64,000 nucleotides of DNA from Ilex aquifolium (lineage: Eukaryota; Streptophyta; Magnoliopsida; Aquifoliales; Aquifoliaceae): NCBI GenBank assembly GCA_951799425.1, contig OX637396.1, positions 34,898,701-34,962,700 of the forward strand, in the 5' to 3' direction. The notes under the pieces were generated by a model. It did not search any database and was not told where the DNA came from. It saw only the letters and a list, made by a program, of their open reading frames with translations. Positions 1-64,000 of the stretch are shown here, one piece after another (the first letter of the stretch is position 1; every line of letters starts with the position of its first letter). The position numbers and the translations under genes were made by a program.

Positions 1-620
1 AATTACTTCCTAGATTTCTTTGCAAACAGGGTCCTTCAAGGTCTGAAAATAGACTCAGTTTCAAATGAAGAGTCTTCAAAGATTTACTTCTCTGTTCAGC
101 AACAACTTCTTATATAAGTAAATCCTATAGTAAAAGAGTGCATTACGGGCCATTCCTGTCCATTATTGAACACCAAAGCCCAAACTTCGTTAAGAAAAGG
201 ACATTCGAAGAATAAATGATAATGACTCTCAAGTGCATCCCTGCATAATGTTCATCTACCGAGAGCATAAATTATTTAAATCTGTTTCTTGTCCTCACCC
301 TTCCTTTGATAGTTAACCAAAGAGTAAAACCAAATGCGGCCATATCATAGTTGGGGAAGATGTAGGTTGGTCTTGTGTTTTATAAATCAAGAAGATTCAC
401 TTCATATCCCTTGCAACTTGTGGTATGATATAGGTTTTCCTTCCTAGCTAGTTCTCAAAGAAATATCTAGTCATGTTTGACAATGGAAATGATGAATCTA
501 TATTGTTTTTTTAGAGAATATATTTCTTTTTGAAGTCTTGTATAAGATCTTCATCAAGAATGAAAGTGGTTGCAGATTATTCGAGGGAAGTGAGTTATTT
601 ATTCTTCCATTTAGTTTTAA
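1..620 (-). mobile_element. L1-type LINE 3' fragment (zf-RVT region), copy A
   Basis: Read on the minus strand, roughly bases 100-330 give pieces of the zinc-binding tail that follows reverse transcriptase in plant L1 LINEs: an ESHYHLFF stretch, then CPF and VW. Stops and frameshifts interrupt it. The same sequence recurs at 56400-57030 and, for the part up to about base 300, at 9420-9720. It is therefore an old LINE end carried along by block duplication, not three insertions. The left end is cut by the window edge. Confidence 0.7.
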
Positions 621-819
621 CTAGTTGATGTACCTGTGCATTTTATGTGAACTATTTCAAAGAGTTGTTTTGGTTTTTATTTTCAGTGTACATGAGGGTA
701 CAAAATCTTTCAAGCAGGGTAAGGTCATTGCATTATATCAAGGGATGTGCACTTGTTGATAGAGAACACTTGTAATGTGAGAAATATGAGGGTACATTTG
801 GAGTATGTACAACGAACAT

Positions 820-1330
820 ACTCCAAATAAGTAGTTAACTCTAATATAATTCTAAAGTTGTTTTCTTTCTATTCTACTTTCTCATAAAAGGAAAAGTTTA
901 GATAATTTTTAATTTTATCTTTCAATCTATTGGAATATATCTAGTAGAGAATGATAGAATAACCAAAGAATTAGACAAAAGAAAACGGTAAGAAGCAAAA
1001 ATATTTACAAACTTGAAATAAATAAAAGCAGAGTCAAAGATACGACTATAGCAACGATATATCATTCAACCTCTTTTTTAAGTCAATTTTTTATTGGTCG
1101 TTCAAGTGAGAGACACATAAACTTTTATATTATTATTCTAATACTTAAACCTCTGTCCCACTGTGCAGTAAAGTACAACACTTATCGTATCTTCTTGGGT
1201 AAACTAAACTAAACAGAAAAGAATAAACATTTAATTTTGTATCACATTGTTACCTTTTTATCTGATTGAGGATACTATGTGAACATTTTAATTTTAATGG
1301 TACAAATTAAAAATATAAGAATCTTTCGAG
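820..1330. repeat. Upstream flank of the plastid L1 pseudogene, duplicated
   Basis: No gene seen. The AT-rich sequence matches 9925-11350 (after removal of the 753-bp insertion there) and 58310-58720. Shared landmarks are the AAATAAGTAGTTAA start and the CTAAAGTTGTTTTCTTTC stretch. It probably includes the promoter region of the ancestral plastid L1 gene, but I cannot point to a TATA box with confidence. Confidence 0.6.
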
Positions 1331-2490
1331 TTGTTAAATGTCATTGATCCCCTCTTCGTCTTATATCTGGATAGACATATACATGCAGAGATTTTGCTAA
1401 ACCAAAGGCCAACACAACACTGGAAATGGCCCGCTCTGCTACACCCTCCAGTCTATCTCTATCCTCGGTCCTTGCTCAAGAGCTCAACTGTTCTTCTCTG
1501 TCATTCAAGCCCACACCACTCTTCTTTACCTCCACCAAGACGTCCAACACTTTCTCTCTCTACCCATTGGTGTTACTGTGTAGAGGAAGAAAATCAATCA
1601 ATTGGGTTGATGTTTCTTTGGCAAAATCTGGGCCTTGCCCAGTTGTTGTGGCTGCTTTGGCAGCTGAAGCTGAGGTAGCAGAGGCTCTGGAAGACGAAGA
1701 TGAGGTGGTGGTGGAAGGTGGTGTTGCTTCAACTCCTCCAACGAAGCCCAAGAAAGGCAAAGCTGCACTGCCTCTGAAGAGGGATAGAGTATGTATTGAA
1801 CTCATTTCTTGTATTTGTACATGTATTTGGTTATTTGATAATTAGGTTTTGCTTGACTTCCGTGTTAATCTTAGATTTTATTTTCAGAATTTCGAAGTTG
1901 AAACCTTCTAGTTCTGCCATTCAATTGTCAATTCGTTACTTATTATTGTTGCTCTAGATTTATTTCAGTTATTTTTAGACATATCTAGTGATGGACAAGT
2001 AGTTTTGCTTTATTTTCATGAGCTATTGCTTTTGTTCGTGAAATTTAATGTCAAAACCCCTATCGTGTTGCCATTCAATTAGGACAGAGAACTTATATAA
2101 TTTTATCCCTTGAATTGTAACTTATAAATACATTTAAGGTTTGCAGTATTCACTTGATTTTCTTCTTTATTCCCAACTAAGAGTTTTAGATTCAAAAACG
2201 ATTTGGTATTACCATTGAAATGGCATTGACACAATGCACGTTAGCTCATATGCATTTGTTGTTCTTGCTCTTCAACCCAGTACGATAGATGTTATTGAGG
2301 TACTTGTGGCCTTTGCTTGAATTTTTTTTCTTAACTATGATGCTGAATTTGACCTATAGTACTATCTCTGAAGTTTGTCCAGAGGCAGACTAAGTTTCGT
2401 GTCTTCTTCTGGTTTTTGTATTAAACCCTCGAATAATGGGTATGTGCAGATTCAATCAACGGGCTTTGCTTAATTTCTTCTTAAATTGTG

Positions 2491-2670
2491 TTTTTTTTTT
2501 GATAGAAAACAGAAACTCTTGTATTAAAATAGAAAAATATAGTACATTAAGAAAGATTGGATAAGAAATCCAATCATAATCAAGGGAGCACAAATTGAAA
2601 AGCAACAAATTTTAAGAAACCTATAAATCACTTGATGCTCTCCATCCCGCTACTATAGCAAAATGCTATA
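2491..2670 (-). mobile_element. Copy-A-specific 180-bp insertion, LINE-end-like
   Basis: A run of T followed by GATAGAAAACAGAAACTC opens a segment that is absent from the matching intron sequence of copy B near 14265. Poly(T) on the plus strand suggests the 3' tail of a 5'-truncated LINE lying on the minus strand. No coding remnant or clear target-site duplication was seen, so the class is uncertain. Confidence 0.35.
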
Positions 2671-3098
2671 GTATTCACATGTTAGCAAATTGCTTTTAGT
2701 GAAGCATAGCCTAATTTTGCTTTTGCCTTTTAAACTGCAACGGTTCAAGGGTTGAAACATTTAATGGGATTTTCTTGATTTAGGCCACAGTTAGTAATCT
2801 ATTATAAATATGCAAAATATTGGACTAGCAATTTGGGCATATTATTATAACAAACGTGGGTCATAAATAGTTGTTGCCCATGTGACATTACCACTTCACG
2901 AGGCATATATTCACACGGCCAATGCATTAGTTTTGAGTTTTGCTTTTAGTTTTAGCTTGGTTATTAGGTTCGTGCAACAACTAGTTTACCATTTCTTGTG
3001 CCCTTATTCTTCAACAAATTACATGAACTATGCTCTAGGTTTGCATTTATTACACTCTGCTTGTGGTATGAAAATTTCCAATCAACCCCAATAAACTA

Positions 3099-3282
3099 AG
3101 AGTAATGCTACACTGACCAAATTTTAGGACCAAATTTATAGCCCAAATGACATGGCAGCATGTTATTTGGAGTCTTTATTGGGACCCAAATGACATGACA
3201 CCAAATAAATAAGCCCAAGTCAGCTGCCATGTCATTTGGGCTCCAAATTTGGTCCCAAAATTTGGTCAATATAGCATTACTG
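3099..3282. mobile_element. 184-bp MITE with ~58-bp terminal inverted repeats
   Basis: The ends are long imperfect inverted repeats (3101-3159 against 3228-3282), beginning AGTAATGCTA on both sides and sharing the GACCAAATTTT and CCCAAATGACATGGCAGC blocks. It is flanked by an 8-bp direct repeat ATAAACTA (3091-3098 and 3283-3290). Copy B near 14600 shows the uninterrupted empty site CAATAAACTAATGG. An 8-bp duplication fits hAT. Such long arms would also fit a Mutator-like MITE if the boundary is one base off. Confidence 0.85.
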
Positions 3283-4154
3283 ATAAACTAATGGTTAAAT
3301 GACATAGCTGAGAGAAACTGTCCAATGACCGTTTTACCCTTTGAAAGCCAAAAACTCGTACTCCAAACCTTAAACCTTAAACCTTAAACCCAAAGTCCAA
3401 ACCCAAACCATTGAGATCGCAATATAAAACCCAATCCACTAATTATGTTTTCTCTCCAATCTCCTCCTTAAAACCACCGCACTTTCACCATCTCTGATTC
3501 TCACCCTCTCCTCTCGATCCCCTTCCCTTCCGTCGAGGATCAGTTATGTAATTTGATCAATTTTGTATCTTTCTTTCCTTTCTTTGTATAAAATATATGA
3601 TAGGTTCATGAAATCACTTCAACTTCAAGAAAAGTTTTACATCATCTTGCCTTTTGTCCTCACCTCCTTGTTTGTGGAATGTGGATTCTTGGACCTGTTT
3701 CATCATTTTTTCCCCTCTAATCAGATTGTTAGGTTCATGCTTTCGAATACCTCTCTTTTTTTTCTGTTTTTCCCCTATTTACTTACTCATGAGGTCAAGT
3801 GTGATTAATACTCTTTTGTTGGAATTTTCAGACAAGATCTAAGAGTTTTTTTGGAAATTCAGAAATTGGGGGAAAAGAAGAAAGATTACGACTTAACAAC
3901 AGCAATATCACTGCTCAAGTAAACAACAAGCTCAAAGTTTGTCGAAACAGCTGAATCCCATTTCCGCCTCAACATTGGTCCCAAATATAATGATCAACAG
4001 TTGAAGGAAACGGTCAGTTTTCAAAGCATTGATTGATTATATGAAGTATGTATTTGTCAATATTTCGAACTTTTATTATCTTCTGTTGTAGGTAAATTTG
4101 TCCAAGGGAACTGGCCAGACTGTAACAGTGGCTGTTCTAACTCAAGGCACTCTA

Positions 4155-4414
4155 AAAAAATTTCAAGTTTCTCATTTTGCATCCTTAAAAATTAAATTTT
4201 CTACATTATACTCACAATGTATCAAAAGTGTTGCAATGTGACACTTCTGTTAGTTTTTCGTTAGTTTTTCCGTCAATGTCAATAGATTATTTTTTGATAA
4301 AAAAAATAACAGAAGCTAACAGAAGGGTTATATTACAAAACTTTTAAAACATTGAGGATACAATGTGAAAAATTTAATTTTTGAAGGTGTAAAATGAAAA
4401 ACTTGAAATCTTTC
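4155..4414. mobile_element. Foldback (inverted-repeat) element replacing the rest of plastid L1 exon 3
   Basis: Left arm 4155-4220 and right arm 4349-4414 are imperfect reverse complements of each other (TTTCAAGTTT..CATTTT and its complement), with a central part including CACTTCTGTTAG. Its left edge coincides with the point where plastid L1 homology stops. Similar arm sequence occurs near 11290-11350, 58670-58720 and 60860-60920, so this is a dispersed family. Confidence 0.6.
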
Positions 4415-4452
4415 AAGATGCGAAGTGCGAAAGACCAAAAAAAATCAATACT

Positions 4453-4562
4453 ATATCAAAATTATTATTTTTTAAAAGTCAAGTTACGCCCTATACCCAA
4501 TCAATTGTAACTTCACCTTTAAAATGTATATAACTTGACTTTTAAAAGTTATAATTTTGGTG
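4453..4562. mobile_element. Small palindromic MITE-like element
   Basis: The arms around TTTTAAAAGTCAAGTTA (left) and TAACTTGACTTTTAAAAG (right) are near-perfect reverse complements separated by about 40 bases. No coding capacity. Target-site duplication not resolved. Confidence 0.5.
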
Positions 4563-4565
4563 ATC

Positions 4566-5880
4566 GGTCGTAATATTTTGTGATCGATCATACCTTTTTC
4601 AATGGTAACTCACCTTATAAAATTATAATTTTAAGTACAGTACCTCCTTCGATAACGTAGTCTTTCTTCCTTTCATAACTGGCAATCATTGGATCTAAAT
4701 ATCCACCCTTTTTTTATTTTTTATTTTTTGAAAAATTATCCAATATTAATGCGTGAAAGATTTATTTATATACGATAAATACCACGTGAATTTGTAGTTT
4801 AGAATCCACTAATCAAAAAACAACATTGCTAAACAAACTACCTTCTTACACCACTTTTGTGCACTATAGGTCAATAACTCTGATTGTACCACATCAGGTG
4901 GTATAAGAGACGTGGTGCACAAAAGTGCATAGTGTCCACAGGGTTATTCATAAAAATATGGGGAGATAATATATTATAAGGTATCTAACTTTGACAATGA
5001 TTTAAAGTTGTGTGACTGACTGTCATTCACCATTTGTCGGGTTAATAAAACCAGAACAAAAAAAATTCAGTACTTTGACAAATATTTTTAGTATTATACT
5101 TGGGATATGGTCCAACTCGATCTAATTCGAGCAATATTTGAGATTCAACCTGACTTGATGAATTCAGTTCATCCTGAGTTGAACATGCATTCTAACTCGA
5201 GTAGTATAATGGAAGAATTAAATTTGAGTTCGACCCTAATTGGATATTCCGACGTAGACTAGTATATACGATGTTTGTGTCCATTGCCTCACAGGACATT
5301 ATCTTCTTCTCTGCAAAGCTTATAACATAAATGAAGAAGTTCACTTGCTCGTGAACAGTCAAGCCGGTGTTTTGATTGTTAAACTTGAAGAAGATACCAT
5401 TTGATAAGGTTTTTCTAAGTATTTTAGTTACTTATTTTAATAGTGTTTATTTTCCATTTTATTTATTTATTTTAAGGTTGTTTGGACTTGCTCTCTTCTA
5501 ACCAAAATAATGTTTGTATAAATGTTCGTGGACAAGTATATATGTGTATCATGTTTGCAAATTAGCGAAAAGCTAAACTGGTACTTTAATCATTGTATAC
5601 AAAGATGTATCCATAGATAGTTTGATAACATTTTTCTTAACTCTTTTGCTTTTTTAGTTACTTTTTTCAAAAAAATAATTGCTTTTCTCATTTCATTTTA
5701 TTTTTATATTTTTTTTCTGAAGACTTGAATAATATGTATAGTAACATGCCTGTGTACACATATAAGCAAATCATTTATATACAAAGATACATGTAGATTA
5801 CTTTCTTAGATAGTAAATTGAACCTCTTTTTTTTTTTTTTAACAAAAAAATACATTTTCGTTTAAAATGTGTCTTAACAA
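4566..5880. other. Intergenic, no gene seen
   Basis: AT-rich sequence without a supportable reading frame. It contains an imperfect palindromic pair at about 4848-4868 and 4910-4932 sharing the core GCACAAAAGTGCA, possibly part of another small inverted-repeat element, and poly(T)/poly(A) runs just before the cupin fragment. Confidence 0.5.
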
Positions 5881-5909
5881 AAGAGTTGGTAAATGAAATA
5901 GGAATCAAC

Positions 5910-6300
5910 ATGCCTCAGCCATGCAAGGACAATACCAAAGAGGGATTGGTTGCCAACACTGATGAAGTTGTGCCAAATGTTGTGGTGAAGAACGGCGGAT
6001 CACTCTCTCTGATCACATCGAAGAATTTTTCGGTGCTCGACCAGGTCGGACTTGGTGCGAGTCTGGCAAAATTGGAAGCTAATGCCATGTTGGCACCCAT
6101 GTACACAGCAGATTCAGCAGTTCAAATGATTTATGTCACCAGAGGCAGTGGAAGTGTACCAATGGTGGGGTTTGATGGTCAGAATAATGTTTTAGACACC
6201 AAAATGCAGGCAGGGAAGCTTTTTGTAGTGCCCAAATTCTTCATTGTTTCAGTAATTGCAGAAGGAGAATGGAGTGTTTCTCTATCCAAACATCTTCAAA
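5910..6300 (+). pseudogene. 11S-globulin/glutelin-like cupin fragment
   Basis: The translation from about 5910 resembles the C-terminal cupin of legumin-type 11S globulins (glutelin type-D-like seed proteins): MPQPCKDNTKEG, then VVVKNGGSLSLITSKNF, QVGLGASLAKLE, a Tyr/Ser stretch, IYVTRGSGSVPMVGFDG, and KAG/QAGKLFVVP. These are the beta-strand and GxG turns of one cupin barrel. It is one exon's worth: homology fades after FFIVSVIAEG, where the expected Trp-Phe-Ser block is altered, and a GTAAGT donor-like site sits at 6301. No N-terminal cupin, signal peptide or further exons were found nearby. The frame is open for 390 bases, so the copy may be young, or a small gene model may be annotated here. 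I consider it a stranded gene fragment. Confidence 0.65.
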
Positions 6301-6439
6301 GTAAGTGCCATTTTAATTCTGTAATATACCACAATAGTTCAGTAGTTAACGTCTATGAAAACCCTAAGTTTTCAAAAATATTTAAAAAACTATCTCGGAT
6401 AACTAGAACGGAAAACTCTCTAAGATAGGCATCTCCAGG

Positions 6440-7490
6440 ATCCAAATTCAAGTACAACTATTTTATGCAAAGATGTTTATTATTTTTTTTCCCAATTCTT
6501 TTGTAGACCTTGATTTGCGCAATTAGCTGGGTAAGTATCAGTGTTGAAAGTTTTGTCTTCTTCAGTTCTACAAGCCTCTCTGAATGTCACTCTACAATTT
6601 GAGAGACTTTTGAAGTCAACGTCTGAAAGGAACACAATTATTATCCCTCCAAAGAATTGATCAATTGCTATTTGGTTTTTGAGTATCATTGCTTGTTTCG
6701 ATGCAATTTGTGAGATAAAATAAATAATTAATAACTGAGCATTATATCTTATTTCTTTTCAGTCCTATATGTAGGGCTGACAAGAACTTTTTTCATGCTG
6801 GGTTCATGTCCTATTTAAGTTTGTGTCAAAATTTATTTACCTCATATCCGACCCATGTATAATTGTATAAAATCAGATTCGCTCTATATATATGCGTCAT
6901 GTCTAGTTGGATTTTGTGTCAACTCATTGGTTTAATGGACATATACTATTTGTTTACCATCCAAGTTCGCCATAACTAAGTTGAACTTGCTAATTCTATG
7001 TCGATTTTATATCAACTTAGTGTCTAGAATTGTAGGCCTACTTATGTTTCATGCTAAAATACAAGAGTATTTGTGTCAAGAAAGAGGTTGAACGTGCATA
7101 TAAGTCTCATTTGTGTCAGGAAAGAGGTGTTGAATGTCATACAAGTCTCCTTTAATTTAGGTTGTCCATGGGCTAGCTCAGCACACCCAATGCAACCCGA
7201 GTACACTCTTTTGGAACTGGGCTATACAAATCAAAAAGGGAAAATTGGAAGGGGGTACACCAAATTAGACTTAATTGTAAAAAAGTACACAGAAAAAAAT
7301 GTTGGGTAATTAAGTCTTTAATTTTAATACTTATTTGTATCTAAGTACATTATTTGAATTTTATTGATTCTTTTGTGACATTTTTGTCCTCCATTGATCC
7401 ATGTGTATTTTCTTTGGAAAGTGGTGCATTAAACATCTCCTAGTTTTATGGAAAAGTGGTGCATTAAATTCATGTATATACTTGTTTGAA
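6440..7490. other. Intergenic, no gene seen
   Basis: Only short frames in AT-rich sequence. A direct repeat of TTGTGTCAAGAAAGAGGTTGAA / TTGTGTCAGGAAAGAGGTGTTGAA type lies about 45 bases apart near 7070-7135. Nothing else supportable. Confidence 0.5.
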
Positions 7491-7499
7491 TATATATAC

Positions 7500-7640
7500 A
7501 AATTCAAACAAGTATATATATATATTATACACACACACGAATTTTTATATATACGTATATAAATTCGTATATATATATATACACATATATATACATATAT
7601 ATATATATATACATATATAAATTCGTGTATATATATATAT

Positions 7641-7688
<48 letters not shown>

Positions 7689-7778
7689 GTATAAACACGA
7701 ATTTTTATATATATACACACATATATATAATTTATATATATATATATATAAATATGTATATATACGTATATAAATTCG

Positions 7779-7832
<54 letters not shown>

Positions 7833-7905
7833 AACACGAATTTTTATATATATATACACATATATATAATTTATATATATATATATAAATATGTATATAA
7901 GTCTA
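7500..7905. repeat. Compound TA/CA microsatellite with higher-order repetition
   Basis: Long (TA)n and (CA)n tracts alternate with a recurring non-repeat word, ACACGAATTTTTATATA, at about 7535, 7694 and 7833 (spacings near 140-160 bases). AAATTCGTATATATA occurs in between. The larger unit was therefore amplified two to three times as well as the dinucleotides. Apparent open frames here on both strands are compositional. Confidence 0.85.
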
Positions 7906-8640
7906 TATAGGGTGTACTTATCTAACTGACCAAACAAAAAATTTTGGGTCAAATTGTTAGCATATTGTATTGATTTATATCTAAATACTATTTGTTAAGG
8001 TAACGGATTCAAGGATTCAGATTATTATTAGACATATTTATCGAAGACCTTTTATCACTTGCTAATACATGGATCAAATTGGCATTGAAGTGCAATCTAT
8101 TCATACCGTAACCCAACTTATGCTATGGAGAACCAAGTAATAAATGAAATTTTATCGAGCAAAATATACTAGTCTTGAGAACTTTCCGGATCAAATTATG
8201 GTTCTCAAATTGCATTCTATTGTCATTATTGCATAGCATCAACACGAGTTATTGCATCACATTGTCCCCCAACAACATAGTCATCGACAGACGAGCCTCG
8301 CTACCAGCCCCCAAGTTACAAGCTTCACTACAATCCTCCCAAGTTGTCGAAAGGTATACGTTGCAATTTGCACTTCATGACTTCACAAAGAGCCTGTCAG
8401 TTTTCTGGTCATTCACAACATCAAAGCAAGTTCTGAATACTTGTTATCTCTCTCTCTTTCTCCCAGTTCCTGATACATTTGTGTTATACATTTATTTACA
8501 CCTAAAGTTTATCATGAAACCCGACTTTTCATGAAGGAGAGCCCATTAATATTTATAGCAATGGTCTCAATCGCATGCACAATGAATTGTTATGCTATCT
8601 GAGTGCCTGGTGGCTAGAGATAAATACATTCAACAAAGAC
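7905..8640. repeat. CNL 3'-flank module, copy B1
   Basis: It matches 54830-55540, downstream of the intact CNL, and 18455-18870. Landmarks are TATAGGGTGTACTTATCTAAC, GCATTGAAGTGCAATCTATTC and CACATTGTCCCCCAACAACA. It marks the place where a CNL gene once stood to the left, and no CNL sequence remains there. The left junction is the microsatellite at 7500-7905. Confidence 0.75.
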
Positions 8641-9029
8641 CAATTGTAACATTGGCATCAGAATTTCACCAACAACTCTATATAAAAGGTTTCTAAGTTT
8701 ATTTTTCACATAAAAAATGTAGTACCAACTCATAATTGCATTTATTTACTTGGTGAGAATATAAGCAAAGTAAAGAATCACTGAAGTTTTTTGTCCAACA
8801 GTCCATATAAGAGACCATACCAAAGAAATTTTTGGAAATTCATTGAAGTACTTAGACATGAAAGCATTACAGATAGGAAGATGCAAAGCTTACCAATTCA
8901 TTCTCCCTCATTGGTTCCCCAGCTCCAGATTCGAAACTTCATCATTAACAATCTCAATACTCTCAATTCTTTTGTATTCCCCTTCAGTTTTGACTGCAGC
9001 ATGTGAAAACATGAATAAGAATCAAAACA

Positions 9030-9720
9030 CCCAATAGAGTTAAATTTATTGATGGGAAGAAATATTCTTTACAAGCAAAAAGGGTGAAATCATCAAAACT
9101 CCTTTACAAGCAAAAATCAAACTCAATCAATCTTACAAAAAAATTGTAGCATCTAGGCTATACAAACTATATCATTCTTAACACTGCATGCACCTTTTTA
9201 TTACTCAAATTCTGACTTTCAAAATAACCAAACTATGTAGCACAGGAAAAACAACACCAAACTAACGAGGAGCATAGCAACATGACAGCATTGAAAGAAA
9301 AACTCCAAATATAGTATTCTTTAAGAAGATAAGCAGTTACCAGGATATTCTATCTTGATACTAGTTGTCTATGACATAAGTATTAAGGAGTTTCAAAGCA
9401 CATAATCTGCTTGTAATCACTTCCCAGATTTCTTTGGTAACAGGGTCCTTCAAGGTCTCCTTCCATATGTAACTGAGTGGCAAAGAGACTCAGTTTCAAA
9501 TGAAGAGTCGTCAAAGATTTACTTCTCCATTCAGCAACAACTTCTTATATAAGTAAATCCAATTGTAAAAAAGTGCATTACGGGCCATTCCTGTCCATTA
9601 TTGAACTCCAAAGCCCAAACTTCATTAAGAAAAGGACATTGGAAGAATAAATGATAATGACTCTCAAGTGCATCCCCGCATTGCATATGTTCATCTATCA
9701 AAAAGCATATAAGATTTAAA
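9030..9720 (-). mobile_element. L1-type LINE 3' end, copy B
   Basis: The sequence beginning GTTAAATTTATTGATGGGAA is the 3' untranslated part of a LINE on the minus strand, and 9440-9720 carries the same zinc-binding tail region as 1-300 and 56420-56700. Copy B ends near 9720, where copies A and C continue, which indicates a deletion to about 9730. Confidence 0.7.
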
Positions 9721-10322
9721 TCTATTTCTTCTACCCATCACATGAGTCAGAAATTAGATATAGTTCATGGACCATGTGATGTGCAAGTGAGTATTTCTGT
9801 CAAAATTAATAGTGAATTTAGACGAAAGGGTTATATTGAGTCAGATTTCATAGTTTAATAACTAAATTGACACAAATATAGTTCAGTAACTTGATTGGAA
9901 CAAATAATACAATTCAAGGGTCAAATAAGTAGTTAAGTCTAATATAATTCTAAAGTTGTTTTCTTTCTATTTTACTTTCTCATAGAAAAGTTTGGATAAT
10001 TTTCAATTTTATCTTTCAAACTATTTGAATATATCTATTATAAAATGATAGAATGACCAAAGAATGAGACAAAAGAACAAGGTACGATATGCAATATTTA
10101 AAAACTAGTTATAACTCGTGTCTGAAGGTATGATAAAACATAAAATTCGAACGTTTAAAAAATTGATCTCACTTACCAAATAGTAATTTGTGATTTCTTC
10201 GTTTCTTTGATTATATCATTTAAAATTAATTTTTTTTTATTATTTTTTAAACTAATAGTGTCAAAATTTTTGTAAAATGCATAACTCGACAAAATTTTTT
10301 AATAAGCTTCTATATTATTATT

Positions 10323-11075
10323 GGGTTAATCACAAATTGTACTCTGAAAGATCGTTCAAATTTTAATTTGTACTCTCAAAGATAAAAAATCTAAATTTAC
10401 ACCCTCAAAGATAAAAATTTATATCAATGTGCACAACTGTCAGTTTGTCGTCGAAACTGACAACTGTCAATTTATCGTCGAAAATTAAATGGATAAATTA
10501 TACTTACATGCTTGTCACATAATCATTTAAACTCCCTCACATTTAGAGTATTATTTCTACACTTCCTGACTTTTGTACACGTATAACACATAACCCTTTG
10601 TCGTGATATCTATTAATATAACCGTTAAAAAATATGATTTCATTCTAATAAAAAAATTATAATTTTCATACTACCATTTATTTTGCGGACTCGTTGTACT
10701 TTAAAGTTCACAATCAAGCTTACTATTTGAATGCCCAATATAATGCAGGTATTTATATAATATTCTTTATATCCAATGTAATACATCACTTGTACAGAAT
10801 TGTTTAGATGCCCAATTGGGGAACATTTTTAGTCATATTTGGATTCTCAAGGAATGTAGGTATAATAATTCAAATGTGAGGGATCTAGGTAATTACGTGA
10901 CAAGCATGAAGGGGTTTAGGTACAATTTATTCATTTAGTTTTAAACGACAAACTAACAGGTGTTAGTTTCATGTGCGCATTGATACAAATCTTTGAGTGT
11001 GTAAATTGAGATTTTTTATCTTTGAGGGTAAAAATTGATATTCAAATCTTTTAGAGTGCAATTTGAGATTAACCC
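10323..11075. mobile_element. 753-bp long-arm foldback element, 8-bp target duplication
   Basis: The ends GGGTTAATC and GATTAACCC are inverted. Arms of well over 200 bases on each side are imperfect reverse complements: ACTCTGAAAGAT/ATCTTTTAGAGT ends, CTTTGAGGG blocks, then GACAACTGTC and GTCACATAATC regions. Both sides carry TTATTATT (10315-10322 and 11076-11083). The corresponding sites in copies A (about 1130) and C (about 58470) are empty, so it inserted in copy B after the copies separated. No protein is encoded. Confidence 0.85.
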
Positions 11076-11465
11076 TTATTATTCCAATACATAAACCTAC
11101 GGTGTAATAATCGTCTACAATCTAAATTTCTTATAGATGTTACAAGACTTATCATATCTTGGGTAAATATTATTTTACAATTGCAAAGATTTTTAAATTC
11201 TGAATTCGTACCCTAAAAGTTTAAAATTTTCACATTATATCATAAACTAAACATAAAAAAATAAACATTTGATTTTGTACCACATTGTTACCTTTTTATC
11301 TGATTGAGGAAACTATGTGAAAATTTTAATTTTAATGGTACAAATTAAAAATATAAGAATCTTTCGGGGAGTTAAATGTCATTGACCCCCCTCTTCGTGT
11401 TATATCTGGGTAGACATTATAAATGGAGAGATTTTGCTAAACCAAAGGCCAACACAACACTGGAA

Positions 11466-11663
11466 ATGGCCCGCTCTGCTGCACCCTCCAGTCTATCTCT
11501 ATCCTCGGTCCTTGCTCAAGAGCTCAACCGTTCTTCTCTGTCATTCAAGCCCACACCACTCTTCTTTACATCCAGCAAGACGTCCAACACTTTCTCTCTC
11601 TACCCATTGGTGTTACCGTGTAGAGGAAGAAAATCAATCAATTGGGTTGATGTTTCTTTGGCA
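11466..11663 (+). pseudogene. RPL1: Plastid ribosomal protein L1 pseudogene, copy B, exon 1 remnant
   Basis: It starts MARSAAPSS like copy A and keeps the transit-peptide-like segment to NWVDVSLA. Sequence equivalent to copy A 1624-1995 is then missing, so the acidic stretch, the end of exon 1, its splice donor and the first part of intron 1 are lost. The remaining intron resumes at AGTAGTTTTGTTTTATTTTC. The junction falls in a short shared GCAA/ACAAG microhomology, typical of an end-joining deletion. Intron 1 continues, interrupted by the RTE LINE and a MITE, to about 15550. No exon 2 or 3 follows. Confidence 0.8.
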
Positions 11664-11941
11664 AGTAGTTTTGTTTTATTTTCATGAGCGGTTGCTTTTG
11701 TTATTGAAATTGTTAAATCCCTATCGTGTTGCCATTCAATTAGGACAGAGAAGCTATATAATTTTATCCCTTGAATTGTAACTTATAATTAAATTTAAGG
11801 TTTGCAGTATTCACTTGATTTTCTTCTTTATTCCCAACTAAGAGTTTCAGATTCAAAAACGCTTTGGTATTACCATTGAAATGAATTTGACACAATGCAC
11901 GTAGCTCATATGCATTTGTTGTTCTTCCTCTACAACTAATA

Positions 11942-13856
11942 TCAAACCAAATAATCCAAACCAAGTCTTATGTTTCAATCATTTGGGATGTGTTAAATAT
12001 GTCCGTTTTTGCCATACATTTCGGACATGTACTATACACTCATTTAAATTAAATATTTTCATATCTTTTTTTATTATTTTGTTCAATGTTAATTTAGGTC
12101 TATCCGTATTCATAATATCATTAAGAAAAATTATATCACTTTTTTTATTCGGTGTTTCTATCAGTCTCCATTGAACATGACCAAATCATCTTATTCTATG
12201 CTCTCTCAACTTATTCTCAATTGGAGCTACTCCTACTATTTTTCTAATACGATCATTTTATATTCTATTATTTCTAGTTTTTCCATACATCCACTTTAAC
12301 ATTTTCATTATTGCTACACTAATTTTATCACAATGTTGTTTCTTAGTTGCCTAACATTTTGTCTCATATAACATTGTTGTCCTTATAGCTATTCGGTAAA
12401 ACTTGTTTGTTAATTTTATTCGTATCATTTTATCACATAATATGTCAGAGGCTTTCCTCCACTTAAGCCAACCAGTCTTGATTCTATGAGTTACATCATC
12501 TTCAATCTCTCCATCATTTTTAATGATCGAGCTTAGATATCTAAATTATTTACTCGTTGGTATTTCTTGATTTTTAATCTTAACTTTTTTAATATGCCTA
12601 CTTCTTGTATTACGAAAATTGCATTATATATATTTAGTCTTGCTCCTACTTATTTTAAATTTTTTTGACTCGAGTGTCTCTATCCAAAATTTTAATTTAT
12701 TATTAATCCTCATTCGAGTTTCATCTATTAAGAAAATATAATCTGTAAAGAGCATATACTGTGGGACATCATCTTAAATGTGTCTAGTGAGTTCATCCAT
12801 AATTAGGACGAATATGTATGGATTTAGGGTTGATCCTTGGTATAATCCTACCATGATTGAAAATTTTTTACTTTCTCTCATGGAAGACTTAATTGTAGTT
12901 GACGAACCCAGATTTGGACCATGTCTGGGCCCAGTTCATGGGTTGAACTCAAACCATCAAATGACATATCAAGCTTACCTCATGGCTTCAGTCCAATGCA
13001 AAGCTCAAGAATCCAAAGCTCAACGCACGTGGGAGAGCAATCACCAGGATAGCCATGACTCCAAGATAGTGCCTATCCCTAATTGTAGCTATCCTCCCCG
13101 GTAAACTAGTACATTGACCCTCACGTCACCGCCTCAACTAGGGCTCTGCGCCTATAAATTGTGAACCCCCTACACATGGGGCAGCACTCATACACACCAC
13201 ACCTTGAGCTTACTCTTTCTCTCTATCTCTCTCTCACCTAATACTTTATTCTCTCATTAATAAAGTTCTCCGGCCACCGTCTCAGCCTTCAGTCGTTAGG
13301 TCATCTAGGCCCAACAACCCAATCTTTGTCTTTTACTAATAATTTCTCTATCAATTACCTTGTATCATACACTCGACTGATTTGATAGTGCATAGTCAAC
13401 TTCGTGCATCATCAGTAGTCATAGCTCTATCATACATGTCTTTTATCACCTCAAACATCTATTCACCACTCATTTTCTCTCCAGCACCCTCTATATTATA
13501 TTTTTAGGCACTTTATCATACGTCTTTTCAAGATCTATAAATATTATATGTAGATTTTTTTCTTCTCTCTATAATTTTCTATGAGTGTCATTAATAAGTA
13601 TATAACCTCCATAGTTGATCTAATAGGAATAAACCCAAACAAATTTTCTAAAACTGTAGTCTCAACTCTTAGGCGATGTTCAATTACCCTTTCTCATAGT
13701 TTCATTGAATGACTCATCAATTTTATCCCTCTATAATTATTATAATTTTGGATATCTATTTTATTTTTATTGATATGTACTAAAATACTCTTTCTCTATT
13801 CATCGAGATTTTTCCTGGTAGCAATAATTATATTGAATAATTTCGTTAGCCACGAC
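11942..13856 (-). mobile_element. RTE-type LINE, 5'-truncated, copy B
   Basis: On the minus strand, fragments of a reverse transcriptase C-terminal region match the better copy at 58756-60130. The position of the catalytic box reads LFTDY, so the second Asp is lost. The 3' end near 11942 carries the CCCAAATGATTG-type tail followed by AAGACTTGG. Degraded target duplications flank it (ACAACTAATA at 11932 and ACAACCTAGTA at 13857). The 515-bp solo LTR at 12900-13414 sits inside it. It is dead. Confidence 0.8.
12900..13414 (+). mobile_element. Solo LTR (515 bp) with 5-bp target duplication
   Basis: It begins TGACGAACCC and ends CATCATCA, so it has TG...CA ends. It is flanked by GTAGT on both sides (12895-12899 and 13415-13419). 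The sister LINE copy at 59690 reads straight through the site (AATTGTAGTCATAGC), an exact empty site. A TATAAA at 13153 and an AATAAA at 13259 fit U3/R promoter and polyadenylation signals in plus orientation, with a CT-rich stretch between them. No internal retrotransposon sequence adjoins it, so it is a solo LTR or the LTR of a miniature element. Confidence 0.9.
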
Positions 13857-13946
13857 ACAACCTAGTACAAAATTAATTATGTTGCTGAATTTAACCTATG
13901 GAAACAATTTAGTACAATATCTGAAGTTTGTTCAAAGGCAGATTAA

Positions 13947-14168
13947 GAGGTTGTTTGATAACTCAATTTAGCACTTAAAACTAAATGTATTCCTTATTTT
14001 TGAATTAAGCTTGTTTAATAATACAAGACCAACATCACTTGGCGAATTAAGTTGCACTTAAAAATGAGTTAAAATTTTAAGTCAATTGCGACGGACTTAA
14101 TAATCTCGCTAAATTAGCTAAGCGGTTGGTGTTTCAGTATCCAATTTTTAGTTTTATCAAACACCACC
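13947..14168. mobile_element. Tourist-like (PIF/Harbinger) MITE, copy B
   Basis: The ends GAGGTTGTTTGATAAC and GTTTTATCAAACACCACC form inverted repeats, and TAA flanks both sides (13944-13946 and 14169-14171). Copy A at about 2387 is an empty site with a single TAA. The same insertion is present in copy C (60279-60488), so it predates the B/C split. Confidence 0.8.
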
Positions 14169-14169
14169 T

Positions 14170-15550
14170 AAATTGCGTGTCTTTTTTCGATTTTTGTATT
14201 AAACTTGGGAATAATTGGTATGTGAGGATTGAATCAACGGGCTTTGCTTATTTTCTTTTTAAATTGTGATTGTAGTATTCACATATTAGAAAATTGCTTT
14301 TAGTGAAGCATAGCCAAATTTTGCTTTTGCTTTTTAAACTGCAACGGTTCAAGGGTTGAAACATTTAATGGGATTTGCTTTATTTAGGCCTCAGTTGGTA
14401 ATCTATTATAGATATGCAAAATATTTGACCAGCAATGTGGGGCATATTATTATAGCAAACGCAAGTCCTAAATAGTTGTTTGTTCTTAGTTTACCATTTC
14501 TAGTGCCATTATTCGTCAACAATGTACATGAACTATGCTCTAGGTTTGCACTTATTACACTCTACTTGTGGTATGAAAATTTCCAATCAACCCCAATAAA
14601 CTAATGGTCAAATGACATAGCTGAGAGAAACTGTCAAATGACCATTTTACCCTTTGAAAGCCAAAAACTCAAAACCCAAACCTTAACTCCAAAATCCAAA
14701 TCCAAACCATCGAGATGGCAACATAAAACCCAATTCACTAATTCCATTTTCTCTCCAATCTCCTCCCTAAAACGACCTTATTGGTGTTAGAACCCCGTCT
14801 TACCATCTCTAATTCTCACCCTCTTCTCTCAATCCCCTTCTCCTGGCTGTAGGACCCCATCTCCTAAACCATTATCCACCCCTACCTTGGATGCTCCTCT
14901 CCTTCCATCCCCTAAAAGCTCCACTTAACCCATTTCCCCAACCCTTCACTTGAAACCTCCTCTCCCCCTACCCCGAAGGCCAAACACCATCCAACACTAA
15001 TTCTTCCCCTAGACAACAACCCCCTTCCCACCTCAAGCTTTCCCCGTCTCCCCTCACACCCTGACCATTGAAAAACCACTCATTCTGAACACCTCCAACC
15101 AAACCTTTTTCCTTATATAATAAATCCATTATTTTTCATATAATTTGGTAATTTTTTTCATTAATTTGTTATTTTGGGGTGTTTAAAATAGGTGCAAATA
15201 TGGTATTTAAATGTTAATGACATCATTAAAATTGGTTGGTCAACTCATGGGATGGGGCTTGCTTATTAGTTGTCCTGAAACTTGAGAGCCTTTTTGTAAT
15301 TTTCGAAAACAATGGGCAGAATTGTAGACCTCAAGGATCGCTTATATAATTTTATCGAGTTTATATCTTTCTTTGGGTTGGGGTATAGGATTTGTGCTTG
15401 TGGATAACATGTATGATAGGTTCATGAAATCACTTCAACTTCAAGAAAATTTTTAAATCATCTTGCCTTTTGTCTTCACTTCCTTGTCTGTGGATTCTTG
15501 GACATGTTTTTTCATCATTTTTTCCCCTCTAATCAGTTTCTTAGGTCCAA
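14170..15550 (+). repeat. Remainder of plastid L1 intron 1, copy B
   Basis: It matches copy A about 2400-3740, minus A's own insertions. It includes the TGCAACGGTTCAAGGGTTGAA and CTTGCCTTTTGTC landmarks and a C-rich stretch at 14780-15080 that copy A lacks. Homology ends near 15550, before exon 2. The C-rich, stop-poor stretch could be an unrelated insertion, and no protein family was recognised in it. Confidence 0.6.
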
Positions 15551-15853
15551 TAACATGCCAATATTTCTAAAAAAAGAGAGTAGGCGCGCCATCAAATTCG
15601 GATGACTTGGTAGGATACATTGGAAATAGAGCTCTAGTTACCTCATCGATATGAAAATTTTGACTACTGTTTGTCATCAAGGGCAATTTTGTCTTTATGA
15701 ACACAATTGTCTTTTGGACTTCAAAACTCTCTACTTAGACTTATAGACCTAGAAGTTGTATGCGTTGGATTTGTGGTTTATATATCCTATTTCATAATGA
15801 TTCATGTAAATATTCAATAAAAACGGAGAGAATGATGGATAAAAATTGAAGCA

Positions 15854-15933
15854 GTGGTCGACGATTTGAATGAGCTATTGGATGAAATCGCGACAGAAAT
15901 ATTGGGACACAAGTTGAGTTTGGAGCCAATAAG
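15854..15933 (+). pseudogene. CNL relic: part of the N-terminal coiled-coil (Rx-N) domain
   Basis: The translation reads VVDDLNELLDEIATEILGHKL, matching residues around 76-95 of the intact CNL (YDLDDLLDEIATEALAHEL). It is about 80 bases long and has no start codon, NB-ARC domain or LRR. With the CNL 3' flank at 17725 it brackets an almost wholly deleted CNL gene. The call rests on this one motif plus position. Confidence 0.7.
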
Positions 15934-15939
15934 GTACGA

Positions 15940-16660
15940 TACTAATTCTTTTAGGAAAGAATTTGAAAATCTCTTCTTCTTCCTCCCATCTCTTCATCAA
16001 AATCCATGCATGCTACTTCCACCTAATTTATAGATATAATTTGCTTCATAACTCATTATTGTCTTTTTGGGTCAACAATGAGTCACAATAAAAATTAGAT
16101 AAGTTAATTAGGTCATTAAATTGGGTCAGAGTGGTATAATTGCTTTCGCTCACAAAACTCAAAACAAGGAGAAGTTATTAATTTAAGGTGCTTATTGTTC
16201 ATTTAAATTAATTACACACATAAATTATTAGTTGAATTCTCGTGAAATGGGGACTTAATTGTCATTGTTAACGTTATTGTGTCCTAAATTTCTTTAGATT
16301 GTAGCAGTGTGCACCAAATACTCGACCACATCAAATTTTGACATCCCACGTACATACATGATCTCTAATAATTAATTTTGATGTGACAGATTGAGGTTAA
16401 TATACAATTTCCAGGGTCAAAGTGACCTTTTGATATCTTTATAGATGGAAAATCAAACATGCTCTAGTAATTGGGCCATATGACCATAATTCAAGGTGCA
16501 ATTTCAAAATTTTAATCTTTTAATTTGTAAATTGTTTGATATTCACTGAAATTTAAATATTGAATTGAATCAAATTATTTGACAAATATAAAGAGCTAAA
16601 GTCTGAATATTAGTATTATTCTAATTTTACTCTTCCCTTTTAACCATCTCACTGTAACTA
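15940..16660. other. No gene seen, between CNL relic and GTGG tract
   Basis: AT-rich sequence that I could not match to the CNL or to other parts of the window. It may be replacement sequence within the former CNL gene. Confidence 0.4.
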
Positions 16661-16669
16661 CTTTATTCT

Positions 16670-16970
16670 TACCATCACCATGGTAATGGTGGTGGTGGCG
16701 ACGATGGCGGTGATGTAATGGTGGCGATAACACAATGGTGGTGGTGGGGGCGGCAGTGGCACAATGGTGGTAGTGTTGGTGGGTGCGGCAGTGACACAAT
16801 GGTGGTAGTGGTGGTGGGCCTGGCGACAGTACAATGGTGATAGTGGTGACGGTGGCGGTAGTGGTGGCAACATAATGGTGGTAATAGTGGCAGTGACACA
16901 GTGGTAGTGGCAGTACAATGGTAGTGGCGGCGGCAGCGGCAACGACGGCACAATGGTGTTGGTGTATTGA
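16670..16970. repeat. GTGG/GGT-rich cryptic tandem repeat
   Basis: About 300 bases are built from GGT, GGC and AAT triplets with a recurring ACAATGGTGGTAGTG word and GGCAGTGACAC spacers. Units are irregular (roughly 40-60 bases). Strong strand asymmetry (G-rich on plus) in an otherwise AT-rich region. His/Pro/Thr-rich open frames on the minus strand are by-products of the triplets. Confidence 0.8.
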
Positions 16971-16989
16971 AAAGTTAAGAGAGTGAAAT

Positions 16990-17720
16990 GTATTGAGAGT
17001 GTATTTGCCCATTATAAAAATTTAATAAAATTCTTACTGACTATAATTTTCAGTATGAAACGATAAGTATGTGACTTGTTACTTAAAAGTTTAGGCTATT
17101 TTTAAGAAGTGATTAAAATATTAAGTGGTATGAATTTTAAGTCATAAAATGTGTTTAGTTTATTAAGTGCTTAAAATATTTAATTTTAAGCATTAAGTGA
17201 TGTTATCAACAGTACCTTGGGGTTGGGGGAGAAGAGAAGCCAACTAACTGATATCCAAATATATAACAAATATAAAGCAATTAAATTAAAACTCAACATC
17301 GAGATATGTAGCAAAATTAGAGTAATATAAAAAAAAAAAAAAAAACCAAGACATACTAAAAGAGATATTAAATAGGGGAGTTCACTTCGGTACCGTCCTT
17401 TATTTTTTTGGTATCATACCAAAAAAATAAAAGGTTTATGTGCTTGACATCTGTACATCAAAAATTCACAACCAGTTCCACCGGTTTCCCTCAAAAAGTG
17501 ATACCTTGCCCCTTAAAAGAGTAATACTTTACCTTCCGATCCTTCAATGTAGCACAAGATCAGTAACAAGATCAGTTATTTGACCGGTTTTGATTGTAAC
17601 AAGATTGGTAATAATAAAACATGATCGATCAAAAATACCTCAGAAAGTGGTAACCTTACCCCCAAAAAGTAATAACTTATCTCCAAAAAGTGATAACTTA
17701 TTCTCCCAAAGTGGTAATCT
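16990..17720. other. No gene seen
   Basis: AT-rich. It contains a short MITE-like region around 17085-17215 (TTAAGTGCTTAAAATATTTAA and reverse-complement words) and a repeated phrase near 17490-17720 (AAAGTGATAACTTA / AAAAGTAATAACTTA). Nothing coding can be supported. Confidence 0.4.
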
Positions 17721-17724
17721 TTAG

Positions 17725-18880
17725 ATTTAGGATTATGTGAAACCAATTCGTGTAGTAAAAAGTTTAATGGGAGAAATATTAATAGTAGAACAGGCAACGA
17801 AGAACTGGGGTCATATTTTGTAAGTGTAATCTAGCCAATTGAAAGCAAACTAATACTCATTTTGATATGTGTTCACCTATTGTTCAGTATGCCCCTAAAC
17901 TACCTTATTTTTTCTGGTGTTTATAGCTGGTGAAGATGTCTGTTTTAAGGAGCAACTTTCTTATATGCCAGCTACAGATGATTTCAGTTTGAATTGTGCT
18001 TGTTAAATATTTGCTTGCCATCTTTTTTTTTTCTCTTTATATTTTGTATTTTCCTGTATTATATTATTGTCGAAGAGTGCACTAATTGCTTGTAATTTGT
18101 TCAAGGGTATGTAACTGCCCACTTTTTTTTTCTCTTTCTGTTTTTTTTTTTTGTGGGTAAGTTTCCAACTTGATGTTGTAAATGAATGGTATCAAGTTTA
18201 GCCATGAGATTGTTATTCGAGAACTAATGAAGGATTTTGTACATTTGCCCGATGAGGACTGTAATATGATTGTTCCTTATTTAGCCACTGAATTACTTCA
18301 CAAAGTTTTCCTGGTCTTTGGAATTATTAATGTGTAAATAGAAATATGCAGACAAAAAAAAATGAGAAGAATTTGGACAAGCAATGTGATGACTAATAAG
18401 GTTTATAAGAAGAAATTTACTATTGTACTGTATATAGTTGATCTTTCTTAGTCTATATGGGGTGTACTTATCTAACTGACCAAACAATATTTTTCGGGTC
18501 AAATTGTCTGCATATTGTCTTGATTTATATCCAAATACTATTTGTCAAGCTAACGGATTTACGGATTCAAATTATTATTAGATATGTGCATCGAAAACCT
18601 TCTATCACATGCTAATAAATGAATTAGATTGGCATTGAAGTGCAATCTATTCAGACTAAAACCCAACATGTGTTATGGTGAGGACTCCTTATGCCCATAG
18701 ACTGAGAGCTTCCCTGATCAAATCATGGTTCTCAAAGTGCATTCAATTGTCATTCTTGCATAGCATTAACACGAGCTATTACATCACATTGTCCCCCAAC
18801 AACAAAGTCATAGACAAACTTTCATCAAGCTTGCTTCGTCCAGCAAGGTTGCACAAACTTGCCAAACGATAGCTACGACG
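17725..18880. repeat. CNL 3'-flank module, copy B2
   Basis: It matches 54080-55200 downstream of the intact CNL: GATTATGTGAAACCA, then the segment at 17925-18010 that aligns with the putative CNL last exon (GAGCAACTTTCTTATATGCC), then TCTATATGGGGTGTACTTATC. In the last-exon counterpart, one frame ends in a TGA at the same place as in the intact locus. It confirms that a CNL occupied 15.8-17.7 kb. Confidence 0.75.
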
Positions 18881-18884
18881 AGAC

Positions 18885-19415
18885 AACAATAAGTTCCAGT
18901 GCTGTTTAGGAATACGTGATCCACAGCATATATGATACGAACCTGTAGGAAATTGCCCCTTTGGTCCCTTTGCTAGAAATGGAATCATGGTCTGCCTCAC
19001 TGATCCAAGCTCCATTTGGTTGTCTCATTTTTCCAATCATGATCCTACCCCGAAGAATGTGAACCTGTAGGAAAATGCCCTTTTCGGCCCCTTGACTTCG
19101 ATTGCACAAATGCACACTCACAGTTGTGCTGCTTCTGAAGATTGTTCCATTTACGAAGGTCTTTCCACCCTCCAACTTGTCCTGCTTCTGAACGAGCCAT
19201 GTCATGCTTCCACATGGAAAGGGATTTTGAGATTATGGTCTTTTATCATAGCCAGTGGAACACACTGCGAGCCATGTCCGCCTATTTCTTTCTTTTATGT
19301 TTTATAAAAACATGTCAGACTGTTGCGGCAAAGAGCTACCTTATAGTCACAAGGGTATAGTTCTCTGCTGATCCTTTATAATATCCTGGGAAAGCACGAA
19401 AGGGTATCGCCCATA
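18885..19415. other. No gene seen, unique spacer
   Basis: Contains a short direct repeat of the AACCTGTAGGAAAATGCCC type at about 18940 and 19064. Several short frames exist on both strands, but none resembles a known family. Confidence 0.4.
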
Positions 19416-19419
19416 TATT

Positions 19420-20940
19420 TATTTGCATTTGCTATTGGTTGCAGTTTTTTGACATTTTTGCTTTGTCTAATCTTTTTGTTCATTTGCCAAATGGATGTTG
19501 CTTGGCAGCTAAAGATGTTAGGATTGCTGCCGCCAGGTTTTGGCCTATTTGCAATCAATGTAGTTTCATGTAGATTCATTTAGTTTTATTTCAGGATTTA
19601 ATCTAAAATTTCTTAATTTGGTGCTGAGATTTAATCCATCCATTACGAAATGGGAATTTTGATTTTTTTCTGAGATTGTGGGTTATGAATTGGAATGTAT
19701 TGATTTGTGTGTGTATATATATATATATATATTTTATACACAAACACAAACACAAACACACATATGTGATCAAATTTAAAATTAATGCAAAATCAAAATT
19801 ATTTAATTTTAGATACTTTCTCAAATAAGAACTTTTTTTTTTTTTTTTTGCATCTCTCATATACACGTGTTCAAATTCAAAGCTCCTTAATTGTAAAATT
19901 TTTTTTTCAAATTAGGATTCTCTCTCTATATATATATAACGCATTCAAATTTAACATCTAAATCACCTTAATTGTAATTTTTTTTTCCAAATTGGGATAC
20001 ATATATTAGGGGTATTAATCGAGCTGAGTTTTGCGAGCTTGAGCCCGAGCCTGGTGAGCTTATTTTTCTAAACGTGCCTAAAAATTGTTCAAGTTTGGCT
20101 CTTTAGAACTCGAGCCGAGGCCGAATAGCTCGACTATTTTACATATAAAATGAGCCGAAATTTGTGAGTTTGAACCGAGCATTTTAGACTCGTTTTTATA
20201 AACGAGCCTAAAAAGTTGTTCAAACTTAGCTCGTTTAGAAAACGAGTCGAGCTCGAGCCAAATTTTGCTTGAGCTCGAGCCTGAGTAGTTCACCTCGATG
20301 AACACCCCTAATTGATATAGTGACAAATAGCAATGACAGAATGAAAAAAACAGGGAAAAATGAAACACAGTAACATTGTAAAACCTCTTTTGCTCTTCAT
20401 AGCCCTCTCTCTGTCTCTCTCTTTCTCTCTCTCTCAGATATATGTATGTATATATACACACACACGTAACTAATTTCAAAACTTAAACAAATTTCAAAGG
20501 GTTTTCATTCGCGTTTGAAATTTATTTATCTCAATAAAACAAATCTTAGAAAAAAAGGAAAATAAAATTTGTTAGTCGTTAATCAAGGTAAAGGCAATTA
20601 AGTAATAAGGTAATATTTAAAATTACAATTTGTACTTAATAACTGAAATTTTAGGCGCCAATAGACATATTAACCGAAAAGTGTGAGTTGTGTATTTAAA
20701 ACTAAATAAGTTTTTTGAAGTGTATCCATTGACAATTTTTTGTAATTTCCTTGCTATGAGAGATAAAAAAAAAATAAGGAAAATGATCAAAAATGTTGCA
20801 CACTTAACTTGAAGGATGAGGGAGAAAATGGGACAAGTCAGACCTCAATCTCTATCACTTTTTTGGAAAGTGAAGCAACAGCTATGATGAGAAAATATTC
20901 CAACTATTTATAGAAGAAGACCATGTGATTTTTGTTTATG
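19420..20940. repeat. Shared module between L1 pseudogene and CNL leader, copy B
   Basis: Nearly colinear with 60940-62480 and, for its first 270 bases, with 42095-42370. It starts TATTGGTTGCAGTTTTTT and contains TTTTGGCCTATTTGCAATC, a TA/CA microsatellite at about 19711-19765 and a hAT-like element. The first 150 bases look exon-like (a TTGCAG acceptor followed by a frame with LFV-LPNGC), but the frame differs between copies, so coding is not supported here. Confidence 0.75.
20007..20310. mobile_element. hAT-like non-autonomous element, copy B
   Basis: The ends TAGGGGTATTAATCGAGC and CTCGATGAACACCCCTA are inverted. The interior is a palindromic GAGCTCGAGCC-type composition. The copy at 61517-61819 sits at the same place, so insertion predates the duplication. 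Flanking duplications are too worn to define. Confidence 0.7.
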
Positions 20941-22590
20941 AAAAAAACAAAATAAGGACAATGGGGTGGTTTTGAGGAGAAATTCTATGTCTATTAAAGC
21001 TTTTATCAAATTTTAAATCCTAAATGATGTGATACATTAATAATCATTAGATGGTTACTGAAAGTTTATGCGATCCACTAATTTAATGATTTCCATTGAT
21101 TTAATGTAGAAAATGCAAAACAAAAATGGTAGGATCATCTTTAGCTGAGAATGTTCTATGTATTTTTTAAACCCTTTTAAGTATTTTTTTAAGTAGTGTT
21201 ATTTTATATATATTTTTTTGTTTATATTCGTGTTTGTTCCCTTCTTTTGCATTTAATCGTGTTCATAGTAATATAACTATTGCGCGTGCGCACACACACG
21301 CACCCCACATTAAAATGCTCAAGGAAAATTCCACTTTTCTTTTACTTTATTTTTTTTAAGAAAAAATTTGAGAGAAATTCGACATAATGAGATCAAATTA
21401 CAATTCGATAGCTAAAGTTGTGGTCTAATAAAGTCTAAAATCTTGGAATCGATCCTAAAAATGTTAGAATTACTCCCAAGTTTTCAAAGGCCGACCTCAT
21501 CATAAACCACTTCCTTTTGTCCCCCACCACCTTCATGTAGGCCTGTCAATGGAGTAGATTTCAACCTGAATCCGATCTTAATACGAATCCGTTTAAGTGG
21601 ATATGGATCAAATTTTCAATCCATTAATTTGATCCGATTCGAATTCGATTAGAGTTGTCTAAACAAAATAGGATATGGATTTATAATAATCCGATCTGAA
21701 TAAAAAATTTATTATGTAAATAAATATCACACATATATTACACTTATACCAGAAAATAAGTAAAAAATAGAGTGAATATCACAATGTATGACCCACTTTT
21801 TTTTTTTTTTTTTTGTTTCCCTCTCTTGTTTGATTTTCCCTCTTTCTTTTACTTCAATTTTTCATTTCTCCTCTTTTTTTAGTTCATTATCAAATTTCTT
21901 ATTGTTAATTTTTGGTGTGTATGTGTTTTTTTGTGATAATCGGATCAGATTAGACATCTGAAAATTAACGGATATGGACATGGATTGAATTTTTCAAATC
22001 CGTCGAATAATTAGATAGGATCGGATCGACAAAAACTTAATTAGATTCAAATTCGAATTCGGATATATGTCAATCTAATCTATATGACAGGCCTACCTTC
22101 ATCATCTCGTCTACACACGAAAATGCTAAGCAATGTCCTCTTCATTGTCCACATACATACAAAAATGGTATGACTAGCTTTTTTTGCATTAGCTGCTTAA
22201 CTTTGATAGCAATATATCAATAGGATTTAGGAGAAAAATACATATGTTATATTATTATGAAAAAAAATTAAAATAAAAAATTCGAGTTGATATTGAAGGC
22301 CCTAAATTTCACTTGGGGCCCTAGGCAGTCACCTAATGGCTTAGCCCCAACGCCAACTCTGTCTTTGGTTATCGGCGAGGCTGCTAATATATGATAGGGA
22401 GATAATTGGGGTTTTGTTCAAATATTAATACGGTGTCGAAAGTCTGTTAGAATTTATATTAAAATTTCTTGATTTTGGTTGGTGCCACGTGAATGCCACA
22501 TCATTTTGTCCTTCATTTTAATTCAAGTTTTAGTCAGTTTAGCATTATTTTTTATTCCCAATCAGCTTCATTTAATTTTATTTTTATACA
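20940..22590. repeat. CNL promoter-distal leader module, copy B
   Basis: It matches 62500-63620 and, more distantly, 46900-49100 upstream of the intact CNL (TAGGATCATCTTTAGCTGAG, then CGTGTTTGTTCCC, then GATCAAATTACAATTCGATAGC). A 558-bp transposon interrupts it at 21538-22095. No coding sequence. Confidence 0.7.
21538..22095. mobile_element. hAT-like element (558 bp) private to copy B leader
   Basis: The ends TAGGCCTGTCA and TGACAGGCCTA are perfect inverted repeats. The flanks CCTTCATG (21530-21537) and CCTTCATC (22096-22103) are an 8-bp target duplication with one mismatch. The leader at 63090-63110 reads through as CACCTTCATCATCTCG, the empty site. The arms carry repeated GATCCGATTCGAATTCG-like inverted sequence. 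Confidence 0.85.
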
Positions 22591-22795
22591 GAATTTGGTG
22601 AACGTCTAATTCTGTGCAAAGTCATCAAGGGGGGTAAAAGAAAATCAGAAAGGATAGAAGTTATTACATTAGTCTAAAAAACAATAATATATTCCTCTGT
22701 TGAAAGAAACAATTTTTTTCTTCTTTCACCACATAGACTTTCAGGCCTTAATCAGTGTTGAAACCAATCCTTCACACCCCTATATTTTCTTAAGG
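22590..22795 (+). promoter_or_regulatory. Orphan CNL leader, copy B
   Basis: It corresponds to the last part of the leader before the CNL start codon (49100-49320): GAATTTGGTGAACGTCTA, then ATTACATTAGTCTAA, then CATAGACTTTCAGG and CCAATCCTTCACACCC. Homology ends at TATATTTTCTTAAGG, about 50 bases short of where an ATG would be, and no CNL follows. The copy at 63620-63830 ends at the same breakpoint. Confidence 0.75.
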
Positions 22796-22934
22796 TTATA
22801 GATTTTAACCTCAGCACGACAATCCCAGACACAAAAATATATATTTTTTGAACAGATTTGTTAAAAGCACTATTAAGAATGTACAAATTTGTTTTAATGG
22901 CTTCACCTTAAAGGTAATCAGGTAAGTTATACCT

Positions 22935-23230
22935 AGTCATATACTTCTCATCATGTCTTTAAGGATGCGGTCATGCCTTTCAGTCACATCATTCTGTTCA
23001 AGACTATCACATATGGTATATTGGGTAACAATCCCACATTTTTTAAAGTACTTGATAAATGGTCCCAAATGCTATCTAGACACATCATGTTTGTCATAAT
23101 ACTCACCATCATGGGCAAACCTAACAATTTTGATGACTTTTCCTAATTTTTTCTCTACCTCAGTCTTAAAAATTTTACACTTTTCAAGAATATTAGATTT
23201 TTTATTAATTAAATAAATATATCTATAACT
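22935..23230 (-). mobile_element. Ty1/copia integrase fragment, minus strand
   Basis: The minus-strand translation gives pieces of a copia integrase core: a GKVIKIVRFAHDGEYY stretch, then LGPFIKYFKKCGIVTQYT and EQNDVTERHDRILKDM. The expected catalytic Asp/Glu neighbourhood is altered (an SDRGGE-type motif has become AHDGE) and at least two stops are present. No LTRs are attached. It faces the plus-strand copia fragment that begins 190 bases later. Confidence 0.8.
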
Positions 23231-23267
23231 ATAGAAATTATCAATAAATATAATAAATATTTATTAC

Positions 23268-23413
23268 CACATGTTAGAATATTTTAACTAAAAGAGTGTT
23301 TTTTATGTGTGGGAACTCAATTCTACATCGACTACATAACCAAAGATATTTGAGTATATATATAGACTAGTGTTATCTAGCCCTTGAATCAAAGAGAGGT
23401 CTTGGGACTCTCA
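23268..23413 (+). mobile_element. Possible LTR or junction fragment between the copia pieces
   Basis: TGTTAGAATATTTTAAC, then an ACATCGACTACATAACC phrase and GAGTATATATATAGAC resemble the U3 part of a copia LTR. Only one copy exists and no TG/CA end pair can be defined. Confidence 0.3.
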
Positions 23414-23424
23414 CGTGCGCAGGG

Positions 23425-24876
23425 GTGGGAATAGTTCATAGAAAAATTAAACGATTTAGAAATGATAGAGGTAGAGAGTATGAATCACTTGGATTAATTG
23501 AACATATACAGTCTTTAGGAATAGTTCATGAAACCACACCACCATACTCTCCTCGATCTAATGGTGTAGCTGAACGTAAAAATAGAACTTTGATCAACCT
23601 AACCAATTCTATGTTAGCTAGTTCTAGTGCACCTAAAAATTTGTGGGGAGAAGCAGTTTTAACTGGAAATTATGTCATGAATAGAGTTCCTCGTAAACAA
23701 AATCTAGTTACTCCTTATGAACTTTGGAGGAAAAGAAAGCCTAATTTGAATTACATTAGAGTGTGGGGCTGTTTAGCTTATGTTAGGATGACTGATCCTA
23801 AAATTCCTAAATTAGGAATAAGAGCATCTAGATGTGTATTCATTGGATATGCACTAGCTAGTAAAGCATATAGATTTTTAGACTTAAAGAATAATGTGGT
23901 AATTGAATCATTAGATGCTATATTTCATGAAGATAAATTCCCTTTTAAATATAAAAATAGTGGGGGTAATGATAATATGCCAAAGCCTAGTGATATTCCT
24001 AGTTCATCATTGACCGAAAATATAGAATAAAAAGAATATGAACCTAGGAGGAGTAAGAGGAGTAGAGTAGAAAAAGACTTTGGTTCAGATTACATTGTTT
24101 ATAATGTTGAAGGGGATCCAACCAATTTACAAGAAGCCTTAATATCTCCCAATTCAGACTTATGGAGAGAAGCTGTAAATGATGAATATGATTCACTCAT
24201 AACAAACAAAACATGAAAATTGGTAGATTTACCTCCTGGTTGTAAAACTATAGGTTGCAAATGGGTGTTAAAGAGAAAGCTCAAATCTGATGGAACGATA
24301 GATAATTATAAAGCGAGGTTAGTAGCTAAAGGTTTTAAACAAAAGGAAGATTTAGATTTCTTTGATACGTTTTCTCCTGTCTCTAGAATTACATCCATAA
24401 GATTGCTAATATCTATAGTTGCTATACATAATTTAGAAATACATCAAACGGATGTAAAAACAGCTTTTTTGAATGGTGATCTAGAGGAAGAAATTTATAT
24501 GGATCAACCAGAAGGGTTTATTCAACAAGGTCATGAAAATAAAGTTTGTAAATTAACTAAAACTTTATATGACCTTAAACAAGCACCCAAGCAATGGCAC
24601 GAAAAATTTGATCAATGTGTTTTAGCTAATGGGTTTAAGGCTAATGAGAGTGACAAATGTATTTATTCAAAGTCTGAAAATGGTGAACATATCATTATTT
24701 GTTTATATGTTGATGATCTTTTGATATTTGTCACTAGCTTATATGTGATTGAGACTACCAAGGTTTTACTAAACAAAAATTTTGATATGAAAGACTTGGG
24801 TCAAGCAAATGTGATTCTTGGCATGAAAATCACAAAGAGCATTGATGGAATTATGCTTGATCAATCTCATTATTAG
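23425..24876 (+). mobile_element. Ty1/copia polyprotein fragment (integrase C-part to reverse transcriptase)
   Basis: One reading frame covers the C-terminal half of integrase (RNDRGREY, TPPYSPRSNGVAERKNRTL, LWGEAV, then WGCLAYVR and GIRASRCVFIGYA) and runs into reverse transcriptase (WKLVDLPPG region, KWVLKRKLKSDG, YKARLVAKGF, QTDVKTAFLNGDLEE, GLKQAPKQWH-like, and the catalytic YVDDLLIF). Two in-frame stops break it: TAA at 24028-24030 and a TGA at 24214-24216 where Trp is expected. It lacks gag, protease, the N-part of integrase, the end of RT, RNase H and LTRs. Sequence quality between the stops suggests a fairly recent fragment. Confidence 0.92.
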
Positions 24877-24879
24877 TCT

Positions 24880-25710
24880 TTCGCTGTGTCACCTTGAGAC
24901 TAGGTCATAATTGATTTATCTTTCATGAATTCTCTAGTTCTAATGTGAATGACTTCCTTTTGATCGGACTTGTGAGAAGATTAGTCTAAATACGTGTAAA
25001 CTGACTTACATATTTTTTACAATAATACGAAAAAAAAAATGGTAATTTACAAAGCACATGCTTTGGGACGAATTTTAAGTCTCTATCTAGACCAAGATAA
25101 TAAATACTTCTAATACAAAGGAAATAAGCACTAACTTAAGAGTCACAACTTCATTCTTATTCTCAATCTAGTCCTCTTTGCCAGAACACTAACAAGCTAA
25201 ATCGAAGAACTTGTTAATCTGTTTTCGTTTGAGGGACATGAAAGATGTTTGAGTTTATGGTTTTGATTGATAGGTATAAGGGCTTAATTGCTAAATTTTT
25301 AAAATTTAAAGATTCAATTGATGCGAAAATTAGTCCACCAAGTTAGGTGTTAAAGTTCTTAAATTTATGGGTTGAATTGAGATGAATGGAGGCTTAATCA
25401 TAGTGATCATTTGTGTAGTGTATTCAATAGCCCCAGGTATCTCTCTGCCCTCTCTCTCCACCGTCTTCCACAGTGCCACCACGCACCACCGTTTGCCATA
25501 ACGCCACCACCACCAACCCATCAACCAAATCCCCATCAATCAAACCCCAGGATCCCTACCATCAATAGCCCCATCGACCCACAACCGTTAGAAAAACCTA
25601 GCCAATCAAACCCTCAACCTCCACTTCGCGGAATGAATTAGCAAGGTATGCCATGGAGCCACCACAACGACCCACCAAAGACCAAAACCTCACCGATGAA
25701 TCCACTGTCT
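24880..25710. other. No gene seen
   Basis: Past the copia break the sequence is AT-rich and then, from 25410, C-rich (CCACCACC and CAATCAAACCC words). Frames here are short and compositionally biased on both strands, with no recognised family. Confidence 0.4.
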
Positions 25711-25714
25711 AGGT

Positions 25715-25728
25715 CCCCCCCCCCCCCC

Positions 25729-25763
<35 letters not shown>

Positions 25764-25765
25764 CT
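25715..25765. repeat. Poly(C)16 followed by (TC)n
   Basis: Sixteen C at 25715-25730, then about fourteen TC units. One of six long C-runs in the window, all on the plus strand. Confidence 0.95.
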
Positions 25766-26251
25766 GTCTTCATCACTCTTGACACAACACACAACACACA
25801 GCACACAGCACTCACAACGCACGCACTACACACAAACAGCTCTCCTCCTCTCCTCCATGACTACAACATGTTTGTAATATTGCTTCAATGATATTTTTTC
25901 GTTGAATTGAATTTTTTTTTTTTTTTAAACTGAGTGTGCTTTGGGTTTGCCTGATTAAGTTTGATTGCTCTGGATTTGAATTTCTTTGATGAATTTTTTT
26001 ATGTATCATGAAGGCCTTTTTGTTACAATAAACCTTGATGGAGTTCTAACCGACTTTTCTTTGTATGTTAGTCCTCGTTGTCAGTGTGCGAATGGTGAAA
26101 TTGATGCGAGGAGGATGTGAATGCATAGACAGTAATATGCAAACTGTTTTTTGGTAGTAGAAAGCCTAACATGAAAACTGTTTTTTTTCCCTTTCAGAAG
26201 GTAGGATGAAAACTATTTTTTGGTATTAGAATGTTTGTTGTTTTAATGTAT

Positions 26252-26350
26252 GCAGCTTTGTATGTGAAATGTGGTGATCATGTTAATGGCCACCAATTGT
26301 TCAAAGAAATGCCCAAAAGCAACGTAGTGTAATGGACAGCCCTCATACCC
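26252..26350 (+). pseudogene. PPR-protein fragment (E/PLS-type repeat)
   Basis: The translation AALYVKCGDHVNGHQLFKEM, then PKSNVV, a TAA, and WTALI has the hallmark spacing of a plant PLS-class pentatricopeptide repeat (ALxxxYxKCGxxxxAxxLFxEMPxxNVVSWTALI). The Ser codon before Trp is a stop. Only about one repeat is left. Family members are organellar RNA-binding factors. This scrap cannot function. Confidence 0.75.
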
Positions 26351-26359
26351 CATCGAGTT

Positions 26360-29165
26360 AACCAACAACAACCACCAGGTAACTCTCTATCTCCCCCTCT
26401 CTATCTCTCCCTACTTCAATTTCTCTGCTACGCCAGCAGCCTACAGCCACTACTGCACTGCCTTCTGCCCTTCATCCTCTACTTGAACCCCATACGGACG
26501 AAGAACAATGCTTTCTGGTATTTTTTCTGTGTTGTTAATTTTTGATATATTTGTGAACTTATTCTCATTTTTTCGGTTTCCTATTTGTGGTGGGTGAAAT
26601 CAATTTTTGGTACTTTTGCGTTAGTCTATTTTGAACTTGATGCGCGTTTTCAAAATTTCAAACCTTGGTGTGTCGATGACGATGCAAATGGCGATTGATT
26701 GGTTGGAAGGTTATGTGAACATGTTAGTTTACCAATTTCGTCCATTTATGCACATACATAAAATATTTGCCTTTGCTAAATATAATTTGTATTTTACCAG
26801 TGCTATGTAAACTTTTATAAGTTGAGCATTGCCTTTGGGGTTCAACCAGGTGTTCTTACTAAGTGGATTACCAGCAACTACTTCCAATTAATTTTTTGTC
26901 ACCATCTTTCGTATAGATCTTTGGAGAACAATCTTGAACAAGAACTAAGAGGTAAAACTTGCCTTAATTTGATTAAGTGATCTAATTGTGGCTGCATATT
27001 TTTGGTGGAGAGTGGGGGGTGGATTCTGCCTTCAGGTTAGCTAGAACTAAAAGTCTAATGATGGAGACATATTTTGGTTGAACTAAAAGTCTAATGATGG
27101 GTCACTCTTGGTTTGGTTGATTCAGTAACCTCAAATAAGGTGAATTTCTCCTTAATTTTCAACTTTTATTGATTTCATTGATGATTTGGAAGTATTTATT
27201 TATTTAAATTGGGGTTGGACTTTTGTATGTTGGGTTTTGGTGCCATGGAAGTCACGTAAATGCTACTTTTTCATAGTTGTAGAACAAGAGTGACCACATA
27301 CTTACACTCTTTTCATTCTTTGATCAACTGAAAGTGGCCCATTTTTAAAATTTTGTCTCCAATTATTCTTTGAATTTCATTTGTTTTACCTATTGATATA
27401 AAGGAATTTAATTTATTTATTTTGGTTCATAATTCATTTCCAGTTAATAATGGTAAAATTCCCACTCTTTGTGCTATTTTGAGTGGTCTATCTCTTCTCT
27501 ATTTTTACATTTTGGCTCTTCTAATTTTTGTTGCATCTGGGGCTTCCATTTAACTATTAGAACTAGGAGGCTGTCTTTGGCATGGGAGGGGGCTGCCAGC
27601 CTGCCAGTGGGGGTTGCGCAGGGGTGGAAGGGGCGGGTAGGAGTTGGGGTTGAAGGTATGCATGAGTGTGGCTCCAGCAACAAGTGATTAGTTATGCTTC
27701 GTCGTCACTCCAATTACTTGGTTAAGCAGGGTTGTCAAATACAAGCAATGAGCAGTATGCTTAGAGCAAAACTTTCAGATTGAAATTGGTTGGTTTTGAG
27801 ATTACAATCTGAATTCGTAAATCTTTGTCATGTTTAAGGTGATTAAAACTCATCCCTTAAATTCATTGTGTTTAAAATTCGCTGGGTTGTGCTTAATTGC
27901 GAGTTTTGTATCTATGTTGAAGTAGTAGTGTTATTGAACAAGTGGTTGAAGTTGGAGCTAAAGTTGATAATGAATCTTGAAATAAGGGATGCTTCTAATG
28001 TAACAGAGTGCATTTCATAGTTCAATATTGCTACTCATCTAATCACAACGAATTATCCCTCTGCAAATTTACTTTAAATTTAGGTGTAATTTCATCTGAT
28101 AATGAATTTTAGAAGTTCAAAATATTGCTTGAGCTATTCATTACGAGAAAGTTCATTTTGAGGTAGTTGTCTCTTATTCGATTTGAATTTGTTTTGTTAC
28201 GTGGGTTTGATTTTTTTGATTATTATTGAGACTTGATTACTTATTAGGTTGATGCTTTGTTCTAATCGCTACGTGGTATCACAAGGTAGTTTGAGGCCCT
28301 CAATGTATTTTTCCTGACATGTTTCACATGCACAAGTTATCCAACTTTTTCATATACCAAGTATATATGTTTTTCTTAACTTTCTCACATACCCTGTCTC
28401 TCTCTAAATTTCATGACAAATTGTTCATAATATTGAAAAAATGCTTCTACATTATTCTGATATCATATAAGTTGTCATTAATACTTTATTCAAACACTGG
28501 GTTAGTTTTTATTGACGATGAACTATGTGTGGGTGCATTGCGACTTTGGTTTCTCACGTGTAGAATGAAAAACATAACTTTGGATCTTATCGTTCTGATA
28601 TGTTTTTACTACTAAATATGACATTTGTCAAAGTTTACTCGATGGCAAATACACGGTCAGTTGGATATTAGTAGATGTAATAAGCCAATTCATTTACCGG
28701 ATAAATTTTTCTTATGGTCTTCATTAAGTCAATAATTTGAATAGATAATTTTCGTTTGTTGTTAGATTTTATTTGATAAATAGTTGTATTAAAGTAGTAC
28801 CGTGGCGTGATGACTTGAGTCGTGTTTCTTTAAATAAAAGTTTATTAATTTGATTATGTAGATTGTGTACATAGGTTAGTATTGTTCACGGGTTACGTTT
28901 CCAGAGGGATTTTGTCATTTCTTTTAAAAAAATAGTGGGTCTATATTTATTGGTGTTTTTTTTTTTTGGGTATTATAAAGTGCCTTTAGGCATGGTTAAT
29001 TGCTTGCGATTATTTTGTTTATGGTATAGTGTCTTCAGACATGAGTAATTACTAGTTTATATATATGGTAATGCGATCATGAAATCTATGCACTGTGGCC
29101 TTTGGTGAGTACTCTTTAAATGTAAAAGCCTACCAAATAGGAGTATTAATGGAAAGGAAATTTTG
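26360..29165. other. No gene seen
   Basis: Long AT-rich interval. Two almost identical phrases (ACTAAAAGTCTAATGATGG at about 27050 and 27080) show a short local duplication. A G-rich patch at 27580-27660 gives overlapping frames on both strands, none with family features. The 28319-28615 frame is hydrophobic but AT-driven. Nothing supportable as a gene. Confidence 0.4.
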
Positions 29166-29177
29166 TTGCACTAATTG

Positions 29178-30533
29178 TAGGGGTGGCAAATGGGTGGGTT
29201 GGGTTGGTTATGGGTTGGGTTAAATTGGATTGGGTTAAAAATAAATCAAATCCATTATTCACTCACCTAGTAAATGGGTTATAATGGGTTGGGTTTATAA
29301 CGGGTTGGGTTAAACCGATTAACCCATAAAATAATAAAATTCTTACTAGACACATTAGTACACCAAAACACAAACACATATACACATTAGTAGTACACCA
29401 AAATACAAATATACACACACACTAATACACCAAAGAACACACAAATTGATGCATTAAGGGTACGGTGTTATCTTTTTTTTTTTAATTTTTTTTTTTAAAA
29501 TTATTTTGAATTTTTTCCTTGTATTATGTTTAAACGTACGGTGTCACTGGTTTTTTTTTAATTTTTTTTAAAAAAAAATTATTTTGAATTTTTTCTTTGT
29601 ATTATGTTTAAGCGTACGGTGTTACCGATTTTTTTTTCAATTTTTTTTTAAAAATTATTTTAAATTTTTTCCTTGTATTATGTTTAAACGTACGGTGTCA
29701 CCGTTTTTTTTTTTTTTTTTTAAAATTATTTTGAATTTTTTTCTTGTATTATGTTTAAGCATACGATGTTACCAATTTTTTTTTTAATTTTTCTTTTAAA
29801 ATTATTTTAAATTTTTTCCTTACAGTATGTTTAAACGTACGGTGTCACCGGTTTTTTTTTTAATTTTTTTTTAAAAATTATTTTGAATTTTTTCCTTATA
29901 TTATGTTTAAACGTACAATGTCACCGGTTTTTTTTTTAATTTTTTTTTAAAAAAAATTATTTTGAATTTTTTCTTTGTATTATGTTTAAGCGAACGGTGT
30001 CACCGGTTTTTTTTTTTTTTTTATTTTTTTTTAAAAAAAAATTATTTTGAATTTTTTCTTTATATTATGTTTAAGCGTACGGTGTTACCGATTTTTTTTT
30101 TAATTTTTTTTTTTAAATTATTTTGAATTTTTTTCTTTTATTATGTTTAAACGTACGGTGTTACCGTTTTTTTTTTAAAAAAATTTTTGAATTTTTTTCT
30201 TGAATTATGTTTAAGCGTATGGTGTTACCGGTTTTTTAAAAAAAAAAAATTTTAGTGTATATGTGTGTATTTTTTGGTGTAATAGTGTGTGTATTTTTTG
30301 GTATATTAGTATATTTATTTAATTTTATTACTTGTGTTATTTAATAAAAAGATAAATATTCAACCCAATGGGTACCCATTTGTAATTCATATTAACCCGC
30401 TTAATTAAAATGAATCATATTACCCAACCTATTTAGAACCATATTAATTAATATAGGTACCCAACCCATTTATTTATGGTCGGGTTGGACGGATTAATGG
30501 GTAATGGGTAATGGGTTAAGATTGCCACCTCTA
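29178..30533. mobile_element. hAT-like element (1356 bp) containing a tandem array
   Basis: The ends TAGGGGTGGCAA and TTGCCACCTCTA are near-perfect inverted repeats, flanked by the 8-bp duplication ACTAATTG (29170-29177 and 30534-30541). Subterminal regions carry repeated GGGTTGGGTT on the left and AACCCAACC/ACCCATT on the right. The middle is a tandem array and there is no transposase. Confidence 0.88.
29455..30240. repeat. Tandem array, ~70-84 bp unit, about 10 copies
   Basis: Each unit has a poly(T) run, AATTATTTTGAATTTTTTC, then TATTATGTTTAAACGTACGG and TGT(C/T)ACCG. The TATGTTTAA word recurs at about 29526, 29604, 29682, 29750, 29827, 29904, 29980, 30066, 30144 and 30208. Length variation sits in the T/A runs. 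An open frame at 29584-29787 is a by-product. Confidence 0.9.
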
Positions 30534-30544
30534 ACTAATTGTAA

Positions 30545-31245
30545 TCCCAATCCATCAGAAATGAATATTTAATTTTGCACTCAACTTATATTTTTAAAAA
30601 TAAGAAAAGTTAACCCTTATCAAATCTTGCCAAACGGGTCAACCAATGACTTGAGTCAATTTATACCAACCCTTTGCAACCCATCAACGTACAGGATGGT
30701 TCATTTCTCTGTCAGCAAACCATGGTCATACCAGCAAAATGTGCTTTCATCATACAATTGCTTATTTCTATGCCGTCTACCATGTCTCAAATACTAGAAT
30801 CATTGACCTAGTTGCATAGCTCATCAATCCAACGAAAGGAAAATCCCAATTCATTCACACATCTAGATCAGAATAAAGAAGAGAATTATTAGGGAAATCT
30901 TTGAACTGGGAAGTTCAAGGAAAAATAGAGAATTATCTCACTCGCATAGATTTATTTCTTAGAACCAATACCATTGAAGTTATTGCTCCTGTCTTTTCAA
31001 AATTGAACTTACGGCAAAATTTCCTTCCTACTATGAGAATTTTTAACCTTTTTTCTCTTGTTTTTGAATTTTTTTTTATTGAAAGATTAAGGGTGCATTT
31101 GGTATCTGTTGTGATTCCTGTTTTTTTGTTTTTGTTTTTACTTTTCACAAAAATGAAAAACATATGCATGTTTGTTTATCATTTTATTTTTTAGTTGGTG
31201 AAAATGTTTTGAAAACAAAGCCAAATTTTGGAAACAAAAAAAACT
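30545..31245. other. No gene seen
   Basis: AT-rich. A GGGTGCATTTGGTATCTG motif at 31090 resembles the end of a common plant MITE class, but I found no partner end. Frames at 30901-31194 overlap on both strands and look random. Confidence 0.4.
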
Positions 31246-32636
31246 TTTTGTTTTTTTTTTTTTGGGTGGAACATGATAGCTATATTAACTGCATCATACA
31301 CACAAAATTACATAAGTCTTGGGTATGAAATACCCATTTGATCAGCTAGCAGCTGTTGTTTCATACAGTCCGAGGGTTCAAAAAAACCAAAATCCCCTCC
31401 TTAGTGCCTATCACTTCTAGCTAGGCCGTCAAGACACTGGTTGGATTCTTGCATCTCCGGCTTTATCCTCACCTCCTAGAACTGTTCCATTAGTCACCTG
31501 CAATCATTCAATAGAGAAGAATGACAATGGTTGGAAATTGATCAGATCTATGATCACCTGAGCATCGAAATTGATTGTCAACTTGGGTATCTGAAGCATT
31601 TCCGCCATTCTAAATCCCTCTCTCAGCGCCCTAAGTTCAGCAACCAAGCTTGTAGATCTGCCAATGTCCCCCTTGAAACATGCAATAAAGCTACCTGAGG
31701 TGTCCTGTATTAGACCACCCACCCCTGCTGGACCTGGGTTTCCCTTAGCAGATCCATCTGTGTTAGTTTGTTTCACCCTTCTGGTGGAGGTAGCCATTCA
31801 GCGTTCGAATCTCAAGGGGCCTGGTGGAGATGGAGTTGTACAATGGATTTCTAAGGCTCTTGTGATGTCTGTCTGGGCTACTTTCCTTGGGTTATGGTGT
31901 TCATTCTGGAACATAGTTTTGTTCCTATGGAACTAGATGGTGGCACAGGTAACGGGGAATAGGATTCCCATGAGAGGTGGTTGATCAAGGAGTTGGTATT
32001 GGATTGACAGTTGGTTTTGACTTTTGAGCCATTCTGCTAATGGTTTAAGGAACGAGGAGGTGAGGCTTGGGGGGATCCCGACTTCGTTCCAGACTATAGT
32101 TGCTTGGTCACAATCCTTCAAGACATGAATGGTAGTTTACTCATGGGCTCCACACAGGGTGCAGTCCATTTCTGGTATGATACTCCTATGATTTAGCGTC
32201 TAGTGGGGAGTCTGTCTTTTCCAGTGGGTCCTAGGAGTAATTCCCAACTTCCACACCCATTTCCAACCCTCTCTTTTATCATGTCTATTCTCCCATCCAA
32301 TGCAATTTTATAGGCAGATTTGGAGTTGAAATAACCGTTTGATGAGTATCCCCAAATCCACGCATCAGGTGTACTATTGTAAGTCTGGATAGGGGTAGCT
32401 TTAATTCAATCCTGAAGCATTTCAGGGAGAACAAAAGGTAGACTACCTAAATTCCAAGTCCCATTCTGAGATAGTAAGTGGCCCATTTTCCAGTCCTCTT
32501 CACCAGTGTTTAGGGGGCATTGGATCAGTGCCCTAAGAGGTTTCTGCTCTGCCCAAGTATCATACCAGAGGTCTGCTACCTGCCCATTCCTAATTATCCA
32601 AACAAAATTTTCCTACCCTTTTTCATGCTCTTCCAA

Positions 32637-32658
32637 CCCCCCCCCCCCCCCCCCCCCC
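32637..32658. repeat. Poly(C)22 run
   Basis: Homopolymer inside LINE ORF2 (poly(G) on the LINE sense strand). Confidence 0.95.
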
Positions 32659-32929
32659 GGTTTAGTGACCTCATACCAATTGACCAAATGGATTCTTTTT
32701 TTTTTTTCATCTGTTGAACCCCATAAGAAATTGCTAATAAGCCTTTCTAACTCATTAGTCATCACTCACTCTCTTTGGTTATTTTCCCACTTGCATATAG
32801 TATTGGGGGATTGCAGCAAAGACAGAGGAGATCAAGGTTGGCTTTCCACCCTCCAAGCCTTTGCTTGGCTTTCTATTCGAAATGGGGAAACCTAAGTACG
32901 ACTTTTGATTTTTGGAAGCTCGTTAACCT

Positions 32930-32948
32930 CCCCCCCCCCCCCCCCCCC
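32930..32948. repeat. Poly(C)19 run
   Basis: Second homopolymer in the same LINE, about 290 bases from the first. Confidence 0.95.
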
Positions 32949-35900
32949 AAAACAAGAAAAATCACTTGAACAAGTTTCCATATCTTATTTTTAACCGCTT
33001 GTTCAATCATGTGTGAAAGAATGTTCATGCAGATGCTGGATAGGTAGGGTGAAAGGGGTTCCCCTATTTGACCCCTCTGGTGGCTTGGAACCAATGGGTA
33101 ATGCTTCCATTCAACAAAATAGCAAACTGGGTAGATTCTACACAGGCCATTATGATATTGATAATATTTGATAGGAAATTGATTTTCTGGAAGGTATTGT
33201 TTAGGAAATTCCAATCAATCCTATTGTATGCCTTCTCAAGGCCTATCTTAATCATCATTGCCCTTTTTAACCCTTCTTTTTTGACCTGGTATGTAAGATT
33301 TCCTGGGTGATTATCACATTATCAATCCTCTACCTCCCTCAGATGAAATTTGCCTGGTAGGTGTATCCAATTTTTCAGGTGTAATTCTGTTATCCAGGAT
33401 TTTAGAGAGAATTTTTTAGATTGTGTTACACAAGTTGATGGGTCTAAACAAATTCAAAGATTGTGGGCTTTGAACTTTGGGGATTAGACGTAGCTACGAC
33501 CAAAGTGAAACGACAATAGGAGACTAAGTCGGATTTTCCTTCTTTTTTTTTCCAGGTAAGTTTGACCTGATCCCAATATGCATGAGGAATCAAATCCTGC
33601 TTGAAGTATTGGATCTCCTGTCTCAATTAAGAGGAGTCATGGAAGTTCAAAATCACGATCAATTTATTTTTCAAATCTTGCTGTGGCTGCACGAGCTCTT
33701 CCAGCGTGCCACAAATGACCTATGAAGAGGAAGAATATCCTAGAACAAAATGAGAAGTAGCTAACCAACTTCTAGGAGAGACATAATTGACTGCATTGAT
33801 CTTAGTAGCTATGCCACCCACGGAATTTAAAGACCTTGAAGGAGCATGAGTTATATATTCTGCAGAACGCCGTTCTTGGTTTTTGTTCTAAAAATCGTCT
33901 CCACAAATTCATGGATACCAGCACACACATGGTTCCACTTAGACTGGAAAAAGACAGGGTGGAAGCCATCTGGCCCACGTGCTTTCCTTGGCTTAAGCTA
34001 CCACAGAGTTGCCTTGATCTCTTCCATGTTTGTCAATTTAGCCAATTCAATTTTTTTCCCTTCCCCAATTTGACTAATCCTAGGCCACTGTGTCCCTTCC
34101 ATTTCCCAACCGTCCTCCAGATTAGGAGGTGAGGAGATTCCTTTATAGTGCTCCACCACCATTGATTTAATTTCCTATCTCTAAGTAATCTACTCACCCA
34201 CCTGGTTGTTTAGGCCTAGAAACCTATTTTTCCTCCTCTTAGCAACTGTGGTAGTATGAAAAAATTTGGTATCCTTATCTCCTAAATTTATCTAGTCCAC
34301 TCTCGACTATAAGGTCTAAAACTTCTCTTCTTGAGTTAGGATGGAGTTAAATTCCTTAGTTAGTTTCTTCTCCAGATTAAGCAGGAATTGGTTATGGTTT
34401 AGACAAATTGTTCTTTGGATACCATTTAGCCTGGCTAAGAGTCTCTTCTTTTTCTTGAAAATGTTCCCAAACTCTGCTTTATTCCATTCTTTTAACACAT
34501 GGACAAATTTTGGCAAAAGGTCATGTATATGTCCATTCCCTTGGCTTCGCCATTGTTCTTCCAGCCTATCAAAGGAGTTGTGACCAATCTACATAGCCTC
34601 AAATCTGAAGGGTTTTTCGTAGAATACTTGGGTATTGACAGAGTTAGGAAGGATTGGGCAAATGATCTAAGTGAGTTCGTATGAGGTGGGTGACGGTGGT
34701 ATCCGGGTGGTTGTGTAGCTAGTCTGGGTTACACCAAACCCTATCGATCCTCTGCATTACCAGGGCATCTAGGTCCCTGGCATTTGTCAATGTGAATCTC
34801 GGCCCTAAGAAACTCAAATGCAGTATCCCTACGACAGTTTACGGGCTTCCCTTCCAGGATTCATGACTTCGTTAAAATCCTCAACAATTAGCCCACCCTG
34901 TACACTCCATCCAATTGTAAGGAGGTGCTGATAGCTTCTGTGCATTGGCCTCACCAACTCGAGTTTCTGAAATGATAACCACATTTGACTGATTCATCTT
35001 GATAAGACCCATTAGTGTTGATCTAAACTCGGGATGGCTTGATCCCTTGCAATTCCAGCACAAAATTTTCATTTCCTCCATCATCATAGCTTTCAAATCT
35101 CTAGCTGGGAAATCAATCATTAGCTCATGATCTTGTTCCTCCTCCTTCCATTGTGGTCCCAATACTCTCCATACATCTGAGTACCATCGCGGTGTCATCG
35201 TCATCTGATGTTCCATCACTCCCAATTCCATTTTCAGTGCGGATATGATGATTACTCGAGCCCTTAGAAGTCCCTTTGGAATATATAACAAGTGCACCTT
35301 GTTTATGTGACTTAAAACATCTTGCGTACGATTGGTTGTCCCTCCGGTTCTTCCTAGCTTGCCAAAACTCCTAGATTTTCCATTGCTAAGTAGGCTAATA
35401 ACTTCATTTTGAGTGCCTCTTTTTTGGTCTCTGGATAGTATTCGCTCAGATCCATCTAATTTAACTCCCTCTCTATGGCCTCTAGGGTCCATCGTGACTG
35501 CCTTGGCGACCCTTTGTCAGGTGAAGCCTTGCCTTGTGGAGCCATTCCTCGTTTTTCTCTAGCAGTGTCTCCTACGCCTTCCTCACCTTGGAGTCATACC
35601 ATCCCATACATGACTGGGATCCCATAGTAGGTATCGGATGATCTCGTAGTCTAGTTGGATCACTTGATTCTTGATCCTCAATATCCATGGGTAGGTGTTG
35701 TTATTGGGTTAAGAGGATGTGGAATTGGTTTTGCAATGCTTGCAGAGGTGTCTGCTTGGATGAAATTTCATGCTCTATTCTGCTGTAATGTTTTTTCCAT
35801 CAGCGTGGGGGGCTGGGTTTGTCAAAGACTTTGGTTTGGTGTGATTGGATGGTGGCAGGTCCATGTCGCCGACGATATCTTTGGAGGGGATTATGACTAG

Positions 35901-36407
35901 GTTGCTTGCAACAGTCTTTTCATCTCCTTTGTTGGGAAATGAGAATATTGTGCCGAGCTCTGGGCCTTGGGATGGGTGCTATTATTTCATGACTGTTTCT
36001 CCTTGTCAATATTTTGGATTTCTTTATACTTCTTCGCAACTGACATTAGGGGGGTTTGGGCAATTTTGTCCTTTTGCACAAAAACAACTTTGGACTATTT
36101 CGGTTGGAATGCAACTCCTCTGCTGGATGAGACAATATCTCCTTCCCTTTGGACTGGGACTTGGTAACTTCCCATTGCATGTTCTCGGTAGGGCTATCAA
36201 TAGATCATATCTTGATTTGTCCAGGTCCAAAATTCGATCAAAATCCGCTCCATTGACATGCCTAATTCCTGGCGATTTGATGCACCGACCCCCATGTGAT
36301 CGGGACTATCCTTTTTGCTAACCCCTTTCTCCATTGTAGTTCCACTACCAAATTTGTTCACCGGTTTGAGTGCCAATCTTCCCTCATGTGGTGGGTTCTC
36401 CTTCTAG

Positions 36408-37082
36408 CTAATTTGCTCCTGCCCCTGTCTGATGCTTCCTTGGGTACTTGACGATGGTCCAGTCCCCATAATCTTCTTCCACCCGATTTGTATCCCCTCC
36501 TTTTGTTTCCTTTGCTGGCATTGATTGTTGAGCGTTACCATCGTTAGCACCGTCGGTTGCCTTCATCTCTTTGGGTTTCTCCAGACTTTCCTCTTCTGGC
36601 CCCAAATTGCAATATTCGTTTCGATGTCCTGGCTTCCCACAAACGAAACACAACGCACCTAATCCCTCATACGGGATTAGGTAAACTTCTCCACCGATTT
36701 TAATCTCTGAGATGAACAGTTTATCCAGCTGAATTTGAATGCATATTCTAGCAAACCTTCCCCTCTCCTTCTTGGAAGTACGAGTATCGATTCTGAGGAG
36801 TTTCCCCAGCTTCATACCAATCTTTGGGAGAATAAGTGGGTCATAGCATTCCATCGAAAGCTCTGAGATCTGTACCCATACTGCCGTTGTGGTTATGGTT
36901 GCTAACGAGGGCTTGAAGTCTGATTCCCGTTTCCTTACAAAAAGGAATTGCTGGTTAATGAACCATGGGCCACTGTGTAGTGCTTTAACGTAGTCGTCAT
37001 CTAGCTCAAATTTAACCAAATAGCAGTCCATACCAAGATCCGTAACCTCAAAATGACTAGCAGAATCGAGGATAACCTTCAA
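36408..37082 (-). pseudogene. LINE ORF1: DUF4283-like RNA-binding protein with CCHC knuckle
   Basis: An open frame of 224 codons. The front half fits the DUF4283 domain of plant L1 ORF1 (FELDDDYVKALHSGPWFINQ, then AVWVQISELSMECYDP and GKLLRID). A zinc knuckle CFVCGKPGHRNEYC (C-x2-C-x4-H-x4-C) follows at about residue 143, then a charged Glu/Lys tail. In live elements this protein coats LINE RNA. It is the only LINE frame here without a stop. Its N-terminus may start further upstream (beyond 37082), where the frame is broken, so it is listed as a remnant. Confidence 0.8.
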
Positions 37083-37523
37083 TCTATTTGCAAAGAAGTA
37101 TTAACCCAGTGTTTTTCCATAAGGCTTGATTATTACTGACCTCGTCCATAATACTCGTATTCGTCTCTTGTCTTCTCTAGAAAGGGGGATATGCACTCTA
37201 GATAGTTCCCTCCTCATCAGAAGCGAAATCCTCTTCCTTAAAATCCTTGATGTATCTTACCTCCTGTCCCTAAGGGTTTGAGAGTATCTTGTCTTTATTT
37301 GAACTCGCTGGTAAGGATAACTTCGTTGTTCCAAACTTGCAGCCTAAAATTTTTTGGAGGAATGAACTTTGGAAAAACTCTTTTGTTTTTGAAAACAGCA
37401 AAAAAAATAAAAATAAAAAATCTTTTGTTTTTGAAAATAGCAAAAAAATGAAAACATGCTGCTCCATTAACGAGATTCAACCATCAAATCATGTTGGCTA
37501 CAAAATTTGCAGCTACTATTATA

Positions 37524-37547
37524 CCCCCCCCCCCCCCCCCCCCCCCC
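37524..37547. repeat. Poly(C)24 run
   Basis: Longest of the C-runs, followed by AACACACACACCCCCC and CCA triplets. Confidence 0.95.
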
Positions 37548-38249
37548 AACACACACACCCCCCACCACCACCACCACCAAATTTTCACACTGAAGGAACT
37601 AGTCCATGACTTGGCATCGGTATAATGCTACCTCCAATTCCCTATATGCTCGATAGAGCCAAAGACCCCCCCACCCCACTGATTGGAGTACGCCGATTAC
37701 TCCCGAACCGTACAAGATAGGTACCACTTATCATACGATTTACTAACTTTTTTTTTTTTTTTTGGTCGTTCCATTCTGTCGATCGATTGTAGTATAACAG
37801 ATCTATAACCTCCCAAAATTATTTACATAAAGGTTCCTGCTTCCTATCCTTTGTTAAATTGATCGAAACCCTTTTTAGAGACCTACAACTAGATGGGCTC
37901 CATCAACGCCAACGGTCGATGTTTAATTACATCATAAACGTTCCTTCTTCATGTTTAATTACATATCTAGGTTTCTTATTCACCTCCTTTTGTCTTTATT
38001 TGTTGATGAGCCCATCTCTGTGTGTGCGTTTGTGTGTGTAGGAGTGTGTGCGTTTGTGTGTAGAAGAGTATGTGTGTGTAGCAGCCATTGGTCCCTTTGA
38101 TTTGATCACTTCTCTAGTATCCTAAACATGATCTACTATCCTGAAAAGAAATGAAGTATCTAGTATCCCATATTTTCTAAATCATAGAGAGCACAAATAT
38201 ACAAATGAGATTCTGCTACAACACGATATGGATACAAGGATATAATAAA

Positions 38250-38271
38250 CCCCCCCCCCCCCCCCCCCCCC
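38250..38271. repeat. Poly(C)22 run
   Basis: Flanked by A-rich sequence on both sides. Confidence 0.95.
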
Positions 38272-38369
38272 AAACAAAAAAAATAATACATGCAAAAAAG
38301 ACATTTTAATAACTATAATATTTTTGTCTTCTATATATGGTATATGATAAAATGTAATTTTGGTGAATG

Positions 38370-38990
38370 CTATGTTGTTAGGGTTATTTTGATTGAATGA
38401 TATGGTCTTGACATTGAATGTTAGGGTTTTTGTAATACTTTCATAGTTTCATGAAGTAACGATTGTAATTTTTTTATTGAATGTTATGATTTTGAAATTG
38501 ACTGTTAGGCTTATTTTATTGCGATTGGGTTTTAATTTCATGGAATATGATATGTAGGGTTTTGTTATTTCATTAGAGTTTTGTTAATCGTATGAAGTGG
38601 GATGGTGAGTTGATTCTTGGGTGGTAATTTTATGACATGAGTTTGTGATTGAATATTAGGGTTTTGAAATAAAATGTTAGGATTGTTTTGATTGAAAGTG
38701 GATGTTACTTTCATAATTTCATGAAATAGGGTTTGTAGTGTTTTGTTTGACTGCTAGGGTTTTGAATTGAATGTTAGGGTTATTTTGATTGAAAGTGGGT
38801 GTTACTTTCATAATTTCATGAAATAGGGTTTGTAGTGTTTTGATTGAATGCTAGGGTTTTTAATTTAATGTTAGAGTTATTTTGATTGAGATTTGGTGTC
38901 AATGTCAAACTGGGTATTAGTTTCACGAAAAAGTGTTTTTTAGGATTTTTGCGTTTTATTTTGATGAAATTCGATATTAGGGTTTCATTA
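38370..38990. repeat. Degenerate tandem repeat, ~97-bp unit
   Basis: The phrase TTTTGATTGAAAGTGG(A/G)TG recurs 97 bases apart at about 38686 and 38783, with a weaker third match about 97 further on. The unit also holds CATAATTTCATGAAATAGGG and GAATG(C/T)TAGGGTTTT. Older, more diverged units extend left to about 38370. It lies directly before the plus-strand LINE. Confidence 0.75.
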
Positions 38991-39109
38991 ATCGTATGAA
39001 ATGAGATGTTGAGTTGATGATTATTGGGTGTTAATTTGCGGTCAGCCACAAGTTGAAACAATAGTACGCAGAAACAAATTTGGTCTAGCAAAATCCATTT
39101 CTTCTTCGT

Positions 39110-40975
39110 TGTCTCTCTGCAATAATTTACTTTGTCGATTAGGATGAAGTCGAGTGATGAGTTTGAGTGATGGTTAACTAGAGTGTATGGTCCAAATAGT
39201 CCTAGGGTGAGAAGTAGGCTTTGGGAGGAATGAGTACGGTTGTATGGTCTATGTGGTCCTCAGTGGTGTATGGGTGGAGACTTCAATGTTATTAGATACC
39301 TTTATGAAAGACTAAATGGGAGGAGGGTCACTAGGAGTATGGGGGACTTTGATGTTTTCATTAGGGATACCAGGCTTAGGGATCCACCATTGGGTAATGG
39401 AACATTCAGTTAGTCAAATTTCAGAGGAAATTCGGTTTGCAATAGCTTGAATAGGTTTTTTTTTTTCATAGAGTGAGAGGATTGCTATCCGGGAGTTTGG
39501 CAGGAGCTTTTTACGAGGGTAGTGTCAGATCATTGTCCTGTAGTGATTGATTCATCCAAGGTTAGATGTGGTCTATGCCCTTTCAGAATTGATAATATTT
39601 TGTTAGAACACCACACATCTAGAGGAAAGTTTAGGGAATGGTGGAGGGAAAGAAGTTTTGTGATTGGGAAAGTTTTAAATTTATGAAAAAATTAGAGTTT
39701 GGAAAAAATAGGGTAAAGGATTGGAATAAGGAAGTGTTTGGGGATATTAGAGGTGCAAAAAATCTAATCATAAATAGAATCGGTGAGATTGATGTCATTG
39801 AAGGGAATGGGGGTTTAGACGAGAGGTTGAGAAGGGAGAAGTGGAAACTTAGGAATAAGTTTGAGGAAGTGGTGTTTATGGAAGAAATTAGTTGGAGGCA
39901 AAAGGCAAGGGTGAAGTGGTTAAAAGAAGGGGATAATAATTCTAAGTTGTTTCATAGAATAGCAAATGGTAGAAATAAGAAATCTATTGACAAGTTGGAA
40001 ATGGAAAATGGTGTGATTATTAAGGATGAAAGAATGATTGAAAGTAAAATTGTTAAATTTTTTTTACCAAGTTATACTCTTCTTAGGGGGGTATTGAACC
40101 TAGGCTTGAGGGATTGGCTTGGAGCCCTATTGATGAGGGTAAATCAAGGTATTTGGAAAGGTCGTTTGAGGTAGAAGAGGTGAGGAATGTGGTAGAGATA
40201 AGGCTCTACGTCCGGATGGTTTTAGTTTAGCTTTTTATCAAGATTGTTGGGATGTCGTCAAAGAGGATTTAATGTGAGTTTTCAACGAGTTTTTTCAAAA
40301 TGGAGTGGTGAATGCAATTACTAACTCGACTTTTATTTATTTACTCCCAAAGATGGATAAGTCTTTGCAATTGAAGGATTTTCGACAATTAGTTTGGTGT
40401 CTAGCCTGTATAAGATCACTGCAAAAGTTTTATCTATGAGATTAAGGGAGGTTCTTAGTGAGACTATTTCTGAATGTCGGGGAACTTTTGTGCAAGGTAG
40501 ACAAATTCTTGATGTTGCTTTGGTGGCTAATGAGGTGGTAGAAGATTATAGAGATAGAGGAAATGAATGTTTTATTTTTAAGATTGCTTTTGAGAAGGCC
40601 TATGACCATATGGATTGAGAATTTTAAGATTATATCATGGAGTGAAAAGATTTGGTGGAAGATGGAGAAGGTGAATTTTAGGATGTTTGAATTTCATGAC
40701 TCAATCATGATTAATGGGAAGCCTAATGGTAATTTAAAGCAACCAGAGGTTTGAGACAGGGTGATCCATTATCGCCATTTATTTTTACTTTAGTTGCTAA
40801 TGGATTAAGTAGATTAGTGAGAGGACGGAGGGCTGTAATTTTGTTGAAGGATTTCAAGTGGGAATGGATAACAATATCACATTTGTAGTTTGTTGATAAT
40901 ACAATATTTTTTTGTGGGGGTGATGAGGAAAAAAATATCCAGTTATGTAATTGGATATTCATTAAGTGGAAATTT
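39110..40975 (+). mobile_element. Truncated L1-type LINE, plus strand
   Basis: The order is endonuclease end (GGDFNVIR at about 39260, then SDHCPVVI at about 39525), linker (39638-40060: KDWNKEVFGDI, EEISWRQKARVKWLKEGDNN, LFHRIANGR) and reverse transcriptase (LVSSLYKITAKVLSMRL at 40395, CRGTFVQGRQILD, IAFEKAYDHMD, then the catalytic box near 40893 as FVDNT instead of FADDT). It lacks ORF1, the first part of the endonuclease and everything after the catalytic box. Several stops and frameshifts. It is a different copy and opposite orientation from the LINE at 31-37 kb. Confidence 0.88.
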
Positions 40976-40979
40976 TTAT

Positions 40980-41590
40980 TTTATTTTCTTGTAAATTTTC
41001 AATACTAAAGATTAAATTGAATTATATTTACATTCATATAATATTTATATTCGTTGTGTTGGGATCAAATGCATTTATCAAATTTATAATTTATTGATAC
41101 ATCTTTTCCAATTGTTGTTTTTATTTTAAAAAAATTAAATTAAATACTAGTATGGTAAAAATAATTATAAGAACATTACCGATATCGCTCTAACAATTCC
41201 TTTTCCCTATGTTTAACATGTTAAATGATGTATTTCTAGGATATAATGCATGGATGATGATAGTTATATTTTTTTAGAAATTTTTATGATTTTTTCAAAA
41301 AAAAATTGGGCTCTCTATCTAGCGATTTGAGCTTATCGGCTAATACCATATCACACCACGACACCGCGACCAATGTGTCTCAATACCCTTTGAGTCGATG
41401 ATCGATACCGTGACCTTAAACCATGGAAGACAACCTATATACAGATCTTCACCCTTTGCAGCATATGAAGCTGTGTATGAGCCCCCAACAGGATCTTTAA
41501 AACTAGCCCATTCCTTTCAAGAGCTACTCCAAGGATTCAATTTATCCAACCATCTGATCAAAATCAAAACTTGGTTTCATTTTCACTGAA
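40980..41590. other. No gene seen
   Basis: AT-rich to 41330, then less so, with a short frame (41398-41589) that I do not recognise. Confidence 0.4.
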
Positions 41591-41839
41591 ACAATCTCTA
41601 AAAACCGAAACGAATTAGTAATAGAAGATCGAAAATTCTAATCTTTTGGAGTGTTTCCTGATAATTCTTGTATGGTGTTACAGTTTTTTTTCCCTTTGCT
41701 TAGACTTGCTGGTATAAGTTTTTTCAATTTCTATATTCATTTGATGTTGAGGTTGAGTTAAGATGATTGGGTTTTGTACATGATCACAAAGTGTTAGTAG
41801 TTTTGCTTGAATGAAAAAAAATTCATCGCGTGGTTCAAG

Positions 41840-42270
41840 GTTTCTAAGTCCTATTACTTTAAAAAAGGCTGATTCGGAACAATTGGTTGGTACTAGCCGA
41901 GTGTTTTGCTTCTGGAACATTTTCTGATAGTTGTAGCTACATAAATCGTCAAGATAACATTGAGAATAAGCCTCCAAGGGAAGCTGTTGTTGAATGGTCC
42001 ATAGAGCATAATCCAAATGCATTCAGGCCAACAAAGATTGTTGGTAGTCCACACTACAAATGCATGAGAGTTTCATTACAAGGCTTTGTGTCAAAAGGTT
42101 TGCTATTGGTTGCAGTTTTTTTGACATTTTTGCTTTGTCTAATCTTTTTGTTCCTTTGCCAAATGGATGTTTGCTGGCAGCTAGAGATGTTAGGATTGCT
42201 GCTGGCAGTTTTTGGCCTAATTGGAATCAATATAGTTTCACGTAAATTCATTTAGTTTTATTTCGGGATT
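41840..42270 (+). other. Unrecognised exon-like segment
   Basis: Bases 41887-42090 read as a protein-like sequence of balanced composition (PPREAVVEWSIEHNPNAF, then PTKIVGSPHYKCMRVSLQGF), unlike the surrounding AT-driven frames. The continuation to 42255 is strongly hydrophobic in this frame. In another frame, a TTGCAG acceptor-like site at 42112 is followed by an alternative with LFVPLPNGC and FWPNWNQY, ending at TAA. From 42095 on, the sequence is the shared module also found at 19420 and 60940. I cannot name the family. It may be a relic of a gene whose downstream exon was spread with the cassette. Confidence 0.35.
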
Positions 42271-42370
42271 AAATCCGAAATTTCTTAATTTGGTGTTGAG
42301 ATTAACCCATCCATTATGAAATGGGGATTTTGATTTTTTTTGAGATTGTGGGTTATGAATTGGAGTTTAT
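42095..42370. repeat. Shared module, partial third copy
   Basis: It matches the first ~270 bases of 19420-20940 and 60940-62480 (TATTGGTTGCAG, GTTTTGGCC-like, TTTAGTTTTATTTC, AACCCATCCATTA-like words), then diverges into a GT microsatellite where the others have TA/CA. Confidence 0.8.
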
Positions 42371-42588
42371 TGATTTGGGTGACCAATGATAGTTGGCATT
42401 TTTGTGCTTCAGTCTGTGTTGTATGTTTGTGTGTGTGTGTGTGTGTGCATGCAGAGAAAATGAAGAAGGAAAATGTGTGTGTGTGACAAGTGTGAGAGAA
42501 ACATGATGACGAAGGGGATGGAGGAGGAGGATGGAAGGGCATAAACATGGTCAGAAATTTGCAAGGACGCAGTTGGAGTTGCAGGTAT

Positions 42589-42591
<3 letters not shown>

Positions 42592-42630
<39 letters not shown>
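42592..42630. repeat. (CT)n microsatellite
   Basis: About 19 perfect CT units. A (GT)n tract lies nearby at 42425-42447. Confidence 0.95.
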
Positions 42631-42632
<2 letters not shown>

Positions 42633-42639
42633 ACACGGG

Positions 42640-44390
42640 TAGGAAATATGGTCTTTTATCTTCCTACCCAATATTTTACGGAGAAATTTTTTCTTGGTCT
42701 ACCCCGCCCGATCAAGTGTGGTATTTTTATCGAACTTCCGTCCAAATTAATCGGGTAGGAAATCGGGTGAACACTTTTATAGTTATTAATTTTTGGATCA
42801 TTTTAACAATTCAATTAAATAACATGTATCAATTTAACAACACAATAAACCAATAAAACTAAAACCTAAAACAATTACAACAACAATCAGCAAACAAATT
42901 CATGTGAATTAGTTTCTAAATTGTTTAGCAAACAGAAAATAACATTGTTCAGCAACTTTGAGCATCAAACTGAAGTAATAGTCAGACCCAAAGTGCACAC
43001 ACAAGTATATAATTTAATGAGACCTTCAATACAAATTACACACACAGCTATGTAATTTAAGAAGAAAAATAGGTGACTAAAAATAGAGAAATAAGGTGAA
43101 ACAAATTCTTAAAAAAATCCTAAAGAAGACCAGTTTACCAAATCAGAAATCATGAACAAATTCTTAAACTACAAGTTTATCAAAGTTACAAACATCAAGT
43201 TTAATCCAGAAGGAAAAAAACCAAAAATAAGTTTAATCTGTTTGTTTTTCACCCTTCTCATACCGACCCTTCTCTCCAAATTGCGCCCAAGTCGTCAACT
43301 GAGATAGAGACAGAGAGAGAGATAGATATAGAGAGAGATAGAGTACCTGGGAGAGGCGACTGACGAGGTTGGACAGGCGATGGAGGCGATGAAGACTGAA
43401 GAGGTCAGACGATAGTGTTAGGAAATTTGGGTTTATATATATATATATATATAAATTAATTAATTAATGCGGGTAGAGTAGAAATTAATGGCATTGCGCA
43501 TTTTTACCTAATTTAATCAGAAGATTAAAAATTCTTTCGCATTCTTATCCGATTTAATCGGCTAGCTGTTCAATAGGGTCGGGTAGGGTAGGAAATTGTG
43601 GCTAATTGAAAATTTGAACACCCCTAGGTGTGTGTGTGTGTGTGCGCCTTTGTTTCTAGGGTAGTTATCATTGATACGCCCTCTAGATAGACAGCTTCAA
43701 TGAGATCCTTCTCTGACGACATTTATTAGAATGTTATTTTACTAAATTGCTCATGATATATTTTAGGAAAAAATTCATCACACCCTCTACATAGGCATAT
43801 TTTCAATGAGATCTCGTGTTTTTTGAATTTTTTCACGTATTAAAATTCAGGTCGATTAAAATTTGATTCGGATTAATTAAAATTTATTTTTACGCATTAA
43901 AATTCAAGTCTATTAAAAATTATAATTTTTTAAAATTTGATTTTAGTTGATTAAAATTTATTTTTAATCAGCTTGAATAGAATTTTAATCAACTCGAATT
44001 GAATTTTATTTGACCCAAATTTTGATACATAAAAAAATATAAATTTTAATACGTAAAAAATAAATTTTAATCAATTTGTATTGAATTTTAATTGGTTTGA
44101 ATTTTAATACTTAAAAAATATAAATTTTAATTGAATTGACTTGAATTTTAAGCGGCATTAGTAGCTCAGATTGAGCTTGAATTGGATCGAATTTTAATAT
44201 TAAAAAAAATTAAAATTTAATTCTCTTGTCTTGGAATCACTCCACCGTCAAATTTACAGGTATTTTAATAGTTTATAAAAACAATTTTTTGTTTGATTCT
44301 CTTATGCGGCTTTGATTTCTTGCATTTAACAATTGCAGTATTTTTCAGTGGATTATACCCTGCTATGCTTTGTGAGCCCAATTTTTTGTG
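42640..44390. other. No gene seen
   Basis: AT-rich, with GA-rich microsatellite (43305-43345), TA repeat (43433-43455) and GT repeat (43626-43645). Words around TAGGAAAT and CGGGTAG recur at 42645, 42770 and 43575-43600. With the CACCCCTAGG at 43620, these suggest the worn ends of a hAT-like element spanning about 42635-43625, not proven. The stretch 43800-44220 repeats AAATTTTAAT/TTAAAATTTA words in both orientations. Confidence 0.45.
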
Positions 44391-44393
44391 CTG

Positions 44394-44434
44394 ATTTTTA
44401 TTTTTTATTTTTTATTTTTTATTTTTTATTTTTC
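44394..44434. repeat. (ATTTTTT)n tandem repeat
   Basis: About five to six units of the heptamer. Confidence 0.9.
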
Positions 44435-44478
44435 ACTTGAATACATCATGAGCACCAATTGTATCATGATTGAATATT

Positions 44479-44770
44479 GGGTTAATAATATTTTTGCTCC
44501 CTAAAGTATGTATTTTTTGTTAGATTAGTTCTCAATGTATCAATTTTATTAATTTAGTTCATAAAATATTCAATTCGTGTTAAGTTTTTTAATAGAAGTG
44601 ATCACGTGTTATTTTTTTGACGATATTACGTGTCTAACGTGATCATTCTGTCAAAAACTTAACGGTCTGTCTATGTAGGGATTAAAATGACACGAATTGA
44701 ATATTTTAGGGATTAAATTAATTAAATTGACAAAAAATATACACTTTAAGGACTAAGAGTGCTATTAACC
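44479..44770. mobile_element. Inverted-repeat (foldback) element, ~290 bp
   Basis: The left end GGGTTAATA and right end TATTAACC are inverted. The arms match imperfectly for over 100 bases (CCCTAAAGTATGTATTTTTTG against its complement, CACGTGTT.. centre, AATATTCAATTCGTGT against ACACGAATTGAATATTT). Ends resemble those of the 753-bp element at 10323. Target duplication not clear. Confidence 0.7.
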
Positions 44771-44954
44771 ATTTTCTCTCTTCTCTCTCTAATAATGGAG
44801 CACTATTAAAGTGAACATTCGCTTGATCAATTTTTTTTTTTTTGGTGATAAAGGTACTCGTGTAATAATGCAATATTTGGGTCAAAAAGAGTTAACATAA
44901 TGGAGTGGAAAAGAAAAAAAAAAAAAAGGGGAAGCAATTTCATTGAAAAAAATA

Positions 44955-46890
44955 GGGGCCCTCACGCATTCATCAATTGTAAGAAAGAAAAAGCAAAGCA
45001 ACCACTCTCGGTGTGGTGGGGAAGGGGGCCAGGAAAAAATGTACTTTCCAAGAAAATTTAGGCAATTTTATTGAAATTTTATTTGTTACAATAATTATTT
45101 TAATTTGAGTATATTATAGATGGTCAATATGTGGTATATAATTGTAGTATGCACCAAAATGGATTTCAATGGGTTACTGGTAAACAATTTAATATTTCAT
45201 CAACACCTTTAAATAATTTATGAAGGATTAATGGCCTTGAAGTATTTAACGGCACGTATCGAAAAAGAATCTTCGGTACTATAGACCGACCCATTAAATA
45301 GGTAACACCAAATTCTTATTGAATTGCTAGCGATGAATTTTGAATCACCAACTCCTCCCATCCTATCCTTCATGCCTTGTCCTTATGACACCATCCTAGA
45401 ACATAAATAGTTGAGAGAGAGAAAGCAAAAATCTATGTCTACAACTTCTCTCTACCTCTTGTAAAAGTAAATTAAATTTGAGTCGTCATTGCGCTTTCTC
45501 AATTGAATTAAAAGTGAATTAAATTTTGAAGAAAAAATAGATTTCAGATGCACTCTATCTTATTATTATAGATAATCTTATTATTCAAGATAATAACTTT
45601 CAATATTATATTAAAAAATAAAATAAAATTTTGGTATAGTAAACTTTCCGCTCAAGTTATCCACAAGCTTTATTTTTCCTTTCATTAATTGTTGAAAAGA
45701 TTGAACCCAAAGTGAAAGATCCACCCCTCTTGCGTATAAAAAGGGTTTCATCATGGGGGTCCCAAGAGAGGGTCAATAATTTAATGTCCTTATCCACTCC
45801 ATGGCCCATCTCAACTGGGTGGTTCTACGTACATGCAAAAGTCTTTTGACACATTATAATACTTTATTTTATTTTCCATACTGTTGGGTCGATCTTAAAG
45901 AAGAATCACGTTATAACATTTTTTATATATGAAGAGTACAGTATAAAAAAATTAATTTTTAAAAATAAAAAATTTAAATTTTAAAATCTTTTAAGATAAA
46001 AGTACAATTCACCATAAAATTATTGTCGATTTAAATATCATCTCCCATATCTTTTCCCTTCCATTAATTGTTGACAAGATTGAACCTAAAGTGAAAAATC
46101 CACTCCTCTTGCGTATAGGCAGGGTTTCATTTCACATGGCGGTACCAAAAGAGTCTCAATAATTCAAGGTCCTTACCTACTCCATTGCCCATCTCTACTG
46201 GGTGGCTTTAATCTTGTTGTGTATGTACAAAAGTCTTTTGAGACTCATCTGACACTGGGCAGATAGGGATTCTAAATTATTGACTAACCTAACTAATCGT
46301 ATACGAAGACACGATGAAATATAAATGATTTTAAGACGAATGTTGGTGATCATTAAACAAATCTATTTGAAATATTAGACATGAATTTCTTAAAGTAATA
46401 GCCACCTACCCAAACATTAGGCGACACAATACAAGAAATTATATTTTTAACCACAAAATTTAGATTGTAATTAAAAATATTGTCACTAAATACATATGTT
46501 CAATGACAAAAAACTATTATCATCATTGAAAGTATGATTTAAAATATCATAACTCCTGTTGTACAAATATATATACATTGCGGAATGGCTTTTGCTAGAT
46601 TTTGAAGTTAAGACAGATCTCTCTGTAGTCCTAAAGACTAAAACAATGGTGTTGATATATCCTCTTGTTGTCTACTCAGTTTGGTCATTTCGTCTACACA
46701 CGAAAAAGCTAAGCAATTTCCTCTTCATCGTTAGTTGGTACCACGTGAATACCACATCAATTTGCCGTGAATATGGGCCCACACGCATTCATCAATTCTG
46801 AGAAAGAAAAAGCAAAGCAACCACTTTCGGTCTGGTGGGGAAGGGCTAGGAAAAAGTTGTCATTTCAAAGAAAATTTTGGCAATTTTGTT
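44955..46890. repeat. Small duplications upstream of the CNL
   Basis: Two pairs. First pair: 44958-45075 and about 46770-46885 share CACGCATTCATCAATT, GAAAGAAAAAGCAAAGCAACC and GGTGGGGAAGGG. Second pair: 45681-45855 and about 46060-46240 share ATTAATTGTTGA, CTCTTGCGTATA, GGGTTTCAT and AAAAGTCTTTTGA. They indicate short local duplications in the distal 5' region. No coding sequence. Confidence 0.75.
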
Positions 46891-46899
46891 TTTTGTTTT

Positions 46900-49373
46900 T
46901 TTTTTTATTTTGAAAAAATAACAGTTAGTGCATGAAAGTTTATGCGACTTATTAATCTAATAATTTACATTGACTTGATATAGAAAATGCACAGTAAAAT
47001 TGTAGGATGATCTTTAAGGTTTTATGTATTTTTTAAATCCTTTTTAAGTAGCATTTATTATGTATTTCTATTTTTTTTTTCATATTCGTGTTTGTTTCCT
47101 TCGCATTCATAGTAATATACCGTTGCGCTCGCACAGACTAACACCCCACATAAAAATGCTTAAAGAAAATTCCACTTTTCTTCTACTTTATTTTTTTTCT
47201 AAGAAAAATTTTGAGAGAAGTTTCAACAGAATGAGATCAAATTATAATTCGATAGTCAAAGTTATGACTCAATAAAGTCTAAAAACTAGGGATCGATCCT
47301 AAAAATATTAGAATTACTCCCAAGTTTTATTAATCTTACACACGCAAAATGCTTATCAATTTTTTTTGTTTTGATAAATGAATAAATAAACCAACAAATA
47401 TGGAATAATGAGTTGGTTTTTCAAAGGCCGGTCTCATCATAAACCAGTTCCTTTTGTTTTGTTTCCCACCCTCCTTCCCTCTGAATATTGTGATTAACTT
47501 CCCTATGAATATTGTGGCCCTTGGACGATTCCACCCCCTCGAAGTGGGTATTCTTTCTCTTTAATTCTAATTTTCTTTTATTTTTTAAAATTCTAAAAAA
47601 AAAATACACGTAATAATTGATATCAAAGAAGACGATTCTATTAATAGTTACATCATCACAAATTTTGAAGTTAATGCTTAAATTAACCCCCCCCCCCCCT
47701 CCCTCCCCTCCCACCACCCAAACAAAAAAAATACAAAATGCCCGTCAAATTGTTCTTTGTTTTAAGTAGTTTTTTGTTTTGATAAATGAATAAAAAACCC
47801 AACAAATATGGAATAATTACCAACAACTCTAATATTGATGTGTTGATTGAATTGTTTGAGTGAAAAATGTTTTTGGGATGAATTATTAGATAAAAATAGA
47901 TGTAGATTAAATTAATTTTTATTTTTATTGTATTTTTATAAATTAAAAATTTAACATAATATTGGATAGATGGGGGGTGGTTTTCAAAAGGCGGCCTCAT
48001 CATGAACCACTTCCTTTTGTCCTCCACCCACTTTAATCATTTCGTCTACACTGGAAAATGCTAAGCAATTTCCTCTTCATTGTCCACATACATACAACAA
48101 TGGTAGGACCCCTACACCACTTTTAGGATTAAAGTAAATGAGTTACTTTAATTTTGTTTAAGGGCAAAAATAAAAAATAAAAAATGGACAAGGTTCATTT
48201 TCTCCTGAACCACTTTTAAGATTAAAAAAAAAAAGAATATGATGGGATCGCCAGAAGGAATGATTCACGAATCAATAAGATCAAATTACAATTCAATAAG
48301 GCCAAAGTGAATTTCAAACACTTGGGCTCCATCCTAAAGAGTTGGGATTAATCCTTAGCTTTTTTGATCAATCTTAAATCAATCCATTGAGTTATCACTA
48401 AACTTGTTTGAGTCGTTACTTAATATGATGAAATTGTAATTACAAAACATAGTCGTTGAAAATTCCCTTCCCTTTTTTCTCTGACGTAGCAATAATGAGA
48501 GCACACAAAGAGATAACTGCTTCTAAGTATAAGGAACAAAAATACTTTGAATTCACATATAAAAACAAGAGAATAATACTGAAAATATATATTATTAATT
48601 GAATAATTCGTACTACATAGCAATATATATATATATATATAGAAATGAACAAATTCTTAATCGTTCCTAGAATAATCAATTTCTCTTTAAGAATCTCTCC
48701 AAATCTATGTGATAACCTATAAAATCAAAACCTAAAATTTTACAAAACCAAAAATCTCTTTGAGCGAAGATATAGAGAGGTGTGTATGATCTTGACCTAT
48801 TTGGTGATAAGTTGGGAGTTAATCATTTTAGAAATCTAATTGAGTTGAACTAAAATTAGTTAATTTTCAAAAAATGAGCTTAAAAATTATATGAAATTCA
48901 AGTCAATATATAATTTGAATGAACCTATAATGAATCCAGTTCAAGTCAAACTCGAGTTGCTTGGATACTTTAACAGTCCAATTCTAGGACACCCTTGTTG
49001 TACATAAATAATTTTTTTTTTGCAAAATAATTTTTGTTAATTAAATTTTTTAACATGAGTGGAAAAAAATATTGCCCTATCACCTAACTATAGAGATTAC
49101 AGAGTTTGGTGAACGTCTAGTTCTGTGCAGAATCATCAAGAGGAAAAGGAAAAAACAGAAAGGAAAGAACTTATTACATTACATTAGTCTAACTAACAAA
49201 CAATAATATACTCATTGCTCTTTTGCAAAAAAAAAAAACACCTTTTTTTTTCTCCTTCATCGCATAGACTTTCAGGAGGCCTTAATCAGTACTGTTGAAA
49301 CCCATCCTTCACACACCTCCATTTCTCTCTGTGTTCCTCTTGTTCCCACTCCATCCCCCAAAACCGAAAACAA
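46900..49373 (+). promoter_or_regulatory. CNL upstream region and 5' leader
   Basis: Aligned in pieces with 20940-22795 and 62500-63830, so it is the 5' arm of the duplicated cassette. The closest block, 49100-49320, is the best conserved (GGTGAACGTCTA, CATAGACTTTCAGG, CCTTCACAC). The ATG lies in an AACAAATGGCT context (A at -3, G at +4). One WRKY W-box core TTGACC is at 48792-48797, and I do not claim it is functional. A duplicated phrase (AAGGC(C)GG(T/C)CTCATCAT) occurs at 47423 and 47990, and a C13 run at 47687-47699. No clear TATA box was assigned. Confidence 0.65.
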
Positions 49374-52300
49374 ATGGCTATCGCTGAAGTTTTCCTGGGT
49401 GCGTTTTTAGGTGTGCTATTACAGAGATTGACCTCTGACAAGCTGTTGAACTTTGCTCGTTGCATGGGAATTGATACCCAGCAGTTGGAGAAATTGAGCC
49501 AAATGTTGATGACTATTCAAGCAGTGCTTAGCGATGCAGATGCTAAGCAAATAACAGAGAAAGCTGTGAAATTGTGGCTGAATCGTCTCAGTGATTTTGC
49601 TTACGATTTGGATGATCTACTGGATGAAATTGCCACAGAAGCTTTGGCACATGAATTGAAGTCGGAGACCGAAGCAGCAGCTACCACAAGCAAGGTACTG
49701 GACTTCCTCTATAATTCTATTACTGATATCCCTACGACTATTGGGCGCCCGTTAAAGATGGGGCCCAAGATTGAGGAGATCACTTTCAGATTACAAGAAA
49801 TTGCACAGCTGAGAGATGGTCTGGGTTTGAGAGTTAATTCCGAAGAGAAGTCAAACACAAGAAGAGAGAGTTTGCCAACAACTTCTTTGGTGAATGAATC
49901 GCATGTCTATGGTCGGGAAAAGGAAAAACAAGATATACTCGAATTGGTGCTCAAGGATGAAGCATGTAATGATGAAGCTTGCGTCATTCCAATAGTTGGG
50001 ATGGGTGGTGTGGGCAAGACCACTCTTGCTCAACTTGTGTACCGTCATGACAAGGTTAAGAATTTCTTTGATTCCAAAGCATGGGTGTGTGTTTCTGAAG
50101 AGTTTGATGTATCCATGATAACCAAGATTATTCTCGAGGCAGTGACCAAGGAAAGATGTGACTTCAAGGACCTCAACATGATGCAAGAGAGTCTTGAAGA
50201 GAAACTTTCTAGAAGAAAATTTCTTATTGTTTTAGATGATGTCTGGAATGAGAACTACGAAAAATGGGATCTCCTCTGTGCTCCTTTCCGAGTTGGGCAA
50301 CCTGGAAGTAAAATTATTGTTACAACTCGGAATGAAGGTGTTTCATCAACCATGGGTTCTGTTCCTTCTTACCCTCTGGATGTTTTGGCAGAAGACGATT
50401 GTTTGTCTTTGTTGGCTCAACATTCATTGGGCAAAAGAAATTTTGTTGACCATCCAAAGTTGGAAGCAATTGGCAAGGCTATTGTCAGAAAGTGTGGACG
50501 TTTGCCTTTGGCAGCAAAGACACTAGGAGGCCTTCTGCGTAATAAACATAGCCCAGATGAGTGGAAAGATAAACTGAATAGCAAAATTTGGGAGTTAGGA
50601 GAGGACAAGAGTCGCATTCTTCCAGCTCTGAGATTAAGCTATCATCATCTCCCATCTGAGTTGAAGCAAATGTTTGCATATTGTGCCATATTTCCAAAGG
50701 ACTACGAGTTTGAAATGGATGAGTTAGTTTTGTTATGGATGGCAGAAGGATTTCTGCCACAATCAGAAGAAATGGAAGTGTTCGGTGGAAAGTGTTTCAT
50801 GGAGCTATTATCAAGGTCCTTCTTCCAACGTTCAGGTGGCACCGAATCAAAATTTGTGATGCATGACCTTTTGAATGATCTAGCTCAATATGTTGCTGGA
50901 GAAACATGCTTTAGGTTGGATGATAATATGGAGGGCAATGAACAGTGTAAGATTTCTGAAAAAACTCGTCACTTATCATTCATTCCCCACCGATACAATG
51001 TCTATAAAAGATTCAAGCCATTTCATGAACTTCGGGGTTTGCGGACTTTTATAACGCTGCCAATTTATTCGCCAGATTGCCGGTGGAACAAGTATTATTT
51101 AAGCAATAGCGTTTTGGTCGAGCTACTACCAAACTTACGGTGCTTAAGAGTCTTATCTTTGTGTGGGTACACAATAAGTGAGCTACCCAACTCCATTGGG
51201 GATTTGAAGCATCTGCGGTACCTTAATTTATCTTGGACCTTGATTAAATCGTTGCCAGAATCAGTGAGTACTCTGTACAATTTACAGACATTGTCATTAA
51301 GAGGTTGCAAACAACTTCGTAAGTTGCCCACAAACATTGGAAATTTGGTGAACCTGCGCCATCTTGACATTCGAGATACTCCAAATTTAAAAGAGATGCC
51401 TTCAGGGATCAGTAGATTGAAATTTTTGCAAACATTGCCAAAGATTATTGTTAGCAAAAATAATGGATTTGGACTCGGAGATTTGAATGGCTTATCGCAT
51501 CTAAGAAGTAAGCTTTCCATTGAAGGGCTAGAAAATGTTACGAAAATGCGGGATGGAGAGGAGGCCAATTTAAGTTGTAAGCAGGATCTTAATGTGTTGA
51601 AATTCAAATGGAATAGTGACATTGAAGATTCTCAAAATGAAGGGCTACAGGTTAGTGTGTTGGGCATGCTACGACCACATAGAGAATTGAAAAGTCTTAA
51701 AATTGTGTTCTACAGGGGCATTGCATTTCCTAGTTGGATTGGGGATCCGTCCTCCTCTAAAACAGTGCACATTAAACTCAAAGGTTGTACAAAATGCGTG
51801 TATTTACCACCACTTGGCCAACTACCCTTGCTCAAAGAACTATACATAGAAGACATGCATGCTGTAAAAAGAGTGGGTGTAGAGTTCTATTGCAGTGGTA
51901 GCACTTTGGAGATTCCATTTCCCTCGCTCGAGATTCTGCGGTTTGACAAGATGCCAAAATGGGAGGAATGGTCTTTTTCTTATGTTGATTTTAGAGGACT
52001 TTTCCCTTGCCTTCGTGAGCTTTCTATACGCAATTGTCCTAAGCTGGTGAGTGTTCCACACTTGAGACTTCCCTCTCTTCTTGATTTAATCATAAAAAAT
52101 TGTGACGGGGCGGTGTTGAAAAGTTTCACTGGATTATCCTCATTAACCAACTTGACAATTGAGAAAATGTGGGGAATAACTCATCTGCCGAAGGAGTTCA
52201 CGAATGAGTTGGTGTCACTTAAAGTTCTTAAAATTGAATATTGTGCCACGTTGGTGACTCTGTGGCAGAATGGGATTGCACCAGAAGAATACCTTTCGAA

Positions 52301-53831
52301 TTTGCAACACCTATTTGTCTGGCAGTGTCCTCTACTTGTGCAACTGTTAGATGAAGATCGAAGGCTACCTTGTAATCTTGGAAGTTTGGATTTAATGAGA
52401 TGTGAAAATCTGGAGAGGTTGCCTTATGGACTAAAATACCATACATATCTCAAGGAGGTGAGAATCAGCAGTTGCCCAAAGCTTGTTTGGTTTCCAGAGG
52501 ACAGTCTTCCGCCCATGCTTAGTCTTCTTTGCGTTAAAAATTCCAATTCTCTGGAGTCCATCCCTAATTGCTTCACTCGTCTTGAAGAGTTACGACTCCA
52601 GGAGTGCACGTCTCTGAGATCCTTGCCGACAGACACTCTTATCTCCACGCTTAAGTCTGTTTTGATCACCGGTCATTCCGGGAATTTGGAGTGGCTTAAA
52701 GAGATGGTCAAACAGAGCATCATGTCAGGAAGCTTTGGGATCAGTAATTGGCCCAATTTGGAGAGTTTTAGAGTAGGGGTGTCGGGGTTTGCATATGATT
52801 TGAGGTATCAAATCGACCACTCGCTCTCAGGAAGTGGTTTGCTCACTCCCAACCTAACAAGTCTTCACATCTATGAATTTGAAGATCCCTTTTCCTTTCC
52901 TAGCCAAAGTCAAAGCCTCGCCTTCCTCAAATCACTCTATATAAAGAATTGTCAAAGTCTTGAGTCCTTTCCTGACCAAAATTTGCCCCCCAACCTAGAA
53001 GAGCTATATATTCTCAATTGCAAAGAACTTAAGCCTCTATCAGAGTGTGGCCTACAAAGTCTCTCCTCTCTTCGGCGTTTCACCATGGAAAGTGTATATC
53101 CAACGCTAACTTCCTTTCCGGACTCATGTTTTCTTCCAGCTACTCTAAAATTCCTGAGTATTGACAAATTCTCAAATCTCAAGTCTCTCTCGAAGGGCCT
53201 CCAAAACTTGACCTCTCTTGAGAATCTAGAGATTGAGAATTGCCCAGAGCTCGAGTCTCTCTCTGATGGGCTCCGAAACTTGACCTCTCTTGAGCGTCTG
53301 GACATCAGTTATTGCCCTAAGATTGAGTCTCTCTCTGAGGGGCTCCGAAACTTGACCTCTCTTAAGTTTATGAACGTCAGGGATTGCCCTAAGATTGAGT
53401 CTCTCTCTGATGGGCTCCGAAACTTGACCTCTCTTGAGCATCTGACAATCTGCAATTGCCCTAAGCTTGAGTCTCTCTTTGAGGAGTTCCAGAAGCTGAC
53501 CTCTCTTAAGTATCTGACAATCAGCAGGTGCGACAAGTTGGGTTCCTTGCCGAACGAAACGATACTTGACACACTTTCAAGTCTGATCATAGAAAACTGC
53601 CCACTTCTTGAAGCACAGTTTTCCAAGGAGAAAGGAGTTGATTGGCCCAAGATCGCTCATGTCCCCTATGTTAAGATTGATTCTTCCAGGTACCATTCAC
53701 GTTGCATTTCTTTCCTTATGATCTGCTTGCCCCTGTTTTCAAATTTTTGTTTTGTTTTGTTTGGCTGGGATCCTCTGTTTTCACGTTGCATTTTTTTTTT
53801 TTTTTTTGCCTCTGTTTTCAATTTGTTTTAA
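49374..53831 (+). CDS. CC-NB-LRR (CNL) disease-resistance protein, I2/R3a/RPP13-like class
   Basis: Predicted intracellular immune receptor: an ATP-switched NB-ARC with an LRR sensor. The coiled-coil Rx-N domain (1 to ~110) has AYDLDDLLDE at 76-85. NB-ARC: VYGRE at 178, P-loop GMGGVGKTT 209-217, kinase-2 FLIVLDDVW 283-291, RNBS-B GSKIIVTTR from 311, RLPLA 376-380 (first Gly of GLPLA is Arg), CAIFPKDYEF from 437, MHDL at 496. LRRs run from about 560 to 1430. The last five are nearly identical 24-residue units. All switch motifs except the GLPLA Gly are intact, and there is no frameshift in 1485 codons. An AG/GTACC donor at 53690 and a TTTACAG acceptor at 54281-54283 suggest an intron. Splicing would end the protein three codons on (TGA 54291), at about 1441 residues. 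Unspliced, the frame adds a ~47-residue hydrophobic tail to 53831. The effector recognised cannot be inferred. Confidence 0.95.
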   Translation: MAIAEVFLGAFLGVLLQRLTSDKLLNFARCMGIDTQQLEKLSQMLMTIQAVLSDADAKQITEKAVKLWLNRLSDFAYDLDDLLDEIATEALAHELKSETEAAATTSKVLDFLYNSITDIPTTIGRPLKMGPKIEEITFRLQEIAQLRDGLGLRVNSEEKSNTRRESLPTTSLVNESHVYGREKEKQDILELVLKDEACNDEACVIPIVGMGGVGKTTLAQLVYRHDKVKNFFDSKAWVCVSEEFDVSMITKIILEAVTKERCDFKDLNMMQESLEEKLSRRKFLIVLDDVWNENYEKWDLLCAPFRVGQPGSKIIVTTRNEGVSSTMGSVPSYPLDVLAEDDCLSLLAQHSLGKRNFVDHPKLEAIGKAIVRKCGRLPLAAKTLGGLLRNKHSPDEWKDKLNSKIWELGEDKSRILPALRLSYHHLPSELKQMFAYCAIFPKDYEFEMDELVLLWMAEGFLPQSEEMEVFGGKCFMELLSRSFFQRSGGTESKFVMHDLLNDLAQYVAGETCFRLDDNMEGNEQCKISEKTRHLSFIPHRYNVYKRFKPFHELRGLRTFITLPIYSPDCRWNKYYLSNSVLVELLPNLRCLRVLSLCGYTISELPNSIGDLKHLRYLNLSWTLIKSLPESVSTLYNLQTLSLRGCKQLRKLPTNIGNLVNLRHLDIRDTPNLKEMPSGISRLKFLQTLPKIIVSKNNGFGLGDLNGLSHLRSKLSIEGLENVTKMRDGEEANLSCKQDLNVLKFKWNSDIEDSQNEGLQVSVLGMLRPHRELKSLKIVFYRGIAFPSWIGDPSSSKTVHIKLKGCTKCVYLPPLGQLPLLKELYIEDMHAVKRVGVEFYCSGSTLEIPFPSLEILRFDKMPKWEEWSFSYVDFRGLFPCLRELSIRNCPKLVSVPHLRLPSLLDLIIKNCDGAVLKSFTGLSSLTNLTIEKMWGITHLPKEFTNELVSLKVLKIEYCATLVTLWQNGIAPEEYLSNLQHLFVWQCPLLVQLLDEDRRLPCNLGSLDLMRCENLERLPYGLKYHTYLKEVRISSCPKLVWFPEDSLPPMLSLLCVKNSNSLESIPNCFTRLEELRLQECTSLRSLPTDTLISTLKSVLITGHSGNLEWLKEMVKQSIMSGSFGISNWPNLESFRVGVSGFAYDLRYQIDHSLSGSGLLTPNLTSLHIYEFEDPFSFPSQSQSLAFLKSLYIKNCQSLESFPDQNLPPNLEELYILNCKELKPLSECGLQSLSSLRRFTMESVYPTLTSFPDSCFLPATLKFLSIDKFSNLKSLSKGLQNLTSLENLEIENCPELESLSDGLRNLTSLERLDISYCPKIESLSEGLRNLTSLKFMNVRDCPKIESLSDGLRNLTSLEHLTICNCPKLESLFEEFQKLTSLKYLTISRCDKLGSLPNETILDTLSSLIIENCPLLEAQFSKEKGVDWPKIAHVPYVKIDSSRYHSRCISFLMICLPLFSNFCFVLFGWDPLFSRCIFFFFFASVFNLF
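53190..53520 (+). repeat. 72-bp LRR-encoding tandem repeats
   Basis: CTCCGAAACTTGACCTCTCTT-like words fall exactly 72 bases apart at 53199, 53271, 53343, 53415 and 53487. The middle three units are almost identical at DNA level. Each encodes one 24-residue LRR (ESLS(D/E)GLRNLTSLE). This is a recent in-frame expansion near the C-terminus of the CNL. Confidence 0.95.
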
Positions 53832-54283
53832 TCACGTCTATGCCTATAAAGACAAAAAGCGAAACTTACACTTAGCACACCAACACTATGGCCCAAATCT
53901 CATTTTGGCCCTCTATAATCAATTTGGTCATATTTTCCTATATTAATTGGTTTCATTCACATGGCCCCAAATCCCAATGACTGATAACTCATGCATGAAA
54001 ATTGACTAAATTGCATGCCACTTTATTGCTGCAAAATTCAGTGGTTTTTATGCATTTCCATCTAAAGCAAAATGAACCTTTGGACTTAGGATTATGTGAA
54101 ACCAGTTCATGTAGTTAAAGTTCAATGGGAAAAACACCTATAGTAGAAGAGGTAATGTAAAATTGTGGTCATCATTTATAAGTGTAAATCTATCCTGTTG
54201 AAAGCAAACTAAGACGCATTTTGATATGTGTTCACCTATTGTTTAACGCGGCTAAACTTCCTGCTTTGTGTTGATGTTTACAG
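53690..54283 (+). other. Putative CNL 3' intron
   Basis: GT at 53690 (TTCCAG/GTACC) and AG at 54282-54283 (GATGTTTACAG) bound an AT-rich segment of 594 bases that aligns, from about 54080, with 17725-17930 of the deleted CNL copy. The segment after the acceptor (54284-54350) is the best-conserved part of this region between the two copies. Whether it is a last exon or 3' UTR is undecided. Confidence 0.55.
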
Positions 54284-55700
54284 GACGAGATGAGGCCTGT
54301 TTTGACGAGCAACTTTCTTATGTGCCAACCACAGATGATTTCGGTTTGATTTGTTCTTGTTAAATGTTTTCCTGCCATTTTTTTCCCCTTTATATTTTGT
54401 ATTTCCATGTATTATATTATTGTCTAAGAGTGCACTAGTTGCTTCTAATTTATACTAGGATATGTACCTGCCAACTTTTTTTTTTTTTTTCTGTTTTTGT
54501 TTTTTGGTGAGTTGCCAACTTCACGCTGTAAATGATTGTTATCAAGTTTAGCTATGAGATTATAAGTCAAAAACTTATGAAAGATTTTGCACATTCGTCC
54601 GATGGTGATTGTAATTTGACTATTCCTTGTTTAGCTAGTGAGCTAATAGCAAAGCTTTCGTGATCTTTGGAACTATTATTTGTTCGTTGTCATTGAAAGA
54701 AATTATAAATGTGTAAATAGAAAAGTGCAGATAAAAAAAAAAAGAGTAGAATTAGACGAGCAATGCAACGAATAATGTGGTTTACAAGAAATTTATTGTT
54801 GTATTGTATAGAGTTGTTGATCATCCTTAGTCTATATGGGGTGTACTTATCCAATTGGCCTAACAAAAATTTTTGGGTCAAATTGTCAGCATATTGTATT
54901 GATGTATATCTAAATACTATTTGTCAAGATAGCAGATTTAAGGATTCAGATTATTATTAGACATATTTATCGAATACCTTCTATCACTTGCTAATACATG
55001 GATCAAATTGGCATTGAAGTACAGTCTATTCAGACCGAAACCCTACTTATGCTGTGGTGAACTAAGTAATAAATAAAATTTTATCGAACAAAATATAGTA
55101 CTCTTGAGAGCTTCCATGATCAAGTTATGGTTCTCAAAGTGCATTCAATTCTCATTCTTGCATAGCATCAACACAAGCTATTGCATCACATTGTCCCCCA
55201 ACAGCATAGTCATCGATACACAAGCTTCGCTACCAGCCCCCAAGTTACGAGCTTCACTACAATCCTCCCAGGTGGTCGAAAGGTATATGCTGCAATTTGC
55301 ACTTCATGACTTCACAAAGAGCCCGTCAGTTTCCTGGTAATTTACAACATCAATGCAAGTTCTGAATACTTGTTATCTCTCACTCTCTTTCTCCCAGTTC
55401 CTTATACATTTGTGTCATACATTTATTTACACCTAAAGTTTATCATGAAACCCGACTTTTCATGAAGGAGAGCTCATTAATATTTATAGCAATGGCCTCA
55501 ATTGCATGCACAATGAATTGTTCTGTTATCTGCCTGGTGGCTAATGGTGAGGGAAGGATTATGGTAGACAGAAGTGTTCATGAAGTTGACGGCATGAACT
55601 TCTATATCCTAGTCATATGTAAAAACTTATTAGGTTCACTATCAAAGCCTTTTCGAATTTTCTTTAGTACATGTTATTGCTATGTGACGTTTTTTTCCTT
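54080..55700. repeat. CNL 3'-flank module, copy C
   Basis: Reference copy for 17725-18880 and 7905-8640. It carries a short frame at 55104-55340 similar to one at 8175-8410, but stops and length differ between copies, so I treat it as non-coding downstream sequence. Confidence 0.75.
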
Positions 55701-56009
55701 GGTATAGATATGGTGGGCTTATAATCGTAAAACATCTCCACCATTTAGATTTGACCAACTATATGTTGATCTAAGGTTGGCCGTATTGTAATTATAGATA
55801 ATGTGTCAAAATTAATAGAGCTTTCAATTTTAAAAAAACCAGAGAAACCACAAAGGCTTCCTTCATGAAGAACCTTGTTCAGATCTACATCGATATGAAC
55901 GTAACTAAGAAATTTACATATTCCATACAACTGTGGTTAAGATAGAGGCGATCTATACTGCATATAACAACTTGATTATTTCTTAAAATCCCCACATGTT
56001 TTTATTGGT

Positions 56010-56980
56010 AGTATTTTTTTTGGTACATAAAGTTAAATTTATTGATGGGAAGAAATAATCTTTACAAGCAAAAAGGGAGAAATCATCAAAACTCCTTTAC
56101 AAGCAAAAATGGAACTCAATCAATCTTACAAAAAAATTGCAGCACATAGGCTATACAAACTATATCATTCTTAACACTGCATATACCCTTTTACTACTCC
56201 AATTCTGACTGTCAAAAAAGCCAAACTATGCAGCACAGGAAAAACAACACCAAACTAGCAGGGAACATAGCAACATGACAGCATTGAAGAGAAACTCCAA
56301 ACACAGTATCCTTTAAGAAGATAAGCAGTTACCAGGATATACTATCTTTATACTAGTTGTCTATTGACATAAGCATTAGGGAGTTTCAAAGCACATAATT
56401 TGCTTGTAATTACTTCCTAGATTTCTTTGCTAACATGTCCTTCAAGGTCTGCAAAGAGACTCAGTTTCAGATGAAGAGTCTTCAAAGATTTTCTTCTCCG
56501 TTCAGCAACAACTTCTTATATAAGTAAATCCAATTGTAAAAAGAGCACATTACGGGCCATTCCTGTCCATTATTGAACACCAAAGTCCAAACTTCGTTAA
56601 GAAAAGGACATTGGAAGAATAAATGATAATGACTCTCAAGTGGATCCCTGCATATGCAATGTTCATCTACCGAAAGCATAAATTATTTAAATCTGTTTCT
56701 TGTACTCACCCTTCCTTTGATAGTTGACCAAAGAGTAAAGCCAAATGAGGCCATATCATAGCTGGGGAAGATGTAGGTTGGTCTTGTGTTTTATAAATCA
56801 AGAAGATTCACTTCATATCCCTTGCAACTTGTGGTATGATATAGGTTTTCTTTCCTAACTAGTTCTCAAAGAAATATTGTCTTTTTAGAGAAACATAGAC
56901 AGTGGCACAATCTCATTTCTTTTTGAAGCCTTGTATAAGATCTTCATCAAGAATGAAAGTGGTTGCAGATTGTTCGAGGG
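56010..56980 (-). mobile_element. L1-type LINE 3' end, copy C
   Basis: A poly(T) at 56014-56022 and GTACATAAAGTTAAATTTATTGATGGG mark the 3' tail on the minus strand. Codons at 56679-56482 give the zinc-binding tail of a LINE reverse transcriptase: DEHCICRDPLESHYHLFFQC, PFLNEVW, then GQEWPV. It is the best preserved of three copies (1-620, 9030-9720). The element is 5'-truncated and has no catalytic domain. Confidence 0.8.
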
Positions 56981-57284
56981 AAGTGAGTTTTATTTATTCT
57001 TCCATTACACGTGAACTACTTCGAGTTGTTGTTTTGATTTTTATTTTCCATGTACACGAGGGTACAAAACGAAGACTTGAAGACAGTAGAGATGTTAAAT
57101 AGTATGGTTTAGTATATCTACTATCAAGAGAGAACTTGGATAAATTGATGAGTTTTTGAAGGCCACAAATAGGAAAAAACTTCGGAATATATCTTTCAAG
57201 CATGGTAAGGTCATTACATTATATCAAGGGATGTACAACGAACAGTGATTATGTGAGAAATATGTGGATATATTGAGCATATAC

Positions 57285-57890
57285 AACTAATTTTTTCGTG
57301 CTATGTTTTGATATATTGAAATATTACTATTTAAAAATGTGATCAATCGATCATAAAATGAAATTTCTAAACAAAAGACAAATAAAATTAGAACAATTTC
57401 ACATTAAAGTACTAAAATTTAAATAGAGAAAAATTACCATCGTACTCGATCCTAATGTTTCAAATCAAATTGGACGAATTAGAAACATCAACCACCACTA
57501 TTACAACCCAAATAAATAAAATTTGACAACTCCGCGAAATTCGATTACTCTTCAAATCCTATAGAGATAATTTCATTGTAGTTTGTCAAACAGGAGTTTT
57601 GAAAGACAAGATGGGAACTATATCTAATCTCTAACTCACTTGTTGTGTAGGTAAGGATTTATATCAAAGTTAACAGTGCATTTAGATGGGGCCAAATAAG
57701 TAATTGAAGGACTAAAATTTACACAAAACATAGGAGCATATACAACTAATCTTTTCGTGCTATATTTTGATATATTAAAATATTACTATCTAAAAATGCG
57801 ATCAACCGATCATAAAATAAAATTTCTGAGCAAAAGACAAATAAAATTAGAACAATTCCACATTAAATTACTAAAATTTAGACGAAAAAT
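57285..57890. repeat. Direct duplication, ~140 bp units 455 bp apart
   Basis: About 57285-57425 and 57740-57880 share GCATATACAACTAAT, GATATATT.AAATATTACTAT and CAAAAGACAAATAAAATTAG with scattered differences. This pair is specific to copy C: copies A and B lack the 57240-58280 interval. No gene was seen in this interval. Confidence 0.8.
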
Positions 57891-58755
57891 TACCATTGTG
57901 GCTATTACTCCCATGAATCACTCTCTCCAAGCATCGTCTTTTACTTTGACTCGATCTACCTTTGTTTCAGTCTCTCTTCGTCTCAATCTCGATGTGGTTC
58001 ACATATTAAGAAATTAATCAACATTTTGGGCAGCAAAAAGGCACAGAAAATAATGGACACTATCACGATTATGGCACGATACACTCAATGAGCATTTTGA
58101 TACAAAAATCATCACGTGCACATCATGCCCCATGAACTATACCTAATCTCTTACTCTCTTAATGTGCAGGTGAGGATTTCTGTGAAAGTTAACAGCGAAT
58201 TTATACAAAAGGGCCACATTGAGTTAGATTTCTTAATTTAGAGACTAAAATTGACACAAAACATAATTCAAGGACTTGATTGACACAAATAATGTAGTTC
58301 ATGGGTCAAATAAGTAGTTAATTTAACTCTAATATAATTCTAAAGTTGTTTTCTTTCGATCTACTTTCTCATAAAAAGCAAAGTTAAGCCATTTTCTTGT
58401 TGGTCTAGCATTATCACCTGAGTAAGAGATATCTAAGCTTCTATATTATTTTTCCGATGCTTAAACTTCTATATTATTATTCTGATACATAAATCTCTGT
58501 TCTATACTCTTTTACAACCCAAATTTCTTATACAAGTTACAAGACTTAACCTGTCTTCTTGGGCAAATGATATTTTGTACTCTGAAAGATCTTCAAATAT
58601 TTAATTCGTACCCTAAAAAATTAAAATTCTCACATTCGATCTTAAACTAAACAAAAAAAAAAAAAACATTTAACTTTGCACTTTGTATCTTAAAAGATTT
58701 TAGATTCTCATTTTATGCTCATATGCATTTGTTGTTCTTGCTCTACAACCCAGTA

Positions 58756-60130
58756 TCCAACTATACCAAGTCTTATGTCCCAATTATTTGGGATCGGTTA
58801 AATTTGTTCGTTTTCGCCATTCATTTCGGATATGCGCTATATGCTCATTTAAGTTAAATATTTTCATATATTTTCTTATTATTTCGTTCAATGTTAATTT
58901 AGGTCTACCCGTATTCCTAGTACCATTAAGAGAAGTTTTATCACTTTTTTTAATCGGTATCTCTATCGGTCTCCATTGAACATGACCAAACCATCTTATT
59001 CTATGCTCTCTCAACTTATCCTCAATTGGAGCTACTACTACTATTTATCTAATACGATCATTTCGTATTCTATTATTTTTAGTTTTTTCGCACACCCACC
59101 TTAACATTCTCATTTCCGCTGTACTCATTTTGTCACTATTTTGTTTCCTAGTTGCCTAACATTCCGTCTCATATAACATTGTTGTCCTTATAACTGTTCG
59201 GTAAAACTTGTCTTTTAATTTATTGGTATCCTTCTATCACATAATATGCCAGAGGCTTTCCTCCACATAAGCCAACCAGCGTTAATTCTATGAATTACAT
59301 CATCTCCAATCTCTCTATCATTTTTAATGATCAATCCTAGATATCTAAATCGTTTACTCGTTTGTATTTCTTGATTTTCTATCTTAATTTTTTCACTATG
59401 CTTACTTCTTTTATTACTAAAATTACATTTTATGTATTCAGTCTTACTCCTACTTATTTTAAATACTTTTGACTCGAGTGTCTCTCTCCAAATTTTTAGC
59501 TTATTATTAATCTCCTTCAAGTTTCATGTACTAAGACAATATCATCTGTAAAGAGCATATACCGTGGGAATCATCTTGAATGGGTCTAGTTAATCTATAA
59601 TTAGGACGAATATGTATGGACTTAGGGCTGATCCTTGGTACAATCCTACGATGATTGAAAATCCTTTACTTTCTCCCACAGAAAACATAATTGTAGTCAT
59701 AGCCCTATCATACATGTCTTTTATCACCTCAAAATACCGATTCACCACTCACTCAAGCACCGTCCATATTATATTTCTGCGCACTTTATCAAACGTCTTT
59801 TTAAGATCTATAAATACTATATGTAGATTTTTTTTCTTCTCTCTATACTTTTCTATAAGTATCCTAAATAAATATATAGCCTCTAAAGTTGATCTACTAG
59901 GCATAAATCTAAACTGATTTTCTGAAACTGTAGTCTCAACTCTTAGGTGACGTTCAATTACCCTTTCCCATAGTTTCATTGTACGACTCATCAACTTTAT
60001 CTCTCTAAAATTATTATAATTTTGAATATCTCTTTTATTTTTATAGATAGGTACTAAAATACTCTTTCTATATTCATCATGAATTTTTCCGGTAGCAATA
60101 ACTCTATTGAATAATTTCGATAGCCACGAC
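58756..60130 (-). mobile_element. RTE-type LINE, 5'-truncated, copy C
   Basis: The minus strand encodes reverse transcriptase pieces: MSWLSKLFNRVIATG, YRKSILVPIYKNKRDIQNYNN, QFRFMPSRSTLEAI and VFIDLKKTFDKVRR (60132-59749), a catalytic box LFTDDIV at about 59540 (the family usually has FADD), the thumb region YLGLIIKNDREIGDDVIHRI (59520-59215) and the C-terminal RIRWFGHVQWRP (58996). The target duplication ACAACCCAGTA (58745-58755) / ACAACCCGGTA (60131-60141) is clear, and copy A near 2275 has one uninterrupted site. The 3' tail reads GGGACATAAGACTTGG, like plant RTE ends. Frameshifts separate the pieces. Confidence 0.9.
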
Positions 60131-60278
60131 ACAACCCGGTACGATGAATGTGTTTTATTGAGGTACGTCTGGCCTTTGCTTGAATTCTTTTTTTCTTTTT
60201 CTTTTTAATTATGTTGCTGAATTTAACCCATGGAAACAATTTATTACTATCTCTAATGTTTGTTCAAGGGCAGACTAG

Positions 60279-60488
60279 GGGTTGTTTGATAACTCAATTC
60301 AGCACTTAAAACTAAATGTATTCCTTATTTTTGAATTAAGCTTGTTTAATAATACAAGACCAATATCACTTGGTGAATTAAGTTGCACTTAAAAATGAGT
60401 TAAAATTTTAAGTCAATTGGGACTTAATGTTCTCGCTAAACTCGCTAAGCAGTTGGTGTTTCAGTATTCAGTTTTATTAAACACTACC
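60279..60488. mobile_element. Tourist-like MITE, copy C
   Basis: Same insertion as 13947-14168: GGGGTTGTTTGATAAC start, TTATTAAACACTACC end, and a flanking TAG/TAA pair. Confidence 0.75.
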
Positions 60489-60939
60489 TAAATTTCGTGT
60501 CTTTTTTCAATTTTTGTATTTAACTTTGGAATAATTGGTATGTGCAGACTCAATCAACGGGCTTTGCTTATTTTTTTCTTGAATTTTGATTTTAGTATTC
60601 ACATGTAAGAAAATAGCTGTTAGTGAAGCATATAGCCACATTCATATCGTATTGAATTTGTATTATATTATAGTGCTGTGTCAATTTCTCTTGAAATTGC
60701 CATGAGTAACATTGTCAATGTGAGAAAGTGTGGGAACTTTCACTTTGGGTCCAATTTAACTGGTTGGCTTGAAACTAATTGTAGTTGACAAGCATTAAAA
60801 TATTGTGCTTCAATCTTTACTTGCACGTTAATCTGTTGGGGAAATCTTATTTTACACCTTGAAAGATTTAATTTTTTTTAATTTACACCCCTCAAAGATT
60901 AGATTTTTCACATTACACTATCCATGTATTAAAATATTG

Positions 60940-61196
60940 GTTGCAGTTTTTGACAATTTTGCTTTGTCTAATCTTTTTGTTCATTTGCCAAATGGATGTT
61001 GCTGGCAGCTAAAGATGTTAGGATTGCTGCTGCCAGGTTTTGGCCTATTTGCAATCAATGTAGTTTCATGTAGATTCATTTAGTTTTATTTCAGGATTTA
61101 ATCCAAAATTTCTTATTTTGGTGCTGAGATTAACCCATCGATTACGAAATGGGGATTTTTTTTTTTTTGTGGGTTATGAATTGGAATTTATTGATT

Positions 61197-61250
<54 letters not shown>

Positions 61251-62480
61251 AACAAAAACACAAACACAAACACAAACACACACATATGTGATCAAATTTA
61301 AAATTAATGCAAAATCAAAATTCTTTAATTTTATATACTTTCTCGGATAAGGACTATTTTTTTTTTTGCACTGATACACGTGTTCAAATTCAAAGCTCCT
61401 TAATTGTAATTTTTTTTTCAAATTAGGATTCTTTCTCTCTCTATATATAACGCATTCAAATTTAACATCTAAATCACCTTAATTGTAATTTTTTCCCCAA
61501 ATTGGGATACAAATATTAGGGGTATTAATCGAGCTGAGTTTTGCGAGCTTGAGCCCGAGCTTGGTGAGTTTATTTTTCTAAACGAACCTAAAAATTGTTC
61601 AAGTTGAGCTATTTAAAACTCGAGCCGAGGCCGAATAGCTCGACTATTTTACATATAAAATGAGCCGAAATTTGTGAGTTTGAGCCAAGTATTTTAGACT
61701 CGTTTTTGTAAACGAGCCTAAAAAATTGTTCAAACTTAGCTCGTTTAAAATACGAGTTGAGCTCGAGCCGAGTTATGTCTGAATTGAGCCTTAGTAGATC
61801 ACCTCGATGAACACCCCTAATCGATATAGTGACAAATAGTAATGACACAATGAAAAAAACAGGGAAAAATGCGGCCATAGACACCCAGGGAGAAGTGGTC
61901 CTCTTTGACAGGGCTGGTTACACAAAAATCCACTTACAATAACATTGTAAAACCTCTTTTGCTCTTCATAGCTCTCTCTCTCCCTCTCTCTCTCTCACAG
62001 ATATATGTATGTATTTACACACACCCACACACGCGCGTAACTAATTTCAAAACTTAAACAAATTTCAAAAGGTTTTCATTCGCGTTTGAAATTTATTTAT
62101 CTCAATAAAACAGATCTTAGAAAAAAGGAAAATAAAATTTGTTAGTCGTTAATCAAGATAAAGGCAATTAAGTAATAAGGTAATATTTAAAATTACAATT
62201 TGTACTTAATAACTGAAATTTTAGGCGACAATAGACTTATTAACCGAAAAGTGTGAGTTGTGTAGTTAAAGCTAAATAAGTTTTTTGAAGTGTATCCATT
62301 GACAAATTTTTGTAATTTCCTTACTATGAGAGATACAAAAAATAAGAAGGAAAATGATCAAAAATGTTGCACACTTAACTTGAAGGATGAGGGAGAAAAT
62401 AGGACAAGTCAGACCTCAATCTCTATCACTTTTTTGGAAAGTGAAGCAACAGCTATGATGAGAAAATATTCCAACTATTT
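60940..62480. repeat. Shared module, copy C
   Basis: Colinear with 19420-20940, including a TA/CA microsatellite (about 61199-61285, longer than in copy B) and the hAT-like element. About 60 bases at 61870-61935 are present only here. Confidence 0.8.
61517..61819. mobile_element. hAT-like non-autonomous element, copy C
   Basis: TAGGGGTATTAATCGAGC and GATGAACACCCCTA ends. Orthologous by duplication to 20007-20310. Confidence 0.7.
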
Positions 62481-63620
62481 ATAGAAGAAGACCATATAAA
62501 TTTTGTGGATGAAATAAACAAAATAAGGACAATGGGGTGATTTTGAGGAGAAATTATATGTCTATTAAAGCTTTTATCAAATTTTAAATCCTAAAAGATG
62601 TGATACGTTAATAATCATTGGATGGTTATTGAAAGTTTATGTGATCCACTGATTTAATTATTTCCATTGATTTAGTGTAGAAAATGCAAAGCAAAAATGA
62701 TAGGATCATCTTTAGCTGAGAATGTTCTATGTATTTTTTAAACCCTTTTAAGTATTTTTTAAGTAGCGTTATTTTATATATATATTTTTGTTCTATTCGT
62801 GTTTGTTCGCTTCTTTTGCATTTAATCATGTTCATAGTAATATACCTATTGTGCGCGTGCACACACACGCACCCCACATTAAAATGCTCAAGGAAAATTC
62901 CACTTTTCTTTTACTTTATTTTTTTAAAGAAAATTTTTGAGAGAAATTTCGACATAATGAGATCAAATTACAATTCGATAGCTAAAATTGTGGTTTAATA
63001 AAGTCTAAAATCTTAGAATCGATCCAAAAAACGTTAGAATTAGTCCCAAGTTTTCGATGGCCGGCCTCATCATAAACCACTTCCTTTTCTCCCCCACCCA
63101 CCTTCATCATCTCGTCTACACACGAAAATGCTAAGCAATGTCCACTTCATTGTCCACATACATACAAAAATGGTAGGACCAACTTTTTTTGCATTAGCTG
63201 CTTAACATTGATAACAATATATCAATAGGATTTAGGAGAAAAATACATATGTTCTCTTATTATGAAAAAATTAAAATAAAAAATTTGGGTTGATATTGAA
63301 GGCCCTAAATATCACTTGGAGCCCTAGGCAGTCACCTAATGGCTTAGCCCCAATGCCAACTCTGTCTTTGGTTATTGGCGAGGCTGCTGATATATGATAG
63401 GGAGATAATTTGGATTTTGTTCAAATATTAATATGGTGTTGATAAATTTAAAAACTTGCATGGGTAGAAAGTCTCTTAGAATTTATGTTAAAATTTCTTG
63501 ATTTTGGTTGGTGCCACGTGAATGCCACATCATTTTGTCCTTCATTTTAATTCAAGTTTTAGTCATGTTTAGCATTATTTTTTATTCCCAATCAGCTTCA
63601 TTTAACTTTATTTTTATACA
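62480..63620. repeat. CNL distal leader module, copy C'
   Basis: Matches 20940-22590 without the 558-bp transposon, and 46900-49100 more distantly. No coding sequence. Confidence 0.7.
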
Positions 63621-63830
63621 GAATTTGGTGAACGTCTAATTTTGTGCAGAGTTATCAAGGGGGTAAAAAAAAATCAGAAAGGATAGAAGTTATTACATTA
63701 GTCTAAAAAACAATAATATATTCCTCTGTTGAAAAAAACATTTTTTTTTCTTCTTTCACCACATAGATTTTCAGGCCTTAATCAATGTTGAAACCAATCC
63801 TTCACACCCCTATATTTTCTTAAGGTTATA
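63620..63830 (+). promoter_or_regulatory. Orphan CNL leader at the right edge
   Basis: GAATTTGGTGAACGTCTA, CATAGATTTTCAGG and CCAATCCTTCACACCC match 49100-49320. As at 22795, homology to the intact leader stops at CCTATATTTTCTTAAGG. From there both orphan copies share about 80 bases of other sequence (GGTTATAGATTTT, ACACAAAAA), so the interruption happened once, before they separated. What lies beyond 64000 is unknown. Confidence 0.75.
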
Positions 63831-64000
63831 GATTTTGATCTCATTAGAACAACCCCAAACACAAAAAAAATATAATTTTAGAACAAATTTGTTAGGAGTA
63901 CTATTTGATGATGCACAAATTGGTATCGTGCAAGATCAACAGTCAAGTATGAGTAATGATGCAATTAATGAGTAGTTAGCAAGCAATCAATGACAATCAA

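Follow-up and report, generated by a model that had tools for sequence, protein, structure and literature searches.

Gene content and repeated blocks

The window, the 64-kb stretch of Ilex aquifolium DNA analysed here, carries one intact CNL gene, a single ORF of 1485 open codons plus a stop in which an Rx_N-type coiled coil, an NB-ARC domain, a winged helix and LRRs lie in one open frame (Table 1). It contains strings that we take to be the P-loop, kinase-2, GLPLA-like and MHD motifs, and its top-scoring relatives of solved structure, judged by sequence, are RPP13-like protein 4 (presumably ZAR1) and Sr35. The gene is predicted to work as an immune receptor.

The only other CNL sequence found in the window is a 71 bp scrap of coiled coil, detected by blastn (76.9% over 65 bp, E 3.7e-6), nhmmer (E 1.1e-4) and tblastn (14/21 residues, E 0.013). 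Searches of the window with tblastn, from whose listing matches starting at 49001–53999 (the CNL itself) were excluded, and with nhmmer, run on a copy of the window with 46001–55700 masked, revealed no second CNL body. A sequence-only reading of this DNA had described a repeated R-gene cassette with a single gene still alive; there is indeed one intact CNL, but the other copies are without a CNL body and are not dead genes. The CNL bodies of these copies are missing and did not decay in place.

Comparison of the window with itself (cut-offs of at least 100 bp and E ≤ 1e-10) gave 49 matches, while each of 10 dinucleotide-shuffled windows gave 0 at the same cut-offs, so that chance is ruled out and the repeats are real. 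Thirty of the matches link different members of a set of four blocks (A, B, D and C, from left to right), seven lie inside one block, and the remaining 12, local tandem repeats, fall outside the blocks, three of them inside the CNL. The sole inverted match is within block B (10323–10567 against 11075–10850). All 30 cross-block matches are on the same strand and 29 are collinear (A-B 9/9, A-C 4/4, B-D 3/3, D-C 4/4, B-C 9/10), the lone exception being the second 3′ flank of B (17716–18814 against 54075–55216). They cover 2707 of 4150 bp in A, 9225 of 14993 bp in B, 1037 of 7275 bp in D and 7952 of 10169 bp in C.

Running from block D through the CNL into block C, the parts follow one another as module end and leader, CNL, 3′ flank, zf-RVT LINE remnant, a second LINE beside L1-intron sequence, the shared module (60935–63107) and a further leader (63097–63924). 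This is the order that the sequence-only reading had recognised at 46900–63830, and the self-matches bear out its statement that these parts are found again in that order, though with losses, at 1–3737 and 7900–22892. Block B opens with 3′ flank alpha, a LINE remnant, and L1 exon 1 with a LINE and L1-side sequence (11243–15549), and continues with the CNL scrap, which thus lies between L1 and 3′ flank beta, followed by that flank, the module and a leader; because it holds two 3′ flanks, it is read as two partial units. Block A contains only a LINE remnant and an L1 fragment (1–4148). The constant order and strand of the parts agree with the earlier proposal of a co-duplicated carrier block, and the collinear, same-strand matches include non-transposon sequence (L1 exon 1, in A and B), as is the mark of local segmental or tandem duplication.

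Table 1. Blocks, genes, fragments and mobile elements in the window.
Feature	Block	Position	Strand	Evidence or remarks
Block A	A	1-4150
Block B	B	7900-22892
Block D	D	42099-49373
Block C	C	53832-64000
LINE remnant + flank	A	1..1021	-	strand and type taken from C match
Plastid ribosomal protein L1 gene, 5′ part	A	1426..4148	+	PDB 4v61_BD match, tblastn, reading
L1 exon 1	A	1426 to ~1788	+	donor site predicted
L1 exon 2	A	3857-4006	+	in-frame stop
L1 exon 3, start	A	4098-4148	+
MITE-like hairpin element ending L1 fragment	A	4149..4432	.	type and exact ends judged by eye
3′ flank alpha	B	7900..8616	+	90.8% to 54829-55543
LINE remnant	B	9034..9737	-	88.5% to 56027-56708; strand and type taken from C match
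L1 exon 1 part + intron part	B	11243..11936	+	self-match, tblastn
RTE-like LINE in L1 intron	B	11936..13880	-	86-87% to C; junctions
Solo-LTR-like element inside LINE	B	12900..13414	.	TG...CA ends, 5-bp flanks GTAGT; type judged from ends
CNL coiled-coil scrap (CNL codons ~76-99)	B	15857..15927	+	blastn, nhmmer, tblastn, translation
3′ flank beta	B	17716..18814	+	78.1% to 54075-55216
Shared module	B	19428..21536	+	self-match
hAT-like element	B	21538..22095	.	inverted ends TAGGCCTGTCA, 8-bp flanks 7/8 alike
CNL leader, without CNL body	B	22092..22892	+	self-match, tblastn
First 285 bp of module	D	42099..42381	+	90.5% to 19428-19711, 89.5% to 60935-61201
Module end + leader	D	46933-47328, 47980-48110, 49098-49324	+	77-89% identity to C and/or B
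CNL gene (Rx_N, NB-ARC, winged helix, LRRs)		49374..53831	+	ORF, ATG, Pfam domains
3′ flank of CNL	C	54075..55543	+	parts match 7900-8616 (90.8%), 17716-18814 (78.1%)
zf-RVT-type LINE remnant + flank	C	56027..57069	-	matches A 1-705, B 9034-9737
RTE-like LINE with L1-intron flanks, no L1 exon 1 found	C	58474..60642	-	RVT_1, junctions
Shared module	C	60935..63107	+	88.3% to 19433-21536
CNL leader	C	63097..63924	+	89.9% to 22092-22892

Leader, shared module and 3′ flank of the CNL

No Pfam domain was found at E ≤ 0.1 in the six frames of the shared module, or in the plus-strand frames of 41400–49300; the Pfam scan of 22900–30002 covered the plus strand. Block D retains the module end and leader in three pieces (46933..49324; K2P 0.117–0.204) and, well to their left, the first 285 bp of the module, a piece that is possibly a dispersed element. 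The end of 3′ flank beta also matches 7900–8292 (80.4%), and positions 63617–63817 within the C leader match 49098–49324.

Block D diverges from B and C about 50 bp upstream of the CNL start codon, and the sequence directly after the leader, about 105 bp of it and unrelated to the CNL, is common to B and C. Because no CNL body adjoins the leaders of B and C, the case for a CNL in these units is built on their flanks and the one scrap. Between the C leader and the window end there is no CNL sequence; because the leader stops close to that end, a gene belonging to it could be situated beyond. Some other locus might have been the source of leader, module and 3′ flank, with the CNL arriving later, so that the other copies never had one, and both the sequence common to B and C after the leader and the lack of any CNL body found in A, B or C are in keeping with such a history. 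It is nevertheless improbable, as a coiled-coil scrap of the CNL occupies the expected place in B, and the leader and 3′ flank border the intact CNL on opposite sides.

The plastid L1 fragment and the LINEs

Exon 1 of the L1 gene in block A includes an N-terminal extension, the mark of a plastid L1, and matches 4v61_BD (Ribosomal Protein L1; E 4.3e-15), which we take to be a spinach chloroplast ribosome entry. Pieces of exons 2 and 3 in A were found by tblastn with E. coli RplA and missed by Pfam, which gave no L1 match in the plus-strand frames of 1200–4201 and 14000–19401. A complete L1 domain is absent: exon 2, with its stop, and the start of exon 3 are all that is present of it, in A alone. 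The coding pieces are split by non-coding sequence, and therefore the A copy is most likely a genomic fragment and not a retrocopy. The L1 piece of B is 372 bp shorter than that of A, and tblastn searches (including E. coli RplA) detected no L1 coding sequence in C, where only L1-intron flank was seen. L1 had been proposed as a passenger of the carrier unit, and it is a real one, as a 5′ fragment in A and B, but the proposal does not extend to coding sequence in C.

The LINE remnant of block C shows a zf-RVT Pfam match (E 1.4e-9, minus strand, ~56587–56751), and positions 1–705 of block A are 85.1% identical to 56408–57069. A UBA_RNF31 line in the Pfam output for 53830–58331 was below the cut-off (E 0.078) and was disregarded. 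The larger LINE of B and C, presumably of the RTE type, has an RVT_1 match in an ORF of block C (59749–60204, minus strand) and lies at one and the same point of the L1 intron in both blocks. Its edges carry AACCCAGTA-like sequence on both sides, 8/9 alike in C and worn in B. Block A has one AACCCAGTA-like copy and no larger LINE, and is an apparent empty site, with junctions that fit this better than an internal deletion; the element is thus not fixed in all copies, contrary to what had been suggested. Alternatively, it may have been lost from A exactly between the flanking repeats, rather than never having been present.

Two smaller elements of block B, one solo-LTR-like (515 bp) and one that we assume to be of the hAT type (558 bp), each have a clean empty site in C. 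Nested transposons can therefore be used to track the copies, as had been anticipated, the LINE being in B and C and the two smaller elements in B alone when compared with C. The simplest order of events is that A split off first, the LINE then inserted, B and C separated, and B gained its two elements.

Some of the repeated parts are transposon-derived (the zf-RVT and RVT_1 LINEs), the first 285 bp of the module are also found at 42099, and there are recurrent hairpin-like short repeats in either orientation, all of which would suit dispersed transposon families landing near each other independently. Such an origin is very unlikely, given that the cross-block matches keep to one strand (30/30) and one order (29/30), include L1 exon sequence, and place a LINE at an identical position within the L1 intron of both B and C.

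Offsets and divergence of the copies

The offsets between blocks range from 9.1 to 58.1 kb and fall into several groups, so the uniform 14.5-kb cassette of the sequence-only reading is rejected. Matches between A and B are offset by 9.1–11.8 kb, the two 3′ flanks of B by 10.55 kb, and D and C by 14.5, 15.1 and 15.7 kb, with the initial 285 bp of the module at 18.8 kb. The B-D offsets are 22.7–26.5 kb, that of 3′ flank beta to C is 36.4 kb, and those of A-C are 56.4–58.1 kb. Offsets near 10.5 and 14.5 kb had been expected and both are present, but the longest matches are those between B and C, at 41.0–48.4 kb. From this grouping, the offset of 14.5 kb is attributed to an older duplication, and that of 10.5 kb to a mixture of the older duplication and the A-B matches.

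Divergence falls mostly into two levels, although these are not cleanly separated. The older level (K2P ~0.17–0.21) is found at offsets of 10.55, 14.5–15.7, 26 and 36 kb, and includes the comparisons of 3′ flank beta with both copies of alpha (0.181 and 0.208) and of the module and leader of D with those of B and C (0.168–0.204, in 4/8 D comparisons; the other four are lower, at 0.083–0.124). The younger level (K2P mostly 0.04–0.14) is found at offsets of 41–48 kb. Its B-C values are 0.090 for 3′ flank alpha, 0.091 for the LINE remnant, 0.127 and 0.143 for the larger LINE, 0.093 for the piece after it, 0.038 for the first part of the module, 0.066 for the remaining module and 0.067 for the leader; two of the ten B-C blocks do not fit, being as high as the older level (0.175 and 0.242). 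Nor is there a fit for nine A-B blocks, which span 0.047–0.186, and three A-C blocks, which span 0.110–0.183. An assembly artefact, with haplotype copies set side by side, is scarcely credible, for although similar copies in clusters are in general prone to misassembly, both the divergence (K2P 0.038–0.242) and the private insertions and losses exceed what would be expected of haplotypes.

Discussion

The locus is very probably part of a decayed CNL cluster, in which sequence was first duplicated locally and then deleted in part and invaded by transposons. The ancestral unit would have consisted of the shared module, leader, CNL and 3′ flank, and some units would have included, in addition, a LINE remnant together with a 5′ stretch of the plastid L1 gene. 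An older duplication would have given two units, alpha and beta, and a younger one would have duplicated a block whose present length is 15 kb in B and 9 kb in C, block A being a further (third) copy of the L1 part. Unequal crossing-over would be the likely mechanism. Deletions would then have eliminated the bodies of the CNLs along with the greater part of L1, and single copies would have received transposons. The CNL scrap sits where this model expects a CNL, which supports it.

The CNL bodies could also have been lost selectively, between the leader (the break being ~50 bp before the start codon) and the kept 3′ flank, and more often than the neutral flanks, a possibility that we regard as very unlikely. 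If true, local deletion or selection would purge surplus immune receptors and leave regulatory shells.

A locus of the same kind is found in four other R-gene clusters, tomato Cf-4/9, coffee SH3, melon Vat and soybean Rps1-k, for which the following comparisons draw on excerpts of the papers cited. The tomato Cf-4/9 genes are receptor-like proteins, not CNLs, and lipoxygenase fragments reportedly lie between the R genes. As excerpted, the description of that cluster has it flanked by lipoxygenase sequence, a non-R gene, the counterpart here being ribosomal L1 (PMC4766677). The coffee SH3 CNL cluster underwent tandem and distant duplication and then deletions, in a birth-and-death process, and flanking sequences and traces of old duplications were used to follow its copies; in the excerpts, the Figure 5 legend mentions non-R genes and truncated gene versions, and the duplication edges are described as unrelated to mobile elements (PMC3113787). 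The present locus resembles SH3 in its duplicated CNL block with probable deletions, in flanks that trace the copies and in a truncated non-R gene, whereas SH3 has several CNL copies, with gene conversion measured, and here one CNL is seen and nested transposons order the copies (PMC3113787, excerpts). In the melon Vat cluster, too, NLRs are duplicated and there are pseudogene copies, with LINE-type insertions in these, but many Vat homologues remain there, and the ribosomal protein gene L18 is a conserved edge marker, unlike the co-duplicated L1 fragment found here (PMC8012345, excerpts). Soybean Rps1-k is a repeat-rich CNL locus with mostly truncated predicted genes and partial non-R pseudogenes, where unequal crossover gave a tandem duplication; its account, as excerpted, describes no co-duplicated L1 fragment, unlike the situation here (PMC2330051). 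In cacao, variation in NLR copies is ascribed chiefly to tandem and proximal duplication (PMC12405883, excerpts).

Since duplicated flanks, truncated genes and deletions have been described for other R-gene clusters (e.g., coffee SH3, in the excerpts of PMC3113787), the surprise is limited, and the locus gives the impression of an ordinary, if well-preserved, case of the birth-and-death already known for NLR clusters. Neither this locus nor an L1 fragment co-duplicated with a CNL was among the matches listed in a search of the open-licence literature with narrow terms. What is distinctive is the unusual passenger, the L1 fragment, together with good relative timing. The general view of NLR-cluster evolution is unchanged by the locus; it provides a readable history of one NLR cluster, in which the copies can be put in order by means of three transposon insertions that have empty sites, and the passenger L1 fragment gives a comparison independent of the fast-evolving receptor.

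Repeats and Coding Sequences in and around the Duplicated Blocks

The short AT-rich repeats match one another in both orientations and probably belong to one MITE family. Two of the four, the first and the last, sit at the edges of blocks, near 4149 and 60934 respectively. The Copia-type remains begin a short way past the CNL leader copy of block B, and the DUF4283/zinc knuckle frame is LINE-like. The frame with the Cupin_1 match may be a gene, or what is left of one, of the storage-protein or germin-like kind.

Positions of repeats and coding sequences
Feature	Position	Strand	Details
Cupin_1 open frame	5817–6428		Cupin_1 match at E 7e-17; in the interval separating block A from block B
AT-rich repeats	4149–4432, 11159–11383, 45899–45997, 60836–60934
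Copia-type retrotransposon remains	23371–24876		RVT_2, SH3-like
76 bp tandem array	29460–30178		about 9.4 copies
Open frame	36408–37100	minus	DUF4283, zinc knuckle
72 bp tandem array	53182–53526		within CNL; about 4.8 copies

Within the resistance gene CNL, the 72 bp units translate in frame into 24-residue LRRs, and the array probably represents growth of the LRR region inside the gene.
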